From positions 1 through 39,877 of IMG/VR virus record IMGVR_UViG_3300028829_005954: a stretch of 39,877 nt of DNA; one strand, written 5' to 3'. The position numbers were made by a program, and so were the translations under genes. The notes below the pieces were generated by a model. It made no database searches. It worked only from the letters and a program-made list of their open reading frames with translations, and had not been told where the DNA came from. Below, in pieces: positions 1-39,877 of this stretch (position 1 is the first letter of the stretch; each line of letters starts with the position of its first letter). The stretch is from a virus.

Positions 1-1
1 A

Positions 2-187
2 GGAGCTGCAACGTCCAACGGAACCAACGATAGAGGAGTTGTGATGGGAAAAGGAGAACCCGGCAAGCGTAGCATTTCAGCAGCTGCTATTGAATTCGTC
101 ACGATATCCACTCCTGGTAACGCAATCGTGTATGGAGAGAATTCAAACTTGGGTTCAATGCAACCAATGTCCAATGGTGCAAAATAA
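2..187 (+). CDS. C-terminal end of a tail-fibre/adhesin protein (5'-truncated by window edge)
   Basis: An open frame enters from the left edge and stops at the TAA at 185-187. The 61 residues contain one complete copy of the adhesin repeat seen throughout the next three genes: SNGTNDRGVV, then IEFVTISTPGNA, then a final SNG. The protein ends right after its last repeat, as the fibre protein ending at 10675 also nearly does, so it probably ends in a propeller too. This shows that at least one more fibre paralogue lies upstream. I infer a receptor-binding or tail-fibre role; the rest of the protein is outside the window. Confidence 0.75.
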   Translation, partial: GAATSNGTNDRGVVMGKGEPGKRSISAAAIEFVTISTPGNAIVYGENSNLGSMQPMSNGAK

Positions 188-231
188 CAAAAAAGTAAAC
201 TTTAAGATAATTATTCAATAGGAAGACCTAC

Positions 232-3200
232 ATGGCAATCAAAGATCTCATAGTATTAAACGAAACAGATTCCAAACTGGAAGCTCAACAGGGTACAGAT
301 ACTGCTCGGATTAAAGGTACGTCCAGAACGGTTTTGGATATAGTATCCGATGATGAAGTTTCAGTACTAAAAGTCAATAGTTCCGGAAGTGAAGTCGTGA
401 TGGGAGGACCAGTAACGATGTCCGGCGACATATCGGGTAGTTTACCCACCGCATCTATGGGTCATGCTAAAGCGGCAGTCTTCACGGGAGATGGATCAGA
501 ACTCACTGGAATAATCACTCCTGATACCGTGAGTAGTTCGTTGCAGCTAGCTGACGTAATCTCGGGATCATGGCAAACTGAACTCTCTAGTTCAGATCTA
601 GTCTTTGTTGACGGAGGTATATCAGGCTCGGGTGTTTCTACGGGTTCGTTTGGAAGATTTATAGCCGTGGATACATTTGCTGGAGAAGGAACACAATTAT
701 CAAATGTCCCGTTCAATGGAATAGTATCGAGTTCCACACAGATAGGTCAAGACACTTCGGGTAGTTTTCTGGGTCAACTCAGTGGAACAGCGCCGGCACA
801 AACATTTATTGGAGGAGGAGTATCAGCTTCTCTGAACTCCAGTAGTTCACTCCATTCAGTTGTAGCTTCCTTTGAAGGAGATGCTTCACAACTCACGGGT
901 ATGGATTTACCTCACGGATTAATAAGTAGCTCCGCTCAACTACCAGATGTTTCTGGATCTTATGTTGGTCTATTTGTTTCAGGGTCAGTCATAGAGCTGA
1001 ATAAGGGCTTGAAGGCTGCGGGATCAGGAGGAGTCAGTGGTTCAAATGCAGGTCCTGGTGGTCAGAAAGCAATCTTTTCCGGCTTTAATAATAACGAAAT
1101 TCAACACGTTACGATCAGCACATTAGGTGATACTGCAGATTTTGGTGATCTTACCGAAACTTTGAGGTATGGTGGTGTTATATCCAACGGATCAAATGAC
1201 AGGGGTATAATAGCTGGAGATTACCCAAGCACAAATACAATTAATTACGTCACGATATCAATAAATGCAAATGCTCAAGATTTTGGTGATTTGGGTTCAT
1301 TCAACAATGATAGTAGACACGGTGCAAAGAATTCTATCTCGAATGGTACAAACGAGCGGGGCATATTCACCGGTGGAGTTTATCCCAACTATGGGGCCGA
1401 TATCCATCAGTTCATAACGATATCCACCTTAGGTAATGCAAAACTTTTTGGTAATTTAGAAACCACAATGTTCAATATAGGGGCCCATGGAACCTCAAAT
1501 CAAACAAACGAGAGAGGAATCATAGATGTCAGACAGGTGATGGAATACATCACGATATCTACGTTGGGAGACTCTGCTTTTTTTGGGAACCATCTAGAAG
1601 ATGGAACCACAGGTGGATTTGGTCGCATAGGACACACATCGAACGGTACCGATAACAGGGCAGTCCGAGGAGGTACAAACTCTACTACTATAGCATATCA
1701 CACCTTAGCAACTAACAGTGATAGTTTAGATTTTGGAGATTTCACTGAAACTTTTGGTACGGGAAACACCGCAACCTCTAACACTACGGATCAAAGAGGA
1801 CTTTTTACTCAAGGCAATTCAACAGATACAATGAATTATCTTACGATCAATACGTTAGCAAACGCTTTAGATTTTGGTAACTTTGAAGCCGGCTATGGGG
1901 GTCACATGGCAGCCTCAAATGCCGGTGCAACTCAACATGTTAGTGAACTCTCGGAGATCACATCAAGTACTTTTGTTGGAGATGGAGCGGGTCTGACATT
2001 TGATCTACCACTTGGAGCTGTTTCCTCCAGCAGAGATATTGGACATCACGTATCTAACTCGTTACACTCTCCAATGGGTGTAGCTGTGAATAATTTGGTG
2101 GCCTGGTGGGAAATGGGAGAAAACATAGAGATCTCTGGGACCGTAGGAGATCCGCAGGCAAAAGTGATCAGAGTGTTTGATAGTTCAGGAAATGGTAATC
2201 ACCTCATAGCTTCAGGATCAATCTCGGGATCCAACATAGTAACTAGTTATACGCCATCTGGTAGTACCTATCATAACAACTATACGGGCTCATACAGAGC
2301 TCTTGAGTTTGATCGAACCGATCAGTTTCTACAAACAGAAAAACCTTTTGATGTTTTCTTGAAACCACAATTCACAATATCGTTTTGGTTCCGTGGTAAT
2401 CTTGGTGGATACACGCAACAACAAGTATTTTTTCAAAACGGTGTAATGGATATAAATGCATACGCCAACTATTTCAATACTACGGTTCATGGTATAACGC
2501 TACAATCTCAACAAGTAACCGGTATATCGTATCCCAAGTGGCAACACTTCGTAATCACATGTGATAGGGACACGCGTCAAATCAACCTCCATGGCAATAA
2601 TCAGGGTAATGTTGCTTCCGCGTCCATTGAAGGTCAAGCACCTACGGGTAAATACTATCACGGTACGAATCAAAGCGGATCAACACTATATGATCGTTAT
2701 TGGCCTCAAAACGACGATCCCACACCAATCTACGGGAATGCAGCTAATCCTTTTAGAATAGGTGCAAATGCAACCCTGAGCAAACTTATAACTGGAAGTT
2801 TTGATGACATCGCGATCTACGATAAAGTATTATCTCTAGAAGAGATTACAACCCTGTACAACTACGGTACCGGTAGTCATCCCAACGCTATCTCGAGTTC
2901 CCATATGGACTCTGTACAAACGGAAATGTTTGTTGGTGGCGGTGTAACGACAGGATACAGCTTTAATAACTCACTATCTTCTTCTGCTGGAGGAGATAGA
3001 GTGTTGATAGCCGGAGGAACAAATTCTTCAGACACTGATACGGACACAATAGAACACATAACTGTGAGCACACCGGGTAATGCTATAGATTTTGGAAATC
3101 GCACAGAGGGCAAGTACAACATCTCAGCACTTTCCAACGGTCTCAGACAGAGAGGATTATTTGCTGGTGGGTTTGATGGATCGGATGGATCCAATGTGAT

Positions 3201-5622
3201 AGATTTTGTCACGATAGACACGACTGGAAACGCAACGGATTTTGGAGATCTAACGGCTGCAGGATATGCTGGTGACGGCATGTCTAACGGTCCAGATGAC
3301 CGCGGGGTCATTATTGTCGGTGAAGCCAACGGAGACGCTTTAGATTTTGTCACGATAAGCACGGCAGGTAATGCGGTAGCTTTTGGTAACACTTTATCAT
3401 CGGCAGCCAGAACAGCTGGAGCCACAGACAATGCTACAAATCAACGAGGTATCATTGCGGGAGGAACACCTGCTCAGGATGTCATAGAATTCATCACGAT
3501 ATCCACACTGGGTGGAGGATCACAGTTTGGTGATCTCTCACAAAACACCACAGGAGCTAAGGGTCACTCTAACAAACAAAATGAACGAGCAGTCTTTGCG
3601 GGAGGAGCCACGAATACAATTGAGTTCGTGACGATGAACGTACTGGGCAACTCTGTTGATTTTGGAGACATGACACAACTAAAGACCTCAGAGGATCAAA
3701 CAGCTGGTTCCTCAAATGCAATAAATGAGAGAGGAATCATGGTAGCCTCAACGACTACCGCTCACTCAATTGAAAACATAACGATCTCAACACCAAGTAA
3801 CGCATTAATTTTTGGATCGCTTGCAGAAGCCAGAGAGGCAACCGCAGCGACATCCAACGCAACACCCACGAGAACAATTAACAGTTCATTCCCTGAGATC
3901 ACAGCGGATAGAGTATCTGGTGTTGGTACCGCGATAACAAATCACGTTCCAGCTAACCTCGTTACCTCATCGGCTCAGTTAGCCTCAGAGATATCGGGAT
4001 CTGTGGGAAGGTTTGAATCCACGTACTCTCCATATAGTGTCGAGATGTATCAGGGAACAGCAACCGGATCTACCGACATGCCATTCACGGCCTCAGCCGC
4101 AATGAAGAACGAACGATCGGTTCGATTTAATAATAATGGTTCGATAGGGATCACGGGTAGTCTGATGGCTCCAATGAGTGAATCTCAGACCTGGACTTGG
4201 TCTCATTGGTTGAGACAGACAAAAAATACATTTGAAAATTCCACTGATAACGTTATCCAGGAATACAATCACACAATGAATTCCAACTACTACAATGGCA
4301 TATGGAGGCTCAGACAAAACTCTCACTTGTTCCGAGTCATCACACCTAAATTTGACGATAGTGGGACAGATACAGTCTCATTAGATTTTACCAATGAAAA
4401 AACTTTCCTGAGAACATTTGGATACCAATGGAATCACCACGTGGTCACATACGAACAGTCTTCCAGTAAGGTCGTCGATGCTGTATCGGGATCTACACCT
4501 CACTTGTATTCAATGTACCTCAATGGTAACTTGATGACTACTAGATCTGTTTCGCTAGAGTATAGAAACCCCATGGGGATCTCCGCTAGTCATTCAGATC
4601 GAGATCCAGGTAGAGATGGACCTATACGTATAGGAGAGAGATCTCCAGCTGGATCCAACTGGCAGGGATACTTCAACCACTCGGCCTACTGGGATACAGC
4701 TCTTTCGGCATCAGCTCTTAGATATCTATGGAATGCCGGTATAGCAGCAGATCCGCTCGTGAATTCACCATCGTATAACGCAGCAGCCAATCTTGTTGGA
4801 TACTACCGATACGGCGATACCCAAAACGGAGTATCTGCATCTCACGATGGATCCGCATGGCACTTTGGTAACCTGGCTAGTGGTAGTGGTAATGGATACG
4901 AGAACACATGGGCTTCCGCGTCATTCCAAGGAACATCAGATTCATCAAATAGAATTGACTTTGATGCACCACCCAAGAATGACAGATTCTTGACCGCAAG
5001 GTATCCAGAGGCATTATCAGGATCACAAGATGCCACGATAGCCTTCTGGGCAAGAACCGGTACTACTGGTAAAAAGGTAGAGTACCTAATAGGTAATGCA
5101 GCTGAACAGGGATTTGAAATCCGTAAGGGTGGAGATGATGCAAACTTTAGGTTTGCGGTCTTGACCGGTTCGTCTGCTCACGCCACTTCAAGTTTTGAAA
5201 CACACCACGCGATCCCCGACAATAACTCTGAGGGAACATCAAGTGGATTTGCCCATTATGCTCTCACGTATGATGGGGATGGAGCACTAACGGGATACGT
5301 TCAGGGTTCTGGATCAGCACTCACGAGAACCGGCACTGCAACCGCTAGTTTGAGTTTTGATACTGGATCCTTCAAGTTTGCTGACACAGCAGGTACAGGA
5401 ATCTTGAACATAGGTAGGAAATCCAGACACTCTGGATCAACATGGTTGGGAAGTATCCACGAGGTAGCGATATGGACTTCGAGTTTATCCGCAGATGCTA
5501 TTGCAGACTTAGCAAAGGGACCATTTGACCTTGGTACCAAAACAACAACAAATTACAATGCCACTTCAAGTCTTGTGACTTATTTTTCCATGACTAGTGG
5601 TTCATTCAATGGAGGCTCTTAA
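232..5622 (+). CDS. Giant tail fibre/adhesin with two six-repeat propellers and three LamG-like domains
   Basis: This 1796-residue virion adhesin probably binds host surface glycans or proteins. The ATG at 232 follows an AGGAAG ribosome site at 220-225. Residues 1-275 form a Ser/Gly-rich shaft with fibre-like modules (FTGDGSELTG, FEGDASQLTG). Residues about 277-568 hold six repeats of the type RGIFxGG...IxxVTIS...DFGD...SNG. Residues about 620-881 look like a LamG/concanavalin-type jelly roll (VAWWEMGE, FTISFWFRG, DDIAIYDKVLS). Residues about 921-1213 hold six more repeats. Two further LamG-like domains follow at about 1288-1512 (WTWSHWLRQ, SAYWDTALSASALRYLWNAG) and 1557-1760 (ATIAFWART, HEVAIWTSSLS). 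The TAA overlaps the next ATG (TAATG at 5620-5624). There is no signal peptide, as expected for a virion protein. The fold assignments come from sequence pattern; the receptor is unknown. Confidence 0.85.
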   Translation: MAIKDLIVLNETDSKLEAQQGTDTARIKGTSRTVLDIVSDDEVSVLKVNSSGSEVVMGGPVTMSGDISGSLPTASMGHAKAAVFTGDGSELTGIITPDTVSSSLQLADVISGSWQTELSSSDLVFVDGGISGSGVSTGSFGRFIAVDTFAGEGTQLSNVPFNGIVSSSTQIGQDTSGSFLGQLSGTAPAQTFIGGGVSASLNSSSSLHSVVASFEGDASQLTGMDLPHGLISSSAQLPDVSGSYVGLFVSGSVIELNKGLKAAGSGGVSGSNAGPGGQKAIFSGFNNNEIQHVTISTLGDTADFGDLTETLRYGGVISNGSNDRGIIAGDYPSTNTINYVTISINANAQDFGDLGSFNNDSRHGAKNSISNGTNERGIFTGGVYPNYGADIHQFITISTLGNAKLFGNLETTMFNIGAHGTSNQTNERGIIDVRQVMEYITISTLGDSAFFGNHLEDGTTGGFGRIGHTSNGTDNRAVRGGTNSTTIAYHTLATNSDSLDFGDFTETFGTGNTATSNTTDQRGLFTQGNSTDTMNYLTINTLANALDFGNFEAGYGGHMAASNAGATQHVSELSEITSSTFVGDGAGLTFDLPLGAVSSSRDIGHHVSNSLHSPMGVAVNNLVAWWEMGENIEISGTVGDPQAKVIRVFDSSGNGNHLIASGSISGSNIVTSYTPSGSTYHNNYTGSYRALEFDRTDQFLQTEKPFDVFLKPQFTISFWFRGNLGGYTQQQVFFQNGVMDINAYANYFNTTVHGITLQSQQVTGISYPKWQHFVITCDRDTRQINLHGNNQGNVASASIEGQAPTGKYYHGTNQSGSTLYDRYWPQNDDPTPIYGNAANPFRIGANATLSKLITGSFDDIAIYDKVLSLEEITTLYNYGTGSHPNAISSSHMDSVQTEMFVGGGVTTGYSFNNSLSSSAGGDRVLIAGGTNSSDTDTDTIEHITVSTPGNAIDFGNRTEGKYNISALSNGLRQRGLFAGGFDGSDGSNVIDFVTIDTTGNATDFGDLTAAGYAGDGMSNGPDDRGVIIVGEANGDALDFVTISTAGNAVAFGNTLSSAARTAGATDNATNQRGIIAGGTPAQDVIEFITISTLGGGSQFGDLSQNTTGAKGHSNKQNERAVFAGGATNTIEFVTMNVLGNSVDFGDMTQLKTSEDQTAGSSNAINERGIMVASTTTAHSIENITISTPSNALIFGSLAEAREATAATSNATPTRTINSSFPEITADRVSGVGTAITNHVPANLVTSSAQLASEISGSVGRFESTYSPYSVEMYQGTATGSTDMPFTASAAMKNERSVRFNNNGSIGITGSLMAPMSESQTWTWSHWLRQTKNTFENSTDNVIQEYNHTMNSNYYNGIWRLRQNSHLFRVITPKFDDSGTDTVSLDFTNEKTFLRTFGYQWNHHVVTYEQSSSKVVDAVSGSTPHLYSMYLNGNLMTTRSVSLEYRNPMGISASHSDRDPGRDGPIRIGERSPAGSNWQGYFNHSAYWDTALSASALRYLWNAGIAADPLVNSPSYNAAANLVGYYRYGDTQNGVSASHDGSAWHFGNLASGSGNGYENTWASASFQGTSDSSNRIDFDAPPKNDRFLTARYPEALSGSQDATIAFWARTGTTGKKVEYLIGNAAEQGFEIRKGGDDANFRFAVLTGSSAHATSSFETHHAIPDNNSEGTSSGFAHYALTYDGDGALTGYVQGSGSALTRTGTATASLSFDTGSFKFADTAGTGILNIGRKSRHSGSTWLGSIHEVAIWTSSLSADAIADLAKGPFDLGTKTTTNYNATSSLVTYFSMTSGSFNGGS
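1060..1935 (+). repeat. Propeller block A: six adhesin repeats
   Basis: Six tandem repeats of about 49 residues lie here. Each has a [R/K][GA][IVL]-type strand, a core such as IQHVTIS, INYVTIS, FITIS, YITIS, YHTLA or YLTIN, a DFGD-like strand and an SN(G/Q/T) turn before the next repeat. The block is 292 residues long, a typical size for a six-bladed beta-propeller (inference). Confidence 0.75.
2992..3870 (+). repeat. Propeller block B: six adhesin repeats
   Basis: The second set of six repeats in the same protein spans 293 residues. The core strands read IEHITVS, IDFVTID, LDFVTIS, IEFITIS, IEFVTMN and IENITIS. The block opens with GDRVLIAGG, equivalent to the GQR/GER openings of the other blocks, and closes with an SNATPT turn. 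Confidence 0.75.
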
Positions 5623-8495
5623 TGGCTTGGGTATTTAAAGATAAATCACCTGGAAACACAGGAAATGAATTATCATCTTCAGTTCCAGCAGCGGTATCTG
5701 CATCAGACTTCTTGGAATCATCCAGAAGGGTAGATGCTCCAGCTGAGCATGAAGATTTATACGAGAGATCACTCCAGGGAAACATTAAACACATTCACGC
5801 TAGTGTGGGGGGACAAAATGTAGGCACTACGGGAAATCCCACATTTGCAAACATCACGGTAACTAACCAGTTGAATGCTGGATCTATCATCGTGGATGCC
5901 ACTGGACAACCCAACTACTCATCCAGTATTGGAAATGGTTTGTCTGTGTTTGGAGATACCATTGATGACGTTCATTCTGTAACTGGATCTTTCAACGTCT
6001 CAGGTTCTCTAGAAGTTCAGACGCTTATGGATCTGTCGGGATCTTCTCACTACAGTATGTCTGCAGAATACTTTGAGGGTAAGGGAACATCTCTCACCAA
6101 TGCCAAAATTGATAATGCAGATCATGTTCCTGTAGATGTCTTTGAGGATACAACATCCGCATTACAGTTGCCTACGGGTTCTAGACCAACACAACCTCCT
6201 GGTCAGCGTGGTATTATGGTCGGAGGCGATCAAGGTCCATCCAACGTTAGTGACCAGATACAATTTGTCACAATCAGTACTCCTTCGAACGCAACAGACT
6301 TTGGTAATCTATCAGCTGAGAAGAAAGATCAAGGAGCTGCATCGAACGGAGTAAACGACAGAGGGATAACTTTTGGTGGTTTAGCGATAACAGATGTAAT
6401 AGAATTTAATACGATTAGCACTCCTTCTGATGCCATAGATTTTGGAAATATGTTTGAGTTTCTCCATGGAGTGGGAGGAACTTCTAACGGACCCAATGAG
6501 AGAGCCTTATTGATTGGTGGTAATGGCCAAGGACAAAAGAACACTATAGAGTTTGTCACAATTTCAACCACCGGTAATGCTAATGATTTTGGTGATACGG
6601 TTGATCCAAGACACTTAGTCGGAGCAACTAGCAATGGAGTCAACGATAGAGCGGTATACGTAGGGAATTCACCCGTCAGTACCGATATAGAATTCGTGAC
6701 AATATCCACAACTGGTAATGCAGCAAAGTTTGGAGACACTACGGCTAATTTTGATGGTCCTCGAGGGAGTTCTAATGATCTCAACGACCGCGCAGTCTTC
6801 AACAATGCAGCCACGATAGAATTCTTAGGTATATCACATGAAGGAAACACTTTAGATTTTGGCGACCGTACGGTTGCAGCAAAGCTACCATCAGGGTTCT
6901 CAAACGGAACTGATGAGAGAGGAATGTTCGCTGGAGGTACAGTGGCTCCTCTCAACGATACAATTGATTACGTGACGATCTCGACACCAGGAAACGCTAT
7001 AGACTTTGGGAACATGTTGAGCGCTACCGCGGCTGGATACGGATACAGTAATTCACCAACACAAAATTGGCCTTATGAGAACAGCCTGGATAGTATCACG
7101 TTGTTCACGTCAGGATCAGCAAGCTCTTACTCAAGCATCACGGGTTCATATCTCCACATATCAGCATCAACGCAGGGACAATCTGGTGGAGTCTACAGTG
7201 GCTCATCGGCAACTCTTTTGGAAACCATTGAATCTGGTTCACTGACAGTTTCCTCAAACACACCTCATGGAAACACTAGTGTTCATTTCATGGGAAGTGG
7301 TACCAACAATACCTCGATAGAAACCGTCAGGATAAATACTCCGGGTGATGCTACAGACTTTGGTGGTGTTCAACTACACCGTGGATATCAAAATGCTGGT
7401 CTCAGCAATGGTATTCTGCAACGGGGAATATTCGTTGGTGGAATGTATAATGACGACGTTCTTAATAAACAGATACAATACATAACAATTTCTACTCCAG
7501 GTAATGCAAACTCATTTGGTGAAGCAGGAGGTCCCGTGAATCAAGCGGGTGGCTTATCTAATGGTCCAGGTCAACGAGGTGTATACACGAGAACGCTGAA
7601 CCCTGGTCAATGTAACGGTCTTGAGTATATCACGATATCCACGCTAGGGAATGGTTTTGACTTTGGGGACCAAACAATGGAAAGAACATTAGTATCAGGT
7701 CTTTCCAATGGTGTCCACGACAGAGGAGTCTTCGCGGGAGATAAACCTTTTGTTTCTGGTCAAATGGATTTCATTACAATTTCAACTCCATCGAATGCAA
7801 GTATTTTTGGCAATCTTCGTCTACAGATGAACAAACCCGCTGCCTTTTCGAACGACACCAACGGTAGGGGTATCCTGGCCAGTGGTGGAGGTCTCAATTC
7901 AGGTATCATAAATACCATTGAGCACATCGCGATATCAACATTAGGCGACACAGCAGAGTTTGGACATTTACAAACCGGAGCAAATGATGGAGCCACTGGA
8001 GCCTCTAATGGTCGTGGTGAACGCGGAATAGCATTTGACATGAGGACCTCTAACCCAGTAGGACACCTTCCGCTCATTGAAACCATTACGATCGATAGAC
8101 CAAGTGACGCTGTGACGTTTGGGAATTGTGTCGACACTACACCCAATGTAAGTTCAGCAACAAGCGACGGAGCAACCTTTTATCCTCAAGCTGCATACCC
8201 ATCCATGAGATTTTCTGTAGATTTAGCTCACATGAAAGCAAATGCGTCCGGAAGTGCTAATTTTCAATCCGGAGGATTATTCACGATACCGATCATCACT
8301 TCAGCCAGTACGGCTCAAAGTGGTTCCAATTCTTTCGTGAGGGGAGCCGAAGGAGCGACCGGTAGGACTGGTATCTTTGAGGCATGGACCGGACTAGTCC
8401 CACAGAGGGTAAATGTACCATCAGGTTCATCACCACAATTTTTATCATTCAGGCTAGATCTGGCTCTAGTGCACAGAACGCATCAATGTCAATAG
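5622..8495 (+). CDS. Tail fibre/adhesin, N-terminal part (two six-repeat propellers); probably continues after a frame change
   Basis: A 957-residue frame starts at the ATG overlapping the previous stop (TAATG). Residues 1-190 are a fibre N-terminus and shaft (MAWVFKDKSPGNTGNE, then SGS-rich stretches and an FEGKGTSLTNA module). Residues about 194-483 and 550-852 are two blocks of six FVTIS repeats. After the second block the frame runs through a Ser-rich linker to about 8445. It then becomes atypical (RLDLALVHRTHQCQ) and stops, while a -1 frame continues the same kind of linker (ARSGSSAQNASMSIAS). I read this as one fibre gene interrupted at a T5 run, by a real indel, an assembly error or recoding. 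If joined, the product would be about 1680 residues with four propellers. Confidence 0.8.
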   Translation: MAWVFKDKSPGNTGNELSSSVPAAVSASDFLESSRRVDAPAEHEDLYERSLQGNIKHIHASVGGQNVGTTGNPTFANITVTNQLNAGSIIVDATGQPNYSSSIGNGLSVFGDTIDDVHSVTGSFNVSGSLEVQTLMDLSGSSHYSMSAEYFEGKGTSLTNAKIDNADHVPVDVFEDTTSALQLPTGSRPTQPPGQRGIMVGGDQGPSNVSDQIQFVTISTPSNATDFGNLSAEKKDQGAASNGVNDRGITFGGLAITDVIEFNTISTPSDAIDFGNMFEFLHGVGGTSNGPNERALLIGGNGQGQKNTIEFVTISTTGNANDFGDTVDPRHLVGATSNGVNDRAVYVGNSPVSTDIEFVTISTTGNAAKFGDTTANFDGPRGSSNDLNDRAVFNNAATIEFLGISHEGNTLDFGDRTVAAKLPSGFSNGTDERGMFAGGTVAPLNDTIDYVTISTPGNAIDFGNMLSATAAGYGYSNSPTQNWPYENSLDSITLFTSGSASSYSSITGSYLHISASTQGQSGGVYSGSSATLLETIESGSLTVSSNTPHGNTSVHFMGSGTNNTSIETVRINTPGDATDFGGVQLHRGYQNAGLSNGILQRGIFVGGMYNDDVLNKQIQYITISTPGNANSFGEAGGPVNQAGGLSNGPGQRGVYTRTLNPGQCNGLEYITISTLGNGFDFGDQTMERTLVSGLSNGVHDRGVFAGDKPFVSGQMDFITISTPSNASIFGNLRLQMNKPAAFSNDTNGRGILASGGGLNSGIINTIEHIAISTLGDTAEFGHLQTGANDGATGASNGRGERGIAFDMRTSNPVGHLPLIETITIDRPSDAVTFGNCVDTTPNVSSATSDGATFYPQAAYPSMRFSVDLAHMKANASGSANFQSGGLFTIPIITSASTAQSGSNSFVRGAEGATGRTGIFEAWTGLVPQRVNVPSGSSPQFLSFRLDLALVHRTHQCQ
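6201..7070 (+). repeat. Propeller block C: six adhesin repeats
   Basis: Six repeats span 290 residues with core strands IQFVTIS, IEFNTIS, IEFVTIS, IEFVTIS, IEFLGIS and IDYVTIS. It opens with GQRGIMVGG. Several copies keep near-identical DNA around the VTIS core, which could support recombination between repeats. Confidence 0.75.
7269..8177 (+). repeat. Propeller block D: six adhesin repeats
   Basis: Six repeats span about 303 residues with core strands IETVRIN, IQYITIS, LEYITIS, MDFITIS, IEHIAIS and IETITID. The first and last units are the most diverged, as is common at the closure point of a propeller. Confidence 0.7.
8436..8449 (+). other. Probable frame-change site (T5 run) inside a fibre gene
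   Basis: The sequence reads CAATTTTTATCATT, with five T at 8439-8443. The upstream frame reads Q-F-L-S-F here and soon loses fibre character. The downstream frame reads I-F-I-I-Q-A-R-S-G-S-S. One extra T would join the frames smoothly as Q-F-F-I-I-Q-A-R-S-G. The site A TTT TTA is one base short of the classical slippery heptamer T TTT TTA. The cause could be a genuine one-base deletion, a homopolymer error, or -1 recoding. Confidence 0.5.
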
Positions 8496-10675
8496 CCTCT
8501 ACGTTTAATGTATCGGCATCATTCACGAGCGGTAGTGCGGTATCAGCATCAACTGTTGCTGCAACGCAAGTATTTGGCACAAACACGATTTATACAGGTG
8601 AATGGAAGACTATCACTTCAGGTTCTATCGTACCGGGACAGAGAGCTGTTGTTGGTAATGGTGGAAGCATTAGTATTGATTACGCCACGATAAGTACACT
8701 TGGAAACGCAATAGATTTTGGAGATGGAGTGGCTTCTCTGGATTACAGCAGAGGTCTATCCAATGGTGTCCGAGATAGAGGTTTGATCGCTGGTGGTAAG
8801 ATCACGGGAGGAGCTGATAGAACTACTATAGACTTCATAACAATTAATACTCCAGCAAATGCTATAGCTGGGTATGGTGATATTCAACACGGTGATGGGT
8901 CTAAAGGTGGTTCTCTATCAAACGGACCAGATGATCGTGGGTTGTTGTTCAGTAATGAAACAGCAACCGGTAAGATAGAATTTTTATCCTTGGTCTCACC
9001 AGGCGACGCTACTGATTTTGGAAATATGGTACATGGAGTCAGAGATGAATTCCAACATATGTCCAACGGAGTAGGGAACAGAGGAGCATATACGGGAGGC
9101 GGTCCAGCTGCACAGACCGGTATAGAGTTCGTCACGATATCATCGATAGGTGACGCTACAACCTTTGGAGATACTACGGTTGCACGTGCAGATCAACATG
9201 ATGGTGGAGGATCTAATGATCAGAACAACAGAGGAATCTTTGCTGGTGGCTCTGATAACGTCACGATAGACTTTATAACGCTGACCAGTATAGGTAACGC
9301 TATAGATTTTGGCGATCTGGCTATGGATGGTGACGACAGCTACAACTGGATGGCAACCAATGGTGTAGGAGAGAGAGCTCTTGTGGGAGCCGATGATGTA
9401 AATGAAATAGCATTCATCACTATCAACACAGCGGGTAACTCAACAAACTTTGGTGATCTCAACTCTACGAACGATGATGGTAAGTTCGCTCTATCAAATG
9501 GAGCAACACATCCTGCGGAACCAGGCTCAACACTATCCGTGGAAAGAACATTCACATCTAGTTCGATAGCTTTTGGATCCGGATCAACTATATTCAATGC
9601 GTCTTCATCACTTGATATAAATGGATTTACTGGACAGCTTTCTCAGTCTAACTTTGCCACTGGGTCTTCGATAGCACTGACGTCTCGGATTATGAACACA
9701 ACAGGTTCAGGACAGGTCTCAGCATCTATAAGTGCAGGAGCGCTCATAGACTTTTCACCCAAGACGCTACCGGGTGAACGAGGTTTACTGGTATCATCAG
9801 ACAGTCCAGGCAACGATACTATTGGCTTTATAACAATTAGTACGCTTGGAAATGCAGCTCTCTTTGGAGAGGTTTCTGTAGCAGCCGTTCTCAAACCCGG
9901 AGGTTCAAACGGAACTGGAGGTAGATTTGTTAAGGGAATTGGAGGCGCAAGTGGAGATGGAAATTTAAGCAATGAATTTTTCACAATAAGTACGTGTGGT
10001 AATGCAGTTCATTTTGGTTACGCTACTCATGATCGACAATATAACTCAGCAGCCACTAACGGAACGGATCAACGCTTGGTGGTCTGTGCCACAAGAAATA
10101 ATGAGAATGTTGAATTCTTGACCATTTCAACTTTAGGGAACTCTCTATTGAGTGGATTTGATACGTCTATATTCACACCTTCTAAGTCTACTAATGGAGT
10201 AGATCAAGGTGGAGCAACGTCTAATGGGAGAAACGGTAGAGCGGTATGGACCAGTCAATTAAATGGAGGAACAGACGCTGTCCATACAATGTTTTATATG
10301 TCAATTCTCTCAGGAGGTGACTCAAAAACATTTGGTACTCTTACGGGTGCTCCTAATTTTTCTGGAGCTCTGAGTAATGACGTAGATGATCGAGCAGTAT
10401 TTCATCACCAAAATAGTAATATTATGGATTACATCACGATATCAACTCCAATGAATGCTGTAGATTTTGGCGACAATACGGGTAATGGAGGCTCTTGTGT
10501 GGGTGTGAGTAATGGAATTAATCAACGAGGTATAGTATATCAACATGATACCCTAATTATAAATTACATAACAGTATCTACACCAAGCAATGCTGTTGAG
10601 TTTGGTGAGCAATTAGCCGCGGTGGGAGTATCAGATCAATTTGGAGGACAAGGCGGTACTGATTCAGCTTTGTAA
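8486..10675 (+). CDS. Tail fibre/adhesin, C-terminal part (two six-repeat propellers)
   Basis: This frame is open from before 8384. The first ATG that gives a fibre-like start is at 8486 (MSIASTFNVSASF), overlapping the upstream stop by 10 bases, with no clear ribosome site. It contains a short SGS-rich linker, two blocks of six FVTIS repeats and a 10-residue Gly-rich tail (GGQGGTDSAL). Unlike the two fibre starts at 232 and 5622, it has no N-terminal attachment-like region. It is therefore more likely the C-terminal half of the 5622 gene than a separate fibre. Translational coupling from the overlapping stop is the alternative. Confidence 0.7.
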   Translation: MSIASTFNVSASFTSGSAVSASTVAATQVFGTNTIYTGEWKTITSGSIVPGQRAVVGNGGSISIDYATISTLGNAIDFGDGVASLDYSRGLSNGVRDRGLIAGGKITGGADRTTIDFITINTPANAIAGYGDIQHGDGSKGGSLSNGPDDRGLLFSNETATGKIEFLSLVSPGDATDFGNMVHGVRDEFQHMSNGVGNRGAYTGGGPAAQTGIEFVTISSIGDATTFGDTTVARADQHDGGGSNDQNNRGIFAGGSDNVTIDFITLTSIGNAIDFGDLAMDGDDSYNWMATNGVGERALVGADDVNEIAFITINTAGNSTNFGDLNSTNDDGKFALSNGATHPAEPGSTLSVERTFTSSSIAFGSGSTIFNASSSLDINGFTGQLSQSNFATGSSIALTSRIMNTTGSGQVSASISAGALIDFSPKTLPGERGLLVSSDSPGNDTIGFITISTLGNAALFGEVSVAAVLKPGGSNGTGGRFVKGIGGASGDGNLSNEFFTISTCGNAVHFGYATHDRQYNSAATNGTDQRLVVCATRNNENVEFLTISTLGNSLLSGFDTSIFTPSKSTNGVDQGGATSNGRNGRAVWTSQLNGGTDAVHTMFYMSILSGGDSKTFGTLTGAPNFSGALSNDVDDRAVFHHQNSNIMDYITISTPMNAVDFGDNTGNGGSCVGVSNGINQRGIVYQHDTLIINYITVSTPSNAVEFGEQLAAVGVSDQFGGQGGTDSAL
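8636..9526 (+). repeat. Propeller block E: six adhesin repeats
   Basis: Six repeats span 297 residues with core strands IDYATIS, IDFITIN, IEFLSLV, IEFVTIS, IDFITLT and IAFITIN. It opens with GQRAVVGNGG and ends with LSNGATHPAEPG. Confidence 0.75.
9773..10654 (+). repeat. Propeller block F: six adhesin repeats
   Basis: Six repeats span about 294 residues with core strands IGFITIS, NEFFTIS, VEFLTIS, MFYMS, MDYITIS and INYITVS. Units 3 and 4 are the most degenerate of all the repeats, yet the count of six is kept. Confidence 0.7.
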
Positions 10676-10702
10676 AAATCTAACTGTTTAATCAGAGAGC
10701 TC

Positions 10703-10724
10703 GATATATATAGATATATAAATT
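10703..10724 (+). promoter_or_regulatory. AT-rich promoter-like sequence before the 10741 gene
   Basis: The 65-base gap between fibre and next gene holds GATATATATAGATATATAAATT, including TATATAAAT, which resembles the T4 late promoter TATAAATA. It lies 16 bases upstream of the ATG at 10741, with the SD between. This is a composition-based call only. Confidence 0.3.
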
Positions 10725-10740
10725 ATTGGAGGTTATCTTA

Positions 10741-11595
10741 ATGTCTAAATCAGACACACTTGTTAAAAAAAATAATTCTACACTAGTAGATCCAGAACAA
10801 ATCCAACACTCGGCAATCACCGAGATCTTAAATCAACCAGGCGGTCTCACGACCATTACTGATGAAAAGCTAGCTACGATACAAAGAAATATGCCGGAAA
10901 TCATCAGGGCTACACAAGCCGTTGATAGAAAGAACACTCAGACGACCTCAACCCTAATGTCACTTACGATGTTAAATGATTCTCCATACCGGAGATTGCG
11001 TCAGGTATTAGCTCAGATATCCAGGAAGAGAGGAGCTGTAGAGGATTCATATTTTCGACTCAAAGAGGATAAAATTAAAGCTAAGCAACTGAGAGAGCGA
11101 GGAGATGAACTCTCGGAAGCCAAAGCTGAACGTATTGAGTATGGTATTCAACAATCAACTCGTGGTATTGAACAAGCCTTGAAAGAAATAGGTTTCTTCC
11201 AAGAGATATACAATGAGATCATGGCTTCTCATAACATTCCAGAAAATTGGGATGAGGAAGACTCAGAGAAGGAAGAGATTGACGCACACCTCAAGATGGC
11301 TTTTAGACACGCTATTAGAGACGTGATGGCTCATGGCAGACTTGGTATGGGTACTCTTGAGTATATGGAGCAGTATGGAGTACATCCACAAACTGCTTTC
11401 AGATTAGTATCTCAATACATAAATGATAACGATGAGAGTATTGGAACCGGAAAAGCACCAACAGTAGATAATCTATACAATTTCTTGGATTCAATGTGTG
11501 AACAGTTTAGAGAAGCACACCTGGCAGTTATTCGTCGTATAGGAGTCAAAGGTATCATCAAGAACGATTGGCTGTATAAGACCGAACACGCTTAA
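10741..11595 (+). CDS. Conserved T4-like phage protein of unknown function (coiled coil)
   Basis: 284 residues. I chose the ATG at 10741 because GGAGG sits at 10728-10732 with 8-base spacing; an upstream TTG at 10726 is unlikely. The sequence is charged and mostly helical, with a long probable coiled coil at about residues 85-150 (RKRGAVEDSYFRLKEDKIKAKQLRERGDE region). A recognisable conserved segment, SLTMLNDSPYRRLRQ, precedes it. It has no signal peptide or membrane segment. Proteins of this look occur in marine T4-like genomes without assigned function. Placement between fibre genes and enzymes gives no firm role; a structural or fibre-related function is possible. Confidence 0.65.
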   Translation: MSKSDTLVKKNNSTLVDPEQIQHSAITEILNQPGGLTTITDEKLATIQRNMPEIIRATQAVDRKNTQTTSTLMSLTMLNDSPYRRLRQVLAQISRKRGAVEDSYFRLKEDKIKAKQLRERGDELSEAKAERIEYGIQQSTRGIEQALKEIGFFQEIYNEIMASHNIPENWDEEDSEKEEIDAHLKMAFRHAIRDVMAHGRLGMGTLEYMEQYGVHPQTAFRLVSQYINDNDESIGTGKAPTVDNLYNFLDSMCEQFREAHLAVIRRIGVKGIIKNDWLYKTEHA

Positions 11596-11601
11596 TACTT
11601 A

Positions 11602-12270
11602 ATGAACAAAAGGTTATGTATAGCCACACCGGCTTATGGAGGGATGGTTCATATGGACTGGCACGATTCCATCATGTCTATGTGGCAAGCTGGTATAGAG
11701 GTGACCACGATCTGTTTAGGTAACGAATCCTTGATAACACGAGCTCGTAACACTCTCTTGAGAATTTTTCACAAACAAATGACCGGTATAGATAAGTTAT
11801 TTTTCTTAGATGCCGATTGCGGGATCACAGGTCAAGATGTAAAATCCATGATGAATACACGCTATGATGTTATTGCGGCACCAGTAGCCCTCAAGGGTAT
11901 GACTCCAGAGGGGAAACCACATCACAACGTAGCAGAACCAAAAGACACATCTGGAGGTTATCAACAAGTAAAATACGTAGGCACTGCAGCATTAATGTTA
12001 TCGAGAAGAGCAGTAACTGATCTAGTCGATAATGCAATAAGTTGTGGAGATGTGTATAAAAAAGGAATTCTATCAAGTGATGACTCCAGAATACAAGCAG
12101 AAGAAGGAGAATACTATGATGTGTTCAAAACATCTATAGACGATGATGGAATTTATCTATCCGAAGATTATCACGTATGCCAGACGTTACGAGGATTGGG
12201 TTATAACATAATAGTAGATCCAAGAATCAAAACGAGACATAACGGTAATCACGTATTCCTAAGTCATTGA
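11602..12270 (+). CDS. GT-A fold glycosyltransferase
   Basis: 222 residues. The start MNKRLCIATPAYGGMV is the first strand of a nucleotide-sugar-binding Rossmann-like fold (ATPAYGG). It is followed by LITRARNTLL and then KLFFLDADCGI, whose D-A-D is the DxD motif that coordinates metal and the sugar nucleotide. VGTAALMLSRRAV and LSEDYHVCQTLRGLGY match the acceptor-side ED motif region of GT-A enzymes. The likely activity is transfer of a sugar to a protein, glycan or nucleobase; donor and acceptor are unknown. It sits 6 bases after the preceding gene and 1 base before an oxygenase, so the two enzymes are probably co-expressed and may modify the same target. Confidence 0.75.
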   Translation: MNKRLCIATPAYGGMVHMDWHDSIMSMWQAGIEVTTICLGNESLITRARNTLLRIFHKQMTGIDKLFFLDADCGITGQDVKSMMNTRYDVIAAPVALKGMTPEGKPHHNVAEPKDTSGGYQQVKYVGTAALMLSRRAVTDLVDNAISCGDVYKKGILSSDDSRIQAEEGEYYDVFKTSIDDDGIYLSEDYHVCQTLRGLGYNIIVDPRIKTRHNGNHVFLSH

Positions 12271-12271
12271 T

Positions 12272-12874
12272 ATGAACTCGTTGTTAGAACGCAATGGTTA
12301 TGTTATAGAAAGAAATTTTCTTAATAACGACACTACATCAATATTAAATCTATATTCATTTAAATCTGTACAAGATCAGATATCAGTTCCAGGGGATCCT
12401 CGTGATGAAGTAGAGCATGTAAATTCGTGGAATCTAAATAGTCACGCAGCTTTTGATTCTATATTATTTTCATCTACGGAAAAAATGATACAAAAGTGTG
12501 AGGTTGAGTTGATACCCACATACTACTATGCTAGAATTTATCTCAGGAATGCTGATATGAACGGACACAGGGACAGAAAGTCGTGTCAGTTTTCAGCTAG
12601 TATCAACCTAGGACAATCTCATAACTATCCAATCTATATAGAAAATAAAAAAACCGGTACGTATACAGAAGTAGATTTACAACCCGGAGATGCTCTAATA
12701 TACAAGGGAATAGAACAAAGGCATTATAGAAAAATATTCACCGGTAATTGGTATTCTCAATTATTTCTTCACTGGGTAGATTCTTCACAAACGGAATGGT
12801 TTTATGATAAAGGTGACAAGCCATTTGATCATGAGAAAAAATTTACAGATAGTTGGAAATCTATTTTATACTAA
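12272..12874 (+). CDS. 2-oxoglutarate/Fe(II)-dependent oxygenase
   Basis: 200 residues. The double-stranded beta-helix signature is visible. H99-R-D101 (NGHRDRKSCQFSASINLG) gives the HxD iron ligands. A sheet strand YPIYIEN follows, then LQPGDALIYKG, typical of the strand before the distal ligand, and H151 in EQRHYR is the likely third iron ligand. The overall length fits small phage prolyl-hydroxylase-like enzymes, which hydroxylate a protein side chain or a base using O2 and 2-oxoglutarate. The substrate is unknown. It begins two bases after the glycosyltransferase stop, suggesting a hydroxylate-then-glycosylate pair (inference). Confidence 0.75.
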   Translation: MNSLLERNGYVIERNFLNNDTTSILNLYSFKSVQDQISVPGDPRDEVEHVNSWNLNSHAAFDSILFSSTEKMIQKCEVELIPTYYYARIYLRNADMNGHRDRKSCQFSASINLGQSHNYPIYIENKKTGTYTEVDLQPGDALIYKGIEQRHYRKIFTGNWYSQLFLHWVDSSQTEWFYDKGDKPFDHEKKFTDSWKSILY

Positions 12875-12889
12875 AGTTCCTGAAAGTAT

Positions 12890-12899
12890 GATATTTATA
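12890..12899 (+). promoter_or_regulatory. Recurrent intergenic motif GATATTTATA
   Basis: GATATTTATA lies 21 bases upstream of the ATG at 12921. The same or a near-identical motif occurs in the gaps before the genes at 31039, 36297 and 38294. Its reverse complement contains the T4 late-promoter core TATAAATA. It may be a late promoter or processing site. Confidence 0.4.
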
Positions 12900-12920
12900 T
12901 TAGACAACATAGCTTAAAAA

Positions 12921-15900
12921 ATGAACCAATTTATACAAGAGATAATCAAACCTTTACTAAAAGAAGATGAGCAGATCACTAATGTGGTAGGAGTGTATGC
13001 GGGCAGATTTCAACCATTTGGTAAACATCACCTAGCCACGTACAAGTGGTTATCTAAACAATTCAAAGATTCATATATAGCTACATCGGACAAGTCTGGC
13101 TCAGCAAAACATCCATTATCATTTAGGGAAAAGAAAAAACATATGATAAAAATGGGTATACCTGCAAACAAAATAGTGAAAGAAAAGAGTCCTTACATAG
13201 CTAATAATATTTTAAAAAAATATGATCCCAAAACAACAGCTGTGGTTTATATATTTGGACAAAAAGATGCTGGCAGATTAATGTCAGGAAAATATTTTAG
13301 AGATTATAAGAAAGAAAAGAGCAATCTACAGGGCTATCCAGAACAAGGTTATATATCGGTAGCGCCTCACGTATCAGTAAAGGTGGGAGGCAAAGAATTA
13401 AGCGGAACTACTATTAGAAATATGCTTGGTTCTAAGTCTATGGAAGATAGTAAGAAAAGAAAACTATTCAAACAACTATTTGGATACTACGACGACAAAG
13501 CCATGGAATTATTTACAAAAAGATTTGTTAATGAGTCTTTAATGGAAATGGGTATGACTAGTGGATATCCCGATCAGAAAGAACTCGATGATTATATGAA
13601 AAAGGTTGATAAGAACAGAAGCAAAACTGATTCCAATAAAGAATATGTATTTGAACCCGTTAATGAAGGCGTTGATACTGACGAAGTAGCAGGGTTCATG
13701 GTATATCATTTAGACGAGACTGGAAAGAAGGAATATTTGTTGCTGAGGGATAGTACATATTGGGGACCACCAAAGGGACACTTACGAAAAGGAGAAACTC
13801 CACTTCAGGGAGCAACCAGGGAAACTTATGAAGAGACTGGTATAACAATTTCCAATACTATTAAAAATTTTGAGTTTATCTATACTGTAAACTTTGGTAC
13901 ATCTAAGCAAAAAGATATTACAATGTACTTGGGTAAGACAAATAGCAAGAATGTTAAGTTGTCGCACGAGCATAGTGAATATGTGTGGGTAGATCGAGAT
14001 CAAGCAATATCAATGATGAATCAAGAAAACGCAGTTGATATGTTTAATTCTATAGAATCATTGGATATGAACGAATCTATCTCGGTACCAATAGAGGTAG
14101 GAGATACTGTCTTAGGGGGTAGGTTTAAGAATAAACCAATCGTTGTTAAGGATATAGGAAAGAATGAAAAAGGTGATATTACAATTAACGGAAGACCTCT
14201 TTTAAAGTATAGAATAGTATCAAAGTCAGATATAGAAGAATTTGTAATCAAAACAAATATTATTGAATCTTCATTTACGCCAAATACAGCTGGGGGTATA
14301 GTAGATGATGGACCAAGATATTGGTATGGAAATCAAAATACATATCGCAAATCAGCTGAGCGAGAAGCTGCTAAGCTGGGATATAGGGTAGTAAATTATA
14401 TAGTACCTGATATGGAATTTGAAGAACACGATACCTACTATCCAAATGGACCTACCGGAGCAGTTTCATACTTTCCTGCGGGTTTGGTTGGAGCCAAGGC
14501 TGGTACCAATATACTAGCTGATCTAAAAGGTAAGCCCGCATTTAATAAGTGGTTACAAAACATTAACAGAAGTATAGTGAGACTAGGATGGAATCTTATA
14601 GATTTTATTTCAGCTGATGATTCAATCAAACAGTCTTCAAAAGAACCAATCAAGTCAACAAATCCAAAGGTTGACCAACCTGAACCAACGGAACCAAAAG
14701 ATGAAAAGGACCAACATAACAAGATGAGTGTAGTAGAAGAACAATTATTTACTAAGAAATGGTGGAAAGACATTCTCACCGAGGGTGGCGCTTATGGACA
14801 CATGGCACATCCATTTGATGATATGGATCTCACTTTTGGAGACCTAAGAGCTATTATTGAAAATGGATTACAGGGTACTCTTGATCGGGAAGATAACGTG
14901 ACGGAAAAATTAGATGGTCAAAACTTAATGATAAGTTGGAAGAATGGTAAGTTAATAGCTGCAAGGAACAAAGGACATTTGAAAAATGCAGGTAAAACAG
15001 CACCAGACGTCAAAGGCATTCAGACAATGTTCAAAGGTAGAGGAGATATAGAGAATGCATTTGTATTTGCCATGAAGGATCTCCAAAAGGCTATAGGGAA
15101 ATTGTCAGAAAAACAAAGAACCAAGATATTTCAAAACGGTAGTTCTTTTATGAATCTTGAAGTAATGTGGCCCAAATCAGCAAATGTTGTAAATTACGAC
15201 AAGGCTGAAATAGTTTTTCATGGAGCACTGAGGTATAATGATGCTGGTAGCCCTACAGGAAATGTACCGGATAGTGCAAGAGCATTGGAGGGTATGATAC
15301 GTCAAGTTAATCAAAACGTACAAAAACATTATAAGATATCCAAGCCTAATTTTCTCAAGGTTCCAAAGAGTCAAAATTTTGGAAAGAGACAATCATACTA
15401 CAATTCCAAGGTATCTAAGCTGCAAACCAAGTATTCTCTAAAGGATGCAGATACGTTAGCTCTGTATCATCAACGTTATTGGGAAACATTTATACAACAA
15501 GCAGAAAAGAAGTATTCTTCACGTTTAAATGATATGACATTTAGAGGTCTAGTTCGGAGATGGGCTTTTGGTGATAAGTCATTTAAGATACCGGATATCA
15601 AAAAGGCACTGAGTGATAGTCCAGAATTTTTGAATTGGGCACTAGGATTTGATAAAAACGATCATGCCGCTACAATAAAAAGTAATATGAAACCATTTGA
15701 GATGTTATTCTTTCAACTTGGAGCAGAAATATTAAAAAATATAAAAGGATTTACAGCAGCAAATCCATCAGCTTCTGTTCAAAGAATGCAAAAGGGGTTA
15801 GATAAAGCTATAAAGGACATCCAAAAGGGAGATGACGTCAAGAAGATAAAATTAGTAAAAAATCAATTAGAGAAGTTATCTGCTATAGGAGGACCGGAAT

Positions 15901-16013
15901 CAATAGTACCCTCTGAAGGTCTAGTATTTAAATATAAAGGTAAAGTATATAAGTTTACTGGAGCATTTGCACCAGTGAATCAAATACTTGGAGCACTAAA
16001 ATTTAGCCGATAA
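12921..16013 (+). CDS. Multidomain enzyme: NMN-adenylyltransferase-like + Ap4A-type Nudix hydrolase + ATP-ligase-like nucleotidyltransferase
   Basis: 1030 residues. Residues about 20-200 form a nucleotidylyltransferase domain: VGVYAGRFQPFGKHH is a variant of the NadM GRFQPFHxGH motif, and SGTTIRNML matches its C-terminal ISTxxxR-like motif. Residues about 255-385 are a Nudix domain with a perfect box from G286 to I308 (E292, R300, E301, E304, E305). WGPPKGH and LSHEHSEYVW point to the Ap4A hydrolase branch. Residues 386-445 are a small beta domain, 450-620 an unassigned region with a Pro/Lys linker. Residues 622-1030 resemble an ATP-dependent ligase: K663-L-D-G (motif I lysine), NLEVMW (E747) and E999-GLVFK with VYKF (motifs IV/V). 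All three enzyme domains handle AMP groups. Glu-Gly or Glu-Ser sites in the linkers resemble prohead-protease sites. The physiological substrate is unknown. Confidence 0.8.
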   Translation: MNQFIQEIIKPLLKEDEQITNVVGVYAGRFQPFGKHHLATYKWLSKQFKDSYIATSDKSGSAKHPLSFREKKKHMIKMGIPANKIVKEKSPYIANNILKKYDPKTTAVVYIFGQKDAGRLMSGKYFRDYKKEKSNLQGYPEQGYISVAPHVSVKVGGKELSGTTIRNMLGSKSMEDSKKRKLFKQLFGYYDDKAMELFTKRFVNESLMEMGMTSGYPDQKELDDYMKKVDKNRSKTDSNKEYVFEPVNEGVDTDEVAGFMVYHLDETGKKEYLLLRDSTYWGPPKGHLRKGETPLQGATRETYEETGITISNTIKNFEFIYTVNFGTSKQKDITMYLGKTNSKNVKLSHEHSEYVWVDRDQAISMMNQENAVDMFNSIESLDMNESISVPIEVGDTVLGGRFKNKPIVVKDIGKNEKGDITINGRPLLKYRIVSKSDIEEFVIKTNIIESSFTPNTAGGIVDDGPRYWYGNQNTYRKSAEREAAKLGYRVVNYIVPDMEFEEHDTYYPNGPTGAVSYFPAGLVGAKAGTNILADLKGKPAFNKWLQNINRSIVRLGWNLIDFISADDSIKQSSKEPIKSTNPKVDQPEPTEPKDEKDQHNKMSVVEEQLFTKKWWKDILTEGGAYGHMAHPFDDMDLTFGDLRAIIENGLQGTLDREDNVTEKLDGQNLMISWKNGKLIAARNKGHLKNAGKTAPDVKGIQTMFKGRGDIENAFVFAMKDLQKAIGKLSEKQRTKIFQNGSSFMNLEVMWPKSANVVNYDKAEIVFHGALRYNDAGSPTGNVPDSARALEGMIRQVNQNVQKHYKISKPNFLKVPKSQNFGKRQSYYNSKVSKLQTKYSLKDADTLALYHQRYWETFIQQAEKKYSSRLNDMTFRGLVRRWAFGDKSFKIPDIKKALSDSPEFLNWALGFDKNDHAATIKSNMKPFEMLFFQLGAEILKNIKGFTAANPSASVQRMQKGLDKAIKDIQKGDDVKKIKLVKNQLEKLSAIGGPESIVPSEGLVFKYKGKVYKFTGAFAPVNQILGALKFSR

Positions 16014-16021
16014 CTATATAA

Positions 16022-16034
16022 CTATATATGTATA
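16022..16034 (+). promoter_or_regulatory. AT-rich promoter-like sequence before the 16048 gene
   Basis: The 34-base gap contains CTATATATGTATA, close to the TATATATGAAATA motif found upstream of the genes at 20697 and 33925. A ribosome site AGGA at 16036-16039 follows. The promoter role is inferred. Confidence 0.3.
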
Positions 16035-16047
16035 CAGGAAGCAAGTC

Positions 16048-16512
16048 ATGTCAGTAGAAAAAACACAAAACAAAATAAATCAACTCTTCAAACCAAAAGT
16101 CCAAGTTGGATACAATTCACCAACAGTAAATCAACGAAAAGAGGGTGAGGAATGGACTGATGCTAGAGGTCGAACGTGGAAGATAGAAAACAAACAAAGA
16201 AAACAAATAACTAAGATTCCACCTCGAGGGTTTGACAAGTGTTTGGATTGTAATAAACTTATTCTAAAGAAAATAGATCAGGACACTTGGAATAGAATGG
16301 CGAGATGCTACTACTGCCAAGTTAATTTTGAAGCTCATTTGAAAACTATTAATAAATGGGGTGAGTGGGTAAACGAACAAGAACAAGCTAGGTGGAAATC
16401 CGTGACTGAAGAATTAACTGATGCACTAAGGGGTGAACGTGAAAGGTTACCCGACTTTGATCCTACGATAGCAAACGCAATAACTAACGAACACAAGAAC
16501 GGAGCTAAGTAA
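16048..16512 (+). CDS. Small protein with a four-cysteine zinc ribbon
   Basis: 154 residues. The centre carries CLDC at about residue 65 and CYYC about 24 residues later, the spacing of a Cys4 zinc ribbon. The N-terminus is basic (MSVEKTQNKINQLFKPK) and the segment WTDARGRTWKIENKQRKQITK is rich in charged residues. It lies just upstream of two membrane/coiled-coil genes and the terminase large subunit. A nucleic-acid-binding role in packaging, such as the gp16 small terminase position, is possible but there is no direct similarity I can claim. It starts after AGGA at 16036-16039, and its stop overlaps the next ATG (TAATG). Confidence 0.6.
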   Translation: MSVEKTQNKINQLFKPKVQVGYNSPTVNQRKEGEEWTDARGRTWKIENKQRKQITKIPPRGFDKCLDCNKLILKKIDQDTWNRMARCYYCQVNFEAHLKTINKWGEWVNEQEQARWKSVTEELTDALRGERERLPDFDPTIANAITNEHKNGAK

Positions 16513-16832
16513 TGAAAATTTTAACAAAACTTGTAGCTATATTGGCTGGAATTGCAGGAATAGTAGGTATGGTTTTAGGTTCACAAAAAAAATCTCAAGA
16601 AGTCAAAGAATTAAAAAAAGTTATAAAGAATTCTAAAAAAGAAGAGGCTAAAGTAGAAAAAGAGATAGTAAGTTTAGAACAGGATAAAGCTACTAATAAA
16701 AAAGAAATCACAAAGCTAAAGAGAAGATTAACCGTAGCTAAGAAAAAAACTGTTAAGATGGAAGAAGCCTATGAGGCGGATGATATAGAATCAGCAGAAG
16801 ATTTTTTAAAAAAGTTTTCCAAAAAGAAATGA
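16512..16832 (+). CDS. Small membrane-anchored coiled-coil protein (spanin-like topology)
   Basis: 106 residues. Residues 5-23 form one hydrophobic helix (LVAILAGIAGIVGMVLG), followed by a Lys/Glu-rich coiled coil to about residue 80 and an acidic/basic tail. One N-terminal membrane helix plus a long coiled coil is the topology of an inner-membrane spanin. The sequence is low-complexity, though, and no family is recognised. The ATG overlaps the preceding TAA, and its TGA overlaps the next ATG, so the three genes from 16048 to 17239 are translated together. Confidence 0.55.
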   Translation: MKILTKLVAILAGIAGIVGMVLGSQKKSQEVKELKKVIKNSKKEEAKVEKEIVSLEQDKATNKKEITKLKRRLTVAKKKTVKMEEAYEADDIESAEDFLKKFSKKK

Positions 16833-17239
16833 GAATGGATATGAAAATATTAAAGTATTTATTAATAACCGGTTTAGTATTGTCTGTGACAGATGGACAA
16901 ACGATCAAAAAAGATGGCAAGGAAGTAGCATCTTTTACACAGTCTGAAGCACTTGAAATGTTGAAAGCTCGTGATGCTCAATGGAAAGGTAAGTTAGCAA
17001 AAGCTGATTCGTTGATAGCATCTAAGAACGTTGTGATCAACGAGTGTGAGAGTCTAGTGGCAGAAATAGAAAAAAATGCTAACGTCGAGTTTGTTTTATC
17101 TGAGGCGAAAAGCAGACAAATAAAAATATTAAAAACACGAGATAAAGCCAATGAAGAGATGATAAAGGCTCTTCAACCTAAATGGTATGAAAATCAATAC
17201 TTATGGTTAGTAATAGGAGTTGTTCTAGGTAAAATCTAA
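16829..17239 (+). CDS. Small exported or membrane protein with N- and C-terminal hydrophobic segments
   Basis: 136 residues from the overlapping ATG (ATGA at 16829). An ATG at 16841 (MKILKYLL) would give a cleaner signal peptide. The N-terminus MKILKYLLITGLVLSVTDG looks like a signal sequence but lacks a lipobox cysteine. The middle is helical and charged. The C-terminus YLWLVIGVVLG is a second membrane segment. Together with the preceding coiled-coil membrane gene this could be a spanin-like lysis pair, or a one-piece envelope-spanning protein. No family is recognised, so this stays a topology argument. Confidence 0.5.
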   Translation: MRMDMKILKYLLITGLVLSVTDGQTIKKDGKEVASFTQSEALEMLKARDAQWKGKLAKADSLIASKNVVINECESLVAEIEKNANVEFVLSEAKSRQIKILKTRDKANEEMIKALQPKWYENQYLWLVIGVVLGKI

Positions 17240-18825
17240 TGAGCGACATCAAACAAGCCATCCGTAGAGAGTACCTCAAGTCATCAGATGACCCTATCCA
17301 CTTTTTACGTAAATATGCAACCATACAACATCCTCAGAAGGGTAAGATCAAATTTGACCTATATGATTTCCAAGAGAGATCACTTCAAGATCTAAGACAG
17401 CATGACTATAATATAGTTTTAAAATCTAGGCAGCTTGGAATCAGTACGTTATCTGCAGGTTATGCTCTATGGACGATGTTATTCTTTCAGGATAAAAATA
17501 TATTAGTAATTGCTAAGGATAAAGACGCTGCTAAGAATCTCGTTACTAAAGTGAGAGTGATGTATAAAAATTTACCCACTTGGTTAAAGACTACAGTGGA
17601 GGAAGACAATAAGTTGTCGTTTAGATTGGGTAATGGCTCACAGATAAAAGCTGTTGCTGCTACACCAGAAGCTGGTCGATCAGAAGCATTATCTCTGTTG
17701 ATACTTGATGAGGCAGCATTTATTGATACAATTGAGACTATATGGACAGCTGCACAACAGACGCTTGCTACGGGTGGAAGATGTATAGTTTTATCGACAC
17801 CAAACGGTGTTGGAAATTGGTTTCATAAAATGTGGGTTGATGCTATAGAAGGCACAAATGGATTTTCTTTTATAGAATTACCATGGCAAGTTCATCCCGA
17901 TCGAGACCAATCGTGGAGAGATGAGCAAGATAGAATTTTAGGTCCAACCAAGGCATCTCAAGAATGCGACGCCGACTTTTTAAGTTCAGGTAATTCAGTA
18001 GTAGATGCACAGATACTTCAATGGTATAAGGAAACAACTGTAGCTGAGCCAGTAGAACAGGGTGGTGTAGATAAAAACCTTTGGATATGGTCTTATCCAG
18101 ACTATACAAAGGAATATATAGTTGTTGCTGATGTAGCACGTGGAGATGGAACGGATTATTCAGCCACACAGGTGTTTGAAGTAGATACGATGGATCAAGT
18201 AGCTGAATATAAAGGTCAGCTAGGAACTACGGATTTTGGTAACTTTTTGATAGAACTTTCGACTAAATATAATGATGCGTTGCTCGTGATAGAGAATAAC
18301 AATGTGGGATGGGCAACAATACAAACTGTAATAGATCGGGGTTATAAAAACCTTTTCTATCAATCTAAAGATCTACAGTATATTAATGTTGAGCAACACA
18401 CTACTAACAGATATAGATCTGAAGATAAAAATCTCATACCTGGTTTTGGAACTTCTGCTAAGACTAGACCATTAGTAATAGCTAAGATGGAAGAATATAC
18501 AAGAGAAAAATTAGTAAAATTAAAATCAACACGTTTAGTAGAAGAACTTTTTGTATTTATATACAAGAACAACAAACCTCAAGCCATGCAGGGATATAAT
18601 GATGATTTAGTAATGTCGTATAGCATAGCATTGTGGATAAGGGATACAGCTCTTAGATTAAAGTCTGAAAAAGATGCTTTGCAAAAAGCTACAATGAATT
18701 CTATCTTAAATTCAAATCAAGGGCATGATGCTGGATTCAGTAATAGAACATCTCCTGCGGGAAAGGAAAATCCATGGGAGCAAAATATTAAGGGACAAAA
18801 AGAAAGTCTCGATTGGTTATTATAA
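17239..18825 (+). CDS. 17: Terminase large subunit (gp17-like packaging ATPase/nuclease)
   Basis: 528 residues. This motor pumps DNA into the prohead and cuts concatemers. The ATPase half shows a Walker-A variant, K62-S-R-Q-L-G-I-S-T, with the adenine-binding region FDLYDFQERSL upstream. Walker B is LSLLILDEAAF (D157, E158), and STPNG at 186-190 is the coupling motif. The RNase-H-like nuclease half begins near residue 295 with VVADVARGDGTDYSA (first acidic residue), then LLVIENNNVG and YNDDLVMSYS supply the other acidic residues. The length is close to T4 gp17 (610) minus N-terminal material. The lysine of the usual GK[ST] is displaced, as in other RQxGxST-type terminases. It starts at TAATG, overlapping the previous gene, and is followed 12 bases later by the portal gene. 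Confidence 0.95.
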   Translation: MSDIKQAIRREYLKSSDDPIHFLRKYATIQHPQKGKIKFDLYDFQERSLQDLRQHDYNIVLKSRQLGISTLSAGYALWTMLFFQDKNILVIAKDKDAAKNLVTKVRVMYKNLPTWLKTTVEEDNKLSFRLGNGSQIKAVAATPEAGRSEALSLLILDEAAFIDTIETIWTAAQQTLATGGRCIVLSTPNGVGNWFHKMWVDAIEGTNGFSFIELPWQVHPDRDQSWRDEQDRILGPTKASQECDADFLSSGNSVVDAQILQWYKETTVAEPVEQGGVDKNLWIWSYPDYTKEYIVVADVARGDGTDYSATQVFEVDTMDQVAEYKGQLGTTDFGNFLIELSTKYNDALLVIENNNVGWATIQTVIDRGYKNLFYQSKDLQYINVEQHTTNRYRSEDKNLIPGFGTSAKTRPLVIAKMEEYTREKLVKLKSTRLVEELFVFIYKNNKPQAMQGYNDDLVMSYSIALWIRDTALRLKSEKDALQKATMNSILNSNQGHDAGFSNRTSPAGKENPWEQNIKGQKESLDWLL

Positions 18826-18837
18826 ATAGGATATTAA

Positions 18838-20646
18838 ATGGCACAAGAAAAAGAAAACATTTTACAACGACTAGGAAATTTACTACAAAGTAATATAGTT
18901 ATACGAAAAACTGGTGATAATCGACTAGTTGTAAAAGATTTAGACTTTAATCAAAGTGGATTACTTAGCAATTTTGTAGATCGATACAGCAAGATCATGG
19001 GGGGCAGTGGTTTTGGTTCACAATATTCTGCAATGCAAAATAGCAGGAATGCATATGAAGTAGCCCGGACAGAATTATTTAGAGAATATGAGCTCATGGA
19101 CTCCGATCCTATAATCAGTAGTGCTTTGGATATTTACTGCGACGAATCTACAATTGATAATATTAGTGGTGAGATACTAACCATCCAAACAGACAATGGT
19201 AAACTCCATTCAGTACTTCATAATTTATTCTATGATATATTGAACATAGAGTTTAATTTATGGTCGTGGATGAGAAATTTAGTAAAGTATGGAGATTTTT
19301 TCCTATTAATGGATATAATGGACAAGTATGGTGTAGTGAATGTTAAGCCATTATCACCTTATGAAGTCAGAAGGTTGGAAGATCACGATCCAGAGAGTCC
19401 TAAAAAAATTAACTTTGAAATAACTGGAGATGAATCTTCTAGAAGACCTAATTCAGCTAAACCTAAAATGTATGAGAATTATGAAATAGCTCATTTTAGA
19501 TTGCTCAGTGATAGTAATTTTTTACCATATGGTAAATCTATGTTGGAGGGAGGTAGAAGAGTTTGGAAACAATTGTCTCTTATGGAAGATGCCATGTTAA
19601 TTCATAGGATTATGAGAGCTCCTGAAAAGAGGGTATTCAAGTTAGATATTGGTAATATACCACCTAATGAAGTTGATAATTTTATGCAAAAGATTATTAA
19701 CAAAATGAAAAAAATACCCGTTATAGATCAAAATACAGGTGAATATAATTTAAGATATAACATGGAGTCCGTAACTGAAGATTACTTTTTGCCAGTTAGA
19801 GGAGGAGACTCAGGTACGGAAATTGAAACTCTACCAGGTTTATCTAATGATGCAGCTATAGATGATATAGAATATTTAAAAAATAAATTAATGGCATCAT
19901 TGAAAGTTCCAAAGGCTTTTCTTGGTTATGATGAGAGTATAGGCAGTAAGGCTACTCTGGCAGCTGAAGATGTTAGATTTGCACGTACTATAGAGAGGTT
20001 ACAAAAGATAGTAGTCTCTGAACTTTCCAAGATTGCAATAGTGCATCTGTATGCTCAGGGCTTTGAAGATGCTGAATTACTAGACTTTAATCTTGAACTA
20101 CAAAACCCTTCTATGATTCATGAACAAGAAAAGTTAGAATTAATGGAAAGACAAATACAGATAGCTCAGGCAGCAATGGACAATAAACTATTTAGTCGTG
20201 ATTGGGTTTATGATAATATATTTGATATGAATCAACAAGACAAATCTGATATTTTTGAAGGCGTCATAAACGATCAAAAACAAGCATTTAGAATGGATCA
20301 AATAGAAGCTGAGGGTAATGATCCTGCAGAAACTGGAGCTGCTGCTGACGATATAGAAGAAGAAACCGGAGACTGGGGCGGATCTGAAAAAGGTCCTGGA
20401 TACGATAGCGGTGACAATAGGGGTAGATCATCAGCACAAGATCTCAAGGATGCAACCAAGTATGAACGACAAAGTATGGGAGCTAGAGAGTTCAAAGGGG
20501 GCTCGCCTCTTGCTATGAGCAAAGGTGCTACAGCAGTTAAGTCTGAAGGCTTACTGCAACAGTTGAAGGAAAAGTTTAAAACATCAACTAGCTCACAGGG
20601 TTTGCTGAACGAACAAATTCTTTTAGAGGATGAAAACGATGTTTGA
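18838..20646 (+). CDS. 20: Portal protein (gp20-like)
   Basis: 602 residues. The portal is the dodecameric ring at the head vertex through which DNA passes. It is recognised from T4-like portal features: SMQNSR-type N-terminal region (AMQNSRNAYEVARTELFREYELMDSDP), SSALDIYCDEST, FLPYGKSMLEGGRRVWKQL, the APEKRVFKLDIGNIPP strand, and LMASLKVPKAFLGYDE with the NPS-containing C-terminal part. Its length is near T4 gp20 (524) with an extra acidic/Gly-rich tail from about residue 495 (NDPAETGAAADDIEEETGDWGG region). The extreme C-terminus LLNEQILLEDENDV contains LxE sites that a prohead protease could use. Its position directly after gp17 supports the call. Confidence 0.95.
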   Translation: MAQEKENILQRLGNLLQSNIVIRKTGDNRLVVKDLDFNQSGLLSNFVDRYSKIMGGSGFGSQYSAMQNSRNAYEVARTELFREYELMDSDPIISSALDIYCDESTIDNISGEILTIQTDNGKLHSVLHNLFYDILNIEFNLWSWMRNLVKYGDFFLLMDIMDKYGVVNVKPLSPYEVRRLEDHDPESPKKINFEITGDESSRRPNSAKPKMYENYEIAHFRLLSDSNFLPYGKSMLEGGRRVWKQLSLMEDAMLIHRIMRAPEKRVFKLDIGNIPPNEVDNFMQKIINKMKKIPVIDQNTGEYNLRYNMESVTEDYFLPVRGGDSGTEIETLPGLSNDAAIDDIEYLKNKLMASLKVPKAFLGYDESIGSKATLAAEDVRFARTIERLQKIVVSELSKIAIVHLYAQGFEDAELLDFNLELQNPSMIHEQEKLELMERQIQIAQAAMDNKLFSRDWVYDNIFDMNQQDKSDIFEGVINDQKQAFRMDQIEAEGNDPAETGAAADDIEEETGDWGGSEKGPGYDSGDNRGRSSAQDLKDATKYERQSMGAREFKGGSPLAMSKGATAVKSEGLLQQLKEKFKTSTSSQGLLNEQILLEDENDV

Positions 20647-20651
20647 TTACT

Positions 20652-20667
20652 ACTTATATATGAAATA
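20652..20667 (+). promoter_or_regulatory. Promoter-like motif TATATATGAAATA
   Basis: The gap after the portal gene holds ACTTATATATGAAATA. The 13-mer TATATATGAAATA at 20655-20667 is repeated exactly at 33897-33909, also in a short intergenic gap about 15-30 bases before a start codon. A late promoter is the simplest explanation. Confidence 0.4.
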
Positions 20668-20696
20668 CTGTATACACAGCAACTGGGGACTTATAC

Positions 20697-21578
20697 ATGA
20701 AATCTAAAAAAGTCAAGCACAACAAGCTAAAAAACACAGGATTACTCTTTGAGTTCCTGGTCAGACAAATTACAGCGGATGTGCTCAACAAGACTTCCAA
20801 GAGTCCGGCTTTATCTATTACCAAGAACTATTTTAACGCTAAGACTGAAGTTAGTAAAGAACGAACACTATACAACATGATAGTTAATCAAAAATACAAA
20901 ACGGATAAGCAGGCTCAATTTTTTATTAATGAAGTAAACACTTCATTTAAACAACTTAATCGAAGTAAACTCCGAAAGGAAAAGTATCAATTAGTTAAAG
21001 ATATACAGAAGAATTACAATTTACAAGAGTTCTTGTCTTCAGGTATACCTAACTATAAAAGTTACGCATCAGCTTATAAATTATTTGAATATGGTGATAA
21101 GTTGAATCCTGAAGAAAAAACAGAAACTCATTTCAATTTAGTTGAAAATATAACATCAGCTCCTGAAGTAAATTTAAACGACTCGGTTGGTAAAAAGCTA
21201 CAATCTAGCGACGAGCTCAGAGTATTGACGTATAAGATATTGTTAGAAAGATTCAATGCTAAGTATCAATATCTTAATGGCAAACAAAAGCACCTACTCA
21301 AAGAATACATTAATAACGTATCAAATACAAATTCACTAAAGGAATTTATAAACAGTTGTGTTAGCAATTTGAAAAAATCATTAAACGAACATATTTCAAA
21401 GGTAGATCACAAAATAACAAAAATTAAGCTACGAGAAGCTGTAAATAGTATAGATAAATTTTGTGGACCAAATGAGGGTAAGTTGGTTGCGGATAGTTCT
21501 GTTTTACAAGTAATGCGATATTATGAATTAGAAAAGGAACTCATACGACGTGACAGAGGCGCAAAAAGAAAAAGTTAA
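20697..21578 (+). CDS. Basic prohead-region protein of unknown function
   Basis: 293 residues, strongly Lys-rich (MKSKKVKHNKLKNTG start) and mostly alpha-helical, with coiled-coil-like stretches and no membrane segment. The early segment GLLFEFLVRQITADVLN and the later DELRVLTYKILLERFNAKY look like conserved helices. It lies between portal and protease, where T4 carries prohead core genes 67 and 68. It is much larger than those and I see no direct similarity. A role as an internal core or head-assembly protein is inferred from position only. The ribosome site is weak (GGGGAC at 20684-20689). The end overlaps the next gene by 29 bases. Confidence 0.6.
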   Translation: MKSKKVKHNKLKNTGLLFEFLVRQITADVLNKTSKSPALSITKNYFNAKTEVSKERTLYNMIVNQKYKTDKQAQFFINEVNTSFKQLNRSKLRKEKYQLVKDIQKNYNLQEFLSSGIPNYKSYASAYKLFEYGDKLNPEEKTETHFNLVENITSAPEVNLNDSVGKKLQSSDELRVLTYKILLERFNAKYQYLNGKQKHLLKEYINNVSNTNSLKEFINSCVSNLKKSLNEHISKVDHKITKIKLREAVNSIDKFCGPNEGKLVADSSVLQVMRYYELEKELIRRDRGAKRKS

Positions 21579-21843
21579 AGACCTCATACGAGGCTATCTA
21601 CAACCTGATTTGGAGGAGATATCAACTACTGCGGATGTTCCTGGCTACAGCACACCGTATGCTTTTAGTAAAAGTAAGTCGGATAAAAAGAAAAGATTAA
21701 AGCCATATCTAAAGGCTACGGGATACAAATTAGCTGAAGATTTGGATAACCAAGATTTAAAACAGGTGCGAGACATGATCCGAAAGGAAGTAGCATCAAT
21801 ACTTAGAGACATATGGATTAAACGTGCCATATGGGCTAAATAG
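21550..21843 (+). CDS. Small prohead-region protein, unknown function
   Basis: 97 residues from a GTG at 21550 (MTEAQKEKVKDLIRGYLQ), inside the end of the previous gene. The N- and C-terminal thirds are predicted helices (KQVRDMIRKEVASILRDIWIKRAIW at the end). The middle is a polar stretch, PGYSTPYAFSKSKSDKKKRLKPYL. The segment IRKEVASILRDIW resembles the charged amphipathic peptides found in several neighbouring proteins. No family is recognised. It could be a small core protein by position (T4 gp67/gp68 slot), but this is only context. Confidence 0.55.
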   Translation: MTEAQKEKVKDLIRGYLQPDLEEISTTADVPGYSTPYAFSKSKSDKKKRLKPYLKATGYKLAEDLDNQDLKQVRDMIRKEVASILRDIWIKRAIWAK

Positions 21844-21852
21844 GAGAATAGA

Positions 21853-22221
21853 ATGGCAAGATATGGAGTAGGAGGCGAAAGCGTAGATGATCCAAGAAAA
21901 TCATATCCAAAACCCATACCAGTAAAATCATTTGGTCAGGCCAAGGCTGTACCAGTAACCAAAATAGCTCATAGAGCATCTCATGTAATAGTTAATACTA
22001 GTGGTTCATTTAACTTTTTATACGAGACTACATGTTCTGAAGGTTCGTTAAGTGGAGGAGTAGAGGGTGGTGGAGAAACTTACGTGCCGGCAATAACAGT
22101 ACATGGAGATGCGGAACCAATTAGATTAGATATTAATCCAGTAGCTTGGAGTGGTAGTCGTCGTGATGGGGACCTTGATGACGCTAATGCAGTTACTTTT
22201 GTTTATAGAGGAGGCTTATAA
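21853..22221 (+). CDS. Small beta-rich protein, unknown function
   Basis: 122 residues with a clear AGGAG ribosome site at 21842-21846. The N-terminal 35 residues are polar and Pro-rich (MARYGVGGESVDDPRKSYPKP). The remainder looks beta-rich with Gly-rich turns (VIVNTSGSFNFLYETT, SLSGGVEGGGETYVP, ITVHGDAEPIRLDINPVAW). It has no signal peptide or membrane helix. It ends at the TAA overlapping the gp21 ATG (TAATG). A small virion or head protein is plausible from composition and position. I do not recognise the family. Confidence 0.55.
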   Translation: MARYGVGGESVDDPRKSYPKPIPVKSFGQAKAVPVTKIAHRASHVIVNTSGSFNFLYETTCSEGSLSGGVEGGGETYVPAITVHGDAEPIRLDINPVAWSGSRRDGDLDDANAVTFVYRGGL

Positions 22222-22823
22222 TGAACAAACAATTATTAGTAGATGTGATTAATTTTGATGTATCTCCTACAGCTATAAACGAATCCATTAACAAGAACAA
22301 TGGAAAATTAATCGTACAAGGTATTTTACAACGTGCAGGAGCTAAAAATCAAAACGGTAGAATCTACCCTAGAGATATTTTAATGAGAGAGGCAGAGCAG
22401 TATTCAAGTACTCAAATCAAAGAACGAAGAGCCCTTGGTGAATTAGATCATCCGGATAGCTCGGTGGTCAATTTACAAAACGCATCCCATAACATAACAG
22501 AAATGCATTGGAATGGTGATGATCTATTAGGCACGGTTGAGGTCTTGAGCACACCAAGTGGTAACATTTTGAAAGAATTATTCAAGTCAGGAATCAAGTT
22601 GGGTATATCAAGTAGAGGTCTTGGATCTGTACAAGAAATGCATGAGGATAATGCTGTGGAAGTACAAGATGATTTTGAATTGATAGCGTTTGATTTTGTA
22701 TCTAATCCGTCTACTCATGGAGCTTTTATGTTTCCTATGAATGAAGGCGTTGATAAAACAAAAACAACAAACAAGTGGAACAAGGTTGAAACAATCATTA
22801 ATGATATTATGAGAGGAGTTTAG
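22221..22823 (+). CDS. 21: Prohead core serine protease (gp21-like)
   Basis: 200 residues. This protease degrades the scaffold and trims capsid proteins during head maturation. Family motifs are clear: QRAGAKNQNGRIYPRDIL, GELDHP with H77 as the probable catalytic histidine, GISSRG (130-132) with the nucleophile serine, and LIAFDFVSNPST, the conserved C-terminal strand. Length matches T4 gp21 (212). GAGGAGG at 22208-22214 is a strong ribosome site. The C-terminal stretch FPMNEGVD (E175-G176) looks like a self-cleavage site, and the same NEGVD string occurs in a linker of the 1030-residue enzyme at 12921. Confidence 0.93.
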   Translation: MNKQLLVDVINFDVSPTAINESINKNNGKLIVQGILQRAGAKNQNGRIYPRDILMREAEQYSSTQIKERRALGELDHPDSSVVNLQNASHNITEMHWNGDDLLGTVEVLSTPSGNILKELFKSGIKLGISSRGLGSVQEMHEDNAVEVQDDFELIAFDFVSNPSTHGAFMFPMNEGVDKTKTTNKWNKVETIINDIMRGV

Positions 22824-22999
22824 TGTCCAGCTCTTACAAACGTATCATGTTAGGTAGTAGTCCCAATAAAAAAGTTGTAAAGAAGGTTAGAGTCGTAGAA
22901 GTTAAGCCTTCTCAGTTAGATAGATTAAAAGAAGAATTACGGACAATGGATTCGGTAAAATTATCAACCACTTTACAAAAGGATTATAATGCCCGCTAA
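22823..22999 (+). CDS. 58-residue basic protein, unknown function
   Basis: A short frame starts at the GTG overlapping the gp21 stop (TAGTG) behind a strong GAGAGGAG ribosome site at 22811-22818. It reads MSSSYKRIMLGSSPNKKVVK, then KVRVVEVKPSQLDRLKEELR, and ends KLSTTLQKDYNAR. Its last 11 bases overlap the next gene. The ribosome site, the overlaps on both sides and the coherent Lys/Val-rich then helical sequence argue that it is real despite its size. No homology recognised; possibly a small core component. Confidence 0.6.
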   Translation: MSSSYKRIMLGSSPNKKVVKKVRVVEVKPSQLDRLKEELRTMDSVKLSTTLQKDYNAR

Positions 23000-24101
23000 G
23001 TCTAAGGCTCAACAACGTTTTATGGGTATGGTGCACTCTTACAATAAAGGTGACATGAAGGATGCTCCCAATTCCGTTAAAAAGGTTGCCAAGAGCATGA
23101 CTAAAAAGTCAGCAAAAGATTTTGCTTCCACCAAACACAAAGGGAAGCCAGAGCACGTCAAGGAGAATGTAACAGTGAAAATTACACGTAGCGAGATTAA
23201 AGAAATGGTCAGAGAAGTCATGTCTAAGTCTGATATGAAGAAGGAAGCTGAAAAGCTTGAAAAGTTAGCTAAAGAGAGACAAATGGCTATGTTGACTAAG
23301 AAGGATAAAGAGACCTTGAGGAAGATAGCAGATCTAATGCGCCGACAAGTTAAGAAAGAATCTGTAAATGAAGAAATACTAAAAGAGGACATACCAGAAT
23401 TAAAGAAAATAGTTAAAGAACTTGAGGGTGCCTCCAAGATGCATGCGGGTCAAGCAAAAAGAATTCAAGCTCATTTAGATAGCATGAATGTTGAAGAAGA
23501 ATCTTTAGACGAAATTGGTGGAACGGTAAAACATTTTTACAAAAAACCTAGTGGAATGAAAATGTATTCTAAAGCAGATGCTTTAAAAAAAGTAAATTCT
23601 ATGAAAAAAACAGCCGGCGCCAAGATTTATAAAGTTGAAAAAGTAAAGGCTAAGCTATATGGTAAGCCAGCTACAGTGTATAACTTATATACTAAGAATA
23701 AAAATCATTCAAACAATCAAAATCCTTATGGATTACCTATGATGAAAGGTGTTTATATAGTACCAGTTCAAGAAGCATTAAACGTAATGCCAGGACGTTC
23801 GGGAATAAATGCAGACGAACACGAAATAAAAGATTTTTTGCTCAAGGCCATGAAAATGTCGGGAATTAAAGTACTCAAGTACAAGCCAATGAAAAAAGGA
23901 CTCATAGGTAACGATGTATGGGGTGGATTCTATACGGTTAAATCTTCCAATAAAAGTGATGTATTACCTTTGTATATACAACGTAGTGGTAAGATAAATT
24001 TGGGTGTAGCATCAAAAGAATTTATTATTGGTAAGATCGGGGATCTATCAAAAGTAGTCAAGAATTTAAAAGATTTTAAAAAAACAGACCTAGATCTGTA
24101 A
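22989..24101 (+). CDS. DUF3008-type N-terminus fused to a multi-segment prohead-region protein
   Basis: 370 residues. Residues 1-60 (MPAKSKAQQRFMGMVHSYNK...) match the DUF3008 look, normally a stand-alone protein of this size. Residues 63-77 (KITRSEIKEMVREVM) match the N-terminus of the protein at 25258 (KITRTELKELVKEVM). A GTG at 23175 with AGGAG at 23161-23165 sits exactly there, so a second shorter product starting at residue 63 is possible. The middle is Lys/Glu-rich helix. Residues about 170-235 and 265-370 look like two mixed alpha/beta segments, separated by QEALNVMPGRSG. Functions are unknown. The context (between gp21 and gp22) suggests an internal head protein. The gene could be a fusion of formerly separate small genes. 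Confidence 0.65.
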   Translation: MPAKSKAQQRFMGMVHSYNKGDMKDAPNSVKKVAKSMTKKSAKDFASTKHKGKPEHVKENVTVKITRSEIKEMVREVMSKSDMKKEAEKLEKLAKERQMAMLTKKDKETLRKIADLMRRQVKKESVNEEILKEDIPELKKIVKELEGASKMHAGQAKRIQAHLDSMNVEEESLDEIGGTVKHFYKKPSGMKMYSKADALKKVNSMKKTAGAKIYKVEKVKAKLYGKPATVYNLYTKNKNHSNNQNPYGLPMMKGVYIVPVQEALNVMPGRSGINADEHEIKDFLLKAMKMSGIKVLKYKPMKKGLIGNDVWGGFYTVKSSNKSDVLPLYIQRSGKINLGVASKEFIIGKIGDLSKVVKNLKDFKKTDLDL

Positions 24102-24120
24102 ATAACATCAGGAGAGTATT

Positions 24121-24609
24121 ATGAAAAAGTTAAAAACCCTATTGTCTGAGGTTTTTGAAGAAAATCAGGAACGGATTGACGGTAGAGCTGTTAGCAAACA
24201 AGTCTCGGAGTATGGTCTTGTTGGTAAGAAACTATACGGTGAGCATAATATTATGGAGATAGCGGAGCAATTGGTCAAGATGGCAGAATCTGCACAACAA
24301 CACATAGTAACGGAAACTGATGATTGGTTTGATAAGGTTAGTGTGAACCGTAACATGAAATCTATGACCGGGATGGTAAAGGAATTCAAGTCCACGGCAA
24401 AAGATCATAAAGCACTATCTGAAAGATTAGTGGCTCTATATGAGGATATGGGTGGAATACTGAACAGATATTACGACATTAGAGAAGAAATGGATCCAGT
24501 AGGTAAGGAAGATGGCGACATCGACAATGACGGAGACACAGACTCATCCGATGAATATCTAAAGAACCGTAGAGATACAATTTCTAAAGCAATAGATAAG
24601 GCAAAGTGA
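24121..24609 (+). CDS. Helical protein with DxDxDG calcium-type loop, candidate internal head protein
   Basis: 162 residues after an AGGAGAG ribosome site. The start [16 protein letters not shown] is a charged amphipathic helix like those of neighbouring proteins. The body is helical ([38 protein letters not shown]). Near the C-terminus D133-G-D... provides DIDNDGDTD, an EF-hand or dockerin-like calcium loop (D133, D135, D137, G138), followed by [11 protein letters not shown]. No family is recognised. The TGA overlaps the next GTG. A packaged or scaffold-associated role is inferred from the N-terminal motif and position. Confidence 0.6.
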
Positions 24610-24911
24610 TTGGAGTATTAGCTTGGATACTTATTATCATATCAGCAACAATCTGGCAGATAGTAGCTGCAATATGGGTACTGAGTTACATAGTTCCTCG
24701 AAAAAGATTATCTCAAGCCACTCAGGTCATTCACGCCAGTACTCAAACACATCAAGAAACTTCACATAAGCCAGTGGGTGTAGTGGAGACTCACAGTAAG
24801 AGTGCAGTAATGGTGGGCAAGCCGGATAGTATTAACGTCAAGATGGATAGTGTAGAAAAAAAATCAGTTGTAACACAAAAAGACAAGCTAAAACAACTCA
24901 GGAATAAATAA
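24606..24911 (+). CDS. Small single-pass membrane protein
   Basis: 101 residues from a GTG overlapping the previous stop. Residues 2-30 form one strongly hydrophobic helix ([20 protein letters not shown]). A basic stop (PRKR) follows, then a polar tail rich in Ser, Thr, His and Lys. Expected topology is N-terminus out or unresolved, with the tail in the cytoplasm by the positive-inside rule. No family is recognised. A membrane protein in the middle of the prohead cassette could tether proheads to the membrane, as T4 gp40 and gp31-linked initiation do, but nothing in the sequence shows this. Confidence 0.55.
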
Positions 24912-25258
24912 TGAAAAACTTAGCAGATTTGATCTCCAAGATAGAAACAGGTAGAGTGTACACTGATAGAGATCGACCACCATTCAAAACAGAAGCTGAG
25001 CACATAGGAGCTGAACTACAAGAGCAAGATTCGGTAGCAGATAATGATATGTCTGCTGCAAATACTTTGAAGCCTCGTTTGTTACAAGCATACAATGTAA
25101 TATCCGCAAATATAAAAGACATAGAAAAAACATTAAGTGGATTCAACTCACCAGGTCTCAAAGCAGCTTTTTTAGATTCAATAAAGAAATCAATCAAAGG
25201 AAATAAGTTTGATATGAGAGCAGCTGAAAAACATTTATTTAAATACTACAAAAGATAA
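24911..25258 (+). CDS. Small helical protein, unknown function
   Basis: 115 residues, starting at the TAATG overlap with the preceding gene. The N-terminus [19 protein letters not shown] is again a short amphipathic helix. It is followed by a polar region and two predicted helices (NTLKPRLLQAYNVISANIKDIEKTL and LKAAFLDSIKKSIKG). The C-terminus is basic (KHLFKYYKR). The IETG segment offers an IxE|G-like processing site after residue 12. The TAA overlaps the next ATG. Its role is unknown; it may be another internal head protein. Confidence 0.55.
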   Translation: MKNLADLISKIETGRVYTDRDRPPFKTEAEHIGAELQEQDSVADNDMSAANTLKPRLLQAYNVISANIKDIEKTLSGFNSPGLKAAFLDSIKKSIKGNKFDMRAAEKHLFKYYKR

Positions 25259-25533
25259 TGAAGATAACAAGAACAGAATTAAAAGAATTAGTTAAAGAGG
25301 TCATGTTGGAAGGCCGAATAGTATCATTGGAAATGCCAAAGGACAATTCATCTCAAAGAAAAATAATGTCTATTTTGACCAAACTTAAAGTACCAAAGGA
25401 TGGTACATCCAGCAAAGAAGGATATAACATAGTCAAAAAAAAAGGTAAACAAGTAATTGAAATTCCTACAAAACACGTTGATGATGTTATTGAACAAATG
25501 ATAAAAATGAACGTATCAGTACGTTCTATTTAG
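25258..25533 (+). CDS. Small protein with N-terminal charged-helix tag, unknown function
   Basis: 91 residues. The first 19 residues (MKITRTELKELVKEVMLEG) are the clearest copy of the recurrent tag in this cassette and end in a possible LEG cleavage point. The rest is a compact alpha/beta sequence (RKIMSILTKLKVPKDG, YNIVKKKGKQVIEIPTKHVDDVIEQMIKMNVSV), reminiscent of small two-layer domains. It shares 11 of 15 residues with residues 63-77 of the 22989 protein. Function is unknown. Tight overlaps on both sides point to a shared transcript. Confidence 0.6.
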   Translation: MKITRTELKELVKEVMLEGRIVSLEMPKDNSSQRKIMSILTKLKVPKDGTSSKEGYNIVKKKGKQVIEIPTKHVDDVIEQMIKMNVSVRSI

Positions 25534-25541
25534 GAGGTTAT

Positions 25542-26573
25542 ATGGCTGTAGGTTTAGACTGCGGAACATCGTTTTATATTTCAGCACGAGAAAAATCAAT
25601 TAAGAAGCAACGTAATGCTTTCTTGACGGTTGATGGGGATGCGGAACAATCCAAAAGAATGTTAAAGAGACAACGTATACCGTTTGTCGAGAAGGCAGGT
25701 AAGGTACACATAGTAGGAAAACATGCTTTCAACTATGCTCAAATATTTAGCACAGCTACACTCAGACGTCCCATGAAGGATGGTTTGCTAAATCCAACAG
25801 AAAAAGATAGTCTTCCAATCCTCAATGCTATTATTGGTGAGCTATTGGGTAAATCTAAAAAAGAAGAGGTTTGTGTATATTGTATTCCTTCTAAACCCAT
25901 AGATGTAGAGCGTGAAGTTTCATATCATGATGATGTACTGAGTACAATCATCGAGAGTTATGGATACAAAGCCCATAAAGTAGAAGAAGCAGTAGCTCTT
26001 GGATATGAGGGTTTAGTCGATAATGAACTTACTGGTGTGAGTATTTCTATGGGAGCTGGTATGTGCAACGTAGCGGTTATGTATCAAGGTATGACTGCTG
26101 TGAGCTTTGCTGTATCAAGAGGTGGAGATTGGATAGATAACAACGTGTCTATGGATACGGGAGTACCAGTGGCCAAGGTATCAAACATAAAAGAATCTTC
26201 CACACAATTAGATTTAACCAAGGGTGTCATGCAAGACATTTATGGAGAGAGTACAGAAGAATTTACAGTAATGCATGCCCTGAGATCGTATTATGGAGCT
26301 CTAGTGAATTATCTATTAGTGAATCTAAAGGCTCAGTTTGAAGGAGCAGCTAATGTTCCAAACTTTCCAAAGCCAGTACCTATAGTTATAGGAGGAGGCA
26401 CCTCTTTAGTTAAAGGTTTCATTGAAGTTTTTAATGAACAATTTGATCCAGAAACATTTCCCCTAGAGGTTAGTGAGATTATACTTATAGAAGATGCTCA
26501 CACCGCAGTATCAAGAGGATGTTTAAGTGAAGCCCAACTAACAGAAGAAGATGAAGCTCAAGACAATACTTAA
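25542..26573 (+). CDS. Actin/Hsp70-superfamily ATPase (ParM/MreB-like)
   Basis: 343 residues with a strong AGGAGG site at 25532-25537. The five-part nucleotide pocket is recognisable. Phosphate 1 is VGLDCGTSFYIS (D6, G8, T9). The connect region is VEEAVALGYEGL at 148-158. A degenerate phosphate 2, GVSISMGAGMCNVAV, spans about 165-179, with the usual aspartate missing. SRGGDWIDN at 192-200 is the MreB/Hsp70 GGDxxD segment. The adenosine motif is PIVIGGGTSL at 280-289. Length fits a bacterial actin (320-350) and not full Hsp70. It may form filaments that move or position phage DNA or proheads, or act as a non-polymerising ATPase. No phage counterpart is assigned by me. The end overlaps the superoxide dismutase gene by 23 bases. 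Confidence 0.8.
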   Translation: MAVGLDCGTSFYISAREKSIKKQRNAFLTVDGDAEQSKRMLKRQRIPFVEKAGKVHIVGKHAFNYAQIFSTATLRRPMKDGLLNPTEKDSLPILNAIIGELLGKSKKEEVCVYCIPSKPIDVEREVSYHDDVLSTIIESYGYKAHKVEEAVALGYEGLVDNELTGVSISMGAGMCNVAVMYQGMTAVSFAVSRGGDWIDNNVSMDTGVPVAKVSNIKESSTQLDLTKGVMQDIYGESTEEFTVMHALRSYYGALVNYLLVNLKAQFEGAANVPNFPKPVPIVIGGGTSLVKGFIEVFNEQFDPETFPLEVSEIILIEDAHTAVSRGCLSEAQLTEEDEAQDNT

Positions 26574-27189
26574 AGAAATATTAGAATTAGATCAAACTAA
26601 GTTTAAGCTACCAAAACTAGAATATGGTATAAATGAACTCAAGCCAATTAAGTCAGTAGATTTACATTACAATAAGCACCATGGTGGGTATGTAAAAAAA
26701 TTAAACGATGCTATTGGTGATAGTAAGTATAAAGGGATGAGACTGGAAGATATTATTATACGAAGCCACTTAGATCAAAATCTAGCCGTATACAACAATG
26801 CAGCTCAACACTTCAATCATTCTTTCTTTTGGAACTTATTGAACCCAAAGCCAGAAGCTAAGGAGCCATCAGGTCCTCTAATGAAATCCATAGAAACTAA
26901 CTTTGGAAGTTATGATAATTTTAAGAAAGAGATTATAGAAAAAGGTTCCAAACATTTTGGTTCCGGATGGGTATGGGTAATTCGTAACGGCAATGAATTA
27001 AGAGTACAAGATATGCATGATGCAGATAGTCCTGTAGCAAACAGAGAATATCCCATTATGGTAATAGATTTGTGGGAGCATGCATACTACATGGATTATC
27101 AAAACGATAGGGAAAAATATTTAAAATCTATGTTTGATATTATAGATTGGTCTAAAGTTGAGGCTAACTTTAATGGATACAAGCGATGA
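26551..27189 (+). CDS. sodB: Iron superoxide dismutase with an N-terminal extension
   Basis: 212 residues. The enzyme converts superoxide to H2O2 and O2. Iron ligands are visible: H39 in DLHYNKHH, H90 in AAQHFNHSFFW, and D173/H177 in DLWEHAYYMDY. Q86 in NNAAQHFNH is the FeSOD-type glutamine. FGSGWVWV and the Tyr/Trp-rich C-terminus are intact, so it should be active. Aligned to E. coli SodB, the core begins at FKLPKLEYG, leaving about 15 extra residues (MKLKTILKEILELDQ). These resemble the tag of neighbouring genes rather than a secretion signal. The start codon lies inside the actin-like gene. A virion-packaged or early-acting role against oxidative stress is inferred. Confidence 0.9.
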   Translation: MKLKTILKEILELDQTKFKLPKLEYGINELKPIKSVDLHYNKHHGGYVKKLNDAIGDSKYKGMRLEDIIIRSHLDQNLAVYNNAAQHFNHSFFWNLLNPKPEAKEPSGPLMKSIETNFGSYDNFKKEIIEKGSKHFGSGWVWVIRNGNELRVQDMHDADSPVANREYPIMVIDLWEHAYYMDYQNDREKYLKSMFDIIDWSKVEANFNGYKR

Positions 27190-27512
27190 AAAGAGTTACG
27201 GTCAAGGAAATACGCACTTGGTTGAAAACACTAGAAGAGAATCGATATAGAAGATTAGTTAATGCAGATGCCAGACGCGTAGCTTGGTTTGTAAACAATC
27301 AGTTATCTGATAACTATGATACTATGCCTAAGACTTTGAGAAAAAAATGGTCAGAGGCAAAATATGGTAAAGAGAGATATTTAGCGGAGAAGTATCTTAG
27401 AAAACTAACAGAGTCCGTATTAAAAAGAAGAATCAAAAACATACTAAAAGAGGTTATTCGTGAAGCGAAGACTACTAAAAGATCCACCGGGCTTAACAGT
27501 ACTGGTTCATAA
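27186..27512 (+). CDS. Small basic protein, unknown function
   Basis: 108 residues, with its ATG overlapping the SOD stop (ATGA). The sequence is basic and helical (VKEIRTWLKTLEENRYRRLV, DARRVAWFVNNQL, TLRKKWSEAKYGKERYLAEKY). The C-terminal part KRRIKNILKEVIREAKT is another copy of the amphipathic tag, here near the end rather than the start. The last 53 bases overlap the rpsU-like gene. No family is recognised. The arrangement could mean the tag belongs to a former gene boundary. Confidence 0.55.
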   Translation: MKRVTVKEIRTWLKTLEENRYRRLVNADARRVAWFVNNQLSDNYDTMPKTLRKKWSEAKYGKERYLAEKYLRKLTESVLKRRIKNILKEVIREAKTTKRSTGLNSTGS

Positions 27513-27663
27513 AAACAATATAGACAATGCCCTATCTAGGTTTAAAAATAAAGTAAAGGATAGTGGTTTAATGATGGAATTACGTGATAGAGCTTTCTAT
27601 GAAAAGCCTTCGGCAGCTAAGAGAAAAAAAATTAATGCTGCTAAACGTAGAAATAAAAAATAG
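27460..27663 (+). CDS. rpsU: Ribosomal protein bS21 (phage-encoded)
   Basis: 67 residues from a GTG at 27460, preceded by AGAGG at 27449-27453. The family core is clear: VHKNNIDNALSRFKNKVK corresponds to the bS21 ALRRFKR helix. GLMMELRDRAFYEKPS includes the hallmark FYEKP (46-50), and a Lys/Arg tail KRKKINAAKRRNKK follows. bS21 sits on the 30S platform near the anti-Shine-Dalgarno site, and a phage copy can replace the host one. Known phages with bS21 include marine ones. Expression next to capsid genes, rather than among early genes, suggests late synthesis. The extra N-terminal residues MKRRLLKDPPGL differ from typical bS21. Confidence 0.85.
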   Translation: MKRRLLKDPPGLTVLVHKNNIDNALSRFKNKVKDSGLMMELRDRAFYEKPSAAKRKKINAAKRRNKK

Positions 27664-27685
27664 TATAATTTTTATTAATTTCTAC

Positions 27686-27695
27686 TATATATAAG
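27686..27695 (+). promoter_or_regulatory. AT-rich promoter-like sequence before scaffold gene
   Basis: The 138-base gap before the scaffold gene is the longest in the window. It holds TATATATAAG here, and a second AT-rich run near 27764. It is the logical place for a strong late promoter driving scaffold and capsid genes, but no element can be fixed by inspection. Confidence 0.35.
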
Positions 27696-27704
27696 TAACC
27701 AAAT

Positions 27705-27725
27705 ACTCTGTCCCACTTACAGAGT
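27705..27725 (+). other. Stem-loop in the gap upstream of the scaffold gene
   Basis: ACTCTGT at 27705-27711 pairs perfectly with ACAGAGT at 27719-27725 around a 7-base loop. No T-tract follows, so it is a weak terminator at best. It might separate the rpsU transcript from the capsid operon or stabilise the 5' leader. Confidence 0.4.
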
Positions 27726-27801
27726 CTAAAAAATATACAAATCCCATTATAGTTCATAATAACTATATTTCCAAATAATACATAATATTAGGAGAGACAC
27801 T

Positions 27802-28863
27802 ATGAGTGATCTTTTAAAAGAAGCTATTGCAGATGCTAAAGCTGTTCGTGAAACAGCCTTACGTAATGCAAAAATGGCTTTAGAAGAAGCATTCACACCT
27901 CAACTGAAGTCTATGTTATCCGCTAAACTTTCTGAAGAAGAAGATTCTGAAGAAGATGAAATGGAAAACGAAACATGGCACGAAGAAGTCGAAGACGATG
28001 TCGAAGACGAAGGTATGCATAAAGAAGAAATGGAAGATGAAGTCGAAGACGAAGGCATGCACAAAGAAGCAATGCACGGTGAAGACGAAGCAATGCATCC
28101 AGAAGATGAAGCTATGCATCCGGAAGATGAAGCTATGCATCCGGAAGACGAAGCAATGCATCCAGAAGATGAAGCTATGCATCCGGAAGACGAAGGCATG
28201 GACATGGAAGGTGAAGAGTCTGATGAGTTGGATCTAGAATCTATCATTAAAGAGTTAGAGCTAGAGATCAATGAAGAAGACGACGCATATCCAGACAACG
28301 TTGAAGGTCATAAGGACCCTGATCATATACAGGATCTTTCTGAAGAGGAAGAGACTGATGATGAAGAAGAGTCTAAGGAAGAGGTTTATGAAGTAGAACT
28401 TAAAGAAGAGGATGATGCATATCCAGACAATGTAGAGGGACACAAAGATTCAAATCACGTCGTTGACATGAAAGAAGAACTAAGTCGTACCAAAGCTGAG
28501 TTGGATGAGCATAAGGAAGCAATTACCTACCTCAAGGATAAGATCCACGAAGTAAATATCCTGAATGCTAAGTTGTTATTTACTAACAAACTGTTCAAGG
28601 AGTTTGCACTAGATAACCAACAGAAGATGAGAGTAGTAGAAACATTTGATAGAGCACAAACAACTAGAGAAATCAAACTTGTTTATAGCACATTGAGTGA
28701 AAACTATTCCGCTAAACCTGTTGCTAAAAAGCGCAAGCCCAAAATTAACGAGTCTGCAAGTGCAAAGACGGGATCTACAAGACCTTCTAAGCAATCACGT
28801 AAAGTGATTACTGAAGAACAAGTTGTAGCTGATCGTTTTCGTAAACTTGCTAATATTAAGTAA
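27802..28863 (+). CDS. 22: Prohead scaffold/core protein (gp22-like)
   Basis: 353 residues after AGGAGAG at 27790-27796. The scaffold nucleates the prohead and is destroyed by gp21. The call rests on position directly before the capsid gene, the very acidic composition and the C-terminal helical segment (LKDKIHEVNILNAKLLFTNKLFKEF...QQKMRVVETFDRAQT), a familiar gp22 family pattern. The N-terminus MSDLLKEAIADAKAVRETAL is helical. Residues 91-132 are six tandem MHxEDE[AG] heptads. DDAYPDNVEGHKD occurs twice (160-172 and 204-216). The C-terminus is basic (KKRKPKINES...). Length is above T4 gp22 (269) because of the repeats. Many LxE/IxE sites suit proteolysis. Confidence 0.85.
   Translation: MSDLLKEAIADAKAVRETALRNAKMALEEAFTPQLKSMLSAKLSEEEDSEEDEMENETWHEEVEDDVEDEGMHKEEMEDEVEDEGMHKEAMHGEDEAMHPEDEAMHPEDEAMHPEDEAMHPEDEAMHPEDEGMDMEGEESDELDLESIIKELELEINEEDDAYPDNVEGHKDPDHIQDLSEEEETDDEEESKEEVYEVELKEEDDAYPDNVEGHKDSNHVVDMKEELSRTKAELDEHKEAITYLKDKIHEVNILNAKLLFTNKLFKEFALDNQQKMRVVETFDRAQTTREIKLVYSTLSENYSAKPVAKKRKPKINESASAKTGSTRPSKQSRKVITEEQVVADRFRKLANIK
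28072..28197 (+). repeat. Six tandem 21-bp repeats in the scaffold gene (MHPEDEA heptads)
   Basis: Six in-frame units of 21 bases encode MHGEDEA, four MHPEDEA and MHPEDEG. They differ only at a few third positions (GAT/GAC, GCA/GCT, CCA/CCG). This suggests recent slippage or unequal recombination, and copy number may vary between relatives. Confidence 0.85.
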
Positions 28864-28873
28864 GGAGACTTAG

Positions 28874-30565
28874 ATGTCAAATTATATCAACGAAGCCCTT
28901 TTGGGTGCTTCAAACTACAAGGTACAGAAGAAAGAAGCTGAAAAACTTGTACAGAAGTGGGATCGTACTGGATTACTAGACGGTCTTGAAGGTGATTTCA
29001 AGAAGGGTGGAATGGCACAGTTGCTAGAAAACCAAGCTCGTGAACTCATCAAAGAAGCTTCAGCTACCAGCCCTAATGCTGGTGTTGCGGGTTCTTACAA
29101 TGGCGACGAGGAATGGTCCGGAGTTGCTTTACCACTTGTACGTAGGATTTTTGGTGAAATAGCTGCACAGGAATTTGTTTCAGTACAGCCTATGAACCTT
29201 CCTTCTGGACTAGTATTCTACCTTGATTTCCAATACGGAAATACAAGAGCTGGTAATGCTGCAGGTTCATCATTACAAGGTAAAACAGGTAAATTCTCAC
29301 CTTCAGGTAGTTCTGCTCCATTTGGTGCAGACGATGCTGTTGGAGGATCAGGTCTTTATGGAGCTGGAAGCTATGGATATTCATTAGCTACAGGTTCAGA
29401 AGTCATTGGTGCGCCAGCTGTTACATTAGCTACTTGGAAAGATGTAAACTTTAATGGTGAATTATCTTCATCTGTTAATGCAGGTAAAATCTTCAAAGTT
29501 GTTGAAGCTTTAACCGCAACAGATATTGATAAGTTAGCTATTAGAGCTGCCAACTTTATCTCAGGTGGACAATCAGCAGAAAGACCACACGGTGCAAACA
29601 TAGGTCCTGCAAAGAATATCAATAGATTCTTTCCAGAACTTACATCGATTAGTGGTGATGAAGGCGAAGCTGGATCCGTAACATTTGTTGTATCTGCATC
29701 AGTTGCAGGCGATGTTACTGGAGAAGGTAGTGGCTTAGAAATACAATATCCAAAACTAAACACAGAAGCTAGCAGAGGTGATTTTGAAGATCGCATCGGT
29801 GATGCTACTGCTAATTCACTAGACATACCTCAAGTAGACATTGAGTTGAAGTCCAGAGCGATTGTTGCGAAAACTCGTAAGTTAAAAGCTGTATGGACAC
29901 CTGAGTTGGCTCAAGACTTAAATGCATATCATTCAGTTGATGCAGAAGCTGAGTTGACATCAATGTTAACAGAGTATGTGAGTATGGAAATTGACCTAGA
30001 GGTCATGGACATGCTTATCAGTGATGCCCAAACCATTGATTACTGGTCACTAGTTGCTGGTAATGATTACAATGGAGTTGGTGGATTTACTAATACAACT
30101 TTCTATGGTACACGATTTGAGTGGTTCCAGACATTAGTTGCTAAAATCCAAAAAGTCTCTAATGAGATTCATAAATTGACACTACGTGGTGGTGCAAACT
30201 TTGTTGTTTGTGGTCCTCAAGTAGCAACAGTTCTCGAATCCATTCCAGGCTACATGACTGATACAGATGGATCTAAGAATCAGTTCGCTATGGGCGTTCA
30301 ACAGATAGGTTCACTTGCAAACAGGTTTACTGTTTACAAGAATCCTTATATGGATGAGAATACAATTCTGTTGGGTTATCGTGGTAGTAACTTCCTAGAA
30401 ACAGGTGCTGTGTATGCTCCTTACGTACCGTTAATCATGACACCATTAGTGTATGATCCAAGTGATTTTACACCAAGAAAAGGTATTATGACTAGATACG
30501 CTAAGAAGATGATCAGACCAGAGTTCTACGGTAAGATCTACGTCGATTCATTAGACCAGTTATAA
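28874..30565 (+). CDS. 23: Major capsid protein precursor (gp23-like)
   Basis: 563 residues after AAGGAG at 28862-28867. It forms the hexamer shell and is trimmed by gp21. The probable cleavage point is LIKE|AS at E61|A62, the same place as T4 gp23 (after residue 65). The conserved HK97-fold start follows (VALPLVRRIFGEIAAQEFVSVQPMN, then LPSGLVFYLDFQYG). The C-terminal part matches the family: NFVVCGPQVATVLESIPGY, YAPYVPLIMTPLVYDPSDFTP and GIMTRYAKKMI. Length is slightly above T4 gp23 (521), owing to a Gly/Ser-rich insertion around residues 130-180 and an acidic stretch near 250-290. An 11-bp hairpin follows the stop. Confidence 0.96.
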   Translation: MSNYINEALLGASNYKVQKKEAEKLVQKWDRTGLLDGLEGDFKKGGMAQLLENQARELIKEASATSPNAGVAGSYNGDEEWSGVALPLVRRIFGEIAAQEFVSVQPMNLPSGLVFYLDFQYGNTRAGNAAGSSLQGKTGKFSPSGSSAPFGADDAVGGSGLYGAGSYGYSLATGSEVIGAPAVTLATWKDVNFNGELSSSVNAGKIFKVVEALTATDIDKLAIRAANFISGGQSAERPHGANIGPAKNINRFFPELTSISGDEGEAGSVTFVVSASVAGDVTGEGSGLEIQYPKLNTEASRGDFEDRIGDATANSLDIPQVDIELKSRAIVAKTRKLKAVWTPELAQDLNAYHSVDAEAELTSMLTEYVSMEIDLEVMDMLISDAQTIDYWSLVAGNDYNGVGGFTNTTFYGTRFEWFQTLVAKIQKVSNEIHKLTLRGGANFVVCGPQVATVLESIPGYMTDTDGSKNQFAMGVQQIGSLANRFTVYKNPYMDENTILLGYRGSNFLETGAVYAPYVPLIMTPLVYDPSDFTPRKGIMTRYAKKMIRPEFYGKIYVDSLDQL

Positions 30566-30579
30566 ATCGAACTAACTGT

Positions 30580-30606
30580 TTGACGGCCCACTAGTTGGGC
30601 CGTCAA
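30580..30606 (+). terminator. Hairpin after the capsid gene (no T-tract)
   Basis: TTGACGGCCCA at 30580-30590 pairs perfectly with TGGGCCGTCAA at 30596-30606 (11 bp, loop CTAGT). There is no run of T afterwards, so it may act as an attenuator or a 3' stabiliser that gives the capsid message more copies than the following gene. Confidence 0.55.
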
Positions 30607-30623
30607 CTAAATTGGAGAACGCA

Positions 30624-30944
30624 ATGAGCGCAATCAAAACAGAAGTGAGTTTCGAGGACGTAACATATCAGATAGGGTCAGTCAGACGAGTTGCAGCGGC
30701 AACAGCATTGGAAGCTATCAAAGATGGAACTGTCAGTAGTGAAGGCTATTTAACAAAGGATACATACGGATCCTCTGTTACTACCGGAGCATCTGCTTTC
30801 ATACTTAGTAGTTCTGGAGCAGTAGGTCAAGGAGCAGCGTCAGGACAGCTCTTCGTTACAAGTTCTATGGGTATCACTGGTAGTGACTTTGGGACAGGCG
30901 CAGGTGTCGGTCAAACAGCACTGTTAGTATGCTTTAAGAAGTAA
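30624..30944 (+). CDS. Small Ser/Gly-rich virion-type protein, unknown function
   Basis: 106 residues. I chose the ATG at 30624 because GGAGA (30614-30618) precedes it; a TTG at 30612 is an unlikely start. The sequence begins MSAIKTEVSFEDVTYQIGSV and is then rich in Ala, Ser, Thr and Gly (SSGAVGQGAASGQLFVTSS), a pattern of beta-rich virion proteins. It lies between two hairpins downstream of the capsid gene, so it could be a capsid decoration protein or similar high-copy head protein. I do not recognise a family. Confidence 0.6.
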   Translation: MSAIKTEVSFEDVTYQIGSVRRVAAATALEAIKDGTVSSEGYLTKDTYGSSVTTGASAFILSSSGAVGQGAASGQLFVTSSMGITGSDFGTGAGVGQTALLVCFKK

Positions 30945-30954
30945 CGTAGAAGTA

Positions 30955-30970
30955 TAGAATCGAGATTCTA
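30955..30970 (+). other. Perfect palindrome TAGAATC-GA-GATTCTA
   Basis: Seven bases on each side are fully complementary around GA. It stands 8 bases before the terminator stem and may form an additional hairpin or be a protein-binding site. No matching copy was noticed elsewhere. Confidence 0.35.
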
Positions 30971-30977
30971 ACATCAT

Positions 30978-31008
30978 AAAAAGGGATGGTCTAACTATCC
31001 CTTTTTTT
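30978..31008 (+). terminator. Rho-independent terminator of the capsid operon
   Basis: AAAAAGGGATGGT pairs with ACTATCCCTTTTT (one G-T pair) around a CTA loop, followed by a T-run ending at 31008. It is the strongest terminator seen and ends the scaffold-capsid transcription unit. An ATATTTATA motif for the next unit starts 12 bases later. Confidence 0.9.
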
Positions 31009-31019
31009 GTTTATGTAGT

Positions 31020-31028
31020 ATATTTATA
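31020..31028 (+). promoter_or_regulatory. Recurrent intergenic motif ATATTTATA
   Basis: ATATTTATA sits immediately after the capsid terminator and 10 bases before the ATG at 31039. A start of transcription is needed here if the terminator is efficient. This makes it the best-supported copy of the motif. Confidence 0.45.
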
Positions 31029-31038
31029 GATAACAATC

Positions 31039-32211
31039 ATGAGCAAATTTAATTACATATATGAAGACCCCACCAATAATGCTAGTGGAAGTACACCATA
31101 CTCAATCTATGATAATGATCAAACGTTTCAAGATGACAGCTTAACTGTTACTAAGTGGGTGGCTAGAAGACTGGGACATCCGGTATTACAATTGGAAATA
31201 TTCAGTGGAAGTATATTTGCATGTTTTGAAGAAGCCATTTCAGAATATTCTCTTCACATTAACAATTATAATATGAAGAACTGGTTATGGGATCATTATG
31301 GATCTTCCAATAAAGAAAGCGGTTCCGCATATTCTCAAACAGGCAGTAACGAACCAGTATCACCGGGATTAGGAACATCTATTGTACTCAGTGAGGCTTA
31401 TGGAACATATGCTGGTGTTGGTGGAGATACAGATCTCAAGAGTGGTTCTGTAGACTTGATATCAGGCAAACAAGAGTATGATTTACAAACATGGGCAGAG
31501 GCTTCTGAGAGTAATAAAAGACTTGAAGTTCAAATGGTATACAATCAAGGACCAGCTGCCATAACACGTTTTTATGATCCATTTGCAGGGTCATTTGAGC
31601 AGAGAAATATGTTAGATTCGTTTGGGATGGGTAATGCAGCTCCTGCAGCTCAGTATGTTATGAGACCAGTTAGTTATGACATAGCACGAGCTATGGCAAT
31701 AGAAACTAACGATAAAATTAGAAAATCAGCTTACTCATTTAATATAGTTAATAATAAATTAAAAATTTTTCCAAGACCAACCAGCACAGATACCGGTGAC
31801 AAGGTGTGGTTTGAATATTATGTTCGAGATGATGTAAGATCTACAAGTAATTCATTTACACAAGGCACAACATCTGATCCAAGTAATGCACCTTATAAGT
31901 TTTTACCATATAAAGAAATAAATTCAGCGGGTCGACAGTGGATTCGTAAGTATTGTCTGGCTCTATCAAAAGAGTTATTAGGAATAATACGAAGCAAATA
32001 TGCATCTTTACCGCTACCAGGAGGTGAAGTATCTTTAGATGGTGATTCCCTCAAGGCTGAAGGTAGAGAAGAAAAAGACCAAATGCTAACGGAATTAAAA
32101 GAATTTTTAGAGAGTGTATCTCTATCCGAAAAGGCTCAGAGAGAAGCTGAAGTGGCCCAAGCTAATCAAACTGTACTTAGTAGAGGTCCTTTAGAAATAT
32201 TTATAGGATAG
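31039..32211 (+). CDS. 13: Neck protein (gp13-like)
   Basis: 390 residues. In T4 the neck protein gp13 joins the filled head and tail. The segment WVARRLGHPVLQLEIFSGSIFACFEEAISEYS is the pattern of the marine T4-like neck/head-completion family. EFYVRDDV-like strands, FKPYEEINSAGRQWIRKYCLALSKELLG-like helices and the C-terminal PLEIFIG also fit. Length is above T4 gp13 (309). Position right after the capsid and ahead of the other neck genes supports it. I assign this by order and pattern, so family membership is probable and the exact T4 number less so. Confidence 0.65.
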   Translation: MSKFNYIYEDPTNNASGSTPYSIYDNDQTFQDDSLTVTKWVARRLGHPVLQLEIFSGSIFACFEEAISEYSLHINNYNMKNWLWDHYGSSNKESGSAYSQTGSNEPVSPGLGTSIVLSEAYGTYAGVGGDTDLKSGSVDLISGKQEYDLQTWAEASESNKRLEVQMVYNQGPAAITRFYDPFAGSFEQRNMLDSFGMGNAAPAAQYVMRPVSYDIARAMAIETNDKIRKSAYSFNIVNNKLKIFPRPTSTDTGDKVWFEYYVRDDVRSTSNSFTQGTTSDPSNAPYKFLPYKEINSAGRQWIRKYCLALSKELLGIIRSKYASLPLPGGEVSLDGDSLKAEGREEKDQMLTELKEFLESVSLSEKAQREAEVAQANQTVLSRGPLEIFIG

Positions 32212-32214
32212 ATC

Positions 32215-32682
32215 ATGGCAGCATTTTCTCCATTTTTTATACCTCAAAAAGAAGTTGAATTATTTGATGCTCTCAACGAAGAACTCATTGATGATATACT
32301 TGGTCAGTATGTTGATATATACAAGATTTCTTTGGATGATACAAAAGCTAACATATACGGTGAAGCTGGAACTAAATACTATCAAACTGGATTTAGAGTG
32401 AATTGTTTAATATCCTGGGAAGAGCCAGTATTCCAACAACTGGAAGCAGGACCTGATTTGGATACAAACGTGGAATTGTACTTTCATAGAAACACACTAG
32501 CAGAGGCAGGTTTTGCACCTGAAGTTGGAGATGTGTGTGATTGGAATGATTTTTATTGGGAAATAAATTCAGTAACTGAACCTCAATTGATAGGAGGTCA
32601 TCAAGCTTTCAAGCATATGATAAAAGTAATAGCTAATCGATCAAGACTTTCTAATTTACAGATTGAAGAGAGACCAAGATAG
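32215..32682 (+). CDS. 14: Neck/head-completion protein (gp14-like)
   Basis: 155 residues, starting 4 bases after the gp13-like gene. The sequence is compact and beta-rich: RVNCLISWEEPVFQQLEAG, NVELYFHRNTLAEAGFAPEVGDVC and FYWEINSVTEPQLIGGHQAF, ending in SRLSNLQIEERPR. This is a conserved pattern of marine T4-like neck genes found between gp13 and gp15. It is shorter than T4 gp14 (256), so the equivalence rests mainly on order. It probably sits at the connector below the portal. Confidence 0.55.
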   Translation: MAAFSPFFIPQKEVELFDALNEELIDDILGQYVDIYKISLDDTKANIYGEAGTKYYQTGFRVNCLISWEEPVFQQLEAGPDLDTNVELYFHRNTLAEAGFAPEVGDVCDWNDFYWEINSVTEPQLIGGHQAFKHMIKVIANRSRLSNLQIEERPR

Positions 32683-32683
32683 C

Positions 32684-33025
32684 ATGGCAGTTTTACCTTT
32701 GAGTAGTAGATTAATAATCAGTAATACAAAAACTAAAACTATTTCACGACCAATTGTAGAAGAGTCAGTAGAAAATATTTATGGAGATCAACCTCCAAGA
32801 GATAATATAGATGTCTCTGAATTAGCCAATATGATAGCTGGTAAATTGTCTGTGGGGAAACAATCAATACAAACCCAACAGAGCTTACCGGTGGAGGTTG
32901 ATATTAAGAGAGCAATCTCTATAGGAAAGTTGGATAAAGATGCAGTGAAGTCTGAAACTCAAATAGGAACAGTTAAGACAAAGGCTCAGCAACTTAGAGC
33001 GTTGAGGAACAAAAGTGGCAATTAA
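32684..33025 (+). CDS. Small neck-region protein, unknown function
   Basis: 113 residues from the ATG at 32684, two bases after the previous stop, with GAGAGA upstream. The sequence is polar with IISNTKTKTISRPIVEES, a loop IYGDQPPRDN, a helix SELANMIAGKLSVG and a basic tail (KAQQLRALRNKSGN). It has no membrane or signal segment. It overlaps the gp15-like GTG by 11 bases. No family is recognised. Position between two head-tail connector genes suggests a small accessory protein of the neck. Confidence 0.55.
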   Translation: MAVLPLSSRLIISNTKTKTISRPIVEESVENIYGDQPPRDNIDVSELANMIAGKLSVGKQSIQTQQSLPVEVDIKRAISIGKLDKDAVKSETQIGTVKTKAQQLRALRNKSGN

Positions 33026-33872
33026 ACCAATAACTAACAAACAATCTACCAACAGACAGACTATAAATAGAGCCAGTCAAAAGTCATTCAAGACAAATGC
33101 CACTGGTAATGAAAGAATGTCAGTCAATCCAGGAAATAATTTTGGTAAGGGCCATAGTGTTACTCTCAAAGATATAGACACTAGTGTAATAAGTCATGTA
33201 AAAAACATAATGAAACCCAGAGTGTTAGATTCTGGAGAATATGTAAAGGTACCTGTGCTGTACGGTAATGAAGAAAGATGGAAATCTCTTAGAAGTAATG
33301 GAGTCTTGAGAGATAGAAATAATTCTTTAATTTTACCCGTAATGGTGTTGAGAAGGACTGATGTATCATTTAATCCAGACATGCCACTATCTTTTGATCA
33401 TGACATCAAGGGTGAATTCATTAAGGTAGAGAGGTCATCCAAATGGTCCAAAAAGAACAGATACGATAGGTTTTCCATTCAAACCGGAGCAGCTCCCATC
33501 ACACAGACTATAGTAACCGGCATGCCGGATTTTGTTGTATGTAATTATAGTATAGTTATAATGACAGCATTTATGGAGCAAATGAATGTAGTCACGGAAG
33601 TGTTTCTGGAACATTTAGAAACGTACTTTGGAGACTCTGAGCAGTATAAATTTTTATCTAGCCTGGAAGGTGGCATTACAGATGCTACCGAGATGACAGC
33701 TAATGGTGAACGTATCGTTAAGAATGAATTTAGTATGGCTGTAAAAGCATACGTTATACCAGAGTTCACTTCAAACGTCTTGGGTACAACCGAAAAAATA
33801 TCAAAGGAATTCTCTCAGAGAAAAGTTGTGTTTGGATTTGAGGGAGATGCTACGGATTATCAAGTCAAATAG
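33015..33872 (+). CDS. 15: Tail completion/sheath terminator protein (gp15-like)
   Basis: 285 residues from a GTG at 33015 with GAGG at 33004-33007. T4 gp15 caps the tail and stabilises the sheath so it can join the neck. The matching core is VPVLYGNEERWKSLRSNGVL, LILPVMVLRRTDVSFN, DFVVCNYSIVIMTAFMEQMN (the conserved Tyr-Met-Asn segment), and later NEFSMAVKAYVIPE. T4 gp15 is 272 residues. The extra N-terminal 50 residues are polar and Asn/Thr-rich. Confidence 0.8.
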   Translation: MAIKPITNKQSTNRQTINRASQKSFKTNATGNERMSVNPGNNFGKGHSVTLKDIDTSVISHVKNIMKPRVLDSGEYVKVPVLYGNEERWKSLRSNGVLRDRNNSLILPVMVLRRTDVSFNPDMPLSFDHDIKGEFIKVERSSKWSKKNRYDRFSIQTGAAPITQTIVTGMPDFVVCNYSIVIMTAFMEQMNVVTEVFLEHLETYFGDSEQYKFLSSLEGGITDATEMTANGERIVKNEFSMAVKAYVIPEFTSNVLGTTEKISKEFSQRKVVFGFEGDATDYQVK

Positions 33873-33890
33873 ATGGTTTGGTAATTCATA

Positions 33891-33909
33891 CCTATATATA
33901 TATGAAATA
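33891..33909 (+). promoter_or_regulatory. Promoter-like motif CCTATATATATATGAAATA
   Basis: TATATATGAAATA at 33897-33909 repeats exactly the 13-mer at 20655-20667. It lies 15 bases before the ATG at 33925, with GAGG between. A promoter for the coiled-coil gene and tail genes is likely. Confidence 0.4.
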
Positions 33910-33924
33910 GTCAAGAGGTTTTAA

Positions 33925-34212
33925 ATGTCACAAGAAGTAAAATTTTCAAAACAAGAGCTAGAGAGAGTCAAATCTTTACAAGATGAATATCTATCAGTAC
34001 AGTTGGGTTATGGTCAAGTTCATGTGGCGGAAATGCAATTAAATGAACAGCTAGATACACTATTGGACACTCGAGATGAGTTAAACAAAAAACTCAAGAA
34101 TGTACGTGAAGCTGAGCAAAATTTTATTAAAGAAATAAATGATAAGTATGGTGATGGTGTATTGAACCCAGAAACGGGTATCTTCACTCAGAACAAAAGT
34201 CAAGACGGTTAA
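33925..34212 (+). CDS. Small coiled-coil protein, unknown function
   Basis: 95 residues after AGAGG at 33913-33917. Residues about 5-75 form one long heptad-rich helix (FSKQELERVKSLQDEYLSVQ, then MQLNEQLDTLLDTRDELNKK). A short tail follows with YGDGVLNPETGIFT. Proteins with this look, including the NPETG tail, are common before the sheath gene in marine T4-like phages. No function is known. It could be a tail assembly helper or minor tail protein. The following 87-base gap holds only AT-rich sequence (TTTATATACC, CTTATATTTGATATC) and the sheath ribosome site GGAGAAG. Confidence 0.6.
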   Translation: MSQEVKFSKQELERVKSLQDEYLSVQLGYGQVHVAEMQLNEQLDTLLDTRDELNKKLKNVREAEQNFIKEINDKYGDGVLNPETGIFTQNKSQDG

Positions 34213-34299
34213 ATTAAACTGTCTGTTTATATACCAGTAGTCCTACTTATATTTGATATCACTATACCCTTATACCAAAGAATTCTATGGAGAAGTTAA

Positions 34300-36228
34300 A
34301 TGCCCTCAAGTGAAAAAGTAGTAAGTCCCGGTGTTTTTACCAACGAGATTGATCAGTCGTTTTTACCATCAGCCGTTGGAGACATCGGTGCAGCCCTTAT
34401 AGGTCCCACAGTAAAAGGTGTGGCCAACATCCCAACAGTCGTTGGGTCTTACAGTGAATATGTACAACGTTTTGGAGATTCCTTTATAAGTGGAAGCGAT
34501 CCATTGACGTATTTGACATCTCTAACTGCAAGAGAATATTTAAAGAACGGTACTGCCCTTACGGTTGTGAGAGTGTTAGCTGGTGGAGTCACCACTGCTA
34601 GATCACTTGTACCTAACGAAGATTATCAACATCCAGTATTCTCCGATAATGGAGCGTCAGGGACTGCTGATAGTGGACAGATAGAACCATTTGTGGAAGC
34701 ATCCTCGTCCATTATACTGCACACGCTGGCTCATGGAGCAGAGCAGAATAATAATATAATAGGCTTCAATGGAGCAGAACCATCCTTATCAGGCTCCGCA
34801 GCCGCAACACCAGGAGGTCCTGGAGCAGCTCATACAGTTTTAAGAGAGAATAAAGTATTGATTAGTGGTTCAAAAGACAATTTAAGATATGAAGTAACAG
34901 CAAGGAACCCAAAGAAAGGTACCTTTAGTATAGTAATCAGAGCTGGTAATGATTCAGAAAAACGTAAGTCAGCGTTAGAGTCATTTACAAACGTCAGTTT
35001 AGATCCATTCCAATCAAACTACGTAGCTAAAGTAATTGGAGATCAAAGTTTTACACTCAAGGGTAGTGGAACAACCGATCCATACATTCAAGCTAGTGGT
35101 TCTTATCCAAATAAATCAAAGTACGTTAGGGTGGAAGTTCTCAAGCAGACTCCAAACTATCTTGATGATAATGGTAACATAAGGTTGACCAATTCAGGGT
35201 CCATACCTATTCTAATGAGTGGATCATTCTTTGGAGGTTCTTCAGGAGCAGCAGGTTTCAACGCTTTAGGTGATACTGCAGGAACTGTTGACCCAGCAGG
35301 TGGATATGCATTTTACGAAAAGATATCTGATTCAAATTCACAGGGTTTCAATTTAAACTCTGCAGCAGAAGGTCAGACCGCATATGAAGATGCAATCAAT
35401 CTACTAGGTAATCAAGATGAGTATGACATTAATCTTGTATTACTGCCTGGAGTCATTGATGCAGGAACTGGTGGATCAAAACTTCTCACTAAGGCCATTG
35501 ACATGGCAGAAAATAGAGGTGATTGTTTTGTAGTAGCAGATCCAGTATTCTTTGATAGTGCAGTGGGAACTGTAACTACGGAAGCGGAGACTAGAGACTC
35601 TAGCTATGCAGCAATGTACTGGCCTTGGATTCAAATAGCAGAACCTACATTGGGAACAAATGTATTCGTACCACGATCAGTAGTTATGGGTGGAGTATAC
35701 GCTTTCAATGATAGAGTAGCTAACCCATGGTTTGCACCAGCAGGTCTAAATAGAGGTGGTATTGATGTTGCGATACAAGCAGAAAGAAAATTAACACACA
35801 GCGTTAGAGATACACTCTATGATAGTAACGTGAATCCAATAGCAACATTCCCAGGACAGGGAGTAACAGTATTTGGACAGAAAACATTACAGAAGAAAGC
35901 TTCAGCATTAGATCGTATCAATGTAAGAAGACTTCTCATTAGAGTGAAGAAATTCATAGCAAGTACTTCTAGATTCTTACTATTTGAACAGAATACTTCA
36001 GCTACTAGAAGTAGATTCCTCAACATTGTGAATCCTTTTATGGAACAGGTACAATCTAATTCAGGTCTATCAGCCTTTAGAGTGGTAATGGATGAATCCA
36101 ACAACACTCCAGATGTCATAGACAGAAATATTTTGTATGGACAGATATTTTTACAACCAACACGAACAGCAGAATTTATTATTTTGGACTTTACAGTACA
36201 GCCTACAGGGGCTACTTTCCCAGAATAG
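34300..36228 (+). CDS. 18: Contractile tail sheath protein (gp18-like)
   Basis: 642 residues after GGAGAAG at 34289-34295. The sheath contracts to drive the tube through the envelope. The start VVSPGVFTNEIDQS is the family signature SPGV.xxEI. The sheath-fold C-terminal end is clear: FPGQGVTVFGQKTL, DRINVRRLLIRVKKFI, and YGQIFLQPTRTAEFIILDFTVQPTGATF. Length is close to T4 gp18 (659). The middle (residues about 110-350) carries a variable Gly/Ser-rich surface domain. The tube gene follows after 68 bases. Confidence 0.95.
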   Translation: MPSSEKVVSPGVFTNEIDQSFLPSAVGDIGAALIGPTVKGVANIPTVVGSYSEYVQRFGDSFISGSDPLTYLTSLTAREYLKNGTALTVVRVLAGGVTTARSLVPNEDYQHPVFSDNGASGTADSGQIEPFVEASSSIILHTLAHGAEQNNNIIGFNGAEPSLSGSAAATPGGPGAAHTVLRENKVLISGSKDNLRYEVTARNPKKGTFSIVIRAGNDSEKRKSALESFTNVSLDPFQSNYVAKVIGDQSFTLKGSGTTDPYIQASGSYPNKSKYVRVEVLKQTPNYLDDNGNIRLTNSGSIPILMSGSFFGGSSGAAGFNALGDTAGTVDPAGGYAFYEKISDSNSQGFNLNSAAEGQTAYEDAINLLGNQDEYDINLVLLPGVIDAGTGGSKLLTKAIDMAENRGDCFVVADPVFFDSAVGTVTTEAETRDSSYAAMYWPWIQIAEPTLGTNVFVPRSVVMGGVYAFNDRVANPWFAPAGLNRGGIDVAIQAERKLTHSVRDTLYDSNVNPIATFPGQGVTVFGQKTLQKKASALDRINVRRLLIRVKKFIASTSRFLLFEQNTSATRSRFLNIVNPFMEQVQSNSGLSAFRVVMDESNNTPDVIDRNILYGQIFLQPTRTAEFIILDFTVQPTGATFPE

Positions 36229-36259
36229 TAACTGATACGAGGATTTTTTCAAACTAAAC

Positions 36260-36269
36260 GATATTTATA
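36260..36269 (+). promoter_or_regulatory. Recurrent intergenic motif GATATTTATA
   Basis: GATATTTATA lies 27 bases before the tube start, with the AGGAG site between. It is identical over 10 bases to the copy at 12890. A separate promoter for the tube gene would allow high expression. Confidence 0.4.
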
Positions 36270-36296
36270 GGTGAAAAGAATCCTTAGGAGAAAAAC

Positions 36297-36785
36297 ATGC
36301 CAGAGCTAGTTTCAGCCAACGAGATAATGTTCACACCATTTGAACCTAAATTACAAAATAGGTTCATCATGATCATCGACGGCATTCCAGCATATATGAT
36401 AAGACAAGCAGCACGTCCTCAAATTACATTTGAAGATGTTCCACTACCTCACATGAACGTCACACAATACGTCAAGGGTAAGGGTGCGTGGGAAACACTA
36501 CAGATAACAATGTATGATCCAATAGTACCTTCAGCAGCTCAAGCTACAATGGAATGGATTAGATTATCTCATGAGTCCGTAACTGGTCGTGATGGTTATG
36601 CTGATTTTTACAAAAAAGATATTACGTTTAATGTATTAGGACCGGTAGGTGATAAGGTTGAAGAATGGACACTCAAGGGTGCTTATATTCAACAAGCTAA
36701 TTTTGGTGAAATGGATTTTGGTTCATCTGCTCCAATAGACATAACATTGACTCTTAGATACGATTACGCAATATTACAATTCTAA
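36297..36785 (+). CDS. 19: Tail tube protein (gp19-like)
   Basis: 162 residues, same length as T4 gp19 (163). Hexamers stack into the inner tube. Recognised from FEPKLQNRFIMIIDGIPAYMIRQAARP, YVKGKGAWETLQITMYDPI, the VTGRDGYADFYKKD segment, and the C-terminal LKGAYIQQANFGEMDFGSS... TLRYDYAILQ. The ribosome site is AGGAG at 36286-36290. Position directly after the sheath gene confirms it. Confidence 0.95.
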   Translation: MPELVSANEIMFTPFEPKLQNRFIMIIDGIPAYMIRQAARPQITFEDVPLPHMNVTQYVKGKGAWETLQITMYDPIVPSAAQATMEWIRLSHESVTGRDGYADFYKKDITFNVLGPVGDKVEEWTLKGAYIQQANFGEMDFGSSAPIDITLTLRYDYAILQF

Positions 36786-36798
36786 AGGTATTTAAATA

Positions 36799-37287
36799 GT
36801 GGATAAAGCCACAAATTTTAATGATATAATAGAACACGTACTAAACCATGAAGGTGGGTACGTTGACGATCCCTCTGATTTAGGAGGTGAGACCAACTTT
36901 GGGATTGCCAAGAGGTTCTATCCAAATGTAGATATAAAGAATCTCACGAGAGATGAAGCAAAGAATATCTACTTCGAAGACTACTGGAAGCCCAGTAAAG
37001 CACAAGACCTACCTCCACAGATACGTCAGATATACTTTGATATGTGTGTGAATTTTGGTAAGTCTGGTGCAGTCAAAGTGTTACAGCAGGCTTGTAATGC
37101 TAAGCGCAAAGAAAATAAACTGAAGGTTGATGGACAAATAGGTCCAATGACCATATCAGCATCCGAAAAGGTATCCGCAGAAAGGATACGAAGTTACAGA
37201 GTTTTACGATTCGCCAAGATTGTCTTCAATCGACCAGAACAAGAAAGGTTTTGGTACGGGTGGTATCGTAGAGCCGTACAGGTCTAA
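36799..37287 (+). CDS. GH108-type peptidoglycan muramidase with peptidoglycan-binding domain
   Basis: 162 residues from a GTG at 36799 with AAAGGT at 36784-36789. The N-terminal half has HEGGYVDDPSDLGGETNFGI, the Glyco_hydro_108 signature with catalytic E18. The C-terminal half (NFGKSGAVKVLQQACN, KVDGQIGPMTISA) resembles a PG_binding_3 domain. It hydrolyses the glycan of peptidoglycan. There is no signal peptide. It sits between the tube and baseplate hub genes, so a tail-associated lysin used at entry is likely, while an endolysin role cannot be excluded. Confidence 0.88.
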   Translation: MDKATNFNDIIEHVLNHEGGYVDDPSDLGGETNFGIAKRFYPNVDIKNLTRDEAKNIYFEDYWKPSKAQDLPPQIRQIYFDMCVNFGKSGAVKVLQQACNAKRKENKLKVDGQIGPMTISASEKVSAERIRSYRVLRFAKIVFNRPEQERFWYGWYRRAVQV

Positions 37288-37298
37288 GGAGGACCACT

Positions 37299-38048
37299 AT
37301 GGCAGAACAACCATTCCCTACAGAGATAGTAGATATCCCTAGCAATGGAGACGTATATCCCAAAGATAGCGCTCTCGCTTCAGGTAAAGTAGAATTAAAA
37401 TACATGACCGCTAAGGAAGAAGATATCCTCACGTCAACCAATCTTATCCAAAAGGGTGTAGTAATAGATCATCTACTTGGAAGCTTAATCATAGACAAGT
37501 CCATTAAGGTGGATGAGTTAATATTAGGTGATAAGAATGCCTTGATGGTAGCAGCTAGAATACTAGCATATGGATCGGAGTATACAGCACGGATTCAAGA
37601 TCCATCCACGGGTCAAATGGTCGATTATACTTTTGATCTCAGTAAGTGTAAATTCACAACTTTACCAGAAGATGCCGAGTACTCTCAGGGTCAATTTAAT
37701 TTTACACTACCAGTTAGTAAGCACAAGGTTACGTTCAAGCTAACTACAGGAGCCATTGATAAAGCTATCAATAGAGATATAGAGGCTTCAAAGAAGATAG
37801 GAACGTCTGCAGAAGTCACTACAAGACTAAGACATACTATAACATCAGTCAACGGTAATACTGAACAACCAGTTATCGTTGAAGCTGTCCATAACATGCT
37901 ATCCAAGGACTCGTTAGAACTTAGGAAGGAAATCCTAAGAGTCACACCGGATATTGAATTGTCGCAAAACATAGAATTAGGAGGTGATACGGTTAGGGTT
38001 GACATTCCCCTTACCGTTGAGTTTTTTTGGCCTTCAACCCAAGGATAA
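37299..38048 (+). CDS. 26: Baseplate hub protein (gp26-like)
   Basis: 249 residues with AAGGAGG just upstream. FPTEIVDIPSNGDVYPKDSAL, KVELKYMTAKEEDILTS and LGDKNALMVAARILAYGSEY are hallmarks of the marine T4-like gp26 hub family. The C-terminus VDIPLTVEFFWP is also conserved. The protein helps build the baseplate centre. A T7 run lies at 38022-38028 near its end, and the next frame overlaps by about 50-65 bases. Confidence 0.75.
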   Translation: MAEQPFPTEIVDIPSNGDVYPKDSALASGKVELKYMTAKEEDILTSTNLIQKGVVIDHLLGSLIIDKSIKVDELILGDKNALMVAARILAYGSEYTARIQDPSTGQMVDYTFDLSKCKFTTLPEDAEYSQGQFNFTLPVSKHKVTFKLTTGAIDKAINRDIEASKKIGTSAEVTTRLRHTITSVNGNTEQPVIVEAVHNMLSKDSLELRKEILRVTPDIELSQNIELGGDTVRVDIPLTVEFFWPSTQG

Positions 38049-38253
38049 AGCCACCCTTCACAAAAACATATTTGCATTAATACATCATGGTCAAGGCTTT
38101 ACATTTCGTGATGTGTATGATATGCCAATATATCTAAGAAACTTTTATACCAAAGAGTTAATTGATCTAAAAGACTCTCAAAAACAGGCTATAAAGGATC
38201 AAGAAGCGGAAAATAAAACAGTGACTCCTATGTCACGGTTTCCCCGTAAATAA
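37999..38253 (+). CDS. 51: Baseplate hub assembly protein (gp51-like), atypical start
   Basis: About 84 residues. The conserved part is LHKNIFALIHHGQGFTFRDV, then YDMPIYLRNFYTKELIDL, a pattern of gp51-like or small tail chaperones. No ATG is available in front of it. Candidate starts are GTG 37984, TTG 37999 or TTG 38017, near an AGGAGGTGAT sequence at 37979-37988. The alternative is a +1 shift at T7 (38022-38028), which would append it to gp26 as VEFF-GLQPKDK. Coordinates are therefore uncertain at the 5' end. Confidence 0.6.
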   Translation: MTFPLPLSFFGLQPKDKATLHKNIFALIHHGQGFTFRDVYDMPIYLRNFYTKELIDLKDSQKQAIKDQEAENKTVTPMSRFPRK

Positions 38254-38264
38254 CTGACTTGGTA

Positions 38265-38274
38265 GATATTTATT
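38265..38274 (+). promoter_or_regulatory. Recurrent intergenic motif GATATTTATT
   Basis: GATATTTATT matches the GATATTTATA copies at 9 of 10 positions and lies 19 bases before the tape-measure ATG. Confidence 0.35.
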
Positions 38275-38293
38275 CATAACTGGGGTAACCTTT

Positions 38294-39877
38294 ATGGCTA
38301 ATGAAAAAAATCTATCACCGGAACAAATATCAAAAACAACTGCTGAAGTAAATAAGCTAGAAAGACAGCTCAACAAGACAGCAGGAGCAGCTAAGCAACT
38401 TTCAGATGCTCTATCCGATATGGCAAAGTTACCGGATCAACTAAACACTCAATTCAAACAAACAGTAGGCTTCATTCAGGATATAAATAATATTACTGAA
38501 CAAGCTGTTTCAAACCAAGCTAAGTATGGTAAGGTCCAAAAGGGTCATCTCGACATGCAGTTCTCTGCATCTAAGATAGGTGAAAAACTGTTTAAGATTA
38601 CACAAAAGGATAGCATCTTTGCTGGAATGAAGGTCAATAGTCTAAAGAAGCAATATGATCAAGAAGTAGCAAGGACCGGTAAGACTAGTGAAGCATTAGA
38701 AAATGCATTTGCAGCGTTTGATCTGGAACAGCAAAGGGTCTCGGTAGCAGACAGATTCCTTGGTGTCATGAAGGATGTCGGTAAGAGTATAGGAGGAGCA
38801 CTCAAGAGTATGTTGAGTTTTATTAATCCTTTGAATTTACTGAAGACGGGGTTTGGTATCATAAAAGATTTTGCAACTGATTTCTTTGATAGGATGAGTG
38901 CAATAACAGGTCAGTTTGGGGCTCTGGGTGAAGATAGACGAATAGTAGATGGACTCTTTGCAGCAGAAAACACAGCCATTCAGTTTGGTTTTGCTATGGA
39001 GGATGTTGTGCTGTCAACGGCTCAACTTGCAGATAACTTTGGTATATCGTTTGAACAGGCTGACGACTTAACAAAAACTATACTTCCTCTCTCGAGACAA
39101 CTAGGTCTATCTGTAGATGAGGCCGGAGCACTTGTAGCTACATTTATGACTTCTCAGGGAGTAACTGAAGAAGTAGCTAAGAATCTAGCTCAAGGAGCTT
39201 TCGAGACAGCAGCTATTGCGGGAACAAATGCTCCTCGAGTATTAAAGGATTTAGCAGGGAATACAGAACTAGTGGCTAGATTTACTGCAGACTCATTAGA
39301 TAATTTGGTGAAAGCAGCAGCTCAGGCTCGACAGTTTGGATTAGGTATTGAACAAACAGCAACTTTTGCAAAAGGTCTCCTGGATATCGAAGGAACAATT
39401 GTTGCTAATCAAGACCTTCAGTTCTTGTTTGGAAAACAAATAAATCTATTCGAGCTAGCACGTTTGGGTAATGCAAAAGATTTTAATGGCTTGCAGACCG
39501 AGTTATTCAAGCAGTTAAAGAATACAACAAATATTCAAGAAATGTCACTCAACAAGCAAGAATTATTGACAAATGCAACCGGATTAACTGCAGACCAAAT
39601 ATCCAGGGTCCAAAAGGGATTGAAGCTTAATAACAATGAGATTAAAAGTTTCAACGATCTATTGGGTAAAGATGGTATAACAGCTCTAACTAAACTCACG
39701 GGTAGCTTCAATGCAATCAAAGCTAACATTACTAAAAATTTATCACTACCCGTAAAAGATTTCTTAGATGACTTGAATGCATTTTTGGGAAAGAAGCAGA
39801 CAATAAACCAGATAACTGATGCATTTAATAAATTAGGAGAGAAGCTGAGAGGATTCTTTAATGGTTCGGGAGATGAA
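38294..39877 (+). CDS. 29: Tail tape-measure protein / baseplate hub (gp29-like), 3'-truncated by window edge
   Basis: 528 residues are visible and the frame is open to the right edge. It sets tail length and threads the tube. It starts at the ATG at 38294 (MANEKNLSPEQISKTTAEVN). The N-terminal 100 residues are a coiled coil. About residue 155-180 is hydrophobic (GGALKSMLSFINPLNLLKTG). A tape-measure core follows (FGALGEDRRIVDGLFAAENT, FGFAMEDVVLSTAQLADNFG, QADDLTKTILPLSRQLGLSV). The position after gp51-like matches T4-like hub order. The assignment to gp29 is by position and style. Confidence 0.75.
   Translation, partial: MANEKNLSPEQISKTTAEVNKLERQLNKTAGAAKQLSDALSDMAKLPDQLNTQFKQTVGFIQDINNITEQAVSNQAKYGKVQKGHLDMQFSASKIGEKLFKITQKDSIFAGMKVNSLKKQYDQEVARTGKTSEALENAFAAFDLEQQRVSVADRFLGVMKDVGKSIGGALKSMLSFINPLNLLKTGFGIIKDFATDFFDRMSAITGQFGALGEDRRIVDGLFAAENTAIQFGFAMEDVVLSTAQLADNFGISFEQADDLTKTILPLSRQLGLSVDEAGALVATFMTSQGVTEEVAKNLAQGAFETAAIAGTNAPRVLKDLAGNTELVARFTADSLDNLVKAAAQARQFGLGIEQTATFAKGLLDIEGTIVANQDLQFLFGKQINLFELARLGNAKDFNGLQTELFKQLKNTTNIQEMSLNKQELLTNATGLTADQISRVQKGLKLNNNEIKSFNDLLGKDGITALTKLTGSFNAIKANITKNLSLPVKDFLDDLNAFLGKKQTINQITDAFNKLGEKLRGFFNGSGDE

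Follow-up and report, generated by a model that had tools for sequence, protein, structure and literature searches.

The window, which is the whole analysed stretch of 39,877 nucleotides from the IMG/VR virus record IMGVR_UViG_3300028829_005954, encodes a T4-like head module with terminase- and portal-type genes, an S77 protease, a gp22-like scaffold and gp23. The gp21-type prohead protease (Peptidase S77) is located at 22221..22823 on the plus strand (PF03420, 104 bits; phrog_207, head maturation protease) and the major capsid protein gp23 at 28874..30565 (+; PF07068, 256 bits). The gp22-like scaffold (27802..28863, +), which starts with MSDLLKEAIADAKAV and contains 12 [LI]xE motifs, was assigned by position, synteny and motif, as it has no Pfam or PHROG match. 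A superoxide dismutase (SOD) gene is found between the protease and the scaffold genes. In T4 the spacing of genes 21 and 22 is ~30 nt, compared to ~5 kb in the window, where the interval contains the SOD, a homologue of the actin-like protein volactin, a bS21-like protein and small ORFs with a common N-terminal tag. Two tagged neighbours are encoded at 24121..24609 (+) and, starting with MKITRTELKELVKEVMLEG, at 25258..25533 (+), and these are followed by the volactin-family actin homologue (25542..26573, +; PF25216, 239 bits), the SOD (26551..27189, +), a conserved small head-module ORF (27186..27512, +) and the bS21-like ribosomal protein (27460..27663, +; PF01165, E 3.9e-16), which adjoins the scaffold gene. 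Late expression of head genes of this kind was reported for bS21 phages of Bacteroidetes (PMC9723584).

On the basis of gp23, Flavobacterium phage immuto is among the closest isolates, with 62.5% identity across 70% of the protein; others are Microcystis phage Mel-JY01 (~50%) and Rhodothermus phage RM378 (36%). No match was obtained when 21 kb of the window were compared at the nucleotide level with phage records, and our search found no virion proteome of phage immuto. Volactin is known from Haloferax volcanii; the homologue is present in the head module of all close relatives with the region covered, and in the phage-record collection its family (PF25216) occurs in two uncultured records only. 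Repeated NG..DRG...GG / ISTxGNA..FGD units characterize three large proteins encoded at 232-10675 of the window.

The SOD ORF encodes 212 amino acids with the SOD domain covering approximately residues 17-205. Both SOD families of Pfam are matched above their cut-offs, i.e., PF00081 at residues 17-97 (68.1 bits, cut-off 27) and PF02777 at residues 106-205 (120.5 bits, cut-off 20.9). The metal ligands are complete with three His and one Asp (H39, H90, D173, H177), the second-sphere Gln is at the Fe-type position (Q86), the Mn-type Gln position is occupied by A158, and the gateway residue is Y47. The AlphaFold2 model has a mean pLDDT of 87.8, shows a short helix at residues 6-11 and superposes on FeSOD structures with a TM-score of ~0.85 (Foldseek E ~1e-17). 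The original prediction of a complete FeSOD with four iron ligands and the FeSOD Gln is borne out by these domains and residues, and its expectation of activity is supported, as a prediction, by the intact fold, ligands and Fe-type Gln; the protein should be an intact, active Fe-type SOD. As ATG 26551 is the sole ATG, GTG or TTG in frame upstream of the SOD domain, the N-terminal extension (residues 1 to ~14-17) is real. The gene overlaps both neighbours: its 5' 23 nt are shared with the 3' end of the volactin-family gene, by which the first seven SOD codons are doubly constrained, and its stop TGA overlaps the start ATG of the small head-module ORF. The codons for Glu9 and Glu12 both lie beyond the 23-nt overlap.

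The first 14 residues, MKLKTILKEILELD (26551..26592, +), constitute a capsid-targeting-like extension. A tag motif trained on the N-termini of close relatives, with SODs excluded, reads K-L-K-E-[LI]-[IL]-x-E, and on this motif the extension scores 16.3 bits, a value reached by 0/1,266 internal windows of the same proteins, 0/580 bacterial N-termini and 0/426 N-termini in more distant T4-like loci. The two tagged neighbours score 13.4 bits (24121..24609) and 12.8 bits (25258..25533), and the N-terminus of the scaffold, MSDLLKEA, itself fits the motif. In the gp21-gp23 interval of close relatives 31/91 ORFs are tagged compared to 6/102 outside (odds ratio 8.3, p 7e-7), with several of these loci being near-duplicates and some nearly redundant; the proteins bearing the tag there are otherwise unrelated. 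The SOD of the relative L085, which is 62% identical to the window SOD, retains MKLK, although its tag score is weak (7.95, p 0.02). An extension of about 15 residues matching a neighbouring tag had been proposed beforehand, and the tag scores confirm it with ~14 residues common to neighbouring head-module genes.

Searching IMG/VR with a DNA pattern for MIKLK[DE]LLxE resulted in 133 matches, 121 of them without an in-frame ATG upstream, and T4-like structural genes were found near 61/119 of the loci. Pfam analysis of 100 tagged proteins, which share their N-terminus by construction as they were selected by the tag, revealed SOD, RimK/ATP-grasp, zeta-toxin-like kinase and NUDIX domains and a weak HAD match, while most have no known domain. 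Candidate injected enzymes carrying the tag are a zeta-toxin-like kinase (L267, 13338-14114, minus strand), a RimK-type ATP-grasp enzyme (L019, 4362-5372, +) and a NUDIX-type protein (L314, 2778-3179, +). Within the window, a 1030-aa protein with nucleotidyltransferase-like, NUDIX and further regions (12921..16013, +) starts with MNQFIQEIIKPLLKE, scores 12.7 bits and is a candidate for further cargo; its NUDIX match is above the cut-off with 53.7 bits and its CTP_transf_like match is slightly under the cut-off. It shows [LI]xE at several linkers, such as LLKE/D and ILTE/G (the slash marking a putative cut), and is possibly another processed cargo. In phage immuto (L373, 4730-6030) a cobalamin adenosyltransferase and its neighbour share a different leader, F.L..FL.ENKLT.N...LKE, possibly another type of tag.

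The T4 protease gp21 cleaves after L/I-x-E, and the 10-residue capsid targeting sequence (CTS) of T4 suffices to target even foreign proteins into the head (PMC9026906). Two candidate prohead-protease sites that fit this motif are present in the SOD tag, i.e., L7-K8-E9 (26569..26577, +) and I10-L11-E12 (26578..26586, +), the latter six residues ahead of F18 of the SOD domain; the suggestion that LKE and ILE may serve as such sites therefore agrees with the published motif. The L085 SOD carries LIE-8. In the gp23 of the window a propeptide site is predicted at I59-K60-E61/A62 (29048..29056, +) as the counterpart of FLTE/A in T4, and in four jumbo phages this site reads LINE/A. The motif is short and [LI]xE occurs in ~13% of internal 17-residue windows; furthermore, P1' at the candidate SOD sites is Ile or Leu, compared to Ala in T4. 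The helical K/L/E pattern of the tag would also suit an amphipathic helix that localizes proteins to another phage structure, such as a membrane, a replication site or the filament of the adjacent volactin, which adjoins in nearly all close relatives with both flanks read. This explanation is regarded as improbable, as tagged genes cluster near gp21-gp23, the scaffold N-terminus shares the motif, and the tag occurs in many IMG/VR contigs selected regardless of volactin.

Several close relatives have lost the SOD. In L005 and L006, whose gp23 is 98% identical to that of the window, the sequence between volactin and the next gene reads MKLKTILKQILHFGANFNGYKK followed by a stop, i.e., the first and the last SOD residues are joined. 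In L007 26 C-terminal SOD residues are left, ending in IFNIIDWNRVTENFEGYKR before the stop, and the scar in L008 reads MKLKQVDWDVVITNFRSIL up to its stop. Shuffling of the scars gave 0/2,000 for both ends in L005 and L006, 0/2,000 for the C-terminus in L007 and 1/2,000 for the C-terminus in L008 as compared with the L085 SOD. As these SOD-less relatives retain scars of the SOD ends, the comparison of the sequences leads to the conclusion that the SOD is ancestral in the clade and that internal deletions removed it on at least three occasions; as a cargo it would be optional, repeatedly lost in related phages. The overlap of the SOD gene with both neighbours may explain by translational coupling why the reading frames were kept. 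The same overlap raises the question if the tag is an accident of overprinting, since its first 23 nt represent the +1 frame of the acidic volactin C-terminus, which tends to yield Met-Lys-rich peptides, and since the overlap is real and 23 nt long in both the window and L085. However, the overlap covers neither of the Glu codons nor the second half of the tag, other tagged genes have no volactin overlap, and in the deletion scars of L005 and L006 the codons for both candidate P1 residues are altered, with Gln replacing Glu9 and His replacing Glu12, so that overprinting appears highly improbable as the origin of the tag.

In the SOD tree the window SOD and the L085 SOD share a long stem of 1.2 changes per site within the Fe-type half, with no close cellular relative in the tree. 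The phylogeny had been expected to reveal the donor host; owing to the long stem and the missing close cellular relative the donor is not identifiable. PHROGs contains no SOD family, and our literature search found no paper on a packaged phage SOD. Many SOD matches in records labelled as phage were set aside, as they look like probable host DNA (short unannotated records with bacterial-type neighbours). Two phage-coded Fe/Mn-type SODs are those of PA5oct and Vibrio phage 2.275.O. For PA5oct EST35_0261 (L380, 1444-1992), an SOD-family protein annotated as hypothetical, the GenBank record notes ESI-MS/MS and is silent on whether the virion is meant.

It might be argued that the window SOD is an ordinary auxiliary metabolic enzyme acting in the host cytoplasm late in infection, with the extension being a neutral or expression-related leader. 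Such a role would be in line with the dispensability of the SOD in the clade and with the positions of the other phage SODs outside structural modules, by topoisomerase genes in Vibrio phage 2.275.O and by heat-shock/ClpS genes in PA5oct. The position in the gp21-gp22 interval, the common tag and the L/I-x-E motifs stand against it, as does a second, unrelated SOD lineage that shows the same signature flanking the domain on both sides; overall, we consider a purely metabolic role unlikely.

This second family comprises many phage SODs in IMG/VR that reside within proteins of 230-911 aa in jumbo T4-like phages and have the Mn-type Gln. They group in the opposite half of the tree, a 100/98 branch separating the lineages, and the Mn-type Gln together with this placement requires two acquisitions. 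At positions -9 to -7 ahead of the SOD domain [LI]xE is present in 28/31 linker-nonredundant proteins (30/31 if V is allowed) compared to 1.3% per position elsewhere; the linkers share ancestry, so this represents conservation and not 31 independent events. After the SOD domain [LIV]xE is found in 25/25 proteins that extend past it. An internal translation start as a reason for the conserved E/M junction was rejected, as an SD-like core was found in 0/30 and the conserved I/L codons do not resemble an SD sequence; the core test is weak alone, since just 26/185 real starts there have one. S77 and gp23 genes occur together on four large contigs of this family, and neither was found in the remaining large contigs, several of which are clearly fragments; within the flanks that were retrieved, 68/78 loci show a tail-sheath gene and 33/78 a gp13/14-like neck gene. 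The SOD polyproteins L086-L163 (e.g., L129, 7515-9977) show an upstream HEWxH-motif domain, the SOD and then a GQD...QVKP region resembling a nuclease core, and none has a solid Pfam match outside the SOD. At the level of sequence, two SOD origins converge on one processing signature.

Taken together, the window SOD is probably, although with modest confidence, a head cargo enzyme of a T4-like aquatic phage that is targeted and trimmed like the T4 internal proteins and, after that, either injected or retained alongside the DNA. The tag, as a short amphipathic helix, would bring the SOD, together with the gp22 scaffold, into the core of the prohead; at prohead maturation the gp21-type protease would cut after Glu9 and/or Glu12, and the trimmed SOD of ordinary size (~200 residues) would stay within the capsid. 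It could then travel with the DNA, be ejected into the next host and lower superoxide early in infection. Alternatively, it may protect the packaged DNA and proteins; by analogy to T4 internal proteins and to the SOD packaged in virions of PBCV-1, injection seems somewhat more likely. More tentatively, phages may have converted bacterial SODs into capsid cargo at least twice independently, as a short-tagged Fe-type enzyme and as a Mn-type polyprotein with sites on both sides, each freed by the prohead protease inside the head and injected along with the genome to keep superoxide in check as infection begins, with the same tag marking further injected enzymes, among them ATP-grasp, zeta-like kinase and NUDIX proteins; this broader scheme is quite conceivable, yet we stop short of calling it probable. 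If true, oxidative chemistry would be contested during the first minutes of an infection by phage, and injected effectors of uncultured aquatic phages could be predicted, on sequence alone, by means of a readable tag. The convergence of candidate cutting sites next to two unrelated SODs makes the cargo idea directly testable. The ancestral SOD with its repeated losses and scars and the second, independently acquired SOD family go beyond what had been predicted originally.

The window SOD resembles FeSODs of the SodB type (E. coli 1isa, Plasmodium 2awp) in fold, ligands and the Fe-type second-sphere Gln; unlike these, it represents a viral lineage without a close cellular relative and carries an N-terminal tag. 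The SODs of PA5oct and Vibrio phage 2.275.O are ~26% identical to it, have no such tag and are encoded outside the head module. PBCV-1, a chlorovirus, packages the late-expressed Cu/Zn SOD A245R in its virion (PMC7019647). A245R is virus-coded, is predicted to lower superoxide during infection and is missing in some relatives, in likeness to the window SOD; it belongs to the Cu/Zn family and serves a virus of a eukaryotic host, whereas the window SOD is of the Fe/Mn family (PF00081/PF02777). In SPN3US and phiKZ head proteins have long propeptides that are cut by a gp21-like protease (PMC5694885); packaged proteins are trimmed there after a short x-E motif, a precedent on which to model the second SOD family with its long helical propeptides, although the motifs are A-x-E/S-x-E and no SOD is among the proteins. 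A further close parallel is offered by the internal head proteins IPI-IPIII and Alt of T4, whose CTS is cut by gp21 (PMC9026906, PMC9958956). The tag sequence is unrelated to MKTYQEFIAE of T4, with no detectable homology to the T4 CTS (on the tag profile IPII scores 2.6 and IPIII -2.5 bits), so it is a functional analogue and not a homologue; moreover, the proposed cargo is an SOD, and the candidate cargo genes lie between gp21 and gp22, whereas ipII and ipIII of T4 are near the lysozyme gene. Like the T4 internal proteins, the window SOD has a short N-terminal L/I-x-E candidate propeptide, within the 10-20 residues typical of a T4-type CTS and common to other putative head-core proteins, and a gp21-type S77 protease, a gp22-like scaffold (by synteny and motif only) and a gp23 with its own L/I-x-E propeptide are encoded in one module, in a phage that, like T4, appears to place unrelated cargo bodies behind a common tag.
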